Positions 1 through 64,000 of a stretch of 64,000 nt of DNA are shown here, one piece after another (position 1 is the stretch's first letter; every line of letters begins with the position of its first letter). Source of the DNA: Hysterangium stoloniferum. Taxonomy: Eukaryota; Basidiomycota; Agaricomycetes; Hysterangiales; Hysterangiaceae. The stretch covers positions 1 through 64,000 of the forward strand of contig WHVD01000186.1 in assembly GCA_015178975.1 (NCBI GenBank). Reading direction: 5' to 3'. The translations under genes were made by a program, and so were the position numbers. The notes beneath the pieces were generated by a model. That model saw nothing but the letters and a program-made list of their open reading frames with translations, did no database searches and had not been told where the DNA came from.

Positions 1-6
1 GAGGCC

Positions 7-1365
7 ATGGGCATAGACTTGGTTGAAAAACTCACTAAGGAGTCAGTGGAGTCTAATGGCAGTCAGTACAGGCCCCGTGTTATTGAATCACCTTCACGGA
101 TGGCAATCCTGAAAAATCTACAAGAAGAAGAAGCAGTAGAAGGCCAATCATCCATTAGAAACCCTCAGCACACTTACAGATTCCACATTCAGTTAGGTTG
201 TCGAGAAGTGTAGGGATAAATATGGGAATAGACATTGAAATGCGCCAGTAAGACAGAAATATTATTAGTCGTCAAAGATGTTGGCCTGATAATATTATCT
301 ATAGAACAGATGCTTCATATCAGAAAGATGCACATGTCACTGATGGACAGAAGGCTGAACTGCTGGAATCCAGACGCAAAATGAGCCGTTCACTGGATAT
401 GTGGTTTACAGAGCCTCAACGACTTCATGCCAAGTGATGCCATACAAGAACTAAGATGCACAGAAGGTGATCCTGAAAATGCTTTTCTAGGACTCCCATC
501 AGAATTTCCCTTGTGAGTCGCAAAGGAGGTTAGGCTCGAAGCACTAGCTATTGTCGAACAACAATTGCGAATTGGGCAAGCCCATGATGCATTGAAGAGA
601 AATTGTGTACAGCATTGGGTTAAAGTCATTTTTAATCCGCCGGAATTACAGCACAGCAGAGGGCAGTGGTAATAGGGTTTATACACGGTCAGAAACTCAG
701 GTAGACAGAGCAACAAGCCAAGTCCAGAAGTGGAAGGAGGTCTATCAACGATCGTACAAAGCATTGGAGCATTTACGAGGGAACACACAAATTCCAGAGA
801 CTAACAGCACATGGTCTCAGCTGAAAGAACTATCTGACTCTGATTGCATTATGCTGTCAGAATGGATGGATGACCATCGGACATGGGGAAAAAGAGGCGA
901 GATGGCCGAAGCTAAAGCAGCAAGTGGTGGGAAGGGAAAACGGGAATTGGCTTGGTTTTGGAAGTTGGAGGTCACATTTAATGATGAAAGTAGTCCAAGT
1001 GAGATTCGGGGGGCTGTGGATAGGTGGACAACAGAAGGTGAGAATTGTTGAACCATAAACTGCATTTTTATAACAGACACCTAGTTATTCGTATTGAGTG
1101 GTTGCATGCAAAGGCTAGCCATGCCAGATGGGATAAGGAGGTACGTTTACTCGGTGCTGAAGGAGAACGGATTGGAAAAACATTCAGATACCTGGAAAAC
1201 ATTTGGAAAGGACGACAAGGATTAGAAGAATGGAATAACAATGTCACTCGTGGGGCAGCAGCCTTTGCTCACCGTCAGATGCTCCTTTTTAGGAATCTGG
1301 CAGAAATTGCAGAGGGGCATTATGAGGAATTGAGAAAAGAGTCTTATCCAGATAATAGTTTCTAA
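7..1365 (+). pseudogene. KDZ-family transposase, C-terminal remnant
   Basis: This is the broken C-terminal part of a Kyakuja-Dileera-Zisupton (KDZ) DNA transposase, a family abundant in basidiomycetes. The reading frame changes several times. Pieces in different frames carry the familiar KDZ tail: 'LRIGQAHDALKR' near 560-600, 'FLIRRNYSTAEGSGNRVYTR' near 628-690, 'MLSEWMDDHR' near 850-880, 'KRELAWFWKLE' near 937-970 and 'EWLHAKASHARW' near 1096-1130. The last piece ends at a TAA near 1363. Stops at about 520 and 1049 and at least two frame changes show it is inactive. The catalytic N-terminal half is not in the window, and I see no terminal inverted repeat. Family assignment rests on remembered conservation of the KDZ tail and is fairly secure; activity is excluded. 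Confidence 0.75.
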
Positions 1366-1754
1366 TTTGTGTTAATTTAATTAGTACCTCGTGCAGAAAT
1401 TTTTCATTTTTCATTCATACATATGTAGGCATCATGAGCCCAATAGCTCAGACATCGACTGATGCAGGCGATGTTGCCAGAGGGTGCTATGCCATGGTAT
1501 AGATCACCTGGAGGCTAGAATTGTCAAATTGGAGCTGTGATTCCATATAAAAAATGGATAGGTGATCTACATCCTTCTTCACTTGGAATTGGGTGGATGA
1601 GGTAGTCCAGTTGTGGAAGAGATCCAAACACTTGAGATGCCCCACTCACCGAAAATAGTGTACAAACTACCAGCTATTATACCATTTACAATAAGCCTAT
1701 CAGCGAAACTTGGAAGAAATCCTTGAATCATTCATGTATGAAATGCATAACTGT
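1366..1754. other. Non-coding AT-rich spacer
   Basis: No gene, RNA or repeat structure is recognised between the KDZ remnant and the solo LTR. Confidence 0.5.
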
Positions 1755-1974
1755 TGTAAGGGAGTGACACTCCCTACACTGCGATTTGGTAATATTTGAT
1801 CCCATTGTTCACCATTTCCCATTGTTCCACCCCTTGTTCTCACTCCTATTGTTCTCACTCCATCATTTTCCACTTGTATATATTCTGTACATGTGGATTA
1901 TAATATAGTAGTGGTTTCTTCCCCATCACTCATTCTAGTGTCTGTCTGCACCTGCAGCAGATACTAGTCTTACA
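1755..1974. mobile_element. Solo LTR (220 bp)
   Basis: The segment starts TGTAAG and ends CTTACA, a perfect 6-bp inverted terminus of the TG...CA type. It is flanked by CTGT on both sides (1751-1754 and 1975-1978), read as a 4-bp target-site duplication. A small palindrome (GGGAGTGACACTCCC) lies just inside the left end, and TATA-like sequence lies near 1880-1910. No internal retrotransposon sequence is attached, so it is a solo LTR left by LTR-LTR recombination. Copia or gypsy origin cannot be decided. Confidence 0.6.
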
Positions 1975-2239
1975 CTGTGCTGTTCTGCAAGTAAACAAAT
2001 AGGGGAACTGGCAAGTTTGCTTTGTGAAATGCCACAGACTATTTTCCATCATGAAAATGACTCATATCTCATTCTGGGCATCAGTATCCAATTTCATCAT
2101 CACTGTAGTGCAACATTCACATAGCCACTAAGTTCTGTCATCTCAATTCTCAGACCTGCTGTCTACCATGAACATACTGTCTTGCAGATGGAATCTGTTG
2201 GTAGTGTCTGTCTACACTGATATCCAGTTACACTATAAG

Positions 2240-3990
2240 CTTAAATGCTCCAGATTATACTGTATATGCCTATCTTACAAATCTTAAGATTTCACATTGT
2301 GGTTCATCCTTTGTAATACTGATATTTTGCTCTACTGGTCATCCCATGGGATCTCGATATCTTCCCCTGTGCTATATGCTTAGGTATCCTAAGATTATAC
2401 TATATACACTACTGTTATGAATCTCATGATTTTACTCTGTAGTTCATCCCATGGGATCCTGAGACTTTGCTCTCTTGGTCATCTTATAAGATCTCAATAT
2501 TTAACTCTGTGGGTCATCCCATGGAATCTCAGGGTCTCTCCCTGTGGCTCATACCATAAACTCAATATTTAACAATGTTTTACTGAACCTATATATTGGA
2601 ATTTCCATCAGTTAATGCACAAAATCTTAAGATGAGATAGTATATGGTTCACTGATGCATTGACACCAATGTGTGAACACCCCAACAATCTGCATATTAT
2701 GTATTGTGTATATACCTACAGATCTCAGGAATCATTGCTGTGTGAGCACCCCTATAATCTGTGTATCAGGGACTGTGTATCCATCCCAGGAATCTCAGAA
2801 ATGACGTCTGTGTCAGAAACCCTGTAACATGCATACCATGTTTCCTGTGGCTCCCCTAGGATTCTCAGGACTCACTGCTGTGTGAGCAGTCCTATAATGT
2901 GCATATCAGGGAATGTGTATCTACCTGAAAGAGCTCATGAATCACCTCTGTGTGAGCCACTTTGCATTATGTATATAAGGTGCTGTGTGAGGACCCTAGG
3001 AATCTTAAGAATTAATGCTGTGTGATCATCCCATAATTATATTTATGTGTTTATCTGAGAATCTCAGGAACCACTGTTTCACAAGTCCCCTATAATCTGC
3101 ATATCATGAACTGTGTGTCTCACCTATGAATCGCAGGAATCATTCCCTGTGAATATGCCTAGACTCTATGTACTGTGTATCTATCCTAATAATCTCATTA
3201 ATTACTGCTGTATGAGAACTCCTATAATCTGGATTCCATGCCTTGTGTGCTTTCTCTAAGAACCTCAGCAATGTGCTCTGTGGGAACATCCCTTTATACT
3301 AACCCATTTCCATCAGTTAATGCACAGAATCTTAAGATGACATGTAGTACATGGCCCATAGGCTGTGTAGGTCAATCTTACAAATCTCAGGATTTTCCTT
3401 TGTATTATATTCTTAAGAATCTCGAGATTATGCTATATGTATGTATCAAGTTTATAAATCTCAAGGTTTCACCCTGTGGATCATCCTCTAGAATCTGAAG
3501 ATTTTACTCTGGGTGACTGCCCCTATATACTGGCTCAGTCATCAGTTAATACACAAAATCTCAAGATAATTGTAGTATGTGACCACCACTCTAATTTGCA
3601 TATCATGTGCTGTGTGTCTTCCCTAAGGATCTCAAAATCCCCTCAGTGCAGCTCAGTCCCAAAATATGAATATCATGTACTGTATGTCTATCTTAAGAAT
3701 CTCAATAATCACCACTGTGTGATCACATCCATTTCTGCATAATATGTACTATGTATTCACCCTAAGAATCTTGAGAATCACCATGGTGTAGACACCCATA
3801 TAATCTGTATATCATGTTCTGTGTATGTACATTAAGAATCTCAAGAATTACCTTTGTGTGAATACCCCTATAATCTGCATATCACATGCTGTGTATCTAC
3901 CCTAAGAATCTGACACATCACCTCTGTGTGAGCTCCCTATATACTGACCTATGTCCATCAGTTAATACACAGAATCTTAAGATGACTTAT
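2240..3990. repeat. Degenerate tandem repeat, ~70-bp unit
   Basis: A diverged unit recurs at 2751, 2821, 2891, 2961 and 3031 (70-bp steps) and less regularly on both sides. Its core reads roughly 'cctataatctgcatatcatg', then 'tgtgtatctaccctaagaat', then 'ctcaggaatcacctctgtgt'. A second recurring block, 'catcagttaatgcacaaaat' followed by 'cttaagatga', appears near 2607, 3308, 3542 and 3955. Open frames inside the array are by-products of the repeat. Confidence 0.7.
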
Positions 3991-4009
3991 AGTATATGGC
4001 CCCTCTCTG

Positions 4010-4480
4010 GAATATAGAAGGTCCATTACGGAGTCCAAAGGGCATTCTCCTGAATTGCCACAGTCCTCAGTGGGATCTGAAGGTGGTCTTCAGTTTGTCT
4101 TCTTCTAACATTTCGAGTTGGGTAAAGCTGGCTAACACATCAAAGGAAGATAGGATGTTGAATCCTGAAAGTGCTTGCATTATTTCAGACTGACGTGACA
4201 ACAGGAATTCATCAGGAACTGTTAGGCTGTTCAACTTCCTATAGTCAATCACCACTTGTAGTTTCCCATTGTGATAGACTACAAAGGCTGGCACCCCCCA
4301 AGGACTCTTCAATGGTTCGATTATTCCCTGTTGAAACCAGGTATCCATTTGTTCATCAATGACCTTCCTATTGGCCCAGACCCACTCCCCAAACTGGTGG
4401 GAATGCCTGTCATGTTGTCCTGGGAAGTGGAGTGCATCAATGATGACATCCCATAATTACCTGTACTGTGCTCAACGTTT
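4010..4480 (-). pseudogene. Ty3/gypsy reverse transcriptase fragment
   Basis: On the minus strand this encodes the N-terminal part of a gypsy reverse transcriptase: 'QGIIEPLKSPWGVPAFVVYH' followed by 'VIDYRKLNSLT' and, in another frame, 'MPFGLRNGPSIFQ'. The YxDD catalytic box would come later and is absent because the fragment runs into the tandem repeat at about 4010. On the minus strand it lies downstream of the chromodomain of the neighbouring gypsy pol, the wrong order for one element. It is therefore a separate insertion or a rearranged piece. Frameshifts and truncation at both ends show it is dead. Confidence 0.8.
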
Positions 4481-4841
4481 TCAGTATGAGATGATGTGGT
4501 AAAAGTATCAATAGCTTGAGGTCATGGTATTCCTTTGAAGTTGGGGAGCCTGGGTTTGGTTTGTTGTTCCTGCAACATAGTGTACTGGCTCATGAGATTG
4601 ACGTGGAGGGAAGAGAAAGGGGGATAAAATTTTCTTTAGCAAATTCACATATTTTATATTAATTTTAAGCTCTGCTCAGTTATTGAGGTGAAAGGCCAAG
4701 GGGAATGAATAAAGGAGGGTAGAGTTAAAAAGTAATAAACAGTGTTCTTGTCATGAAAAGGTGAAATAATTGTTAGATTTGATAGATAGTTTTGTAAGCT
4801 CTGAGAAGAGTGGGGGCATTACGAAGGTCATTGCCATTTAA
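4481..4841. other. Non-coding sequence between gypsy fragments
   Basis: AT-rich sequence between the RT fragment and the chromodomain end of the next gypsy fragment. It may be 3' untranslated or LTR sequence of the element, but no TG...CA boundary was found. Confidence 0.4.
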
Positions 4842-7610
4842 CTAAGTGTCCTCTTCCGGTCCATATCCTTTCCATTGGACTTGAAAAAGGAGTTGATTTT
4901 GATGCTTTTTGTGTCCCACTATAGCCTCTACTTTGTACTCCTCATCGTTATGGTCTAGTTCCCAAGGGTTTTCAAGTAGTGCCCTTGATCCAAATTCCTT
5001 GGGGGAGAAATGGTACTTTTTAAGATGGTCTCGGTTGATCACACTGGAGGCATCCTAAGGTTTTTGGAGTTGGAGAACCTTCTGAAAATCCTATGATTTG
5101 GCCAAATTCTTTAAGAGTTCTTTGAACTGATAAATTGTTTGAAAATTTTTTCTTTTAGTAGGATTTTCTAAAGTTGAAAATCATATCTGAAAACTTTAAA
5201 TATTTGTATCAGGACATCTGAGGAAACATCATTAGTTAGAGTTTCTTGATACAAATTTTTAAAGTTTTCAGATATAGTTTTTCACTTTGGAAAATCCTAC
5301 TAAAACTTAAAATTTCTAAACAATATATCAGTTCAAACAATTCTTAGAAAATTTGGCCAAATATTAGAATTTTTGGAAGGTTTTCAAAGTCCAAAAATCT
5401 TGGGATGTCTCCAGTGTCACAGGATGTATTTGATATTCTGAGGGAATGTGGAGTCGAAATACTTGAGGATTGATCTTCTCCAAGACTTCGAACGGTCCTA
5501 TCCGTCTTTGTATGAGTTTCCTCCCAGGTCCTTTGGCTTCGATGAGCTCAAGAGAATGAGGATTGATTAGAACATAATCTCCTTCTGAGATATCTTCCAC
5601 TGATCTCCTTTTTTATTTGTAGCTGCGAGCTTGCCTTTCTTGTGCTCACGCAATTGAATCTCACACCACCTGTCGATGGTTCTCCAGTTCTAAGATCCAT
5701 TGGTCAGCCAAGGGGTTATCCAACAATTCTCTGGGAACCACAGGGTCATCCCCTCCTAGGCAGCGAGACATTCCTCTCAGCAAGTATCCCATCAGCAAAA
5801 AGGCCAGTGCGTAGCTTGTTGAACTCTGAACTATCGAATTGTAGGTATGGGCCACCACTTGAGTCCATTTAAACCATTCCTCTTTCAAAGAAGCACAGTA
5901 CACTCTGAGCATTTGCTCAACGATAGCATTGGTGTTCTCCATTTGATTGTCAGTTTGAGGATGATGGGATGAGGATACCACGAGGTGCTTCCATATACCT
6001 TGCCGACCTCTCTCCAGAACCTACAGGTCCATCTCTTATCTCAATCACAGATTATCCTTGAGGGTAAGCCAAAGGGAGTGGCTACTTTATTCACAAAAAT
6101 TTGCGTGAATCCTTCTGCAGATACATCTGAGGTCGTGGGCTCACAAATTAAGAAACATATGAGTTTATCCACAGTGACAAAGATGGCGGAGTAAGCACCC
6201 TCTGCAGAAGGTGGCAATCCAGGAATTAGGTCCATTGAGACAACCTCAAATGGCCTTAAGGGTACTTCTGTGGGTCAAAGAGCTCCTTGTCGAGCAGAAT
6301 AATCAACCTTAGTTTTCTGGCATATGTCACAGCCGCAAGTGTACACCACACAGTCCTGCAACATCCTCGGCCAGAAAAATTGGTCCTTCATTAGCTGAAA
6401 AAGTCTGTGACCACCCACATGAGCTCCTTCGAAGGGATTGTTGTGTATCAATTTGAGTATGGTAGACATCATACTGTTAGGTATACAGATTCGACTTTTC
6501 CAGTCCAAATCTCAAAAAAACAGTAACTTATTCTTGCCGATGAAATAGTGAGAAGGGGTAGCTACCACGTTTGGGGAAATGGGATCGGCAGCGTAATGAT
6601 TTCTGAAGGTGGGATCTTTCTGATATCCGTCATGAAGTTCCTTAGTGTAATTCTCGTCGATTTCTATAAGCAATTGGGGATTCGAGAGAGTAAAGTTTGC
6701 CTCATCAATTTCATTGTTTCTGGGGAGGTTGTGCAGATCCCATTTTATTTGGGGGACCTCTTCCATCGTTCCAATCGGTTCAACTAACTTGTGATGAGTG
6801 AGAAAGATGGCCTTTTCCACTGGTTTGTTCTCCCATAATGTCTCGTTGTCATTCCAATTGTAAGAATCTGCTATGATTGGTAAGAGGTCATCTCTTGTGG
6901 GACTAGCACAGTCAGGTACTCGAGGGAGTCTAGACAGTGGGTCAACATTGCTGTGTATTCATCCCGCTTGATGTAGGATTTCTAGACCAGGGTATGCAGC
7001 GTATACTGCCCCCCATGCGGCCAGTCGACGATTGGTGTTCTCGTAAGATCTGGCCCATTGTAACGCCACGTGGTCAGTGATCAGAAGTATATGTTCTCCT
7101 TTGATAAAGGGCTGGAAATGGATTAGTCCCTCTTTAGCGGCTAACACCTCTCACTCCATGGCTGAGTAGTTACATTCTGCTTTCTTGAGTGTGTGGCTCC
7201 AATAGGCGATGACACGGTCAACAGTGACACTGGTGTCATCAAAATCTGAGGCCCAGGAATCTGTCCAAGTGAATTCTGGCTCCTTGGTTTTTTAACGGGT
7301 GATGAAAATGGGCACATCTCGAGATTGATTGAAGGCCGATCTTGCTTGGGCATAGATTTTGGTGTCTTTTAGATCCTTGAGCATCATTTTCTGTATTTGT
7401 TGGAGACAACATCCAATGCGAAGTCCAAAGTGTCCATGTATAGCCAATAAGGCATGCTGCTCATGGGGTGTCTGAGTACTGGAGCAGAGCCCAGCACAAC
7501 TTTGATGTCTTCAAAAGCTCTGGCATGTTCAGAATCCCAAGTCCAACAACCTCCTTTCTTTAAGAGGTTGAAGAGCGGAGCAACTGTCGGGTAGTGCAGC
7601 CATGATATAC
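4842..7610 (-). pseudogene. Ty3/gypsy pol fragment: RNase H, integrase, chromodomain
   Basis: Minus-strand remnant of a chromovirus-type gypsy retrotransposon. Going downstream: the connection and RNase H region (about 7600-6960, 'LLITDHVALQWARSYENTNR'); the integrase zinc-binding HHCC module (6508-6275, 'HVGGHRLFQLM' and 'CGCDICQKTK'); the integrase core (about 6235-5660, 'IFVTVDKLICF', 'IICD' and 'HHPQTDNQMEN', fitting the D, D and E positions); the integrase C-terminus (5600-5364); and a chromodomain (5042-4842, 'FQVQWKGYGPEEDT'). Chromodomains on gypsy integrases direct insertion to modified chromatin. Several stops and frame changes break the ORF, and a 375-bp foldback element sits between integrase and chromodomain. 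RT, protease and gag are missing. Confidence 0.88.
5042..5416. mobile_element. Foldback MITE with CACTG ends (CACTA/EnSpm-like), 375 bp
   Basis: The segment is one long imperfect palindrome. It starts CACTGGAGGCATCC and ends GGATGTCTCCAGTG; the arms pair along most of 5042-5215 and 5249-5416 around a ~33-nt loop. A TCA triplet flanks both sides (5039-5041 and 5417-5419). A 3-bp duplication with CACT(A/G) ends is the signature of CACTA/EnSpm-type elements. The insertion point is inside the gypsy pol frame; leaving it out joins 'IHPV' directly to 'INRDHLKKYH' in frame, which fixes both ends of the element. Confidence 0.75.
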
Positions 7611-8511
7611 CCTACCTAGTGGATGGAAACGGTATTTGAAATATGATCGGAACATAGATGCATCGCTAATTACAATTTGAATATGAGCGTATAGTTTCCA
7701 ATTATAATACTGTACTACTTGTAGTTCAACCAGAACACCTCACTTCCGGGAGCACTACTACTACTCCTGAGTTTAGATAGCTCGCGCTGTCGGAGATGGC
7801 TTCACCTACAGGTGAGTCCACCACCCAGAAAAGTCACACAATGTATTGAAGGAAACTGGTCATTATTTGTGGCTGCCTTCAGTTTCGGTTGAGGACTCAG
7901 TGATTTTGCAGACAGGCTTACAATGGATCTTGGGGGGTGGGGTTGCCAACATATCACATGAAGGCTTGCAACCCAAATGTTCGCTGCCTTGTGATACAGC
8001 TGAGAATGACGTAAAAACGACTTATTACGTCTTGATGAGGCAATTCAGATAAGAAGAAACGATGATCCCGAGTCCCTAACTTGAACGATAGCAGGAGTGT
8101 GCCAGTTTCAAGAATGCATATTTGGTCGTCCATTTATTCTTGCACAAGATATGTTGATTACTAAGACACACTCCCTTGTACATTAAAATACTAGCAAGCA
8201 GCTAGGTTTTAAATCTTGGAGGTTCTTGTGTTTCCAAAAAATAAACCTGTACTTGGCGTCACACATCTAATGATTCATTCCACCATGGGAAGTACATGAC
8301 TCCATTGAGACTGGTAAAAGCTCTATCTACGTTGTATCCATGCCCCTTCCTGTTATTTGACTGACGACAAGCCCTTTTGCGATCTTGGATTTATTCTTTC
8401 ACATCGTGGGAGATTCAATCGGAGCCGATCAGGAGATAGTGTGCTTTTGGCAACTTTTCCGTCGAAGAGCAAATAAGAGTACTTTATTTCAACAATGTGA
8501 GTGTTATCTGG
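7611..8511. other. Unassigned sequence
   Basis: The gypsy homology stops near 7610. A short open frame (7846-8052) has no recognisable family, and no intron pattern supports a gene. Confidence 0.4.
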
Positions 8512-8866
8512 TGTAACGGGAGCGGACCTGGTGGCAGACTTGGCACGGGGCCGTCCACTGCCTTGTCTCAGGAGATAAATAGAGGTAGATTATTTTCCGA
8601 TCATTACACCGTTTCATTTCTATTATCTGTCGTTAAGGGGGTTAGTCTATGAATGCTAGCATAAATAGGGAAGCCATACATTAGTTACAGTAGTTTTTTC
8701 AAATTGGAGCCTATTCCTACTCTGTTCATTCCTCTTTGTAAGAGCTCAAACCGAAGGATTATGCTATCTCTAAAGCTGAACCTTACACTTTTTGAGTATT
8801 TTGTCTCCAATTTCATATTCTTTTATATTTTCTACTAGTGGACTGATCACCCACTAGGTTTTAACA
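8512..8866 (+). mobile_element. Possible 5' LTR of an LTR retrotransposon
   Basis: The segment starts TGTAACGGGAGCGG and ends GGTTTTAACA, so it has TG...CA limits. It is followed, after a short leader, by an ATG at about 8918 ('MSEINQPVTR') that could be a damaged gag start. No second LTR and no flanking duplication were found, and the Tc1 element at 9209 interrupts whatever follows. This is a weak call. Confidence 0.3.
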
Positions 8867-9208
8867 ATAACACGTGTGCACACGACCAAACCAAATACAT
8901 ACCATTACCCCCATAATGTCTGAGATTAATCAACCCGTCACTCGCTGAGGCACAGTCCGAAGCACAATCCCCGTTTGGAGCAAGAGAATTGTTCGAAAGA
9001 AGGTGGTAGTTGATGATGTGAATGAGCCAGTCATTGAGTCGGTGTGAAGAGTGGTGGAAGTTCTAACTGTTCTATATACGGAGAATATCAACTGTTTAGG
9101 TACAACACGACGATGTATTGACTATCTAAGTCTAATACAGGCCAAACATGTATTGACTATCTAGTTCAATACAGTTAAGAGGATTAGCTATCCTAAGTAG
9201 AATAGATA
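8867..9208. other. Possible damaged gag leader
   Basis: Sequence between the possible LTR and the Tc1 element. The short frame starting near 8918 stops within about ten codons. Two copies of 'atgtattgactatctag' occur near 9112 and 9150. Nothing else is supported. Confidence 0.3.
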
Positions 9209-9419
9209 CAGTGAGGGACAAAACCCTTCCAATGATTTTTAGTTGTGCAAAGATTCATAAATAACTCAAGAACCACTGTAGCTACAGACCTAAGATTTGG
9301 GGAGTGGTTAGGTCTATATGTTGTCTATTTACCCTTAAAGTATTATTACATAAGCATCAGTATTTCCCACACTATAAATAAAATACTAATTAAACTGCAT
9401 TGGAAGGGTTTTGTCCCTG
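9209..9419 (+). repeat. Left 211-bp TIR of the Tc1-like element
   Basis: Pairs with 10599-10809 over its full length. Both its outer and its inner end carry the 'cagggacaaaacccttccaa' type motif in opposite orientations. This gives two presumed transposase-binding sites per end. Confidence 0.85.
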
Positions 9420-9558
9420 TCACATGATTAACATATAACCATATTGTTTATATGCAAATAAGTGCAAATAAAAATCATCTGACCTGTCAAAATTATATAT
9501 ATATACATCTGTTTACTTTCCAATCCAAAAACATCCCCATAGCTCAACATTCTACACC

Positions 9559-10571
9559 ATGAAGGCTCTTACTCCTCCTCAGCTTAGCCATATTCTCACT
9601 TTTCTCAATAAGGGCAAGTCTGTTCCTCAGATCTCTGAAATCACTGGCCAGGATCTGTCCACTATATCCAGAATTCATTCTACCCATTGCTCATCACTTG
9701 CCAACTCATCTGATGGCTGTTTATGCAAGCTTTCCTCCTCAGATATTCATTATTCTATTCAACAAATTACTTCTCAAAAGGCTGAAAATGCTACTGAGGT
9801 CACCAAACCATTCAAGATATGACTGGAGAGTCTATTCCAGTTAGAACTGTTCATAGGGCATTCGAAGGCTGAAATGAGGGCTATGGTGAAGAGAAAAAGG
9901 CCTTTACTCAATAAGAGGTATAGGAAGGCAAGGATGGACTTTACTCTGGCACACAAGGACTGGACTGTGGATGATTGGGAGAGGGTTGTTGGTCAGATGA
10001 GACAAACATCAATTGTTTGGGGTCATACGGGAGGAATTAGATGTGGAAAAGGGCAGGAGAGGGGCTCAGTGGTAGGCTGGTCAAGGACACGGTGAGGTTT
10101 GGGGGAAGAAATCTGATGTTGTGGAGTTGTATGTTCTGGGAAGGCCCAGGATATTCCACTAAGATTAATGGGAGAATGGATGCTGACCTTTATGGTAGCA
10201 TTTTGGAAGATGAACTTCAAGCAACTGTGGAGTATTATAGCAAGAACACAGAAGATGTGGTCTTTCAGCAGGACAATGATACCAAACAAAAGAGCACAAA
10301 GGCCATTAATTGGTTCAAAGACAATGGATTTATGGTCATGGTATTCCCACTTTAGTCTGCTGACCTTAATCCAATTGAACACCTCTGGTATTATCTCAAA
10401 AGGAGGTTGGGAGAGTATGAAGTGGCACCCAAGAGTATTCATGAGTTGTGGGAGAGGGTTCAGACAGAGTGGGAGAATATCCCTGCCTCCACTTGTCAGA
10501 ACTTGATAGAGAGTATTCCTAGAAGGGTTGAGGCTGTTTTGAAGGCCAAGAGAGGCTATGCCAAGTACTAG
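9559..10571 (+). pseudogene. Tc1-family DDE transposase, decayed
   Basis: The ATG at 9559 opens an N-terminal helix-turn-helix-like region ('MKALTPPQLSHILTFLNKGK', then 'SVPQISEITGQDLSTISRIH'), which in this family binds the terminal repeats. After a stop near 9820 and frame changes, the catalytic part follows: 'DETN' near 9998, 'LMLWSCMFWEG' near 10117-10150, 'VVFQQDNDTKQKSTKA' near 10257-10305 and 'SADLNPIEHLWYYLKRRLG' near 10357-10413. The C-terminus 'RRVEAVLKAKRGYAKY' ends at a TAG at 10569. These fit the D, D and E boxes of Tc1/mariner transposases. At least two stops and two frame changes make it inactive. Confidence 0.88.
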
Positions 10572-10598
10572 ATTGTTTGATTTGTGTTCTTTTTATAC

Positions 10599-10809
10599 CA
10601 GGGACAAAACCCTTCCAATGTGATTTTATTAGTGTTTTGTTTATAGTGTGAGAAATACTAATGCTTATGTCATAATATTTTAAGGGCATATAGATAACAT
10701 ATAGACCTAACCAACCCCCAAATTTCAGGTCTGTATCTACAGTGGTTCTTGAGTTATTCAAGGATCTTTGCACAACTAAAAATCATTGGAAGGGTTTTGT
10801 CCCTCACTG
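10599..10809 (-). repeat. Right 211-bp TIR of the Tc1-like element
   Basis: Reverse complement of 9209-9419. It begins 28 bp after the transposase stop, and its inner tip 'cagggacaaaacccttccaa' starts at 10599. Confidence 0.85.
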
Positions 10810-11462
10810 CAGCTAAGACAAATGAAAGAGAATCGACTTTGAAGTACGATTCTGAGCAACTACTCAAGTGTTTAAGGAAATAACGAGAGAGTTGAATAAA
10901 CAGAGTAGCGTGGATATAGTCTGCATGGATTGAGATAACGGTTTGAGTTTCGACTAGTGTAGTTCGAAACTATGATTGCACTGGTAGTTAAGGCCCATCT
11001 ATGACGGTCGAGATGATACCCCAATCACAACTTGCAGGACACTAAGTGGGTGTCTGGGCAAGTTGTGGTTATGGGGTAAAAAGTGTCTGAGTTCTAACTA
11101 TCGGCACTAGAATACATAGGTCTGGTGTGTATGTGCCCACAAGAGTCAATGTACCAAATGCATAGGTCATCGAACTAAATATATGTGTATAATAAAATAG
11201 AGGGAAAATAGAAATAATAATGGAAATACAGTATAGTGTGGGCTCATCCAGACTATATTTTGGAGTATATTTCACAGTACCTCTCACAGTGCCCCCCAGG
11301 TCGAAGAGCTATGTCAAAGAAGGTGTCAAAGGATGCTTGGAACTCCTCCCCATGCATCCTGTGAAGAACCTCTGAGGTGCAGAATAGCATTTCCCCAGGT
11401 GAGACACTTGGCGCAAAAGGAAAGGACAATGTCCCCCCACTTCAAAATGTTGTTGGCAGACA
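10810..11462. other. Unassigned spacer with a hairpin
   Basis: The first part may continue the retrotransposon sequence that the Tc1 element interrupted. No gene is supported. The notable item is the hairpin at 11017-11078. Confidence 0.4.
11017..11078. repeat. 62-bp inverted repeat / hairpin
   Basis: Arms 'taccccaatcacaacttgca' and the inverse 'gcaagttgtggttatggggt' pair with one small indel. Inner 'gacac' and 'gtgtc' extend the stem around a short loop. Function unknown. Confidence 0.55.
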
Positions 11463-12355
11463 TCAGCCTGTCCTGCCTCTGAATGGAGGAGACCCAACGA
11501 CCATAGGCCTTTTGGTGTGTTGAATGATAGTGCGAACGTGATCAGCAGATGTGGCTGTAATGTGGGCAATGAGAGGGAGCCGTGGGTGCAGTGACAGCAG
11601 GTCAGGAGTGGGAGGTGGTGTGCAGCTTGCGTCCCCACCAGAGGGAAGTCCTCCCGAGGCATCGGAATTTGATAGCAGATGCTCTAACAGGTCGACGAGG
11701 TCCACAGCTGAATGAATCGGTGCATGCTCAGGAAGGACACAAGCAGAGTCCACTAGCAGAGACCAAAACATGGAGAGCTCAACCTGTTTGATGTCCTCCA
11801 CTAAATGCAGCTGTTCCTTAGGGTCATTGATGCGTAAGTAAAGTGTGCTCATGCAGTCCGACAGCGTGAGGGACCTGCTATACCCTTGGATATGCCCTTT
11901 AGAAGGGGTTGCCACAAGGTTTGCTTCAGTCGTGTTAGTGTGCAGCCCACAGTAAAAATGTCCAAAGGGTAGTTGATTGACATGCACATCCAACGTGAGA
12001 AATAAGCCAAATCGGCCATGTCCCAAGAGGAAGGGGGAGAAGGTGGTTGCGGCAGAGGACTGCAAACAGGGTCACCCAGAGTGGGGTCAATGGCAAGGGG
12101 CATGTCATCCTGGACATCAGCCCTCCGCTTCCCTTTCGCTTTTTTGCTTAAGGGGGGAGGCTCCTTGGAGACTTCCATGGCTGGGGGAGGTTCCTTGAAG
12201 GCCTTCATGGCTAGGGGGGGTTCCACGAAGACCTCCATGACTGAGGGAGGCTCCTCGAGGACTTCCTGGGTTGGGTGATCAACATCCATCAATGTAATGT
12301 TGGGAAACACAAAGTGAGTAGGGAGAGGCAGGCAGAGGACTGTTACTGGTTTCAC
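11463..12355 (-). CDS. Uncharacterised proline-rich ORFs with a 10-residue repeat
   Basis: Two overlapping minus-strand frames cover this region: 12355-11849 and 12065-11463. The first contains about four copies of a ten-residue unit of the type 'EPPSVMEVFV', then a basic patch 'KKAKGKRRADVQ' that could be a nuclear localisation signal. The second continues with 'INDPKEQLHLVEDIKQVELS'. The two may be joined by an intron or a frameshift. I do not recognise the family. The position between retrotransposon fragments suggests a transposon-borne or captured sequence rather than a conserved host gene. Confidence 0.35.
12158..12270. repeat. 30-bp minisatellite, about four units
   Basis: Units of about 30 bp of the type 'ggctccttggagacttccat' plus 'ggctggggga' repeat in tandem. 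They encode the ten-residue EPP-type repeat on the minus strand, so the array expands by whole codons. Confidence 0.6.
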
Positions 12356-12389
12356 AAGCCCAGAGTCATGATTGCCAAACAGGAAGAGT

Positions 12390-14126
12390 CAGACCCCTGG
12401 CATGAGGAAGAATGCTCTATGGGAATCAAATCCACCAATCGTGGTCACATCCTTCTCAGTGAAACTGAAGATAAAACCGTCCCTAGGAGATCTAACATGA
12501 AACAAGGTAAGAAACACAGCAAGTTCTTTTTCAAATGAAGCCACAAGACAAGCATCACTAAACCCCCAAAGGAGTGCTGGATTTGTGGGAGTTTGGAGCA
12601 TTTCAAGATCAACTGCCCTCATGCAGGTAGGATGTCACATTACATCTCTATTAAAAAATGCTCCACACAGAACCCAACCGAGGAGGCAGAGGATCAGAGG
12701 GCTTATGAAATGGTTTATGGATTAAGCATACAGGGACAAGTACATAATGTTGATGAGGAATTGATTTTCATTTCTGTCTACCTTCCTCAATCAGAGAACG
12801 ACATCATTTTAGATGTGATTTCACCTTCAAATGAGAACAAAGCATCACAAGTCTATGTCTCCATATCAGACTCTGAAGCAGATGACTCTGTTCCGAATGC
12901 TACACCCAAGGTACTTTACGGTAGACGTGTCAGGAGGGACATCAAACTGGCCACAAAAAAGGAAAGTAAACGACCCAAGGTCCAATACCCTCGATCCAGT
13001 CAGCTTATGAAGGAGGATTTGACCATCATTTACCACAGAAGGGATCCCCCCAATGGATACCCCAGTATAGGGATCTCGGCATTACACGTCTATGGATGCA
13101 TAGGGAACTCAGAAGCCTCTAATCCTATCACAATCAGGCTGGACACTGCGGCCAACCTTTCCTTAATTTTGGAGGATTTCTATAAGGAACTAGAAGACTG
13201 CCCCAAGCTCAAACAAGGACTCAAGTTGCACCTTGTTCAGCTTACTGGTAATGCTAAAGTCTTAGGATACATCAATGTCCCCATTTACCTTGAAGACAAA
13301 ACCAGTATGCTCCTTAAATTTACTGCTGAAATATACATTGTCCGAGGTATGACTGTGCCAATTCTTCTTGGGGAGGACTTTCACATGAACTATGAGATTG
13401 GGACACTACGAGACCAGCCATTAGGCTCTAGATTGATTCTACCAGGGAGGGCAGGGTCTATCCTGTCCAGTTCCTCCAAAGAGCCTCAACCTTTAGCCTT
13501 CTTGATTAGCAAGATTCCCCTGGAGGAACAAACCAGACAAAGGGGTGTGTACTGAAAGAGTCACACGAGCCCTACAGGATTGTACTATAGAACCAGAATC
13601 AGCTCAATTAGTACCAATCCATGTTGGAGATCTTATCGGTGACCAATGGATAGTGGAGGGAGTCATCTTGCAGAATGACAATGGAAGTATACTAGCCGCT
13701 CCCACCACTGCTGTCTCTAGGGAACACACTGTGATACCTCTCACTAATCCCTCTCTGACACCATGAATCATTAGGTGAGGGGAAACTGTTGGATTAATTC
13801 ACGACACGAACAAATGGGCTCAGACGCCTAGATCTTCAACTGAGAAGGAATCAATGCAGTCAATGGCAACCAGGATCGCTCACCTCGTAGAGAGCCTATC
13901 AAGAATAGAAGAGGAGTGTGTCCTTAACCCTCGACCTTCTGGACAGTCCCCAGAATGGGAACTTGCAGATGATTTCGACCCAGCAGGCCCTAAAATGTCA
14001 GAGGTTGCCACCACAGAAACATTTCATTTGGAAGACTTACATAAGTTGGTTAACATAGGACCTGACATTCCTACAGACATCTCCTCTCGCTTGGAGTCAG
14101 TCTTGACTAAGAATGTCTAAGCCTTT
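12390..14126 (+). pseudogene. Ty3/gypsy gag-protease fragment
   Basis: Plus-strand remnant of a second gypsy element. A CCHC zinc knuckle, 'CWICGSLEHFKINC', is at 12575-12616 and is the nucleocapsid end of Gag. The aspartic protease region follows: 'IRLDTAANLSLI' near 13135-13170, with D-T-A where D-T/S-G is usual, and 'VPILLGEDF' near 13357-13383. Further on, 'IEPESAQLVPIHVG' (13590-13632) and 'QWIVEGVIL' (13648-13674) match the linker before the reverse transcriptase in fungal gypsy elements. The last recognisable piece is 'GQVDVKVSVPLKEGMQPISM' near 14150. A stop at 13552 and later frame changes break it; RT, RNase H and integrase are missing. Confidence 0.8.
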
Positions 14127-14349
14127 GGACTAGATGGGTGTTTGGGACAAGTAGATGTGAAAGTCAGTGTCCCATTGAAAGAAGGCATGCAACCTATTTC
14201 AATGCCAATGTTTCCAACTTCCCCCTGACTGCACCATGTTGGACGGCGTCGGCCTGGAAGAAGGATGGGGTGGGACAAAAGATCCCACAGCGAATGTCAA
14301 AGTCGATAAAATTTCCAAGAACGCATGCCTCGCCAGGTAGCTCTTAAAA

Positions 14350-16100
14350 TGTACTTTGGTTACGGTGAAAAGTAATCGTACAGTATGGTATCACTTTCAC
14401 CAACAGATACAATCAACTGAAAAGCCTATAAACATGCGACAGAACAATAGGTGCTCCTTGTGGCGTGGGGGGTGCTTTGATCCCTTTGCCCACAGTCGTG
14501 GAGGTTCGACCTGAAATGTATCCTTTGGTCAGTTTAAATCCGCTACGAAATTATGCCATTATCGTTCGGGTTAATCCTTTGTCTCCATCACAACTTAAAG
14601 AACTGGAAAGTATTTCAACCATAGCACCACACGCTTGAGCAATTCCGTTTTCCGCATTACAGCTGTTCCGAGTACCTAAGGCGGAGTTCAAAGTTTTAAA
14701 AAAATTCCGCTTTTGACCCACATTTCAATGCCCCTGTGCAGTACAGAAGTATCAAGCCTTTTATTGTCCATGACAATTAATAGGCCAATAGGTCTCCTAT
14801 CACCCAATCCATGAAAAAGGTATTAGCCATGCATCTTACCAGTGTTAGTACTGAGGTCTAGTACTACGAAAAACACTACTTAGTTAAAACACCAAAGTAT
14901 ACTAACTTAAATAAATTTTTTTGATGAGTGACAACTGTAGCTGTACATGGCAGTGGTTGGAAGGCTGCAGCGTCACTGAAATTTCAGGCCAGAAGTTGAC
15001 AGGACCTGAGTGCTTTCATCAGAATTAGGACAGAAGTAGATGATAACAATGGTGGTGTTCAGCTGCAGGCAATAGTGTATTTGTAGGAAATATATATTGG
15101 TAATGGCATATTCCGAAAATGATAATATGCCATTACAGCTGTTCTGAGTACCTAAGGTGGAGTTCAGAATTTCAAAAAAATCCCACCACAGACAAATTGT
15201 GCCATATCTCCAGAATGAGTGGCAATTAAGGCATAATAGCATTCTATGTGTATGATATTGTATGGATCTATGTATATATGTATATATTTGCCCTTATGAC
15301 AGGCTATTTAATATTCAGTGAAATATCATTGCAATGGTTCCCTTTCATTCAATTCTCTCTATATTTGCATATAAGCTGGTGGAATTAATGTTATGTATTG
15401 TATCTAAACATCACCTGAGTTGTAAGGCCTAATACTACCTTTTGAACAAGCTATATTACTCACTATCAAGTGTGCATACAGCAAGTGGCACAACTTGTTC
15501 AAAGGGTGGTATTACAGCTGTTCCGGATATCTATGGCAGGGTTTCAAAATTAAAAAAAGTCCCGCTTTGGAATTCATGGACAAATTTTGTGATATCTCCT
15601 GAACGGAGTGGAATTAAGACACAGGATTTTAGTATATATATTTTATAGTAGTAGAGGTATCTATATATGCATATATTTGGTCTTATGACACCTTATTTGA
15701 TATTCAGCTTAATATCACTTCAATGGCTCTCCACCATTCAATTAGATTTGCCTCTAGCCTTGGGGAATTGATGTTATGTATTGTATATAAATATTTTATG
15801 AGCTGTGGGGTTTAATGTGCCTTGTTGAACACAGCATACTACTCACTATATGCTAGTTTGAAATGTGCCTAGTCACCAGGTTCAGAAGGCAGTATTAAGC
15901 CTCAAAACTGAAGGAATATTTAGGATAAATATATATTATTATTTCTCAGAACCTAGACATGCATGTGACAAGAATTGAATGATACAATTGCAGTGACATT
16001 GAGCTGAATATTAAATAAGGCATCATAAGCCCAAATATATATATAGATCTATACTATATACATCAGGAAATTGTTTTCTGTCCTTATATACCTTGAATGC
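14350..16100. repeat. Non-coding region with a dispersed, partly tandem repeat
   Basis: A block beginning 'attacagctgttccgagtac' and running into an A-rich tract occurs at about 14657, 15130 and 15508. The copies at 15130 and 15508 head ~380-bp direct repeats that also share 'tatttaatattcagtgaaat' (15308 and 15694). An inverted copy of that last piece lies near 15985-16025. This region lies 3' of the Helitron coding strand and may be part of its non-coding end. No gene is seen. Confidence 0.5.
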
Positions 16101-16224
16101 ACTTGAAAAATGTTTGAGTAGATTTAAGGGAAATTTTGGTAAGGTTGACCTGGCTTGGAGCAAGGACTTTGGATCTTAAAACTACCTTGAAAAGCCCTGT
16201 ACCACTTACCCCAAGGAAATAGAC

Positions 16225-16345
16225 ATGGATGTAAGGAGTGTAAGGAAAATACCTTACAGCTGAGGGAGTATAAGGAAGATACCTTACTGCCAAGGATTGA
16301 ATAAGAGAGGTACCTTACCCCCAAGGGAGCATAAGGAAGATGCCT
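16225..16345. repeat. Short palindrome array
   Basis: Three to four copies of a small palindrome of the type 'taaggaagataccttac' are spaced about 30-50 bp apart. Each can form a hairpin. They lie just beyond the 3' end of the Helitron helicase frame. Confidence 0.5.
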
Positions 16346-16451
16346 TCTGGTCAAAAGGTGAAATTCACTGAACCTAAAAAACATAAGTCAGTCTCCTTTT
16401 GGAACCTTACTCATGGATCAATAATAACATCCTTAAACACTACATTTGCAG

Positions 16452-19400
16452 TCATATCAGTGTCATGGAGTAGGATTTTACTCTTGCCCAATTTGTCCCT
16501 CTTGAAATACCAACATAAAACTGTCTATGTGAGAATACAGGACTATGCAGATCCAATCCAACTAATTTTAAAGATTGATCCTGTGACTTATTGATAGTCA
16601 TAGAAAATATTAGCTTGACTGGAAACTGCTGACAATGCAGTTCAAATAGCACTTGTTTTGTAGTTGGAATAATTGTTATTCAAGGGATGAATGACAGCTC
16701 TCCTGCTGAAGGGCCTGTAATGATCTTTACTTGAAGTACTCTGTGAGTCATTTATATTAACCACAGTCTTGTTCCATTACACAGTCCTTATTCTGGATTT
16801 AAGTTTCAAAGAAGCATCAATAGTACTCCAGGTTTCAAATGCAATTACAGTACTTGGTGACAATCTTCCAAAGTTCATTGAGTTTAAGTACTCAGGAGGA
16901 TATAATGTCTCATTGGCTCCATCCTTGACACTGTCTGCACTGTGATAGGTTTGCCCAATCCTTGGAAATTTTTCAAAGAGTATGTCATTAATTTGGTCTA
17001 CATCTGAATTTTGAGGACAGAGAATGGCCTGCTCCAATGAAAACTCATTGGTAAGAACCTGTTAGGGTACGTACACAGTGGGTTTCCAGAGAAACCCGCG
17101 GGATATCCGGTAGGACTTGGCTTCAGCTTATAGGCTGTGCCCTTGCGAGATCGTGATGTCCAATTTCAGACAGGTGGACGGGAATCCCGGGAAGTCCGGG
17201 CAGGGTTTGTGGGTCAAGGGGTTGTAGATCAAGAGGTTGGGAGATAAATAAGAGAGATAGATGTGCCGGAGCCCATGGGCTCCGACTAGCGTGAGCAGTG
17301 TAATTCAAGTAGGAGTTTAGAGTGGAAAATGTATTATATTACTGGGGGGGAATCTAAGCCGATTTTCTGACTGGATTGTATGTACAACATCTGCCAGACT
17401 ATATAGACCATGGAATGAATGACATACCAAATCCAGTAATAATGAAATGAAACTAGCAAAACATGAAATGAGAATAGTAAACACCAATTTTGGTGTTAGG
17501 AACGGGACAGAACAGAGCAGAGTCTGAATCGTGACAAATCATAAACCATAACGGGAAACGGAGTGGGAGCGGAGTCCAAATCATGACAGGTCATTTAACT
17601 AAAATGGGAACAGGGCTCTGTTAGAGGGATGACGGGTTTTCTGAGTGGGGTCCAGTTACTGATGTGTGGGATGAGGTTGGACATAGACAGGGACAGAGTC
17701 CAGTGGGTATTCCAGTGACTGATACACAACATAACATAGTCAAATGTAGACAAGTCTGACATATGGAGTTTGGCAGGAATTCCAGTAAACTGACAATTGG
17801 TGCGTATGGGGCATGGGTGTGTATAAGTTAGTGCCTGGAGTCCGGTGGGAATTCTGGTCATAACAGAACCTCAGGATCATGTATGTTTGGATAAATAGTT
17901 GAGACTAAATTATCCAGCATTGGTCCACATAGCATGTGTTCAGAAACTTTAAAGATATGATTGAGAGGCATGTCCTTTCTATGACCAATATCCAAAAGCC
18001 ACTGAGCCAAAACAGCACTTTCTTGATCAGTGGGATCTACATGCATATTCTCAGTCAAAAACAGAATCTTGACATTGTTCCAAAGGTAAGACCATGAGAT
18101 ACATGCACCAATAATATCTTCTTTTGAACCTTTAGGAATGACAGGAAATGTCTATTGAAAGTCACTACCCCATGCTACTGTAATGCCTCTAAAAGGAATA
18201 TCCTTGTTAAGGATATCTCTAAGGTTCTGATTTACTGCCTCACAGGCAAAGTGATTCTGCATTGGAATCTCATCCCAAATAATAAGACTGACCTCTTTCA
18301 TTATATTGGTCTTATTTGAGCCTTTCTTCATCATACAGATGGATTTCTCATCAACTTCAAAGGGAGTTTGAAACATGATGTGAGATGTCTGCCCACCACT
18401 CAGAATAAGTGAAGCAATGCCAGAGGAAGCAACACAGAGTACAATGAGTCCTTTGCCTTTACAGGCATATGCCAAAGTATTCCAAACAAATGATTTTCCA
18501 GTATCCCCAGGTCTATTTAAAAAGAAAAGATTTCCATCTACTCTAGTTTCATGCTTGCAATGACAACATCAATAATTTGATTGTATACAACCATCTGGCC
18601 TCATTCAGCTTTTCAATATTTATATCTACTTTCATTTGCTCAGTTGCCTGGTCATAAGCCCTCTGCTCATTGATAAATTGATCTCCTGCTCTCTCCTCCC
18701 ATAGCTCTGTAAATTGAGGCATATAAGGGTACTCTGAGAGTGGTTTCCCACTTGTATGAAGAATTTCATCAAGCTTAAAGAGGCCAAAGTCATGGACTGT
18801 CTCATCAGATGGGTCTGGTTGATGAAGATGTGCCTGAAGAATGTATTTCAAGTCATCACAAATGTCTGCTTTGAATTCATGCCAGTGTGCAGCTGGATCA
18901 GAAGGAAAGCATTGGCTGAGAATAGTAGCAAACAGTCTCTTTAATTGAGATCCAGTCTGCATAGCCTTTGCCTTTCAAAACACAACTTCCATTATTTATA
19001 ATCTTCAAGTAGATCATGTGTCATGCTGCTTAGAATGAATGATAGACCTGTCCTTCATAGGTCCAAAGATCTTCAAAAGAAGTTGTCCCCTTGACAACTG
19101 TGAGTAAAGTATGTAGGAAGAACCTTGGGTCACTTGAGGGTCCTGCAAAATGAATATGTCCAATGGCAAATCCCCTTTTTCTTGTATTCCATTTTCTTTT
19201 TTTTTGAATTCCATGTGAAAAATTCTGGAAACTCAACATAGTGAAGTGAATTGACTGCTCTACCCTTAACGCCTATTGAATTTTAGAATTGGCCCCAAAG
19301 TATGCCATCAACTTGGTCTTGGAATGATAGGCAGCATCCAAAGCCTCTTCTGGACCCTCCATGCCATCAAAGATAACTGACTGTTGATTCTCTAAGTGCA

Positions 19401-20211
19401 CAGGAGGGCTATGACAGCAGGAATTTGAGTATGCATCTCATTTTCCAAAAGTCTCCAAAATACTTCTTATGCACTGACATAGCAGCCATCAATATATTGT
19501 TAAATTTCATCCTTGTTCTTTCCAAACTCCATTTTTGTATAAGCATGTCCTTTGTATATATACTTGTGAATATATTTAATGGAGTGAATATTAAGTCATC
19601 TCAACATTGATATGACATTCCAGAATGAGAAGAATAGCAGCACAGTAAGGGACAACATTTTGATTCTCTAGCTCATAACCTCTGACTTTATGCTTTCTGC
19701 CATCATTTCTACAGCAGTACTTTGAATAGCCATCTTTATTTATACTTGTAGATTCATGAAAGGGCTGTGGAAAATGCTTTATACATTTGTTATCTTTGAT
19801 ACATTTTTCACCACATATATGAATCATGAGCTCAGATCCTAACTTGTAAAGCTTTGGGTGCTTGTCTTGATCTGGAAACTCTGCAGATACTATGTATAGA
19901 ATCAACTTCTGCAGGGGTCTGAAGTTTTGTCCCTCTTCAAACCATATGAGAAAATGCATATGAGGGAGTCCACACTTCTGAAATTCAATGGTATGAATAT
20001 AGGCAACTATTTTGCTAAGGAAATTTTTCTTCTTAATGAGGTGAAGCAAGTGTGTCTTTTTAAATGCAAAAACACATGACATTATATTGGGGCAATGAGC
20101 TGCAGTTTGAACTGGAAGAAGTGCTTCAGTTATTTCCCTCCATTTGGGGTTAGCTGTCATAGTGATAAACATGCTTGCATTGCCCAACATATTATTAACA
20201 GACCACTTCAT
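16452..20211 (-). pseudogene. Helitron Rep-helicase, truncated and interrupted
   Basis: Minus-strand Helitron RepHel remnant. At the upstream end (20211-19600) is the Rep region with the HUH-type motif 'GLPHMHFLIW' near 19945-19975, followed by 'SELMIHICGEKCIKDNKCIK', as in the Helitron-like N domain. The PIF1-family helicase follows: Walker A 'GDTGKSF' near 18503-18523, Walker B 'IIWDEIPM' near 18257-18280, 'CPQNSDVDQINDILFEKF' near 16980-17030 and the C-terminal 'MTINKSQDQSLKLVGLDL' near 16545-16600. A solo LTR at 17060-17865 splits the helicase. Several stops and frame changes occur, and the N-terminus is cut by a stop next to the hairpin at 20259. Rolling-circle transposition would need this protein; it is inactive here. 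Confidence 0.85.
17060..17865 (-). mobile_element. Solo LTR (806 bp) inserted in the Helitron helicase
   Basis: The segment starts TGTTAGG and ends CATAACA, with GAACC on both sides (17055-17059 and 17866-17870), a 5-bp target duplication. It is the reverse complement of the LTR family at 25728-26565 ('ggcttcagcttataggctgt' is the clearest shared block). Leaving it out joins 'NIHDPEVL' to 'TNEFSLEQAILC' in frame in the Helitron. CpG sites present in the 25728 copy read TpG or CpA here, so this copy is older or was heavily methylated. Confidence 0.88.
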
Positions 20212-20258
20212 GCATGTCTCATCTCAATACCTTAGGATTCAGGACTCATTGATAAATA

Positions 20259-20364
20259 GAGAGTATTTGCAACTAATATATATTAGCAAACTGAATGGTG
20301 TTCCTGATATAAATGTCAGGAACCAATTCAGTTTGCTAATATTTCATTAGTTGCAAATACTCTC
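20259..20364. repeat. 106-bp near-perfect hairpin
   Basis: Arms of about 48 bp beginning 'gagagtatttgcaactaata' pair with the inverse copy ending 'gcaaatactctc', around the loop 'tataaatg'. It sits at the truncated 5' end of the Helitron coding region and could be a small foldback MITE or a Helitron-associated palindrome. No convincing target duplication was found. Confidence 0.75.
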
Positions 20365-22036
20365 AAAAACATGACGCCTGATCAACAATTGAAGTCGACG
20401 GTGCAGCAGCCGCAGTTTTATGCCTGAAAAAATCATCAGGAAGTACAGGATACCCCATCGACTAATTCCTGTCAGCGCAAGCTGAGAGAATTGACCGTGT
20501 GGGATTCGATGGCTTTCCATGCAACAGCCTTGCACCACACTCTATACCCGAAGTGGCTTATTGTTTTAGAGGAGTCGCTGTTGATCTCTTGCGCCAAGGT
20601 CTAGAGCATGTTCCCGACGCTTCTGCTGCAATGCCGGCTGTCAAGGAGGCTTTCCCCGACTTGTCTATCTGGGATAAATTAGGGAGTCCCTCTGTTCCAT
20701 TGTGCGAAACAAGCCAGAGACCACGTATAATAACACTTTAGGTTTTGCCGCCCGATGTTGAGGGAAGTAACGTTGTTAGCTTGCGTGTCCTTGCAATGTA
20801 CAAAGTCTGCTCAATCCAAGTCAATGGAGCGTGATTGCACACATGCGAGGCGTTGGAAAAGACGAAAGGGGGGCATTCGGAATGCAACTCTGAACGGCGA
20901 AGCCAGCAAGCAGCTTGCACGCTCGGTACCATCTTTATGTGTAACGTTCTCATATGGTAACGGCAAGTGCTTTGGTGGCTAAATCCTCGGCCTGCGAACA
21001 TACTATCGGAGAATGTGAAGGCAACGAAGTAGCTAGTTTTTCCTTGGATTCTGCCTCCAGTTAACAGGATAGCAGCCGACTGGGGGGTAAAAAAATGGCA
21101 GATGAGAACATGCCGTCAAAGACGCGGGGTCACTTGTACAGGGGTGGAGTATGTGTGTATCGAAGAAGGCTTGTAGAATCATGAAGCGTGGTCAATCCCA
21201 CAAAAATTGAGTGGTAATATAAACCCTGGTACAATACACTCGACGAAATCAGCAGGGTGCGGCTACAATTTATCGGCGAAACGTGGAGTCCATAAAGTAA
21301 CCAATTCGTTCAGTACTTTCCAGTTTAAGGTAGAGTGACCGCGGGAATGCGTTCTCCCAGAACGTGTGCGTAATTTACTGGACCTACAGGTCTCGTATTT
21401 GAAAGAACGCGGAGACGAAAACTTGGACTAAGAAATACTCGACAGCATGTAATTGGAAGTGGCCTCAAATGAAAACGACCACTTGCGGCGCGTTTCCCGG
21501 TGCCGACCCTGGGTGACCATACTTTGTCGCGCCATGTTGAGTCTCATTTGTGAAATGGCCTCTCAACATCTTCAACAACAGCCAGAGCCAAGGAGGCTGA
21601 ACCGAAGCTTGCGACATGAAGAATCCCGGTACTTCACCACCCTGGTATCGCCAGACCTTCAGGCTAATCCGGAAGGGTCTCCTTTCCACGATGAAACTAT
21701 GAAAGATACAGTAACTTCTAATGAGGCTGAAAACCGACGGGTTGATCATGGAGCTGTGTTTTCACTCCAACGCTTGTTCGCGAATACATTGATGGAACAT
21801 TCGGCGTAGAATCGCTGAACAGGAATCACAATTCTCTGCGAAGATGCTTCAATATATCGTAATCAGAGATCATATTGACACATTTAACGAGATCATCTCC
21901 AGCCACCCGGCCCTCTAGATCATCCAGGCATGGAGCTTTGTTAGGTTTGGCGCAACTGAGGCTGACACTGCGTAACGACTTCGATGCCAATGTCTGACAG
22001 AACGGAACTGCGTAGGGGATTAAATGATGTGTCTAG
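20365..22036. other. Host-like sequence without an assigned gene
   Basis: Base composition here is richer in GC than in the transposons on either side. Short open frames exist (20499-20741, 21453-21809 on plus; 21465-21749 on minus) but none has a recognisable motif or a supported splice model. The last ~45 bp before the MULE (minus strand) are the original downstream continuation of the gene broken at 27117. Confidence 0.4.
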
Positions 22037-22799
22037 CGCCTAAATGGGCCATGGGAAAGTGCCGCGCAGGGTGTCGCGACTGCCGCGAACACCTCAAAAT
22101 GCCCTCAAAGATACATTTACCTAGCATAAAATAGATATAGTTTTGTATATATTCTTCATAATATATCAATCTGTGTACTGGGGCCTTGTTACTTTACTTT
22201 AAGACTGTGTTTTGATGTTTAAAATTGTAAATTAACTCCTTTTCTAAGAGCATATATAATTTAAACTGGTATTTTCAGTATTACCATTTGAAATATAGCT
22301 ATGTTTTAGTTTAAAGCCAAAATGTATATTCGCGGCAATTGTTCACTTTTTGCGGCACCCCTCACAGCAGTGCGCGGCAACAGAGTGCTCTACAATTCGG
22401 GAGCCAAACCACACTATATCTTTTGGTGACACTCTGATCAACTTCTCTATTCATCCAGTGTTATTGAGCATTGTTTCTTTCCAGTTATTCTACACTTCTG
22501 TAAGAGTTTTGGGAATCTCTTGCTTTGGAAAGGTACTATCCTTTCTTTTAGATGGCTGTCTCTTTTTTTTCTTTTTATAGCTTGCTCTTTGATTAGGTTG
22601 GGAGTACCTGGCTGATAGATCATGACTATTAACTAAGAAGTACACCTACAAGGTCTTAGTGTGCTGTAGCCTTGTACCTGTATCACGGTAATTTGTATTG
22701 AAGAGAGATTTCCAGAAAACAATATAATATGGTTTTTCAGGTAATTCAATTCAGCCTTCAACATTGATAGCCTCTAACAAACCTAGAGCACATAATTCA

Positions 22800-24650
22800 A
22801 AAATGTCCTGTAACTGGGGCTGTACTACACCACTAATCTTTTTGAAACAAAGTGATGCCAGTATGAAAATGCTGTAGCATCCTTTCAAAAGTGAGTTTGC
22901 TGCCTTAGTTAATTCCTCATTATTTCGTGTATTGCCCTCTATAGTAGACCAAAACTGAACAATGGCTCCACAAAGCCATTTGCCTGAGCTTGACTGAAAT
23001 CAACAACACATGCAAACATTTCATCAGTTAATTGGTGTCCCTGCTTCTGACATTGAGAGGCAATGCTTTGAAACAGCATTAGAAAGTGTATTTTGTAATG
23101 ATTGGAAGTGGTGCCATTAGCTGCTGAGAAGAGAACTGGAACCCAACAATAAAGATGTCGAGAATATACAGATGATACTATAAGTACCCAATCACTCATT
23201 CTCCAATAGCCATGTGCAGCATCAGAGACAAATCCATGGACAGCATCATACTGGACAACATCTAGCATTATTTGTAGCTCCATCCAAGAAGTTTGAAGTA
23301 CAAGGATTGTAGTTGGGCCAACCTCACTATAACATAAAAAATCCGGATGAGGAGATCCAAACTCAGCTAGCTGTTCCAATGCTGATTCTGTAGTCCCTCC
23401 AATAATCTTATTTCCCTTGTGAACAATTTTCTTCTCATACCAAACACAATCAACATTTAATAGAACTGGAGATATATCTGTGACAGATTTACCTGGACCA
23501 GAAAATCCAGGAATACCAACAGCTAATTGTAGTGATCCCATTTTTGGATGTTCCTGAAATATTGTGTAGAACTGAAAGCCTTCATTAGGAAGAAGATGGA
23601 GTCTATGGGTGGGTCATTGGTGAAGATGTGTCCCACCATTGTGATACAGTGACTCACAAAACCTTTCCAATGTTTGGAGTTTGCATATTGGCAAACTGCT
23701 ACCAGGGGAGACAAAATAGTAAAAAATATCAAAAATTCACACTAGATAGCTAAACATGTATAGAATTGTGGCCTAGAATATTATTACATAATATGTATTT
23801 TTGGGCATGCTAAAAATAGTTTAGTCAGGCCTGCTCATTGGAAAGGTTTTGTGGCTGATGATTATGATGCAATATATGCTATATTTTAATACTTGGCATA
23901 CCCTCCCTTGGCCTTTATGACTGCCTCAACCCTCCTTGAAATTTCTTGCTATTTTCTCTCCCCTGGTGGCAGTCTGCCGATATGCAAACTCCAAACATTG
24001 GAAAGGTTTTGTGAGTCACTGTACATAATCCCATGCTTATAATGAATAAGCCTGGACAATACAGTATATTGCATGTCACATGATGTAAATTCCATCCACA
24101 ATCACAACCACGGTTTAATTGCTTTTGAATACCAGCATCTCTGGTCTGAGGCCAAATGACAATATCACAGTCAGGATTTTTGCAATGTATGATACCCAAA
24201 CATTTACACTTTGTATGCTTTCCATTATCTAAAGTTGGAGAATTTATATCATGATGTTTATTCCCACCTAGGACTGTGGTTGCCCAGTGAACCATAACTT
24301 GTCGAGGGCTTCATATTCAGAATGTGTAAACTGATATGACCATTCACCATCAGGCCATCCATCCCAGTCTTGAACTTTTCTATTCTCCATTGGTCCAATA
24401 GATGGTTGTAGAGCCTTGAGATGATTCCTAGACATGAAGTTGGGAGATGGTGATGATTGCTCTGGTTTTGATAAGGGAACTGAGGGAGTAGTAATGGTAA
24501 TTTTGGGCTTTGGTGGCTTGGAAGCAATATCATCAGGAATAGTGTGAGGTAGGGTGAATATAGATGGAGTAATGTTATTTGGATTTAAAAAATAACCAAA
24601 AGGATTTTCTATCAATAATGAATTACTTATTCTGTATTAAATAATTGAGT
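22800..24650 (-). pseudogene. MULE transposase N-terminal half, inverted block
   Basis: Minus-strand frames carry the zinc-finger and catalytic regions of the same transposase as at 41.4-43.5 kb. At 24615-24258 is the N-terminal region with 'CDGWPDGEWSYQF'-type sequence. At 24295-24060 is the GCM/WRKY-like finger 'HCKNPDCDIVIWPQTRDAG'. At 23541-22939 is the DDE core, 'QYDAVHGFVSDAAHGYW' and 'CVVDFSQAQANGFV'. Here the codon before YDAVHG is CAG, where the other copy has a TAG stop. A TGA at 23614-23616 is shared with the other copy. The Tc1 derivative at 23647 splits it further. Confidence 0.85.
23647..24021 (-). mobile_element. Internally deleted Tc1-like element (375 bp)
   Basis: The ends CAGTGACTCACAAAACC and the inverse GGTTTTGTGAGTCACTG are flanked by TA (23645-23646 and 24022-24023). 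The site 23647-23857 is again a 211-bp TIR unit with an inner inverted tip (ATTGGAAAGGTTTTGTGGCTG). The minus strand retains the last codons of a transposase, 'RRVEAVIKAKGGYAKY', near 23895-23945, matching the C-terminus of the element at 9209. The other MULE copy has the uninterrupted site ('gggattatgtatcacaatgg' at 42207), which confirms the boundaries. Confidence 0.88.
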
Positions 24651-25087
24651 ATAGCTTGTACCTTCCAGGTCATAACCAGGTAACATCATAGGTGGATAAG
24701 GTCCATTATGGTATAGTCCAGCAACTACATATATAATTTAGTGAAATAAAGAAATTATTAAAGGAAACTTGGCATACCTTTTCCAGGAATAGATATTGTT
24801 GGTTTATGGTCTTTGGGATTGACAATATCAGATCTGGGGTGAAGCCCAAATAATTTATGAAAATAGTGGAACAGAAACTATATAAATAGTATATAAGAAT
24901 TAGTTCAAAAGAGTTTTATAAGAATATACCATTAGAGAAATCAGACAGAACAGTATAAGGATTTAGATCTTATATATCCCTGGCTGGTATTAAAATTTCT
25001 GTTGCTATGGAAGTGACTAAAGCAGATAAAGATTAAACCTACATCTTAGAGTCTAGAGTTTAAGCCACTTACACTGTATAAGTGAAA

Positions 25088-25727
25088 AATTATTGGCTCC
25101 ATATGAACCTAGACTCTGGTGCAAGGATAAATGGATCCAAAGGGTACCTGCTGCCCATGCAATGACTCTTCTTATTCTGAAACAGTCCTACACCCAATTT
25201 ATCCCCTGATGGTCCACCTTTTGAGGATCTTCCTAAACATGCACAACTGTTTCAAGACCTACTGAAGCACTCATGGCATATACAGTATAGCCAGGTATCA
25301 CCATTCCCTGCTATAGATGTTGACAAAGAAGCCATTGGATTACTTGAACATGAAATTTTTGAAACTTCAAAAGCAGCAGGGCCTGCCAGCTGGCAACAGT
25401 AGGGATTGGATGCAGGTAACCATCAGAATAAATAGAGTCCTTATCCTTTTGTTCCCTACTCTTGGAATGAATGTGATATTCCTGAACCAGAGGAGACTAA
25501 ATATCAGGTATTTTAATATCAATTTCAAAATCTGATATAGATCAATGCTCATACTTTCATGTAGCATGGGCCAGAATTTAGTGAAGGCAGTGAACCAGAG
25601 ACTCAAGAATCTTACATTTTCCCTCCAAATAGTTCAAAACCCCAACCAGTTCAGAAGTGCAAAGCAGAGAGAATGTGTGAGGAAGCTCTGTTTGAGAAAC
25701 AGTCTGAAAGAATACTCAGAAAATGAC
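25088..25727 (+). pseudogene. MULE 1 distal coding fragment
   Basis: Plus-strand sequence colinear with 45930-46570 of the second MULE. It includes the 'MNLDSGAR' start and the 'LEHEIFETSKAAGPASWQQ' end of the last reading frame. It is interrupted at 25728 by the solo LTR; the sequence resumes after 26570 with 'cccaggctgaattataa', as in the intact copy at 46571. Confidence 0.8.
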
Positions 25728-26565
25728 TGTTACGACCGGACAATCCCGCCGGACTCCGGGCACTAACCTGTACGCCCCCACATACTACAAGCACCAATCG
25801 TCTGTTTATAGGATTTCCCGCCCGGACTCCGTTATGTCAAGACTCGTTACGTTCGACCTCATTACGACACATATCAGTCACCGGACTTCCCCCGGACTCC
25901 GTCTCTGTCTATGTCCGTCTTCGTCCCACGCATCAGTCACCGGTCCCCGCTTAGAATCCCGTTACCGCTCTAATCGAGCCCCGTTCCCGTTTTAGTCAAA
26001 TGACCTGTCACGATTTAGGACTCCGCTCCCGCTCCGTTTCCCGTTATGGGTTATGCTTTGTCACGATTCGGACTCCGCTCCATTCCGTTCCATTCCTAAC
26101 ACCAATTTGGTGTTTACTATTCCCGTTTCATGTTTTGTTAGTTTTGTTTCGCCATTACTGGATTTGGTATGTCATTCACTCCATGGTCTATATAAACTGG
26201 CAGGTGTTGTACATACAATCCAGTCAGAAAATTAGCTTAGATTCCCCCCAGTAATCTAATAATATTTTCCGCTCTAAAACCTTACTCGATTCACATCGCT
26301 CGCACTAGTCGGAGCCCAGGGGCTCCGGCGCATCTATCTCTCTCAACCAACTCGACTCACGACCCACGACCTCCGACTTACGACCCACGACCCGACTTAC
26401 GACCTACGACCCACAAACCCCGCCTGGACTCCCCGGGATCCCCGTCCGTCCGTTTGAAATTGGACAACACGATCTAGTGAGGGCGCAGCCTATAAGCTGA
26501 AGCCAAGTCCTACCGGATATCCCACAGGTTTCTCCGGAAACCCGGCCTGTGTGTGTATCCTAACA
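25728..26565 (+). mobile_element. Solo LTR (838 bp) inside MULE 1
   Basis: Starts TGTTACGACC and ends ATCCTAACA, flanked by ATGAC at 25723-25727 and 26566-26570. The empty site 'agaaaatgacccaggctgaa' is present in the second MULE at 46564. It is the same family as the LTR at 17060 in opposite orientation, but it retains its CpG sites, so it is the younger copy. Confidence 0.9.
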
Positions 26566-27116
26566 ATGACCCAGGCTGAATTATAAGGAGACTTAAAGGT
26601 ATTAAAATGTTTTAATACAAATAAAGAAGTTTTCTGTATATAATTTTCATTTTGAGAGCATATAAAACAATATAGAGCATTTCACACATGTATTTAACAT
26701 TTTTTTGAGCCTGTCATCCACAGGTAAAGTTATTTCATTGTTGCAGCAGTCACCTTCCTAATGAGGAAGTGTCGTGCACATACAAATTTTTGGTGTAAAC
26801 CTAGAACCCATGTTATTTACAGTTACATTTTGTTATTTTAGATTTTAATAAGTTTATTTGAGTATTAATATTACTCAAGGAAGGGCTAAAACTAAAGATA
26901 TGGCAATTAAAGTGGTGCACAAGGTATTTTTCACCAGGAAACTGGTACACTAGATGTAACAGTTCTCATGTTTTGATAATCTAATGTCAAATATAATTTT
27001 ATTTTGATAATTTATAATATAAAATTTACGAAGTATGTACTTAATTTGAAAAAAAGAAACATGTCGCGGCACTTGCGCGGCAGCGCGACACCCTGCGCGG
27101 CACTTTCCTATAGCCC

Positions 27117-28682
27117 CGCCTAAATAAGCCGCATGGTATGTCACAATGTCCACCGGACAGAGGGATATTTGTGCTGTCTCATGTGTTGGGGAAGTCAGCG
27201 TAGCACTATGGCGTGCGCGTGCCTGCGATGTCAATGTGACAAGGTACACGATCCATAGCGAGAAGGGATAAACTGGTGGATCCGACGGAGTGGACTGCGC
27301 GGATTTCGGCGCGATTGAGACAGAGAGACAATCTAGGTGCCAGAGGCTCGAGAAGATAGCCAGCAGGTCAGGTAAGGCTGATGATGTATTGTAGAACGAT
27401 GGATCCTGGAAGAGTAGCTCGTTTCTTCGTTCCCATCTACAGCTTCCGGAACATGGGCATAACTCACTCCACACATTTCTCGTATTTGAGATAGCTTAGG
27501 CGAGGGCTCGTAGTAAGAGACGGTTAGTGTGCTGGATAATGAGCCCGGGTATGCATGTGCAGAAAAAGGATCGAGATCAGACTTAGCGAACAACGCCATG
27601 AGAAACCAAAAGTGCTCTGAAACCAATTCCGTTCCGTGTGCGATGTCGTTGAACTCATAATAAATTCCGGTCTCTTCGAGATAATCCTCCAATTGTCGCC
27701 AAGAAATATTTAACAAAGTCAACAGAAGGACTTGCGGCATTGAGGCTGTTGAATAAAAGATAGCGGTGATCCTACCGAGGGCGAACAGCCACTGAATTTA
27801 TAAACAATTCTAGCCCTTTATTTGAGGTAATCTCCAATAGATGTACATAGAAGGGAAGGAGATGAGACAGGAAGACACGCGTCACTAAGGCTGTCGAGCA
27901 ACAATTCGCGGGAATCTTATCGGCCGACAAAAATGTACAAAACATAATGCGCCACGAGGAGAATGCGTCAGGGTCGATCTCTATCGCAGATTTAATTGTA
28001 ATTTGAATAGCAGCGAGTAAACAGTGGATGGAGGCATATGACGTCGGGTTGATCCGATAATTGAACAATAAACATTGCAAAGTTTTGTCGATCTGTGAGT
28101 AGACAACGAATGGAATTTGGAGGTGATATCTATGGTGCTCATGATGAGGGTTATTATTTCCATTTTCAATCGCACGTATTTGATCAAATATATTTACCTA
28201 TATGCAATTGGTTTTGGAGTTTCAGCAAAATTTTTGTAGGAACTGTTTTAGACTAAGTGGGGTTGGTGCAAGCTGAGGTGAGACAGAAAATACGAGGTAT
28301 CATATAGTCATGCATAGCTCCAGTAATAAAATAACGTCAGTGAAGTGGTATTTGAACTGGACGGTTCCCAGAAGAGATCCGCCATTCTAGAGCATCTGGA
28401 GCATTCCAGAATTCCTCCCAGTGCTTAATACTATTTTACTGATGAGGACATCTTTTCTTTCCCTTTTCTCCGAATTTCCATTTCTTCACATGGGCCGGTA
28501 CTCCTGCCTTTTGGGTTAATTTCCCTTACAATCGGAGGATTAATTACCTCAATCACCCCTTGCAAAAGCCTGTCTTCTCGGTGTTCAGTCCGTGCTTTAT
28601 CTGGAGGTGTTCTTAATATGGAATTTACCAGTCCATCGGCCGAGGGTGATACTATCCAGGGAGATGGCGATGAAGTATACAA
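27117..28682 (-). pseudogene. Multi-exon host gene of unknown function, 3' end cut by MULE 1
   Basis: Minus-strand coding sequence with plausible introns. One exon covers about 28198-27790 ('HLQIPFVVYSQIDKTLQCLL' through 'LEITSNKGLELFINSVAVR'). A ~30-nt gap with GT/AG ends leads to 27740-27470 ('WRQLEDYLEETGIYYEFNDI'). A GTGAGT...CCAG intron follows, and the frame continues from 'DPSFYNTSSALPDLLAIFSS' to 'PVDIVTYHAAYLG' at 27118. The MULE insertion follows. Beyond it the ancestral sequence (22045 downward) would add 'ARHII' and a stop. A further upstream frame, 28682-28431 ('MYTSSPSPWIVSPSADG'), may be the first exon, but the join is unclear. Alpha-helical, leucine-rich segments are visible; no family is recognised. 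Confidence 0.5.
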
Positions 28683-28714
28683 TTATACTTAGACGGGGAC
28701 TGCTCCCTGAGGAA

Positions 28715-28815
28715 GGTCATATGCTGCGTCTCCGAAGTATCAACGACTGCGGTCACTAACAACCCCAGAATAACCCACTATCAAAAATCTTCTCCATCGG
28801 TAACGACGATGACAG
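28715..28815 (+). pseudogene. Fragment X, copy 1
   Basis: 'VSEVSTTAVTNNPR' on the plus strand resembles fragments at 30150-30269 (minus) and 30700-30850 (plus). Unknown family. It lies convergent to fragment Y copy 1. Confidence 0.4.
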
Positions 28816-28823
28816 GATATTTA

Positions 28824-29222
28824 TTAAGATGTGACAATAAGAATTACAAGAAAAACCCCTGGTGAAATCCAACTCTCAAGAGAAATACAATACTGCCGCC
28901 AAATGGCTGACCTATAAAGGATATATGTGGCAGACACGTAGTACTTTCCGTTCGTATTTAAGATTCCCATGTGGCCAGGCTTTCCCAAATCCTGCGCAAC
29001 AGGCTCCAGTTCACCTACCACATGCACTTCTGTCCGGTATTCCTCAGCATCTTCCGGATGAACCAATCCCGAATGGGATACATGGTGTTGGCGACACCCG
29101 CAGGGAGGAGGGCAAGCAATAAGCTTTGACGGAAAGCTTGGAGCCATAGGAAGCCTTGACATGTTATTAAGTTGGTTGTTGCCGTAGCAGGCGGTGCAGT
29201 GAATGTAGTCTTTGTTGGACAT
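28824..29222 (-). CDS. Fragment Y, copy 1: hypothetical protein
   Basis: A 132-residue minus-strand frame. Its core 'YRTEVHVVGELEPVAQDLGK' plus 'PGHMGILNTNGKYYVSATYI' is about half identical to 'WTEVHVRDELEAVEKNLGVP' plus 'GQTGILNTKRKYHVATAYL' on the plus strand at 29730-29845. The two are diverged paralogues in opposite orientation. The N-terminus is Cys-rich ('CTACYGN', 'CPPPCGCRQ'), but the true start and splicing are uncertain. I do not recognise the family. Confidence 0.4.
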   Translation of the reverse strand: MSNKDYIHCTACYGNNQLNNMSRLPMAPSFPSKLIACPPPCGCRQHHVSHSGLVHPEDAEEYRTEVHVVGELEPVAQDLGKPGHMGILNTNGKYYVSATYILYRSAIWRQYCISLESWISPGVFLVILIVTS

Positions 29223-29489
29223 GATATTGCGACGGTTGATGTGTTTCTCAGCAGATGTGGATTGGAAATCTGTTTTAGAAAAAGGATCCCGCCAACTTGC
29301 TTATTTCTGCTATCACTTCCATGCATGCGACAGCTATTCTGAAGCCTTCAACCACGCCAACCTAAATTTTAAATCCATAGGTCCCGAATCCAGAATAAGA
29401 ATAAGGTTCTATCCCATGCATGGAAGTAGGGGTGGAAATCTGCAAGCTGGCGAGGTATCGTCTCTCATAAACAACTTCCCCCGCCACAA

Positions 29490-30002
29490 ATCCTTGGACC
29501 GATAGTCACCGCACCCCGACCGTCGCAACCGTCACAGCTGACCGTCAAACGTGAGACCGCTCTAACAACACCACATGCGGCAGCAACGACAACCGCCCAA
29601 CACGCTAAGCCTTCCTCTTTTCCTCCTGGTTTTCTATCAGAGCAAATTGTTTGCACTCTGGGTGGTATCTGCCAACAGTTCGCATCCCATTCATATTTGG
29701 TTCATGTGGCAGATCCTGCCGAACACTGGACAGAAGTGCACGTCAGAGACGAACTGGAAGCTGTGGAGAAGAATTTGGGAGTTCCTGGTCAAACAGGAAT
29801 ATTGAATACCAAGAGAAAGTACCATGTTGCTACCGCATATCTCCTTTCCGACTGCCCAAACCCTCTCTGTCTTGAACGATCTGCGCTACGTATCACCCTC
29901 AAAGAAAATTTGGGGAATAACAAAGGGTGCGCGGCATTTGTGGTATGCAATGATTGTGTAATGTATTCCTCTACGTGCCTGAGCTGTGAGATTGCCGTTT
30001 GA
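29490..30002 (+). CDS. Fragment Y, copy 2: hypothetical protein
   Basis: An open plus-strand frame from about 29465 to a TGA at 30000. It has a Thr/Ala/Pro-rich leader ('TTPHAAATTTAQHAKPSSFP') and then the conserved core described for copy 1, ending 'CNDCVMYSSTCLSCEIAV'. The leader has no ATG in a convincing position, so this may be an exon of a larger gene or a pseudogene. Confidence 0.4.
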   Translation: MLGPIVTAPRPSQPSQLTVKRETALTTPHAAATTTAQHAKPSSFPPGFLSEQIVCTLGGICQQFASHSYLVHVADPAEHWTEVHVRDELEAVEKNLGVPGQTGILNTKRKYHVATAYLLSDCPNPLCLERSALRITLKENLGNNKGCAAFVVCNDCVMYSSTCLSCEIAV

Positions 30003-30149
30003 CAGACCAAACGTGGAGATATATCTTGTTGGTTCAGACAAAGTTTGGGCTATGTCCGTCTGCACTTGCAACGCAACACCGCTCCTGGGGATGGCACGAG
30101 CGCATCTCTTGCGGTAAGGTCTCATCAGAAGTAATAGTTCCGTTTTTCT

Positions 30150-30305
30150 TTTAATTTTTAGAGTCGTAATGTGATCAAATTGTGTCATCGATGAAAACAG
30201 TGTGAGATCATGGCGGGTTCTATCGGGAATGTTAGTGACAATCAGCGTTGAAACTTCGGAAGAAATCACATGCTATTTAGCGAACGGACTGCGGAGGGCA
30301 TATTT
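30150..30305 (-). pseudogene. Fragment X, copy 2
   Basis: 'SSEVSTLIVTNIPDRTRHDL' on the minus strand. The nucleotide block 'tatgccctccgcagtccgt' next to it is shared, inverted, with copy 3 near 30698. It is convergent to fragment Y copy 2, so X-Y order is mirrored relative to copy 1. Confidence 0.4.
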
Positions 30306-31054
30306 GGCCAGCTTTTTCAAGCTGCTCGCTACAGCAATCCGGTGAGGGGAAGTCCAGTCAAACCAAACAATCGCCTTTGTTTCCGACTTGGGTTATTAGT
30401 ATTTCAGACTCTGAACATTATGGGATGATCATAGAACAGAATACTGTAAGTATATATACCCGGGAATGCCAGGTGAAGTACGGCCATGGGAGTTAAGTCC
30501 ACCGAGGTGAAGCGCCGAAGACCATGCACCATATGAAGGTACTACATAGACGCGTAGGCTCTTATCATTTATACGCCAATATTGGAAGGTGGTACTTAGC
30601 CCTTGACCATCATGCTGAATATTGCGATATATACAGAAATTGGGAACCGTCTTATCAGAATTAGGTTTTTATCGGGGTAAGACGTTAAGGAAGAGGATAT
30701 GCCCTCCGCAGTCCGTGAAACATATGGCATGACATTGCTTCCGAGGTTTCAACGCTGATTGTCACCAACAATCCCGACAGAAGCCGCCATAATCTCAAAC
30801 TATTCTTCATCGATGATACAATATGATCACATGAAGACTCTAAAAATTACCAATATAAACCAAAATATTACTTTCATTCCCTTCATCCAATCACTTCACC
30901 TTCTCGCTTAAAGCAGAGATATTAATAGCTATAACTAAAAGCCCTAGCATATATATTCGAGTCTCTGACGGGGAATGAGATACTTGTGGCTATCGTGGCG
31001 CAAAGCTGCGGACAATACAACATCAGACGTTAGTTTAGACTAAATTGGCGGAGA
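30306..31054. other. Spacer containing fragment X, copy 3
   Basis: Copy 3 of fragment X, 'ASEVSTLIVTNNPDRSRHNL', lies on the plus strand at about 30740-30850 and forms an inverted pair with copy 2. The remaining sequence shows no gene. Confidence 0.45.
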
Positions 31055-32246
31055 TCACGCACGCCATGCAAGTTGAACTAGATCCCCCGACCAGAAGGTA
31101 TAAGAAAGCATTACCCGCCAAAATGACAGTTTTCGTGGTTGCATTTCCTTGAAAATCATGGAGAACGTTAATATGATCCAAGATATGAATGCAATTTGTA
31201 CATCTGCCTCGGGGTGTAAGAGCTGACAATTCCATTTCCTCTTAGGGGGGTTTAGCTGGCGTTTAAGTTGCTTCAATGGCTTCAACGGTACTGCCAATGA
31301 TGCCAAAATAGATCCACAGCCGTTCTGACAAGCGGTGTCTGGCACTGAGATAGGAGCGAGATTAGATAAATGTCTCAGTCGTAATAGGCACGGATGCGTA
31401 CTAGTAGAATACTGGCGTCATATCATTATTGCGATTAACCCCCCGATAATAAACCAAGGGGGCACCTGTAACGGAACCTAATGGCTGAAATTAACACAGT
31501 CGTCCCAAAAATGGAAAAGAAGTAAAGGGTATTATATTGGATAAAAATTAAACTCGAACCTAGATATTGGCTCTATTGTATCAACTATGTACATATTCAT
31601 TCATGACCAGCATTAAACAGCTCAAACCGCGAAATGGAATGCGATAGCGTCAAAAACGGTGTAACCAACGAACCCAGGACATCTTGTGTTGTTACAACCG
31701 ACGCCAGACTTGTAAAGGATGACTAGTATCACTGGTTTCCGTCCATAACAGCTTGAGAAGTGACTAACGGCGCCGTAACCGATCATTGCTGTATAAAAGA
31801 GATATAATATTAGTTTCATAACATCATTGGTGGCTTAACGGGCTAGACGAGAACGTAAGGCTTGTCACTCCGCTGACAATGGGGCTGGCAAGTAATAAGA
31901 CACCTCGGAGAAAGAAAATTCCCCAATTCAGTGTTACAAGTTAAAATATACCTCCCGTGGACATCCATCATGATGTACTTACAGACTCCGTTAATGTAAT
32001 GACTGTCATTGTGGCAGCAAAGTTTTGTTTAATAGGGTCATGTGGAATCAGGTAGTTTGCCGATGGGCAATTGGCTCCCAAACTGATTATTGTTGGAATA
32101 GTAGATAGAAGGACACAGAAGTCACCAGAAGTGACCAAACTCAGACTCAGACTCAAACTCGAATGACCGGCGGTGGTAGATTGCCAACACGCAGATAGCG
32201 CTACGGTAAGTACATGTGGGTACATATGGGTCCAAACCACACACAA
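31055..32246 (-). CDS. Possible multi-exon membrane protein, uncharacterised
   Basis: Three minus-strand frames (32246-31968, 31819-31622, 31345-31055) follow each other and contain hydrophobic stretches: 'FCVLLSTIPTIISLG', 'MKLILYLFYTAMIGYGAV', 'VFDAIAFHFAV', 'VQIAFISWIILTFSMIF'. The pattern resembles a fungal multi-pass membrane protein with short introns. No family is certain, and exon joins were not resolved. It may be a pseudogene. Confidence 0.3.
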
Positions 32247-33352
32247 CGAACAATTATTCCCAGACCAGAATCAACACATGCTTTGGCGTACAATGTCAAT
32301 TGTAGTCGTGATTCGTAGTAGAATTGTGAAACCGGCTACCGAGAGCCACCGGGGTAATCAGACTGTGAGACAGCTAAAGGCATCAAGCGGCATTTTGCTT
32401 GGCTACTAAATACTTCTGGGAGAAGTAAGTGGCACAGTCTAGTTGGTACGCATGTTGACGCAAAGGGGGATACGTCGGTACACCGAGAACGCGAGCAAAA
32501 AGCGTTTGGATTACTAAGCTACTGTACAGAACTACATAGCCTAGCACGAAATATATTAAGTGTCATCACGGTGAGATTACTACTGAAAAGCCAAAATGTT
32601 AACAACGCAACCAACGTGGCACTAGTTTTACTTTAAGCACTGTGATGGGAGGGACAGCCGCCCACGGACGCATCTGATTTGCCTTTGAAGTGCCAACAAC
32701 CCGGCTATCAGACCCTAAGTCATCCCATATGAATATAGCACTTGCATGTGTTGTCTTCCATCAGATGTAATGTTTTTGGGTGTTCGGGGTTATTGGTGTT
32801 TCAGAAAATGATGTAGAGGGTTTTAAAGAAGACCTATAGTGTTGGGATTGGAGCATATGTAACATCCCAGACATCATACAGGTTTGCTAAGTTCGGAGAT
32901 TTTCCTGTGTTATATTTATGGTGATTTGGCTTTGCTCTGAATTCAAACTTAGGACGTGTATTGGCGTAATATTCTCGAAGCACCATCAGAGAGGCTACCC
33001 CTACACTATGTTCAAGAACTTCTCATTCGGAAGACATTGTGAAATGTGATTGTCTGAGATAGACTCTCATGGTTTTGCATTACATAGAATGCTAGTGAAC
33101 GAATCTTATTTGATTGTGTAATCGAAAAAGACAGCTATAAATAATTATATATTACCCTTATGTACCACTGGCGAAAGTCTTTATGAATTCCACTGACTCA
33201 GCACGCCGCGCGCGTGTTACAAGTATCACTCTTCTAATGGTACACCCCTTCTTGAAAGTTGGAATATTATGTGGGGAGGGCCGTCGTGGTGGTGTCCAAT
33301 CAATACTGGGACTTTTGGGGAACACACAATGTTAAAAGTGTAACAAATGAAT
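32247..33352. other. Unassigned sequence
   Basis: No coding pattern, repeat or RNA gene is supported. The segment 32859-33221 has TGTAAC...GTTACA limits but no flanking duplication, so it is not called an LTR. Confidence 0.4.
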
Positions 33353-33423
33353 GGCCAGACTGGGGATTGAACCCAGGGCTTCTGCATATATAGCAGGGGT
33401 GTTAACCATTACACCACCTGACC
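33353..33423 (-). tRNA. tRNA-like sequence (tRNA pseudogene or SINE head)
   Basis: The minus strand folds as a cloverleaf. Acceptor GGTCAGG pairs with TCTGGCC, the D arm carries an A-box-like TGGTGTAATGG, and the T arm is CTGGG/CCCAG with B-box GGTTCAATCCC. The anticodon stem is CTGC/GCAG with a mismatch at 27-43. The loop is TATATAT, so position 33 is A instead of the invariant U and the anticodon would read UAU. These defects argue against a working tRNA. The intact internal promoter boxes fit a decayed tRNA or the head of a tRNA-derived SINE running toward lower coordinates. Confidence 0.6.
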
Positions 33424-33877
33424 CTGGGAAGCACTGCTAGCATTACTCAATCTAACACACAACGAATGGACATTTACTATTGATTGGTATTCTTCATGTG
33501 TCCATCATTGGCGGTAAAGTGCCAATGAATCAGTGTGTATTATCAACCATTGCACTTCTGCACTTTCGATAAGGTTTAACCAAATGTCTGTTTGGCTTAT
33601 GATTGGTGCCTTGTATTTAAACACCAACCAACAGTGTATAGTGGTTGTACAGTGAAGTCGATATGAGATTTTTGCCAAATTTTCATCTTTTCTTTTGCCA
33701 TTTTATATGTCAAAGGCTCTGTGATAACTCTGTTATCGAATACATGCGAAAGTCTGTCTACAACTGCCAAACGAAAGCAACAAACATAGTAAACACCCGT
33801 GGTTCTCACCTCCCATGAACTCTGTGTAGCCTAATTTGACTCATTCAGCAATGGAAGTATCTTCTTACCCAGAAATT
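33424..33877. other. Unassigned sequence
   Basis: Flank between the tRNA-like sequence and a solo LTR; nothing recognisable. Confidence 0.4.
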
Positions 33878-34202
33878 TGTTAGAGTATGAGATACTCCAA
33901 TTAGTAATGATCTCATACCTTGTCTTGTGGTTGATTAGATCCAACCAGTTCACATCATGTGATAGTTATATTTAGTTTAGTGTTCACTTAGTTCTGTGTT
34001 GTGCACACACATTCACTGCACAGACCAGTGCACAGACCATGTATTCTAGTATATAGTTTTCCCCAGCTGAGGAGTGGATCCTCATCTGGAAGCCTAGCTA
34101 TAGCATCGGTTTACTTCACACTGCTCTACTCTTAAGTGGCATTTGCTCCTAGATAGAGAGTCCTCACACTTTGCTCTCCCTTGCTACCAGATTATTTTAA
34201 CA
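33878..34202 (+). mobile_element. Solo LTR (325 bp)
   Basis: Starts TGTTAGAGTATGAGATACTC and ends ATTATTTTAACA, flanked by AAATT at 33873-33877 and 34203-34207. A TATA-like stretch is near 34050. The internal region is absent. The start sequence suggests a Copia-type LTR, but this is a guess. Confidence 0.8.
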
Positions 34203-35301
34203 AAATTGAGTGCCCATCATGGTGACCTTTAATTCACAGCTTCCCCAGTTTTGTTGAAATGGTAATTGAAACTTTAATGGATATTTGTGGGTAACTAGGT
34301 ATTAGGCTATGTATTGTTACAGTTGCTTAGTAATACTTAACCTTTTTTGCTATCAACCATATGTAATGATGCTCACTATCCTCTACTTTCAATAGGTTAT
34401 GGGCCCTGAGGGCTTCTCACTCAGATTAGTCACTCGCAATTTGTTTCCTTCAAGTCATAACTTGCTGTGTCTTGTTATTTACTCATTGTATTCGGATCAA
34501 CAGCTGTATTAAGGCTTAGAAGCTGTTTTATCCACACAGTTTGAGGCATCTTGTTATTTCCTCACTTTGGATCGGTGGGAATATTAAAGCATAGAAGCCG
34601 CTGTATTCACACAGTTGGAGTCTCCACTCGTCATGTCTTGGTATAGGTGGCTGTATTAAGGCTTAGAAGCTGTGGTACTCACACAAATTGAGTCGTTACT
34701 CATCGTATTTTGGTACAGGTGGCCGTATTAAGGCTTAGAAGCCACTGTACCCATAAAGTTCAAGTTACAACTCATCACATTTTGGTTTCATGTAATGCAT
34801 CATTTGTGTAAGCCCTTACACATCACTCAGTTTGCTACCCTTTGTTTTATTTGGGTCTGCCAAGTTGTTATTCATTGTACCCTGTTTTTGCATAACACAT
34901 CATTCATGTAAGCCCTTACTAGGGCTGCGCACTGTGCTGTTGGTCATCGTGGTTGGGTTTCGACAGCACAGTAGATGGTACGGGTGGCACCATCTTGCAC
35001 CATATAGGTATGACCGTAAAGCAGCATGTACGGCACTGTACGGCATGCTTAATCAGTAAATAATCATGTCATCGACCTTATCAACATTCCATCTCCGAGG
35101 CTCAGTTGGTGGTTTCAGTGTCCACTGATAGGCTATCACCTCCAGCAGGACTATCACTACTAGGGTGTCACTTCCTACGAAGGGCCCCTTCAAGTGACAA
35201 ACTACATGCACATTTCACTTGTGTCTCTTGGCTGTTGCCCTGTTTGCCCACTTCAACCTCATTCCCAATTTCACCTATTGGTGGTGTCGAATGTGTGACA
35301 T
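34203..35301. repeat. Spacer with a ~72-bp tandem repeat
   Basis: A unit containing 'gtattaaggcttagaagc' recurs at about 34505, 34580, 34653 and 34725 (steps of 72-76 bp). Two copies of 'catgtaagcccttac'-like sequence follow near 34815 and 34900. The remainder to the next LTR shows no gene. Confidence 0.6.
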
Positions 35302-36042
35302 TGTTAAGAACTGAAAACTGACTAATGTCGGTGGACCGATCAGGACCGATCGGAAGGATTTGGCTTCAGCTTATGTGCTGTGCCCTTGCAGTTATCCGTC
35401 GGGTGTCCTTAAATTTTGGGTGGGCAAAGACTAGTCCTAATGAATACCTCTTGGTGAAACTACTGATCAGGATTGAGGGATAAGTTGAGTGTCAGGCCAA
35501 GGGGTTGGGGACCGAGAGGGGTGAGCACACATGAAGGTGGATAGTGGAAAACTTAGTATGAGATTTCTATAGATGTAAGAGGGTATTCTGAGTTGATATT
35601 CTGATTGCCTAGTAACTACAACTACAGCGGGTTCATATACAAGTATCAGGCGTCTAAAAAACACTAACTAGGAGAAGAGCGGAAAACAGTATTGACAATA
35701 AGCTTGACTAGGAACAGGAAGGTTATGATTAGTTCGGAGGCTGTACATTAACCGAGAGCAGGATTACGAGAAAAGGAAAAAGTCTGAGAGTTACAAATAT
35801 TTTTAGACATGTGTGAAACATAGAGTAGAACAGATCATCATAATGAAAAGGGACATATCAGAGTTTAACCAGATAGTATGAGTATATTTTGATGGGGGCG
35901 TAAATGGAGTTTGATCACCGCGAAGGCATATGTCAGCATCAGGAAACCGATGGCTTCTGATGTGAGGACTTGAGCAATGACTTGAATCGTCAATAGGTGG
36001 TGATAATCTCGCGAACCGTCGGGTTGCGACACGGTCATAACA
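35302..36042 (-). mobile_element. Solo LTR (741 bp)
   Basis: Starts TGTTAAG and ends GTCATAACA, with GACAT on both sides (35297-35301 and 36043-36047). It shares 'ttggcttcagcttatgtgct' and the 'tgtgcccttgc' block with the LTRs at 17060, 25728 and 38780, so it belongs to the same broad gypsy LTR family. Confidence 0.88.
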
Positions 36043-36047
36043 GACAT

Positions 36048-36679
36048 GCTCAATTTAACTCAGCCCTACCCCTCTATTTCAAATCTTTCAAATGTTGTCA
36101 AATCCCCCAATTCTCTTTCGTAGGAGTACTTAGCATTGGACCCTTTTTTTTCATATAAGACACTGCCCGAGAGGTGGTGACACCACTAAGCCTTCCACTT
36201 GTCATTTGGAATGCCACTACCTTCCGTGCCAATGTCAGGTGTGGACCACATTTCTTTGCTATCATCTGTATAACTCATGTACCTGAAAGGCATTGAAGAT
36301 GGCAAGTGCCGTAACTGAGGCCAAAACATGGCAGCCCTGATCGAGGAAGAACAGCTGGATGCAGATGGCCGGCCTGCCAAATGCCATCACTCACAATGGC
36401 AAACTAAACAAAAGCTCAGTTCCCGAATCTCTTCTGGCTTGCTCGCAATATTCTCTGTATTCCAGGTGTGTCCATAATCCAACAATTCATTGTGATAGGT
36501 GACAAACATTACATGTCAGGGTCTGCAGTTGCCATCGAACACATTTTTTTTGGGGGCCACGATACCATTTCGCTGCACCGTGCAAGTCTCCATCCCAAGA
36601 CAATCAAAGTCCTTATGCTGGTCAAGAAGAAGCTTCATTTGGCATGTGCTCAGAGTGCAGCAGCATTGCAGAGTAGTAG
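36048..36679. other. Unassigned sequence
   Basis: Open frames at 36186-36380 (minus) and 36468-36683 (plus) have no recognisable motif. It may include degraded retrotransposon sequence next to the gypsy fragment. Confidence 0.35.
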
Positions 36680-38754
36680 CTAATATGCTTTGCTAGTCCT
36701 ATCTGAATTTTTGTGGTGCTGTATTGTCCCATTTATCGTCAGATGGGACAATGGGTAAATAGGTCCTAAGGGTGGGTTTGAACCAGGCTCAATATTGATT
36801 TTTAAGTCATAAGGCCTATGTGGTGCAAGCCAGTCAGCTTCTGAAAATATCTGCAAAATCATGGTATTTTTTGGGAACTCCTTCCAGGTCCACTTTTAGC
36901 TCAGATAATTCTGGAGTTGCAAAATGTCCAAATGCTTCATCAACTTTTAAGCTGATTGAGAAACACTGCAATCTGTCCAGTTTACTCACCCTAACAAATG
37001 CTGCAGTATTGATGAGAGAGATTTTTGGAAGTTCAGAGGTTTCAGTAGAAGCTGGAGATGCTGTTGAGACCAAAGAGGCTCTGGCCAGATTAGATGCTGC
37101 AGGAGGAATGGAAGTGTCAAGAATCCAGAAATTAATACTGCCCAATACCCAGTCAATCAACAGATTATATCAGGTGAGCCAGTTGTATCCAAGAATGACT
37201 GAACAGCTAGAGTCCAACTGTGTTATGAAAAAGGTAATTATCTGGGATGTTCCACATGGGAACTGGATAGACATGTCACAGGATTGAGTAATTGCCATGT
37301 TGCTAGTGCCATCAAACAGATGCAAAGAAATTGCAGGAACAGAACAGAGTTTCAGATTATCTTTCATGGCAAAGGTAGTATCGACAAAACAGTGTGGAGC
37401 TGGAATCTATCAGAGCTCAGAACACTAAATTTCCAAGAAGGTCAGAAATGAGTTTTACAAATAATGAGTCAGGATTAGAGAGAGTGGATGTGTTGAGATG
37501 GATAATCTCAGAAACACAGAGAGAGTCAATGCAACCCTCTGTCTGTCCAGATTCTGGAGGGTTGCTTACTCTTTTTTCAACTCCATGGCAGGTTTCTCCT
37601 TGGGCATAGAAGCTGTAGTGGAAGTTGCCACACAAGCCTTGGATGACTTAACGGTGCAGTCAGAAACCTTGTGTCCACCTTTTCTGCAGAAAAGACAGAG
37701 ATTGTTGTCCATGTATCATTGTTTCTCCTTTGGGGTGAGTTTTCCATTGGTGCCCAACAAATGGGAAATGTTGGGTTTATCAGAAGTTGATGGTTTTTCC
37801 TTGTTGGATTTCTTGTCTTTCTTCTGATTGGAATTCAATTTGCCAGTATTAGTGCCAGAGCTATTGCCAGAAGACTTTCTAGTCAATGCCTTATTGCCAT
37901 GAGAATGTTCCATCAGATTTTCTCAGGAAATTTCTGCTTTTCATTCCCATAGCAGGCATTGGATGTCTGAGCTTTCATCTGCATGAGTTGGAGAGTTTTT
38001 GGCTTTCCATCTTTGCAGATGGCATCCTTTAGGTGTGATGGAAGACCCATATATGTAGAAATGGTGTCTGAGGGCAGAAGTGTTCCATCCACAGCATGCA
38101 GCAAAGGTATTGAACTTGACAAAATAATCAGAAACTCGTTGATTGTCCTTCATCTTAAGTGCCATTAGTTTGTTTTCTGCTTCACCAGATTGCTTGTGGT
38201 TAGTTTCCAGTTCTTCCACAAATGCATCCTAGTCATCGAGCCATATGGGGTTTCCTTGGGGATTCTGGATAGTCCAGGGTCGAACCAATCCTGAGCAGTA
38301 TGGTTAAGATATGAGAGTGCAAAGTTGACTTTTCAACTGTCAGATTTGAATGCAGTCAATCATGGAAACTGAAACAGCATTGACAAAGGAAATTCTTCAA
38401 TTTCTTTGGATCTTTTCGGGTAAATGGTTCAGGTTCTTTGACTCCAGTACAGGAATATTCTTTGTTTTCCTCAGTGGATTTCAGATAGTCAGTGAATTTC
38501 ACAATGGAGTTGATAAACATCATTTCAGTTGGTTCATCAGAAGATTTCTTTGCTTATTTTTCCAGTTGTTCTTCTATGTCATCATTGGAAACTTTGGAGG
38601 TGTTGGGATCTTTCACTACCTCAGTGACTTCTTCGACAGAAGCTGATGCTATTGGCTGAGCTGGGGTTTCAGGTTGAGTGGTATAAAGTTGCAATGGGGA
38701 TTGAAGTTGGGATGGTCCTTCAGCAGCTTTGTGTTTGGGACCCATAATGAGCAA
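36680..38754 (-). pseudogene. Ty3/gypsy gag-protease-RT(start), truncated
   Basis: Minus-strand retrotransposon remnant directly downstream of its 5' LTR (38780-39269). Gag starts near 38754 ('MGPKHKAAEGPSQLQSP') and continues at 38219-37941 ('KMKDNQRVSDYFVKFNTFAA'). A CCHC knuckle 'CLFCRKGGHKVSDC' lies near 37700-37655. The protease end 'CSVILGYNWLT' is near 37200-37170. The linker to reverse transcriptase, 'VPKKYHDFADIFRSEADWLA', is near 36890-36830, and the homology stops at about 36680. Several stops and frame changes are present. RT catalytic, RNase H and integrase domains and the 3' LTR are missing. Confidence 0.85.
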
Positions 38755-38779
38755 GTCACAGAGTTCAGATCTGATATAC

Positions 38780-39269
38780 TGTTAAGTGCTGTGTTGGGAA
38801 CTTAGGTCAGGATATTGGCATCAGCTTATGTGCTGCACCTCTATGCAAATGCTCCGAAGTCCTTAATTTCAGAGACAGGATTTACATTGGAAGGATACAG
38901 ATATTCAGAGTTCCAAAGAGTTCTAAATATCAAGTGCATAGAAAGAAAGAAGGAATAAGAAACTAAGTTGATATCAGATCTACATAAGGTAAAGTACAAA
39001 TTTGCAGAAACTAATATAGGTTCTCTTGTTATTGTACTACAAACTAAGATCACAATAAGATGGATTTGGTAGTATTATGAAATGGGAATACAACAAGCAA
39101 ATGAGTGCTTGTTGACTGACAAGTTACCAAATGTGGAACAAGGATGAGATCTGAAAGTATAGGAACTATAAATGTTCCATAGTCAGAAGTTGGGATCAGA
39201 TATTGAGGTGGGAAGTCAGAGGTTTCGGGTAATATCAGATGTTGAAGTATCCAGGAACAGGTCATAACA
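38780..39269 (-). mobile_element. 5' LTR of the truncated gypsy element (490 bp)
   Basis: Starts TGTTAAG and ends GGTCATAACA, reading in minus orientation into the gag frame. The sequence just inside it on the minus strand ('gtatatcagatctgaact') is where a primer-binding site is expected, though the tRNA match is poor. It is related to the solo LTRs at 17060, 25728 and 35302. Confidence 0.8.
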
Positions 39270-40545
39270 CCCACCCTCTGATGATTTGTCTGTGAGAATA
39301 GTAGCCATGGATCAAAGGAGTAAAAGAATTGGCATCCAGTAAGGAGAGATGTCAAACCAGGCCCATACCCTGTTGAATAAGAAATCTTATAGCATTGTAA
39401 CTGTCTCATATACATATAGTGATAATGGACTATTGTAACTATACAGTACAGCCTCATTTATATATATTTTCTTGATTATGTAGGCACTAGGGGAGTTGGG
39501 GAGATACGCCCAAGAACAAAGGGCAGAAGAACCTTTATGTATGTCTCAGGTCATATTGCCCCCTGATCAGGAAAAGCAGGAATGGTGTTTTCCTCACCTT
39601 CCAACAATATGTTCTCCTGTGGGCATTTTAGTGTGAACATACTCAAACATTTCATATGTCCTCATTTTGCACTATGTTCTTACATAATCATACACATCAG
39701 TCCTTCAATATCAGCTTTTCTTGGATGTCTTACTGACATTTAGAGATAGTGTGTTTCTTCCAAATAATATTTAGGCAAGCAAAGTGTTTATTTCAATATT
39801 CTAAGACACCACAACCAACATACAAAGCTAAATCTAGTGTGCTTCCTTTTCCTACAACCCTCATCAATAAAATGCCCACAATTCCAACTAGAATATTATT
39901 TGTTGCAAAAAGACAATTTCAACAGTGATTCAGTTTCAAGAGGGTAATAGATTGTTTCTACTATTTTTTTCTCTAGACTGGAAACCATTGATAATGAATG
40001 CATATTCCATTGTCTATGTAGTATGGGCTCTTACCATAGTGTGCCTGAAAAAGGTGTCAAGAGTAGTTTGTTTTGAGTTAATAGAGTCTTCATGGACCAA
40101 ATGGGCATGAAATTTGTGCAGCAGATGATCCAACTTGAGATTGTCGGATGGACTTGCCCTAAAAGTCATGAATCATTTAGAGCTCGTTGGACAATGGGCC
40201 TCCAAGCCGTCATCATGATCCAGTCCCATTTGATGACCACTGCCATGATTGCTGTGCCACATATTAATACCGCCGGCACAAAGAGAGAAGAAAACAAAAT
40301 GAACGGACAAGGATGAGACAAAGGAGACATGGAAAAAAAAATGTAGTTCACAAATACACCTCATGACACCTTCGTCCTGCATCTCTGCTCTTTCTCTTCT
40401 CTGTCGGGCTCAGCAGGGGCTCAGTAAATAAAATAATCAGAGTCCTGCTACTCAACTCACACAAAGTATATTCGACCAGTGCAAACAAACAATTTTAAAC
40501 CAAATAAAAACCCTACGGAACTATCCAGGGTCTGATTTTCACTTC
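39270..40545. other. Unassigned AT-rich sequence
   Basis: No gene, repeat or RNA was recognised. Small open frames on both strands near 39925-40380 overlap and have no motif. Confidence 0.4.
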
Positions 40546-41399
40546 ACCATGTGAGGGCCATGGGAAAGTGCTGTGCAGGTGTCGTGACTGCCGCAACTGC
40601 CGTGAACACCTCAAAATGCCTTCAAAGACACATTTACCTAGCATAAAATAGACATAGTTTTGTCTATGTTCTTCATAATATATCAATCTGTTCATTGGGG
40701 CCCTGTTAATTTACTTTAAGACTGGGTTTGGATGTTTAAAATTGTAAATAGTCCTTTTTTGAAGAGCATATATCATTTAAAATGGTATTTTGAGTATTAC
40801 CATTCAAAATATAGCTATGTTTTAGTTTGAAGCCAAAATGTATATTTGCGGCAATTGTCCACTTTTCGCGGCACCCCTCACAGCAGTGCGCAGCACCCCC
40901 ACAGTGAGATTCAATGTCAGAGTTTGAAATTTTTTCGAGCCTCGACAGTCAACCTCTCCAATTCTTGAGCCAAATCACACTATATCTTTTGGTGACACTC
41001 TGATCAGCTTCTCTATTCATCCAGTGTTATAGAGCATTGTTTCTTTCCAATTATTCTACACTTCTGTAAGAGTTTTGGGAATCTCTTGCTTTGGAAAGAT
41101 ACTATCCATTCTCTTAGATAGCCATCTCTTTTCCTTCTCTGCTGGTGGAATATCATATCAGTCAAGAAGCATCATCTGTGGACACTTTGGATCCCTGTGA
41201 ATGTATACTTTGGAAGTCTTGGCTTACTGGATCACTTACACTGCGTATTAGACTTTTTGAAATTTATTCAGCCATTCCTCTTATCTGGGAACTATCTCTC
41301 TTATTTCTCTAATGGTATATTATTATAATACCTTTTGAATTAATTCTTATATACTATTTATATAGTTTCTGTTCCATTATTTCCACAAGTTATTTGGAT

Positions 41400-43465
41400 T
41401 TCATTCCAGGCCTGATATTGTCAATATCAAAGACTGTGAACCAACAATATCTACCCCTGGAAAAGGTATGCCAAGTTTCCTTTAATCATTTCTATGTTTT
41501 ACTAAATTATATATGTAGTTGCTGGACTATTCAATCATGAACCTTATCCACCTAGGATGTTACCTGGTTATGACCTGGAAGGTACAAGTTATACTCAATT
41601 ATTTAATACAGAATAATTAATTCATTATTGATAGGAAATCCTTTTGGTTATTTTTTAAATCCAAATAACATTACTCCATCTATATTCACCTTACCTCACA
41701 CTATCCCTGATGATATTGCTTCCAAGCCACCAAAGCCCAAAATTACCATTACTACTCCCTCAGTTCCCTTATCAAAACCAGAGCAATCATCACCATCTCC
41801 CAACTTCATGTCTAGGAATCATCTCAAGGCTCTACAACCATCTATTGGACCAATGGAGAATAGAAAAGTTCAAGACTGTGATGGATGGCCTGATGGTGAA
41901 TGGTCATATCAGTTTACACATTCTGAATATGAAGCCCTCAACAAGTTATCTGTTCACTGGGCAACTGTAGTGCTAGGTGGGGATAAACACCATGATATAA
42001 ATTCTCCAACTTTAGATCATGGAAAGCATACAAAACATAAATGTTTGGGTATCATACATTGGAAAAATCCTGACTGTGATATTATCATTCAGCCTCAGAC
42101 TAGAGATACTGGTATTCAAAAACAATTAAACTGCAGTTGTGACTGTGGATGGAATTTACAACATGTGATATGCAATGTATTGTCCACAATTATTCATTAT
42201 AAGAATGGGATTATGTATCACAATGGTGGGACACACCTTCACCAATGACCTACTCATAGACTCCATCTTCTTGCCAATGAAAGATCTCAGCTCCACAAAA
42301 TATTTCAGCAACATCCAAAAATGGGATCACTACAATTAGCTGTTGGTATTCCTGGATTTTCTGGTCCAGGTAAATCTGTCACAGAGATATCCCCAGTTCT
42401 ATTAAATGTTGATCGTGTTCAGTATGAGAAGAAAATTGTTCACAAAGGAAATAATATTATTGGAGGGACTGCAGAATCAGGATTAGAACAGCTAGCTGAG
42501 TTTGGATCTCGTCATTCTGATTTTCTACGCTATAGTGAGGTTGGACCAACTACAATCCTTGTACTTCAAACTTCTTGGATGGAGCTACAAATAATGCTAG
42601 ATGTTGTTTAGTATGATGCTGTCCATGGATTTGTCTCTGATGCTGCACATGGTTATTGGAGAATGAGTGATTGGGTACTTATAGTATCATCTGTATATTC
42701 TCGACATCTTTATTGTTGGGTTCCATTTCTCTTCTCAGCAGCTAATGGCACCACTTCCAATCATTATCAAATACACTTTCTAATGCTGTTTCAAAGTATT
42801 GCCTCTCAATGTCAGAAGCAGGGACACCAATTAACTGATGAAATGTTTGCATGTGTTGTTGATTTCAGTCAAGCTCAAGCAAATGGCTTTGTGGAGGCTT
42901 TTATTCAGTTTTGGTCAACTATGGAAGGAAATACACGAAATAATGAGGAATTAAATAAGGCAGCAAATTCACTTTTGAAAGGATGCTATCAGCATTTTTG
43001 TACTGGCATCACTCATCTCAAAAGATTAGTGGTGTGGTACAGCCCCAGCTACAGGACACTTTTGAATCATGTGCTCTAGGTTTGTTAGAGGCTATCAATG
43101 AAGAGGCCTTTAAAGCACATGCTGCAGCACTTATACGTGACTTTCCAGGTGTTAAAAACTGGATACAATGGTGGCAGCAGGACAGAAATTCCCAAATGCT
43201 TTTTAAGCCATTTCGAACCATGAAAGAAGATCTCTGGGAGCGACTACCAGATACTACAAATGCTGAAGAAGCCATGCATTTTAGACTTTACAGTGGGCTT
43301 GGTCACAATTTAGGACTAATGGAAGGTCTAGAAGGATTATTTTCATTTGTGAATCTTTTAGAGATGCAGGGTATTTCCAAGCAATCAGGGATACCAGTGG
43401 CATATGGGACTATGAAACCTTGGACTAAGAATGCTCATTGGTTAGGACAAACTAAAGTCCACTGA
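41400..43465 (+). pseudogene. MULE transposase: GCM/WRKY-type zinc finger plus DDE core
   Basis: The frame begins upstream of an intron-like GT...AG pair (41582-41633) and continues 'GNPFGYFLNPNN'. A WRKY-GCM1-type zinc finger is at about 42027-42170 ('KHKCLGIIHWKNPDCDIIIQ' ... 'CDCGWNLQHVIC'), a DNA-binding fold known in fungal MULEs. The catalytic core follows: 'YDAVHGFVSDAAHGYWRMSD' (42612-42671), 'CVVDFSQAQANGF' (42852-42890) and, after a one-base frame change near 43030, 'DTTNAEEAMHFRLYSGLGHN' (43252-43311). These are the likely D, D and E regions. Stops occur at 42246 (TGA), 42609 (TAG where the other copy has CAG) and 43463 (TGA, probably from CGA). This copy cannot make an intact transposase. 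Confidence 0.82.
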
Positions 43466-44740
43466 AATCCAATTTCTAAAAGATTTCAAAATGATGGTGA
43501 TCCACCAGATACTGCTAAGGCACTTATCCTTGGTACCAAAGGCAAGAAAAAGAAATCTGTCTTTATTCCAGGATACCAATGGAAAGAAAACTCTTGTTGG
43601 TTGGATACTTCCCTTGAACTCATATACCAGGCAGTTGATCACCATTGGCAAGCATTACGTCAAGATTTTTCACAACTGGATACCCAGTTATTACTCTCAT
43701 TTTTATACCATATTTTTGAAGAGCGTTTAATTACTGTTGGTGGGATATTCAATAGTCAAGAGAATATATTGATTTCTACCAAACATGATCAATTACATGA
43801 ACAACTCCTTCAAAAGAGGTTTATCAAAACAATTAATGAGCCTGATGTTCTTATGGGTTGGTTTGAGAGGGCTATTGGAGAGTTTCATAGCCATTCTTGT
43901 GATAATGCAACACTTCCATTTCTTGAAGCCCAAATAATCCAACTCCACTCTTGTAAAGCCCAACAAGAGGCCCATTATCAACTCACCAGCCTGCCAAAGA
44001 CACGAACAGTTCACTACCTTCAACTCAAACACTACCAGATGGCAAATGGCAATTTGCAATCATGGTTATACTCACAGGTTCTTCCAAGCTCAGATCATAT
44101 AGAATCTTGTTGGAAAAGGTGTACAAGTGAACAGATATGCAAGAGTACACCCTCTATAATGGAAATCTGGATACACATTCCTATCATGCTTATTTTGTCC
44201 CAGAGACATGGTGTCTGCCTAAACAGCTCAAATTATTTCAGAATTCAAGCCATCTTGAAGGTCTCCACTATAACCTTGTAGGCAAAGCTATCTATTCACC
44301 ATCTGTTCAACACTTTACATCAAGGTTCCATAATGGCAATGCTATCTATGAGCATGATGGTTTACATCATTCAGGATCCTCAGTAAAAATACAAAAAAGT
44401 ACTATATCACGATACCTTGAAGAGAAGATTCAAACAGTTTCAGGTACATCTTCATATACTAATGCTGTTATATATGTATTGCAAGGTGGAATTAAAGCTC
44501 AGGAAGAGTTTCAGAAAATCCAAAACAAAGTCTTGGCTAATCACCATATTCTTGTAAACTATAATTCTCCAACAACACTCCCTCAGGCCACTCTAAATCC
44601 TACTATCTTTTCTCTATTTCCATCAGAGAAATGCTTTTGGCTTACAAATCCCAGTAGACTGGATATTCAAGATTATATTTGTATATCATCACAAGACATT
44701 CTTCATGTGCCTCCAAAGCAAATTAAAATCACCCCAAATG
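43466..44740 (+). pseudogene. USP-like cysteine peptidase region of the MULE
   Basis: In frame with the transposase after the TGA at 43463, the sequence reads 'GYQWKENSCWLDTSLELIYQ' (43573-43632), like the Cys box of ubiquitin-specific peptidases. After a frame change near 44130 comes 'HYNLVGKAIYSPSVQHFTSR' (44263-44322) and 'NAIYEHDGLHHSG' (44338-44376). This resembles the His box (GHF/Y) and the following Asp of the same fold. A ubiquitin- or SUMO-peptidase domain joined to a MULE transposase is known in plants with ULP1 and OTU types; a USP-like one here is my inference from these two boxes. An alternative is another papain-like fold. Confidence 0.6.
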
Positions 44741-45189
44741 CACATACCACACTCAAGAGACAACACAGCAATCAATCTCATATATCAATCCAAGCTGATG
44801 AAGATGATGAGGCATCCTATCCCCAACAGAAGCATCCTCAAAGATACCTTCAAAGAGTAGAGTCTGATAGTGAAGGCCAGGTAGTCATTCATAAAACAAA
44901 GCCCAAAAGACTTCCAAAACCTGTGTCTATGTCTACCTTATCTCCAATACCTGAGATTACTGGGATAAGTTCTAGTGCTTCAGTATTTCCAATCTCATGT
45001 CACTGTGGACACACTGGTGATGGTAATGAGGAAGCAGCTCAGGGGTTTACAAATGACTATATTCACTGTGATGAATGTCATAATTGGTCTCATATTGCTT
45101 GTCAACGTGAAGCAAGAGCTAGTAACCTTGGAAATAAGCCATTCATTTGTGATGAATGTGATATGGTTCAGATTCAACTGGCATTGTGA
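44741..45189 (+). pseudogene. PHD finger region of the MULE
   Basis: In the same frame as the peptidase His box, a low-complexity acidic and basic linker ('QADEDDEASYPQQKHPQRYL') leads to a Cys4-His-Cys3 finger. Its pieces are 'CHCGHTGDG' (44998-45024), 'DYIHCDECHNWSHIACQR' (45055-45108) and 'KPFICDECD' (45136-45162). The C-x-C, C-x2-C, H-x2-C, C-x2-C spacing is that of a PHD domain, which binds histone H3 tails. The frame ends with TGA at 45187-45189. Confidence 0.75.
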
Positions 45190-45356
45190 CCTCGATCAGA
45201 GCAGTATGTGAAATGGTTTTAACATTTGGATAACCTCTTACAGATGTGTTTTAAATAGTTCAAGAGCTCAACAGCTAAAAATCCATGTTATTAAACCTTT
45301 GCACAAGCGTCTCTTGTAAGTTTCCAAGTCAAATTCACTTTCAATTGTCTTAATTC

Positions 45357-46243
45357 ATGTTAATCACATTTAGACCTGGTTTGGGTGCCCTTGCCCAACA
45401 TGGGAAGTATTATTATCCTGTGCGGCTAATTCGACTTGATCATGATTCTGATCCCAAAAGATGGCATGTGAAATGGTGGCGACACAATCACTATCATAAT
45501 CTATCTCCAACAGAGTCATGGATTCCAGAACATGATGTCATTGACTCCTTGTGGAGAGACCAGAAGAACAGATGGCAAATTAGAGTAAGCTATTTAAAGT
45601 TATTTGTAGTTATTAAAAGAACTTAAGTTTGACTTTTATAGTTGGGAAAATGGGATTTGGTATGCTCATTACCAGATGAAGATGACAAGATCTTGGATTA
45701 CCTTCATTATCCATCATCTCCAATGTTTGATACTCTTCTGAAACCTCACCTTCTATTCCTTAACAAGCTGGTGAAGACACCAAAACAAGTTAGAAGAGAA
45801 GAATGTCCTGCTCTGGATTACTTGTACACTGGGAAGGCTATGTCTGAGTTGAAGGCTGAATCTACCTACCTTAAAAACCATGTCATATTGTTTTCTGGAA
45901 ATATCTCTTCAATACAAATTGCCATGATACATTATTGGCTGCATATGAACCTAGACTCTGGTGCAAGGAACAAGGATAAATGGATCCAGCGAGTACCTGC
46001 AGCCCATGCGATGACTCTTCTTATCCTGAAACAGTCTTATACTCAATTATCCCCTGATGGCCCACCTTTTGAGGATCTTCCCACACATACACAACTATTT
46101 CAAGACCTATTGAAGCACTCATGGTATATACAGATAGCCAGGTACCACTATTCCCTGCCATAGATGTTGACAAAGAAGCCATCAGATTACTTGAACATGA
46201 AATGTTTGAGACTTCAAAAGCAGCAGGGCCTGCCAGCTTTCAA
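45357..46243 (+). pseudogene. PWWP/Tudor-like module and C-terminal region of the MULE
   Basis: The first exon-like frame, 45357-45590, reads 'HGKYYYPVRLIRLDHDSDPK', 'RWHVKWWRHNHYHNLSPTES' and 'WIPEHDVIDSLWRDQKNRWQ', a beta-rich sequence with aromatic residues like PWWP or Tudor readers. A GTAAGC...TATAG intron (about 45585-45641) joins it to 'LGKWDLVCSLPDEDDK', which runs on to a TAG at 46161. Further homologous codons ('DKEAIRLLEHEMFETSKAAG') follow after that stop. The reader assignment is by pattern only. Confidence 0.5.
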
Positions 46244-46771
46244 CAATGGGGATTGGATGCAGGTAATCATCAGAATAAATGAGTCCATATACATTTATTC
46301 CCTACTCTTGGAATGAATGTGATATTCCTGAACCAGAGGAGACTGAATATCAGGTATTTTAGTATCAATTTCAAAATATGATATAGATTAATACTCATAC
46401 TTTCATATAGCATGGGCCAGAATTTAGTGAAGGCAGTGAAGCAGACACTCAAGAGCCCCACATTTTCCCTCTAAATAGACCAAAACCCCAACCAGCTCAG
46501 AAGCGCAAAGGAGAGGGACTGTGCAAGGAAGCTGTATTTGAGAAGCAGTCTGAAAGAATACTCAGAAAATGACCCAGGCTGAATTATAAAGAGACTTAGG
46601 GTATAAAATGTTTTAATGCAAATAAAAAGGTTTTCTGTACATAATATTCATTTTTTTTTAAGACATACATACAATATAATATAGAACTTCTAAAACATAA
46701 TATTTGACATTTTTTTGAGTCTTGGCCCCCTGACATAGAGCCTCCTTTGCCCTCTTTGCTTAGATCTTAAC

Positions 46772-47080
46772 AATATCCTGAAACAGTCCTACATCCAATT
46801 ATTCCCTGATAGTCTACCTTTTGAGGATCTTCCTAAACATACACAACTATTTCAAGACCTACTAAAGCACTTGTAGTATATACAGTATAGCGAGGTACTA
46901 CCATTCTCTGGCACCACCATAGATGTTGACAAAGAAGCCATTGGATTACTTGAACATGAAATGTTTCAAACTTCAAAAGCAGCAGGGTCTGCTGGTCTTC
47001 AATAATGGTGATTGTATGTAGGTAATCATCAGAAGAAATAGAGTCCATATTTTTTGTTCCCTGCTCTTGGAATGAAATCC
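46772..47080 (+). repeat. Internal partial duplication in MULE 2
   Basis: This segment repeats about 46018-46330 ('cctgaaacagtcctacatcc' versus 'cctgaaacagtcttatactc', and the 'gttgacaaagaagccat' block) with about 10% divergence. It ends abruptly at the telomere-type repeats. The sequence after 47115 ('gttttctgtacataattttc') resumes a copy of the region near 46630. Confidence 0.75.
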
Positions 47081-47084
47081 TTGA

Positions 47085-47114
47085 CCCTAACCCTAACCCT
47101 AACCCTAACCCTAA
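47085..47114. repeat. Interstitial telomere repeat (CCCTAA)x5
   Basis: Five perfect CCCTAA units, the complement of the TTAGGG telomere repeat used by most fungi. They lie exactly at the junction between the partial duplication and the resumed 3' end of MULE 2, about 530 bp from its right end. Confidence 0.92.
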
Positions 47115-47767
47115 TGTGTTTTCTGTACATAATTTTCATTTAAAGAGCATATAGCATAGAGCATTTGACATAAATTATTTGACATTTTCTAGAGCCTCTG
47201 TGATCCACAAGTAAAGTTCTTTCAGTGTCGCGGCAGTTCCTTCCTAATTAGGAAGTGCCGCGACAACTGCACAAAATTACCCAATTAGGAACTGCCGCGA
47301 CATACAGGTTTTTCGTGTAAACCTAGAACCCATGTCATTTAAAAGTTATATTTTGTTATTTTTGGACTCTAATAGGTTTATTTGAGACTCAATATTGCTC
47401 AAGGAAGGACTAAAATTAAGGATGTGCCAATTAAGTAGTGCCCAAGATATATTTCACCAGGAAACTGTACACTAGATATGATATTTATCATGTTTTGATG
47501 CTCTAATATCAAATATAATTGTATTTTTGTGAATTTCCGACACAAATTTGAACAAGTATCTACTTGTTTTGAAAAAAAAAAACATGTCGCGGCACTAGCG
47601 CGACAGCGCGACACCCTGCGCGGCACTTTCCTATAGCCCACCATGTGACAGCTGTCACACACGCGTTTCTTCCTTGAATTTGTGCTTAATGAATTATCTT
47701 AGCACGGAGGTCACAGCTGATTAACCAGGCTCTTGCTCTCCAAATCGGTGTTCCAAGTTGGTTCCAT

Positions 47768-49576
47768 ATGCCATTTCAAGCCTTGCTTGGATTGCAGAAT
47801 CTTAAATGTAAGATCAACATTGAGCTGATCAGGAGGTATCATTGAAACATGTACACATAGCTTTCACGAAAGGTCTAACCTGTTTATCACGATACGGAGA
47901 CGATGTGATCGTACAGGCTGGTCCTGCCGACGTTATACTATCCGCAATGAACTCGGCCAACACGGCTTTTTGTCGTGTAAAGTTAAACGCGGGATATTTT
48001 GATAAATACAAAATGACGGCACTTGTGCCTCCCGGATTGACTTTTCAGACACCCCCAGAAGAAGAGAATAGGATTAGAGGTCAATTGGTTGTTAAAGTGA
48101 GTTGATTACGGCCACCCCGGCAATAAAATGACTTTGGCTGTGTGGGTTCAAACGTAGTCGTTATTATCTATCCTCAAGCACAAAACCGTTGAAAAGGCTG
48201 TAGATCGATGTAGTTTATCAATTATTGAGGGCGGCTGTGCCGACGATAACGATACCTCTGACAACATTGAAGACAACCTTGAGACCAAGTTGATAGTACG
48301 ACTTCATTGTAAACATGGTACGCGTTCATTTCCTTTGCAACTATTGATTATAGCAGATTGTCCGTAGGGGTGGTCAAGACTCATAAATTACTTCTCTTGA
48401 ATCCAAATGGTCTGATCGCGCCTCGCATTACACCCTCCCCGAATCAATCTCAGGTAATCATCGGTCCCCGCGCCCTCAAAGATATCATAGAACATTTTCC
48501 GCAAAGCAAAGGCGCCAAGAGTGATCCCCAGCTCGTTTGGCTCTTTGCCACTAACGATGTTAAGGTGAAGACCCTCCGTGTCGGATCGGATACAAAAGGC
48601 AAGCAGTATTTGTTTTGATCTCATTTATCTAATTGTGCATTACGTTCATGCCTAGGCGGTCAATCACAAATATCCACTGAAATAACCATGAGCGCAGACG
48701 AGTTTGACTCTTACCAAATATCCGAACCTCCGGTTAGTCTCGGATTTCTTTTACGGGAGTTTAACGTACGTGACTATTATAATGAGAACGCATAATAGTC
48801 TAATTCCTGGTTAGGCTACAATTTCACTGGCAGATTCACTTTCTGTAGCACTAGATCTTCGATTCACCCAAGCATCCTCACCAATTGTTATCGAGTTCGA
48901 CACAGATTCGTTGGAATCAGAATACCTCTTCGTTATATCCACCACAGATAGTGTCTACGACCCATCGATGCAATCGACGTCGGCGAATCTCCGCAAAAGG
49001 GTCCGTGAGGGCGGAGATAAAGAGGAGCAAAATTCGCCGTCCCTCGAGAGTGAACCAAGAGCAACGAAGAAGAAATCACAGCCAGCCGCATTTCGCACTA
49101 ATTCCGCAGCCCAATCACAGGTCGTAGCCCCCGCACCCATCAGCCAGCGCGCGGCACCACAAGACGCCCAATCGCAACTCGATCTCGGTGGCCAATCTCT
49201 CTCTGCCACAGGCGCACCAACCGTACGGGAACCGCTTTTCATGCCCGGCGCTTCACAATTATCAAATGCCGACCTCGACATCCTGCGTGGATCTGGCTTA
49301 GGAATTGAACATATGGATTACGAGGAATTTGAACAGATGATGGAGGCTGAAGGAGAGGAGGTTGGGACAAGTACGCAAATGAAGCATACATTTGAAAAGC
49401 TTGTGAGCGAGGATGAAATGGATCAGGAGGGTGCCGGGATGGTGTATGAACAGTTGGCAGCCACCCAGGTACTGCCTCATCGTAGAGGTGATAAGGCACG
49501 CGTTTTTCTGTCTGTTTTTGGCCCGCTTCACTGATGCCTATCCACGCAGGAATTTCAACCGCTGTTTGACGATTGA
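47768..49576 (+). CDS. rad9: RAD9 checkpoint clamp subunit
   Basis: Rad9 is a subunit of the Rad9-Hus1-Rad1 (9-1-1) clamp, which is loaded at damaged DNA and activates the ATR/Mec1 checkpoint in the nucleus. My model has seven exons: 47768-47807, 47861-48096, 48158-48317, 48368-48598, 48656-48765, 48815-49468 and 49550-49576, giving 485 residues. The PCNA-like fold is recognised by 'KGLTCLSRYGDDVIVQAG', 'SLLSILKHKTVEKAVDRCSL', 'KLIVRLHCKHG' plus 'VVKTHKLLLL', 'ITMSADEFDSYQI' and 'FLLREFNATISLADSLSVAL'. A disordered Ser/Gln-rich, charged tail with 'KKRVREG'-like basic residues follows, as is usual for phosphorylated Rad9 tails. It ends 'EFQPLFDD', like other fungal Rad9 C-termini. Intron 4 (48599-48655) starts with GC rather than GT. 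The start follows from the in-frame first exon. Confidence 0.9.
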
Positions 49577-51190
49577 TATCTTGAACACGCCATATCTGTA
49601 GCCTGTAGACATTTTTCCTGGTCATTTAGTCCATATTATTTCGCGATGTTTTGTAGAAAGACAGCTTTAGGTCCCTGCAGCTTAATCTCCGATGCCCAAA
49701 TTAGTATAATCAAACTCGTGTAATTATACAATTACTAGTAATCCGTATTTGCCATATCTCAAACATAGACGTTACAAAAAATCATTAACTGAACAGTTCA
49801 ACAGCTGTTCGAGCCAATAATTTCCACAAGCCTTTCGGAGGAGTCTTGCGTGTGCATTGCAATTACACCTTACAACAATTCGTTATTTCACAAAGCCTCA
49901 TTGTCATACCTTATTGGTAGCATTTGATATACTTCAAATACTTATTATTAAATAAGCATGAATGAAGCTCGTGATATAGGGGAATGTGGTTGGGGTCTTG
50001 GTCCCACGGTATGCATATGTCAGTGCACGGAGGCGAGAAGTACGCATGCGGATATGAGGGTTTGGATGCAAACTTTTACTTCTGTCTTGTTGCAAGTCGT
50101 TGAGGACACTCACGATTTACTACATGTTTTTATTATACGAAACGTAGTTTATTCGATAAACGCTCGGCTATGTAGTACGTTACAGTAGCTTAGTAATATG
50201 AACCTCAACTCGTTTTCTATATACTGTCAACATCTAATAAACTACTGGTGTAACAAACCTTTTCACTCTTTTTTCTTTGGCTCTTTCAAACGTCAGTTGA
50301 AATTAAGGTGAACTCAGGCATCAACAATGTCTTCGAGCGTAGTCGACGACATTCTTAAGATGCCGCCGTCACGCGAGAGCGGTGCAATTCAGCATTCCCG
50401 TAAAATAGGTTGAGTCTATTCGTTGTAATCGCCGTGTCCACCGCATTCATCTACATTGACAGAGGAATCACCGCAGAAATTGTAGGTTATCGATACATTG
50501 ACAACACGGCTTTCATCACTGTAATGTTGTTTAAAATATTATTGGAGAGTGACTGATGTGAGTAAGAGAAGTTTTGCGTCTGACGCAAATATAGTCGTAT
50601 TAAGGTATGAAACTTTCCACAGCTAACTATCCTCAAATTTGACGGTTTATATCCTTTGTATTTTGTCACTCTTTCCGAATCCATGCATTCCCTAATTGCC
50701 AATTTCCAGTTGTTTAGAAAATGTCAACTTGAACCTGTGAGCGGATGGTTACTTAGGACTCTACAACAACTCTGTGGGCCGGAAATCAAGGAAGCACAGA
50801 GCTGTGAAAATTCCCAACAAATGGTTTCTGAGATCGATGTATACAGCTGTGTGCAACGAAAAGGATATCGTCCTCAGGTTAGCGGAGGATTTTTTCATAG
50901 AATTTAAGACGTTTTCGCACCTCATTCCTCGAATGATGACATCGAACGTTGTTAATCAGATACAGGACCCATCAGTAAGGAGTGGTTATCCTCGACCTAT
51001 AAGAAAGGTTCTTTAGTTGACTCCAGCGCGTGGTTCTGTTTTGATTCCGTGGCAGGTTTGACAGAACTTTGATCATTTCCCACCTGCGATTATGCCAATT
51101 GGGGGACATATAAAGAGGAAATTTTGGACCTAGTCTAGTGATGGAACGTCTTCCCTTCACGAGATACCAAGGAGTGACACATTGAATCCA
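49577..51190. other. Gene-like but unresolved region
   Basis: An ATG at 50327 opens 'MSSSVVDDILKMPPSRESGA' for about 27 codons. Further coding-like pieces lie at 50656-50830 ('VTLSESMHSLIANFQLFRKC') and, in another frame, at 50774-51016 ('EKDIVLRLAEDFFIEFKTFS'). They could be exons of one gene, but I could not build a convincing splice model and recognise no family. 49577-50326 shows nothing. Confidence 0.35.
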
Positions 51191-52397
51191 ATGATCCAAA
51201 AATTGCTATCGATAACTACAATTAGTAGGTGTGCAGCTTGATATTACGAAGTATATCGTTAAGCACCACTATTCGAATTAGTCTCGACCTTGGCACTCTT
51301 GGCTCAAGGGGAAGTACTTCTCGCAAGATCCACGCTGAAGGCCCGACAGGTTATAAATCCTGTTGAGATTCCACCTCAGGTATTCACCAAAGCCTATGTA
51401 CAAATTCCATATTTAAAAACCCTCATACTTTCTCTCTTTAGTGCATGGCTATATGTGAAACACCACCACCAGTATCAAGCATCGCCAGTGCTACTCTTAC
51501 TGCCCCTCCGAAAGTAGCAACCGTCACCATTAGTAGTTTTACTAGACCAGTGCAGACCTCTCTGAGATTTACAACCATCTCCTTTAGTAGAGCAAGGCAG
51601 ACTACTCTGAAATTTACAACCACGTCCTTTATTCGTACACCAGCTCAGAGTTCTTCGATATTATCAAGCATCCCCGTTACTTCCAGTAGTTCTCTTACAA
51701 GCCTAGTGGTGCGAACCCCTTCGACAAGCCCTAGTCTCAAGCCTCGCCGTAGGTCGTGGTGGACTATCTAATGTAGATACATTTATATTATTTTGTAGAG
51801 GCTTGTGAATCCACGGACTTTTCGTGTCTGTGTACTCCAGCAACTCGCGAGCAAGTAGCTAATTGCGCGGAATGTATCCTCACCGTAACGCCGACGCTTT
51901 TGGATGCGTTACAAGGTCTTATCAATGGTTAGTAGTAGTCTTTTGTTTTTTTTAAAAACCACTAAATAATGAATTCAAACATGATCTCAGAGGATGTATT
52001 ACTATGCGCGAAATCTGGTCACCCCATCGCTTCAGTTACAGTACGACCCGATTGTTCCGTAAAATGAGCAGACCAGTAATTCCCCACTTAGTTGACAATT
52101 CCCGCCCCATCCATGTCCCCGCAGCCAACCACAACTGCAGTTTCATCTTCAGGGAGTTTCAATGTGAGTAGTGCACACCCTTTTTCACAATTGTCATCTA
52201 CAACTCACGCTATGACGTCTTAGCCGACTACTATAGTAGCGAATGGAACGTCAGCCGGTTTCGCCATACCTTCAGCGCCACCGGGTCCCAGTACGACTAC
52301 TGTGGCATCTTCGGGTGGAACCGCGAATACCATAATGCCATTTTGGGCCGCAGTCATACTCGAGGGGATTTTGTTCAGCTTGGGTTGGGTGGTATGA
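51191..52397 (+). CDS. Predicted secreted or cell-surface Ser/Thr-rich, Cys-motif protein
   Basis: My model has about seven exons, roughly 51191-51224, 51264-51379, 51442-51748, 51799-51927, 51991-52058, 52126-52163 and 52224-52397. The first and sixth are least certain. The N-terminus ('LVSTLALLAQGEVLLARS') could be a signal sequence. A long Ser/Thr-rich stretch follows, as in O-mannosylated wall proteins. Then comes a Cys-rich segment ('ACESTDFSCLCTPATREQVA', 'NCAECILTVTPTLLDALQGL') and a Thr/Ser/Pro linker. A terminal hydrophobic tail, 'PFWAAVILEGILFSLGWVV', could serve as a GPI-attachment signal or membrane anchor. The layout is common among basidiomycete surface proteins. The family is not identified, and the N-terminal exon is the weakest part. 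Confidence 0.5.
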
Positions 52398-53281
52398 AAA
52401 AGGTGGTTACTCATGGTAGGGGTCGCTGACTCCACATTAGTTACGAACGTTCTAATAGTAAATTATATTTAACCAAAATTAGCAGATCCTACTATAATGA
52501 TGTAAGACAGAGGAGGCAGGATATTCAAGAAATATGTCGACGTGGGAGTATCCCAGACAAGTTGAGGCAATTAGAACGAGGGGGGGTTCCCGAATGTGGC
52601 CATGTTTCGAAAGCTTTCCGGAAGATAGCTGTCTAGAACCTGGTTCACTTCTACCATTCTGGGCCCCTAATTATAAACAGCTGACAGGGATTGTGTCGAG
52701 GGGGATACGGAGGAAGCGGACAGGTCTGAGACATTTGGATTGTTAATTTCTGTCTATGGGCTACCTTGAATGCCAGGTCAGCTTAGGATGGTATCATGTA
52801 TGAAGAAGATATCACACCTAAATTTGACAATAAATCAAGTGATTGACATTAGCACACCCAGGCAGCAGGAACAAAGAGGATAAGTCCGTATCCCAGTTTT
52901 CACACGCGCTTTTGAGGCCGTGACTACGATACAATAGGAATTGAAAGCAGAGACAGATCAATGCAAAATCTGTCATTTATTCTAAGTCCACAGAAGCAAC
53001 AATCGAGAGATCGGGTTCCCCTTCGATGCTATTATGCTTGCATTCCTTATGAAGACGTTTATGAAGACATGTAAGGGAACCAGTTCCAAATAACTCCAAC
53101 CATGGTGCAATATCTTATGATCCAGATTCAACAGATGATTAGATAAGGGACACCCCGACCAACGAGGACTGGACATATAACACGAACTTGTGATGATTGT
53201 ATCAACAATCATAGAGGGCAATACAGAATAGAATTCGCAATACCGGTCCATTTTGACTAAAAAAAAATTCAACAACAAATT
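52398..53281. other. Intergenic region
   Basis: A short plus-strand frame (52534-52746) and a minus-strand frame (53278-52982) have no recognised motif. It probably contains the 3' ends of the flanking convergent genes. Confidence 0.45.
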
Positions 53282-53785
53282 TCACAGCGTCACAACTAGT
53301 CCAAGTAAAATAACCTCCACTATAGCAACAACAGTAGAAACTGCCACCACACTCCACCCTCCCGTTGCAAACGGCCTCCCGAATATTCTTCCATGTGGGC
53401 CAGTAAGCTCTACAGGACGATGGATATCCGCAAAATCATGATTGGAACTTCTGCTTCTGATGCTCGCCAGAATGAAAAGTACAACGCTCAAGACGGTATA
53501 AAGCAGTCCTACTATGATCCAGGGATGAAAATAAGACATGGGTACAATTTGAAACATGGATTGAAAACAACGACGCTACTCACTTTTATAAAACCTCTGA
53601 TCGAACAGTTTCAGTACAATAACGGCGTATGACAATGTGCCTATCGCCGTTCTAAATGCCGCACCGTCAAACGTCCTCTGGCGTGCTCTGATCTCTGTCA
53701 ATTCGGCGATGTCGTCGACACAGAATGACTGAGCTCGATGTCCATGGTATACATGACCCGTTGGGCATGCCGATGTGCCCAACAT
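53282..53785 (-). CDS. DUF202-family membrane protein
   Basis: Two minus-strand exons, 53785-53584 and 53511-53282, are joined by a 72-nt GTGAGT...TAG intron and encode 143 residues. The N-terminal part carries 'ELTEIRARQRTFDGAAFRTA' plus 'IGTLSYAVIVLKLFD', the ARxRTFxxxxRTA signature and first membrane segment of DUF202 (VTC1/YidH-like) proteins. Two more hydrophobic segments follow, 'IGLLYTVLSVVLFILASI' and 'WSVVAVSTVVAIVEVILLGL', giving three predicted helices. Fungal members are small membrane proteins; the domain also occurs in Vtc1 of the vacuolar polyphosphate polymerase. Whether this protein has that role is unknown. The in-frame sequence upstream of the chosen ATG soon meets a stop, which supports the start. 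Confidence 0.75.
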
Positions 53786-55111
53786 CGATGGGGTATGTGA
53801 TTGTGCAAAAAAAGGGACTTTGAGAGAAGGTTAAGCCTTCGAGCAGTCTTCAGGACTCAGAAGATGACACGAGAAGAGCAGTCGGGATACTAACAGTGCG
53901 ATAAGATGATCGGGGAGTCCTCGGCATTACGTCAGGATCTGGTAAAATAAGTGGAAGTCGGAGTATGAAGGGCCAGCCGTACAGTCTTGGCGACGAAGCA
54001 TGAATGAAGGACGGGCCTTTCTCAAAAATTAGGTGAGAGATTAGCAATGTCAGGAAGACTGGACTGTGAACTGGGGAGAGATCAGGGCAAATTTATGTAA
54101 AAGCTATCGAGCATCGCAGGATACTTGATAGTTTGCATATAAGTCTGATCTCAAATCACTGGTTCTAGGCGGTTTGGGTCAGACAGAAATGGTGCAAGTC
54201 AGTAATGTGGCCTTTTTTCCGGAATTAGACACAGCGCTGGGCTCAAATTCTCAGTCTGTGGTTCTCCGAGCTTTTCTCAACTGAACCATATATGTATATA
54301 TACTCCAATTGCAAATTAGAACCTACCAATGAAGTTGCCTTCCGATATTTCTCCCTGCTAAAATGAATTGTAGTTAGAGCTGGAGCTTTGTAGCGAAGGT
54401 GCAGGATTATCATCGACGCCTCGACTACCACCGTTATTAAGGAAGAATGCGGTGACCCTGCTGTTTGTTCATCCTCGATTTATTGGAGAAATCAGTCATT
54501 AACGGATGGTGAATGGTTGTGCTGAGCGAAGGCGCTGTATTCTTCGTGTTGTGAAACATGGCAGGAACGAATATAAAGGTAGTGTGGTCCGACTCACCTA
54601 AATGTCTAAGACTTGTCTCGCTGGAATCCTTCACAGCTACAGAGGTCAAATGGGAAGTCGACGATTCAACCGAGCCGGAATTCATCCGGGAAGTGTCAGT
54701 TGAGCGTCGGAAACTTGTGGTGGGTATTGATGTCTTCAGGACCAATGTGATTTCCGTTCTGTCCAATGGCATGTCCTCGAGGGTTCTCTCGTAGACCTTG
54801 AATGATCTATCGCCATCCTATAATGTAGAAGGAAATACAATTGTTGGTTAAAGTACTCGTCCATCATGAGAACGGCAAGAACAGGAACGAACTAAAGGCG
54901 ATAATAGAAGGAAACATTTTCGAATGACATATATATTGGTGATCATGTTAGTAGCCTACACAAATTTACATGAAGGCTACATTGAAATTTAGACAAAAAT
55001 CTACTTCTAACCAGCACATGCCCATACTCTAGTAGCAATATATTAGATTAACCAAATTCCATCCCAAATTTTCGCAAGAGGAAAAAGAAAACAGGTGTTA
55101 CACTTTATTTT
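53786..55111. other. Intergenic region
   Basis: Minus-strand frames at 54047-53850 and 54772-54437 are Ser/Thr-rich without a recognised family; plus-strand frames overlap them. No splice-supported gene was found. Confidence 0.4.
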
Positions 55112-57370
55112 TCATTTCTCAGCCGACCATACCTTCTTTCCAGCAACCCAAGTGGCCTTCACGTTCCCAGCAGGATCTAAGACCACGAGATCGGCATCTG
55201 CACCCGCCCGGAGAGTACCTTTTCGATTCGCGATATTGAGACATCTATTTATTCAAATCAAATTTGGACAAGGAGTCAATGTATTCAAAATAAATCGACA
55301 TACACAGCAGGGTTGTACGTCGCACATTTGATCGCCTCCCCGAGCGTGCATCCCGTGAATTCGACAAAGTTGCGTACGCAGGTGTCCAATGTTACCACAC
55401 TGTTTTGGGACTACCGTAAGACCGCCGTATTGAATTCCAATGTGGACATGTGGTTACCTTCCCGCCAGAATGTCTGTGCCCTCTATGTAAAGCTTGACGC
55501 CTTCCTTAACGAGCCGGCGATTGTCACGCCAATCATGTAATCCGTCGCAAAGATGGGGGTCAAGCATTGGCATGGCTAAAGGTGAGAAGGGTATCAGGTT
55601 CGTGAAGATGATATCATTTCAAACGACTACTACCGTCTGTAACCAGGATGCATCCTTCCTTATGGGCCGTATACGCCAGCTAAAAGGCATAATTAGAGAA
55701 TTATCGGAAGAACTACTAGGTATCACGGTTTACCCTGACGGAATGAGGGTGTGAATGACACCCATCGACAATAATCCCATAATACGGTTTATGGAATGCA
55801 GATACTTTGACTTTTTGTAGTGCCAGTCCCTCTATATTTTTCTTCTGCGAGTTGACTGGGTACAAAGGAGGAGTCGGGGGAGTCGAAACGTCAGAGAAGG
55901 CCTCTGAGACGGGATTAGAGGCAGCCACAACCGTAGAATCTACCCCCGAACAAATTATCAGAAAAAAAGGGGGAGAGGGTACGATATAAGTTAAATTTTG
56001 AGACCTTGACTTGCAAACGAGGCGGCAAGCGTAGGAGAAGCACCGAGCAGACCAATGATAGACGGGTCACGATGGTGAAGCTGCGGCATGGCATTGAAAA
56101 GATGGGTAATGAGACGTGCACCCTTTGTGGCTGCCTCGCGAGCCTTGTTTGATGAGGCAGTACTAGGGAAAGGATGGATGCCGAGCTCTTTAGCAATAAA
56201 TTGAAATACGTACCTGTGTCCAATGGCACAAATTACCCCACGCCGAGAGAGTTCCTCGATAGCAGGAATGACTCCCTCAATCTCCGGCGCTGCCGTAATA
56301 ACACGTACGCCAGGGAATGTAGTGTTACCACGTTTCCCGACGAATTGATCGGCTTGGCATAGCGCTTCTTCACCGTAGACTTCACTAAAGGTTTTAATGC
56401 CTGATTAAAGGTAAGAATGACATCGAGTGAGGAATGGGTGCTATTGAAACCTTCTGGGGCTGTGAGAAGGAATCCTTGCATGTGTGCACCACGTTTTTCT
56501 GGCTGGAGAAATGGTCCTTCTGCGTGCCAGCCAAGAAGGGTGGCGCTATCAGGGTGAGAAACTGCTGATAGGCGGGGGGAGGAGCTGAAATCACCGTAAT
56601 TTAAGGGTGAGGATGAAAAATTGGAATCACGGAAACAAGGATTCAGCGTACTTTAGTGTAAAGATCTCGTTTTTGAGTCTGAAGAGGCATATATTAGGAG
56701 GTCCTAGCTATACCTGGGAGAGCCTTACGATGATTGTAGGAAGGAGCCTAATGAATGAGTTCTAAGGTTAATAAAATCCTAGTGGGGGAACAGAAAAGTA
56801 CCAGTAAAAACAGGAGCAGCGTTATAACGCCGAAGGAATTATTATAAAGTAGGAAGCAGGAAACTCACGACGTTACACCTGTTTCCACGATCCTCTTGGC
56901 AATCATACGTAGCCCCTCATCATACGCCTTTTCGTCCCCATCGCTGAAGATAGAGAAATCGAATCCGTAGGCACCGTTGATCTGAGCGTCGATGAAACCG
57001 GGGCTACATCAATGCATTAATAGATTAATAGAGAGCAGCCTAACCAGCTTAAAACAGTCACCTTATAATATTTCCTTTCAAATCGATTGTGGTATCTGGA
57101 CGACGGCGTTCAGCAAAAAAGGTTTTCTGTTAAGAAATTTTTTTCAGTATCTATGAGAAATTCCGTGTCAAAGCTCGGCAAGAGCGGCAAGGACACCCCC
57201 GACGGTTCTTCTCTCCCCAACGTGATAGACTGGCTACTCAACGAGCAGCTTACCTGTGCATCCAAAATGACACCCCTTGCCTCGTCAATCCAGAGATCCC
57301 TGTCTACTAAACTTCCATCCTCAAGGACCAGACGGCAGTTCGTAAAGCACACAAGCGCATTGCTTGACAT
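55112..57370 (-). CDS. nagA: N-acetylglucosamine-6-phosphate deacetylase
   Basis: The enzyme removes acetate from GlcNAc-6-phosphate, giving glucosamine-6-phosphate in the catabolism of chitin-derived GlcNAc in the cytosol. The start ATG is at 57370; exon 1 (57370-57254) encodes 'MSSNALVCFTNCRLVLEDGS', the N-terminal strand of the amidohydrolase fold. Later exons give 'TTIDLKGNII' (~57080), 'INGAYGFDFS' (~56965), 'GWHAEGPFLQPEKRGAH' (~56510, metal-binding Glu), 'VRVITAAPEIEGVIP' (~56290), 'GVICAIGH' (~56220), 'ARLITHLFNAM' (~56085, metal-binding His), 'YYGIIVDGCHSHPHS' (~55745), 'ILVTDA' (~55640, catalytic Asp), 'VKLYIEGTDILAGR' (~55480) and 'GTLRAGADADLVVLDP' (~55200). The stop is at 55112-55114. 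About ten introns; the splicing between 56860 and 56560 is not resolved. Confidence 0.93.
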
Positions 57371-58574
57371 TATGGTGCAGAGAGATGGGAGTTCAGTCGA
57401 TGAAAATCCGACACGCGTAGACAGCTATAGACAGCAGACTCAGGTCGATCGAGTACCACATGATTTTGTTTAACATGGGTCAGCGGGCCGCCGTGGGCGC
57501 GTGCGGACGCGTTCTCGTTAAGGTAATCACCTGCCATGTATAGGAACGTATGCCAAATTTTTGAGGCATTCTTTTACGGAATGTGGTGTTGGTTGGCAGA
57601 ACACGTTCGCTCTTAAACATGCCTCTCAGATCAGAACTTGTGGGCACATTTATTTAAGACGACATGGTCAAAGGAGAAGAACTCACAGAAGATCATGGTT
57701 GATGAACGGAATGAGGTAAAGCAGCCTAGGTACATATCGCCACGCTGGTACCTGTATCGGGCAGCGCCTCACAATAAATACTCAGAAAGTTATTGGAGAC
57801 CACATGGGCTGACTATTTTGGCCGGCATTGGCCGCAATTCTCACGAACTTGAAGCTCGGGCTGTTTCCATAAAGATCCGAAGCCTCATTCGTCCGCTGAG
57901 GGTTGCTTGAATTGAGCTGCAGTGTTATAGCAGCATAACACCATGGACTATAAGGGTAATGATATCCCTGTTTCTTGGCGTTGAACCCCGTTAGCGGCGG
58001 CGCCATGCAATCTTGGTGAGATCTAGATCTATCCCTTCCGGGATAACGTAAACACGAATTTTGTCGCAATCCAACGACAGCTGCAACCGAGATCATACCA
58101 TTCTACAATGTGACCAGCTTCCCTATTAACAACTACGGTTACCCGCCCTTTTCAGAAGGTTTCACTTTAGTTCCGAGTTCTACGATGGGTATGAAACTCT
58201 GAAATTGGCTGGATTCACGCCACAACAGGAACACACTGCTACTTGGCCTGCATGACCTTAGGCCCTTCCGCAAAGACTCAACTCAGTGTGTGTGTATGTT
58301 GCTGTATCTGTGAAGGGGGTCGGGATGATACCTTGAATACATATTTTACCTCAGTGGCATAAGCGACCGACTTTTTCTCCGTGCATTTCTTTACATGACT
58401 TCATCTTGACAATTTTGTGAGCCTGAACACTTATGTTCTGCCCAAGGAGGACATGCGACGTTTTTGTTACTTCTCGATGACCCAATTTGGAGAGGTCCAT
58501 TTAAGATTTAATGATCACAGGTTACGGTATCTTTTCATGTCTCCTTATGACTCCGCGGTCGCCCTTATAGTAAG
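57371..58574. other. Intergenic region upstream of nagA
   Basis: Open frames at 57638-57910 (plus) and 58096-57782 (minus) overlap and show no motif. It probably includes the nagA promoter. Confidence 0.45.
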
Positions 58575-58655
58575 TCCATGGTGGTGTAGTGGTTAACATC
58601 GCTGTCTTTCATTAGTGATTACACAGCAGCCCGGGGTTCGATTCCCCGTCGTGGA
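58575..58655 (+). tRNA. tRNA-Glu(UUC) with a 10-nt intron
   Basis: Acceptor TCCATGG pairs with TCGTGGA. The D arm is GGTGTAGTGGTTAACATC, the anticodon stem GCTGT/ACAGC, the T arm CGGGG/CCCCG with loop TTCGATT. The anticodon loop is C-T-TTC-A-C, interrupted one base after the anticodon by the intron TTAGTGATTA (58611-58620 or nearby), the standard position for nuclear tRNA introns. A and B boxes are intact, and a T run at 58669-58678 fits a Pol III terminator. Confidence 0.9.
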
Positions 58656-59055
58656 ATTTAGTTTTGTCTTTTTTTTTTACCTAAACAACTTTATAATTGC
58701 ACTACTTTACCAGGACCCAGTCCAATATCACATTATTTTGCTTCAATTTGCTCATCACTGAAGTGTAAGTCATATTAATTTACTTCATCTTAGATATTTT
58801 ATTTATGTAGATGGCAAGATAATGTGCTGTCACACGCAGATTCGGGTCGGAAGATCCAGCAGAGTAATCGCCATTACATGCTCGACGGTGGAGGAAAGAT
58901 ATCCTTCATTGATGACGAGCAGTAAAGCGGATTACTCGCAAGGAGATATTCACCTCAAGATTATCCAATGTATCATATCAATATCAATACTATAATCGTA
59001 GCCCAGTGTTTAGGGTATATATCTAAACCCCAACGCCAAATCGTGGCTTTTAAAT
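58656..59055. other. Spacer between tRNA-Glu and SSZ1
   Basis: Contains the tRNA terminator T run and the presumed 3' untranslated region of the minus-strand SSZ1. No further gene. Confidence 0.5.
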
Positions 59056-61140
59056 CTACACGACAGACCAATCCCCAGCACCACCCCCTCTCGCTTTCAC
59101 CCCCACCTTCCCATCTACCCCCACCTCGACTACTATCTCTACACTCTTCTCTGGCTTACCCTTCTTGCCTTTAACGACAACACCCGCTCCCAATGCCACA
59201 TCCAACCCGCCCAGATATGTCTCTTTCTTTACGCCCCTCGCCTTCTCCTCAGTCGGCTCTGCGGGCTCCTCGTCTTCCTCGGCGTCGCTGTATACCTCGG
59301 CAGGAATAATCTTCGTCTGCACTACGTTGCTGGCTTCCCAAAACTCGAGGGGAAGAGTAAGGGTGCCAGCATCAGCAGTAACGGGAATCTTCACGGCCCG
59401 TTTCGCGGGGAGCGGTGTAGCCGTCGGGATGATCGGGATCCATGTCCCACCCTCCCCGTCCCCGTCCTCGCCCCCGTCAGCAGCAGGGACTAAAACGCCC
59501 ACCGTCTTCGCCGTAACGCCCACATCGACCGCATCGACCTTCATCTCCTCAGCAAGATCAATAATCCCCCGCGCGTGCAACGCACACCCCTTCGCCAGCA
59601 CCTCTTCGGCCTGTCCGATCTCCTCCTCCTTAGTGTGCTCCCCAAGCACGCCCGTAGAAACCAGCACCTGGCTCGCCGTCGACCCCGCACCGCCGCCGCC
59701 GCCGACCCACGCGACGCTATCCACCCACACACCCTCGTTACCGATCAGGTCCTTGACCGCAGCAGCGAGCCGCTCGAATACGGGGGTGAACAGCCCAAAG
59801 GCGCGTGTGCGGTTCACGGGCGCGCTGAAGTCGAGTCCTGCGTGCAGCGATTCGATGCTGATTTGGGTGCTGGTGGGTTTACCGCTGGAGCTGGGCGATG
59901 AGGAGGCGGTGAGAGAGCGCTTGATGTGTGGGAGAGAGAGGAAGAGTTTGATTTGTGCGCGGGTGGTGGACGGTGTCGGGGGGCAGACCTGTGTGTGGAG
60001 GGAGACAAGGAGATGAGAATGAGATGTCTCTGGTAGAAAAGAAGTAATGGAATGTTACGTACTTGAAGTGCTTCCCCTGTTTTCTTTGCGAACTCCTTTG
60101 CAAAGTATTTAACCAAAGTCTCGTCTATACTTCCCGGCTGTGCCGTCCCAAGCTCGGCAACCCGTTTGGAGCCCAAGGAGTGCACGAGGCCGGCACGGAT
60201 ACTAAGCAAGTTAATATTGACGTCCGTCGCGCCCCAATCGACGAGTAGCGTCGTGCGATCAGCCTGCTCCACGGGCGCATCAACAAGCACCGCGGCAGCC
60301 GCCGTATCCTCTTCCAAAAGCTGCAAAATGTTGATACCGGCTTCCTTGGCGGCCTCCTTCACAGCCTCCCTTTGTATGTCTGCAAACCATGCTGGAACGG
60401 TGATCACCACGCCCCTAGGCTTCACACCTAAAAAGTCCATGACTGATTGGTGTAGAGACTTGAAGAAGAGGACGGCTGCGTCGTGGGGAGTGAGATGCCT
60501 GGTCTGGGGCATAGGCTCGGAGCGAGGGGTTGCAAGGGGGGTAGGATGCTGGGTAGAGGGGCGGGAAGAAAGAGATGCGGGTGTAGTTAGTGGGGTGGGT
60601 GAGGGAATTAAGACCTGCACGGCATAGCAAGGTGTGTCTGGAAGACTTGGGTGTTGGATGAGGGGCGCAGATGGTGCAAGGCTCGCAAGTTCTGAAGAGG
60701 AAATCTCAGAAAATCTGTAGATTCGGATGAGAAATAGTAAGGCCAAGCATTGAAGATGGCTTACTTCTTGCCGAGGAAGTTTCTAAAATTGGTAATGGTA
60801 TTCTGCGCATTTTTGACGAGCTGGGGGAGCGCTTGGTTACCTACATACTATCGTATCATCAGTCTCTTGGGCTTGTGCTCATCTATGCGTAAAGCTAGCT
60901 CACCATCTCCTCTCCATTAAAGGATATCGCAGCAGCTATCTGCCTCTCTCCATCTTCATTCGCGATACATTCCGCCTTGCCCTCCTACAAAATCTCAAAT
61001 CGAGAAGGGAACCCAAGTGATACGAGACTCACTTTAGTGATAACGGCAATCGAAGCATACGCACTGCCAAAGTTGATCCCCACCACAGTCTCTCGCTCAT
61101 CCACCACGGCCACTGCTGGCTTTCCATTGGGTAGACTCAT
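59056..61140 (-). CDS. ssz1: Atypical Hsp70 SSZ1 (ribosome-associated complex)
   Basis: Ssz1 pairs with the J-protein zuotin at the ribosome exit and stimulates the Ssb Hsp70 acting on nascent chains. My model has five exons on the minus strand: 61140-61033, 60984-60904, 60847-60775, 60715-60063 and 59988-59056, giving 615 residues. The nucleotide-binding domain shows 'VVGINFGSAYASIAVITK', 'GKAECIANEDGERQIAAAIS', 'DFLGVKPRGVVITVPAWFAD' with 'QREAVKEAAKEAGINILQLL', and 'LLVDWGATDVNINLLSIRAG', a degenerate phosphate loop as in Ssz1. It continues 'QISIESLHAGLDFSAPVNRT' and 'VAWVGGGGGAGSTASQVLVS'. The protein is longer than yeast Ssz1 (538) through a Pro/Ser-rich insert near residues 110-150 and an acidic linker. 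An in-frame ATG at 61194 would add 18 residues but nearly touches the RCF1 start, so 61140 is preferred. Confidence 0.88.
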
Positions 61141-61204
61141 GGTGGTTGAAAACAAATTTGAATAAGCGCTCACGCGTTGCGGAGCCTGAAACAAAAAAAA
61201 ATCT
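61141..61204. promoter_or_regulatory. 64-bp divergent promoter between ssz1 and rcf1
   Basis: The two start codons (61140 minus, 61205 plus) are separated by 64 bp that include an A-run at 61191-61198. Both genes must be transcribed from this short space or from inside each other's 5' ends. Confidence 0.6.
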
Positions 61205-61689
61205 ATGGAGGGCCATCAGGACTCGACTTGGACGAGATATCTGCACAAATTTAAACAGCAGCCTCTGATCCCAATTGGTTTGTGTTTTAAAAGCTATAGA
61301 AATAGTAAGGAAGTGAGCATTAGGACATAGGCGTCGCTGCTACATGTGTTGCTTTTGTTGGTGCGACGAGGCGATTACGTTCTGGGGATCGCGCGTCATT
61401 TAATAGGCAGGCATTTTGTCTGATGCTCATATTGCATCGTGTCGCTTATAATGCCTCTAGATGGCTCCGTTTTCGTGTCATAGCCCAAGGCTTCACAGTC
61501 GCTGCTGCTGTCATTGGCGGGTGGCAAATTGCGCAGGACCGGAAAGCTGCGAGGCAGCAGGGGCTTACACCGACAACAGAAGAGGAACAGAAGATGGAGA
61601 AGGAGGCGGCAGAGAGAAGGCGGTTTGAGGCGAGGATGAAGGAGGCTGAGGAGGCGCATAGACTGGAGACTGGAGGCAAGGCTGTTTGA
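61205..61689 (+). CDS. rcf1: Respiratory supercomplex factor 1 (HIG1 domain)
   Basis: Rcf1 is an inner mitochondrial membrane protein that helps assemble and stabilise complex III-IV supercomplexes. My model has three exons, 61205-61277, 61331-61406 and 61461-61689, giving 125 residues. The HIG1 domain runs over residues ~15-70. It has 'FKQQPLIPIG', a first membrane helix 'VAATCVAFVGAT', the loop 'RRLRSGDRASFNRWLRFRV' and a second helix 'IAQGFTVAAAVIGG'. A charged coiled-coil tail ('EEEQKMEKEAAERRRFEARM') ends the protein. Intron 2 (61407-61460, 54 nt) uses a GC donor; splicing there restores the conserved N-R-(x)-L-R-x-R-V sequence. The length is at the short end for fungal Rcf1. The start is the only in-frame ATG upstream of the domain. 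Confidence 0.85.
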
Positions 61690-61957
61690 ATCGTGTGCGT
61701 GCGCCATTGTGACTATGAAATTATCTCGACCAACTGACGATTATCGATCGATCAAGTTTCAATGTATTATTAGACAATCGAAATATGTGTTATTCTGACT
61801 TACTCCGCACCAAGTTATGCACCGAATCTGGGCAACACACCACACGTGAACCATTTTGGCAACAAGGGCTTCCACTAATGAATACGTTTTATAAGCACAA
61901 ATACAATAGTCTATACAATCTATATAAGATAGTGACACCCTCAAATGTCCGTTGCCT
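61690..61957. other. Convergent intergenic region
   Basis: Holds the 3' untranslated regions of rcf1 and the ABC transporter; nothing else is seen. Confidence 0.5.
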
Positions 61958-64000
61958 CTAACAAAGGCCCCACCTTTTAGATTCCCGTTGCGGTGCAGTG
62001 TTTTCCTCCTGCGCCCGTATTACCTTTATGAAGACACTTTCTAAACTAATCCGTTCCACCGTATACTCAGGAAAGTCGTCTTGCCTGCTCAAAATGTCGA
62101 ACAACTCTGCTAGAGATAGATTCGTGTCACCGGTGTCAGTCATGATTACCGGGGCATCGGCTTCTTTAGCGGAATCGGTCCGGATAGGGACTTCAAAACG
62201 CGTCGCCACGTCATTTGCCATACGGGACCCTGGTATACGAGAAATGAGCTGTTGCGCCTTCACCATCTCCTCGCGCGTACGTGCAGGGAAATGTACTTCA
62301 TAGAGAGCGTATCGTGCTGCAAGTGCGTCCGGACTTCCGATTGCTGGATACAAAATAAATAATTTAAAAATAATTTCCTAGGACTATGCCGCAATTTCTT
62401 ACCGAGCATCCGACCTGCCAGTATTCCCACCTTGTTGGCAAGCGCCGACGCTTCTTCCATTGAATCTATAAAGAAGAGGCAAGCGATATTCAGGAAACCC
62501 GGCAAGTCGCAAAGGAATGCGTGCTACTGACGTGTAGTAATCACCACCGCTTTGCCGATAGCCATGCGACGGAAAGTAGCCCACATGCTTCTCTTCGTCG
62601 CAGCATCTATACCCGTTGAATATTCGTCGATAAGGATAACCGTCGGATTCCCTGTGGTTTGGAACAGGACCATTAGAGCGAACTTATGATGTAGGCTGAG
62701 TAGTTACCCATTAATGCTATCGCAAATGATAATTTCCGTTGATTACCTCCCGATAATGTAACGGCCAGTCGATCCGCATACTGGCTCAGTGTCGTAGCTT
62801 GTAAGAGGGATTCCACGTTTTGATCCAACTCTGCACCACGTTCAAGTCCCTTAAGTAACCCATAAATTACAAGATGTTGCCGAACGGTGAGTTGAGGGTC
62901 GATTGCTGTGAACTGCGGGCAAACGCCTAAAGAGAGTCTTGCTGTGTTGGGGTGCTCGATAATTGACGTGCCATTGATGTGAACGTCCCCAGAATCTGGG
63001 TAAAGATCACCCCGTATGATGTTGAAAATGGAAGTTTTGCCTATCATTGGTGTCTATGAGAGCCCAGGAATCAGAGGCGCAATTACAACTCACCAGCACC
63101 GTTAGGACCCAACAGAGCGAACACAGTATCCTGTGATACTCCAAAGCTAACGTTATCCACAGCTTTTGAATGCGACCGGTTGAAGGTCTTCGAAACGTGC
63201 AATACACGAAGCAAATCCGTAACGGACGTCTCAACAGCCCCTGTCTCGCCAGAAACATCTTTATCCTGTGCGTTATCCGATGTCGGCCGCACATCACGAG
63301 TTGGTGGCCGAGTGAGTTGGAGCCGGCGGGGGAGGACAGATCCAGAGTCGACGTAGACCAGTACGGCGAAAAAGAGGAGACATTCTATAATGAGGTAGGC
63401 AATTGGACCGCCGAATTTCTTGATGCTCCCTAGACTGGAAGTGGAAAATTCCCCATCCTCGCAAAGAAGGGAGAATAGGTTTACGGATACGAGGGAAGCG
63501 CGCAGCTAAATTGTTGTCCGAATTAACAAATTGTGTTAAGAAAAAGCGAAGCAAGACTGACCACACTGGCTACTGGGGATGCCAAGGAAACCGTGAAATC
63601 TGCGGGATGTGTGAGTTGGGAAGAAGATTGGGATGGGGAGATACCATAGGCCACTCACGAGTAATAGTGATGATTCCAGCCGCCTTCGAATTCTTGGCAT
63701 ACGTAATCGTCAACAAGTAGCCTGCGAGGTACAGCTGCATAATTTTAAAAATAACGATCTCCGTGCACGACGTGGATCCAAGACACTCACAATGAACATG
63801 AGAACCTGATACCCTGCCACTGCAGCAAACGCAGCCAGGGGCGATGCAGTGAACAGTGTAACGCAGTAGGCAAACAGCGCTGAAGCAAATCCATACAGAA
63901 CCATAACAATCCACTGAAAAATAACAATGGTTAATAAAACAATGATGTCCATCACTGCAACGAAGTAAACGGACTAAATATCCCAAGCCATGGAACTGAT
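61958..64000 (-). CDS. ABCA-type ABC transporter, C-terminal part
   Basis: Partial gene running off the right edge. On the minus strand, from 64000 inward, come transmembrane segments ('VLLTIVIFQWIVMVLYGFAS', 'PLAAFAAVAGYQVLMFIVSV'; 63955-63710). The second nucleotide-binding domain follows: 'LHVSKTFNRSHSKAVDNVSF', Walker A 'GPNGAG|KTS' split by a 53-nt intron (63041-63093), Q-loop 'GVCPQFTAIDPQLTVRQHL', signature 'LSGGNQRKLSFAIALMG' (~62760-62690) and Walker B 'VILIDEYSTGIDAATKRSMW' (~62650-62590). After an intron comes 'SMEEASALANKVGILAGRML'. The tail 'YTVERISLESVFIKVIRAQE' (~62060-62010) is the conserved ABCA C-terminal motif. The stop is at 61958-61960. ABCA proteins move lipids across membranes; substrate and location cannot be told here. 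Confidence 0.9.

Follow-up and report, generated by a model that had tools for sequence, protein, structure and literature searches.

Structure and copy state of the element

The window (the whole 64,000-nucleotide stretch of Hysterangium stoloniferum contig WHVD01000186.1 that was analysed) holds an element of 7,085 bp at 40555-47639. Its terminal inverted repeats are imperfect, and the 9-bp target duplication that flanks it is perfect. The region 41400-46243, to which the original prediction assigned a multidomain Mutator-like element (MULE), is most of its coding part. The features, in window coordinates, are as follows.

40546-40554 (no strand): left 9-bp target-site duplication, ACCATGTGA, read directly and the same as 47640-47648
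40555-40579 (+): left terminal inverted repeat, 84% complementary to 47615-47639
41877-42260 (+): GCM-type zinc finger, mapped onto the window from residues 44-171 of copy L009; stop at 42246-42248 in the window copy
42270-43440 (+): transposase core, showing the MULE-like landmarks D..D..C-x2-H..E; interrupted in the window copy
43562-44440 (+): putative cysteine-peptidase-like segment, recognised by motif strings (Cys box at 43589-43618, His box starting at 44308); the frame breaks near 44200
44998-45159 (+): PHD finger of the pattern C-x-C...C-x2-C..H..C...C-x2-C, its Trp lying two residues ahead of the His
45204-45243 (+): putative intron 1, GTATGT...TTACAG, from a seven-copy alignment; donor lost in L013
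45316-45373 (+): putative intron 2, GTAAGT...TTTAG, from a seven-copy alignment with small length differences; L007 has a large insert at its start
45374-45584 (+): short strand-rich module, the PWWP/Tudor-like segment of the original prediction
45585-45641 (+): putative intron 3, GTAAGC...TATAG, from copy alignment
45642-46353 (+): conserved C-terminal domain, frame broken near 46150 in the window copy
46354-46410 (+): putative intron 4, GTATTT...ATAG, from copy alignment
46411-46572 (+): last exon, basic C-terminus with stop TGA, 54 codons including the stop, by direct reading
46774-47076 (+): degenerate internal duplicate of C-terminal coding sequence (original at 46022-46317), as 87-89% direct repeats
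47227-47301 (no strand): three exact subterminal STGCCGCGAC motifs (starts 47227, 47255 and 47292), candidate finger-binding sites
47615-47639 (-): right terminal inverted repeat, pairing with 40555-40579
47640-47648 (no strand): right 9-bp target-site duplication, ACCATGTGA, matching the left one

A degenerate pattern of both ends matched the genome exactly at 114 places, 54 in forward and 60 in reverse orientation, and the reversed control gave none. The target duplications, proposed earlier as a check on the element, are perfect over 9 bp in two of the eight elements whose ends were compared; these are the two copies in the window, and none of the six elements elsewhere has a perfect one. 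Allowing up to one mismatch, STGCCGCGAC, a motif picked only after the element ends had been inspected, occurs ten times in the window against 1.5 expected, and nine of the ten matches are inside the window's two elements. Further copies hold remnants similar to the internal C-terminal repeat at 46774-47076.

The window copy is broken by stops at 42246-42248, 42609-42611, 43463-43465 and 45187-45189, and its frame changes near 43020, 44200 and 46150. None of the copies listed in the genome is fully open. Long open stretches do occur, of 548 aa for the GCM finger with the transposase and of 592 aa for the box segment with the PHD finger (L010), and in L009 a single frame (2095-5577) runs from the GCM finger through the PHD finger, interrupted by two stops. 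C to T changes were found at 11 of 96 CpG positions, against 22 of 1860 for CA, 11 of 1527 for CT and 5 of 997 for CC; this CpG excess is as expected for methylated copies. The element is a decayed transposon with many copies, and its type has been described before. All copy comparisons are drawn from one genome, and several counts of genome places, those of PF00443 places and C-terminal-domain matches among them, are lower bounds.

The GCM finger and the transposase core

The GCM/WRKY finger of the original prediction is recognised in copy L009, where PF03615 matches model positions 4-133 of 140 with E = 0.00083 and 19.7 bits, under the curated cut-off of 25; the window copy's own segment gave no PF03615 score. 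The family matches two of the 19 rows of alignment A1, many of which do not cover the finger. The Cys and His residues of this region are kept across copies, and the better of two PDB matches for GCM is the mouse GCM domain (1odh, E = 0.15). A whole-genome GCM search returned no match, and neither did its controls.

The transposase landmarks, which we assigned by what we take to be the MULE pattern, are well kept: D298 in 21 of 22 copies, D372 in 27 of 30, C413 in 27 of 28, H416 in 28 of 28 and E72 of the second part in 30 of 32 (in these counts, as in those for the box, PHD and GCM residues, 13 duplicate loci and stretches under 60% identity were left out). No Pfam MULE model matches the core, so that membership of the superfamily, and with it the Mutator-type DDE element proposed earlier, rests on the landmarks and the 9-bp duplications. 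PF10551 matched only three other loci in the genome, a PDB search with the GCM and DDE profile gave chance-level matches, and a scan of viral contigs with the DDE segment gave none. A KDZ transposon was rejected, no KDZ family being among the Pfam matches at E<=5.

The PHD finger and the downstream modules

PF00628 matches the PHD segment of the window copy with E = 0.0011 and 19.3 bits (cut-off 24, not reached). Among 41 members it matches seven, the best with E = 0.00053, with scores under the Pfam cut-off where shown. A profile search with the segment found the PHD finger of PHF13 (E = 0.0031) and, more weakly, those of Bye1, Set3 and MLL5. The Cys4-His-Cys3 ligands are kept in between 20 of 22 and 29 of 29 copies, and the Trp before the His in 27 of 30. 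A Trp-bearing aromatic cage is typical of PHD fingers that read H3K4me3. At the level of sequence the PHD finger is confirmed, as originally called, and its histone binding is predicted.

The segment after the PHD finger, originally likened to PWWP or Tudor domains, gave no sequence match to PWWP, Tudor or chromo modules. What it retains is a predicted strand pattern of low confidence (four strands and a helix, pLDDT 54.7). Foldseek returned 361 matches to this model, PWWP and MRG chromodomains among them, none of them significant (best E 0.78). The C-terminal domain is open across 240 residues in L010, L011, L007 and L055. That further conserved modules follow the PHD finger is borne out: in the window copy the inverted repeats enclose them, and 29 of 48 PHD places are followed on their own strand, no more than 2.5 kb downstream, by the start of the C-terminal module, at a distance of 442-460 bp in 25 of the 29.

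Coding constraint and gene structure

Relative to random placement of the changes, the N/S odds are 0.42 for the PHD finger, 0.47 for the strand-rich module, 0.52 for the C-terminal domain, 0.71 for the linker, 0.75 for the DDE core and 0.80 for the box segment, with none of 200 random placements equally low in each case. For the GCM finger the value is 0.81 (7 of 200 placements equally low), and the last part of the DDE region shows no constraint (0.98, 78 of 200). Changes common to related copies mean that these placement counts are not strict probabilities. The stretches used are 60-93% identical to the reference frames, and 15 loci carried under two ids were left out; the version with repeats was similar. 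These comparisons of sequence show that constraint acts on most modules, and most strongly on the PHD finger, the strand-rich module and the C-terminus.

As originally described, the GCM finger, the transposase core, the quoted Cys/His-box strings and the PHD finger are all encoded in one direction within the inverted repeats and the 9-bp duplication, and in the window copy the domains do not occur as separate genes outside the repeats. Across the copies one frame takes in the GCM finger, the DD..C2H..E transposase core, the box segment and the PHD finger, after which inferred introns would join the strand-rich module and the C-terminal domain. In an alternative reading the PHD finger, the strand-rich module and the C-terminal domain, or the last two, are a second, separately expressed gene like mudrB of MuDR. 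In its favour, the link to the C-terminus depends on these inferred introns, MULEs with two ORFs are known (Table 1 of PMC6446971), and four of seven aligned copies have a stop after the PHD finger. However, this stop is missing in the other three and sits where CpG decay would create one, the box segment and the PHD finger share an open frame of 592 aa, L009 is in a single frame from GCM to PHD, and the GT..AG blocks that follow the PHD finger have compatible phase and contain some of the length changes; others affect exons (L013, L055) or reflect inserts (L007, L045). On balance we consider a second gene unlikely.

MULEs are prone to acquire fragments of host genes (PMC6446971), and the downstream modules might accordingly be recently captured pieces, in the style of Pack-MULEs, with no role in transposition. 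Against this, the modules occur in divergent copies with their order kept, they are the most constrained parts of the element, and there is no evident host source gene among the C-terminal-domain matches listed (at least 156). Capture is very improbable, and was rejected on the kept order and the constraint. The single spliced protein is the reading carried forward below.

The Cys/His-box segment

In ubiquitin-specific peptidases (USPs) a Cys box is followed by a His box and then an Asp. The strings 'NSCWLD', 'QHFTSRF' and 'YEHDG' occur in the copies in this order, with about 245 residues between the Cys and His boxes, and run on in one frame into the PHD finger. The original call of a USP-like peptidase is not confirmed; apart from these strings, none of the tests pointed to a peptidase. 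None of the USP, UCH and USPL1 models is significant on the segment (best UCH E = 0.1, best Peptidase_C12 E = 0.089, each on one of 41 members), and no Pfam family matches P0001. PF15499 (Peptidase C98, USPL1) has no genome match at E<=1, its control matching one of 14 with none over the cut-off; by eye, none of the PF00443 places listed (at least 150) falls on a listed element place. Compared with the genome's own USPs, the profile of the segment scored 14.6, against a shuffled median of 12.7, 15.2 for the reversed profile and 12.3 for the unrelated GCM/DDE profile, with one of 60 shuffles giving an aberrant 258 that exceeds the real score. The structure prediction proposed earlier, made with AlphaFold2 on the box segment and PHD finger (41 rows), had a mean pLDDT of 38.6 and gave no usable fold. 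A PDB search with P0001 gave chance-level matches, an NCBIfam scan of the 41 rows gave seven weak, unrelated families, and a scan of viral contigs with a host USP segment found no relative.

The 43.5-44.5 kb segment may instead be no peptidase at all: the odds are close to even, though a little short of it, that a structural domain lies here between the transposase and the PHD finger and that its likeness to USP boxes is accidental. The noise-level profile comparison and the lack of a significant model agree with this, as does the conservation of the boxes: NSC49WLD, QH294F and HD309G (P0001 numbering) are kept in 34 of 38, 33 of 35 and 28 of 32 copies, no better than their surroundings, and 97% conservation is reached at 2 of 9 and 1 of 31 box positions against 66 of 293 overall. 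On the other side stand the USP-like order and spacing of the boxes and the constraint measured across the whole segment; decay of the copies blurs site conservation, and with so shallow a profile (Neff 1.5) a distant relation to USPs could escape detection. Judged by its sequence, the box segment may or may not be a deubiquitinase. A deubiquitinase of VTD type was rejected, the Asp-x-His motif being absent from the His box.

Relation to known elements

MuDRF, known since 2011 from rust fungi and mushrooms, has a GCM DNA-binding domain and a DDE transposase in one protein and makes 9-bp target duplications; its hosts are Basidiomycota (Puccinia, Melampsora, Laccaria, Schizophyllum and Coprinopsis) and Naegleria (PMC3164196). 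The predicted GCM finger places the present element with MuDRF. The comparison is by description, and the available part of that paper mentions no peptidase, PHD or further module. Fungal MULEs with a GCM finger are thus already known. No description of a PHD- or peptidase-bearing MuDRF was found in the open-licence literature, and the available parts of PMC12730594 and PMC10799480 hold nothing on this element.

The separate parts have counterparts elsewhere. Ginger1-9_HM and animal Ulp1/PHD transposases have a C-terminal ubiquitin-like-protease domain and a PHD finger, and a figure legend in the same paper aligns Ulp1 and PHD domains of Ginger1 and Mutator transposases (PMC2836005). However, their peptidase is Ulp1 and not a USP-type segment, Ginger is not a MULE, and there is no GCM finger (GCM appears nowhere in the text of PMC2836005). 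Trichomonas vaginalis XP_001314237.1 joins a DNA transposase to a Peptidase C19 (USP) domain, but it is a protist protein of the Transposase_11 family with a reported C19 match, unlike the present element (PMC2836005). Rehavkus is MULE-related, with 9-bp duplications and a PHD finger in its transposase, but is from arthropods and annelids, and the available part of its description lists neither GCM nor peptidase (PMC6446971). Deconjugating peptidases are also carried by the Ulp1 MULEs of plants, hydra and lancelet, the OTU-bearing MuDR-6_HM and the OTU/VTD Helitrons, although these belong to other peptidase families (PMC2836005, PMC6446971, PMC9741609); VTDs have an Asp-x-His motif, whereas in the present element the His precedes the Asp.

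Interpretation

The window copy, decayed and CpG-mutated, probably belongs to a MuDRF-type family of DNA transposons (Mutator-like, with a GCM finger). The product of its ancestor was most likely a single multidomain protein, made from a spliced message, with the order GCM finger, DDE transposase, putative peptidase-like segment, PHD finger, strand-rich module and C-terminal domain. It is likely, then, to be a PHD-bearing MuDRF. In such a protein the GCM finger would bind the GC-rich ends and the subterminal CTGCCGCGAC repeats, and the transposase would move the element and leave the 9-bp duplications seen in two copies. The PHD finger is of the kind that, like H3K4me3 readers, carries the Trp; it would anchor the complex on active chromatin, thereby guiding insertion. 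The box segment may strip ubiquitin-like tags either from the transposase itself or from host proteins of chromatin or repair. The earlier suggestion of an element that both removes tags and recognises chromatin marks has behind it one confirmed finger, whose binding is predicted, and one unproven enzyme. The fuller version, in which a single MuDRF protein is DNA cutter, new and highly divergent USP-type deconjugase and active-chromatin reader (PHD plus a second barrel module), locating active chromatin, removing ubiquitin marks and inserting, is possible but rather doubtful.

Were the box segment a deconjugase, it would add to the instances of transposons enlisting ubiquitin/SUMO peptidases, next to Ulp1, OTU, C19 and VTD. 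Should other mushrooms share the layout, MuDRF as a lineage would have a histone-reader finger inside its transposase protein, among the best-conserved pieces, and would open to direct test the idea that chromatin guides the insertion of a cut-and-paste element in eukaryotes.

Borders and family of the element

The element, a 7,085-bp DNA transposon in a host genome of 111 Mb, has terminal inverted repeats of 25 nt each that are 84% complementary. It and a shorter second copy of the same family each have their own perfect 9-bp duplication. The positions in the window are:

40555-47639, DNA transposon
40546-40554 and 47640-47648, its flanking duplication, ACCATGTGA
22046-27116, second copy, with duplication CGCCTAAAT
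23645-23732 and 23936-24023, 88-nt inverted repeat included in the second copy
~47084-47115, short telomere-like stretch of CCCTAA repeats in the transposon, directly past a degenerate second copy of the C-terminal coding sequence

A degenerate pattern for both ends gave 114 exact matches genome-wide, and its reversed control gave none. A perfect duplication was found at none of the six further elements whose ends were compared: the matching bases of nine were six on contig C54, two on C335 and C11, one on C262 and C124 and, by eye, none on C232. The ends may have recombined or been mispaired, but this result outside the window is a weakness of the case. In the C232 copy (L010; reverse strand, 7959-7965), another end of the family begins five bases past the first element's end, in a tandem or nested arrangement. 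The second copy in the window has its GCM-transposase part inverted relative to the ends, and neither box segment nor PHD matches were seen in it.

The GCM-type finger of the original prediction was borne out. PF03615 matched another genomic copy, L009, over nearly the whole model (E = 0.00083, below the curated cut-off), although it scored in just 2 of 19 aligned rows, the finger being uncovered in many, and gave no score for the window copy's own GCM segment. Of two PDB matches the better one, to mouse GCM, had E = 0.15 and was collinear across CLG-C and RP-I-D-QKQ-SC-C. A genome-wide GCM search returned zero matches, as did its controls. For the predicted Mutator-like DDE core, the landmark residues are kept across copies (D298 in 21/22, D372 in 27/30, C413 in 27/28, H416 in 28/28 and, in the second part, E72 in 30/32), an arrangement which we take to be that of Mutator-like element (MULE) transposases, but the Pfam MULE model did not match this transposase. 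Three canonical MULE matches (PF10551) with similar scores occur elsewhere in the genome (C431:210444, C78:78139 and C309:6849), each in a 300-aa open frame of a different family.

MuDRF, reported in 2011 from rusts, mushrooms and Naegleria, combines GCM and DDE in a single protein and has 9-bp duplications (PMC3164196). The element matches MuDRF in the features tested. Deconjugating peptidases and PHD fingers have been reported in transposases before: Ulp1 plus PHD in Ginger1-9, Ulp1 in Mutator transposases and a C19 domain in a Trichomonas transposase (PMC2836005), PHD in Rehavkus and OTU in MuDR-6_HM (PMC6446971), and OTU/VTD in Helitrons (PMC9741609). A GCM-type fungal element with PHD and further modules is not described in the parts of these sources consulted, and may sit unremarked in Repbase. 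The element is a real and informative variant, mostly inside known kinds.

Protein design and constraint

The reading frame of the window copy is broken and none of the copies listed is fully open; the design of the protein is readable because the copies were compared with each other. In L009, the GCM finger, the PHD up to its end and everything between them share one frame (2095-5577) with two stops, L010 holds the box segment and PHD within an uninterrupted 592-aa frame, and the GCM-transposase segment is contained in open frames of 548 aa (C112) and 550 aa (C527). In the exon layout, worked out downstream of ~41600, four GT..AG blocks 3' of the PHD, which we infer from sequence to be spliced introns, connect a short strand-rich module, a conserved ~240-aa domain and a basic tail, which ends at 46572. 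In 4 of the 7 copies aligned, there is a stop codon after the PHD. Differences in length among copies lie in some cases within the putative introns and in others within exons or inserts. The downstream module order is conserved: among the matches listed, 29 of 48 PHD places have the start of the C-terminal domain at most 2.5 kb downstream on their own strand, and at 25 of those 29 the distance is 442-460 bp; these place counts are lower bounds.

The predicted PHD finger is backed by a profile match (below the Pfam cut-off), solved relatives and ligand residues, and contains the Trp typical of H3K4me3-reading PHD fingers. For the strand-rich module, proposed as a PWWP/Tudor-like segment, four strands and a helix were predicted (pLDDT 54.7), but the structure matches, which include PWWP and chromodomains, were all non-significant.

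To assess constraint, the between-copy substitutions were redistributed at random and the observed pattern was compared with these placements, each locus being counted once.

Nonsynonymous/synonymous (N/S) odds by segment, relative to random placement
PHD finger: 0.42, 21 loci
Strand-rich module: 0.47, 15 loci
C-terminal domain: 0.52, 20 loci
Linker: 0.71, 31 loci
DDE core: 0.75, 21 loci
Box segment: 0.80, 35 loci
GCM finger: 0.81, 10 loci (7/200 placements as low)
Last DDE part: 0.98, 28 loci (78/200 placements as low; no constraint)

Because changes are shared among related copies, these odds are descriptive and not p-values; values were similar in runs where some places were counted twice. 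Given the low odds in the downstream modules, these were probably working parts of the element. In four close copies, C>T changes were seen at 11/96 CpG positions, compared with 5/997 at CC, 11/1527 at CT and 22/1860 at CA, an excess which fits methylated, silenced copies.

The box segment and a probable mechanism

The box segment had been read as a USP-like peptidase. The Cys- and His-box strings are indeed present in USP-like order, but tests of a peptidase assignment with Pfam, NCBIfam, PDB and profile-profile comparison were all negative. The catalytic-looking residues are conserved no better than the remainder, and the structure prediction was unusable. These failed tests are an absence of proof from shallow data rather than disproof. 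USP-family (PF00443) genes or fragments are greatly expanded in the genome (at least 150 places), many clustering on C1 (1.8-2.8 Mb), C113, C140, C145, C198 and C244.

In the mechanism we consider probable, the GCM finger would bind the element ends. The motif STGCCGCGAC, picked after inspection of the ends, occurs 10 times in the window compared with 1.5 expected, and is a candidate binding site because nine of the ten lie within the two elements. The transposase would act by cut-and-paste with 9-bp staggers, the PHD would tether the complex to the nucleosomes of genes that are active, and the box segment may remove ubiquitin-like tags, a role to which we give an even chance at best.

Two further regions of the window were noted by eye:

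12539-13555 (+), retrotransposon gag-protease-like open frame containing a CCHC-like knuckle
59056-60782 (-), open frames that look like a host gene of the Hsp70 family
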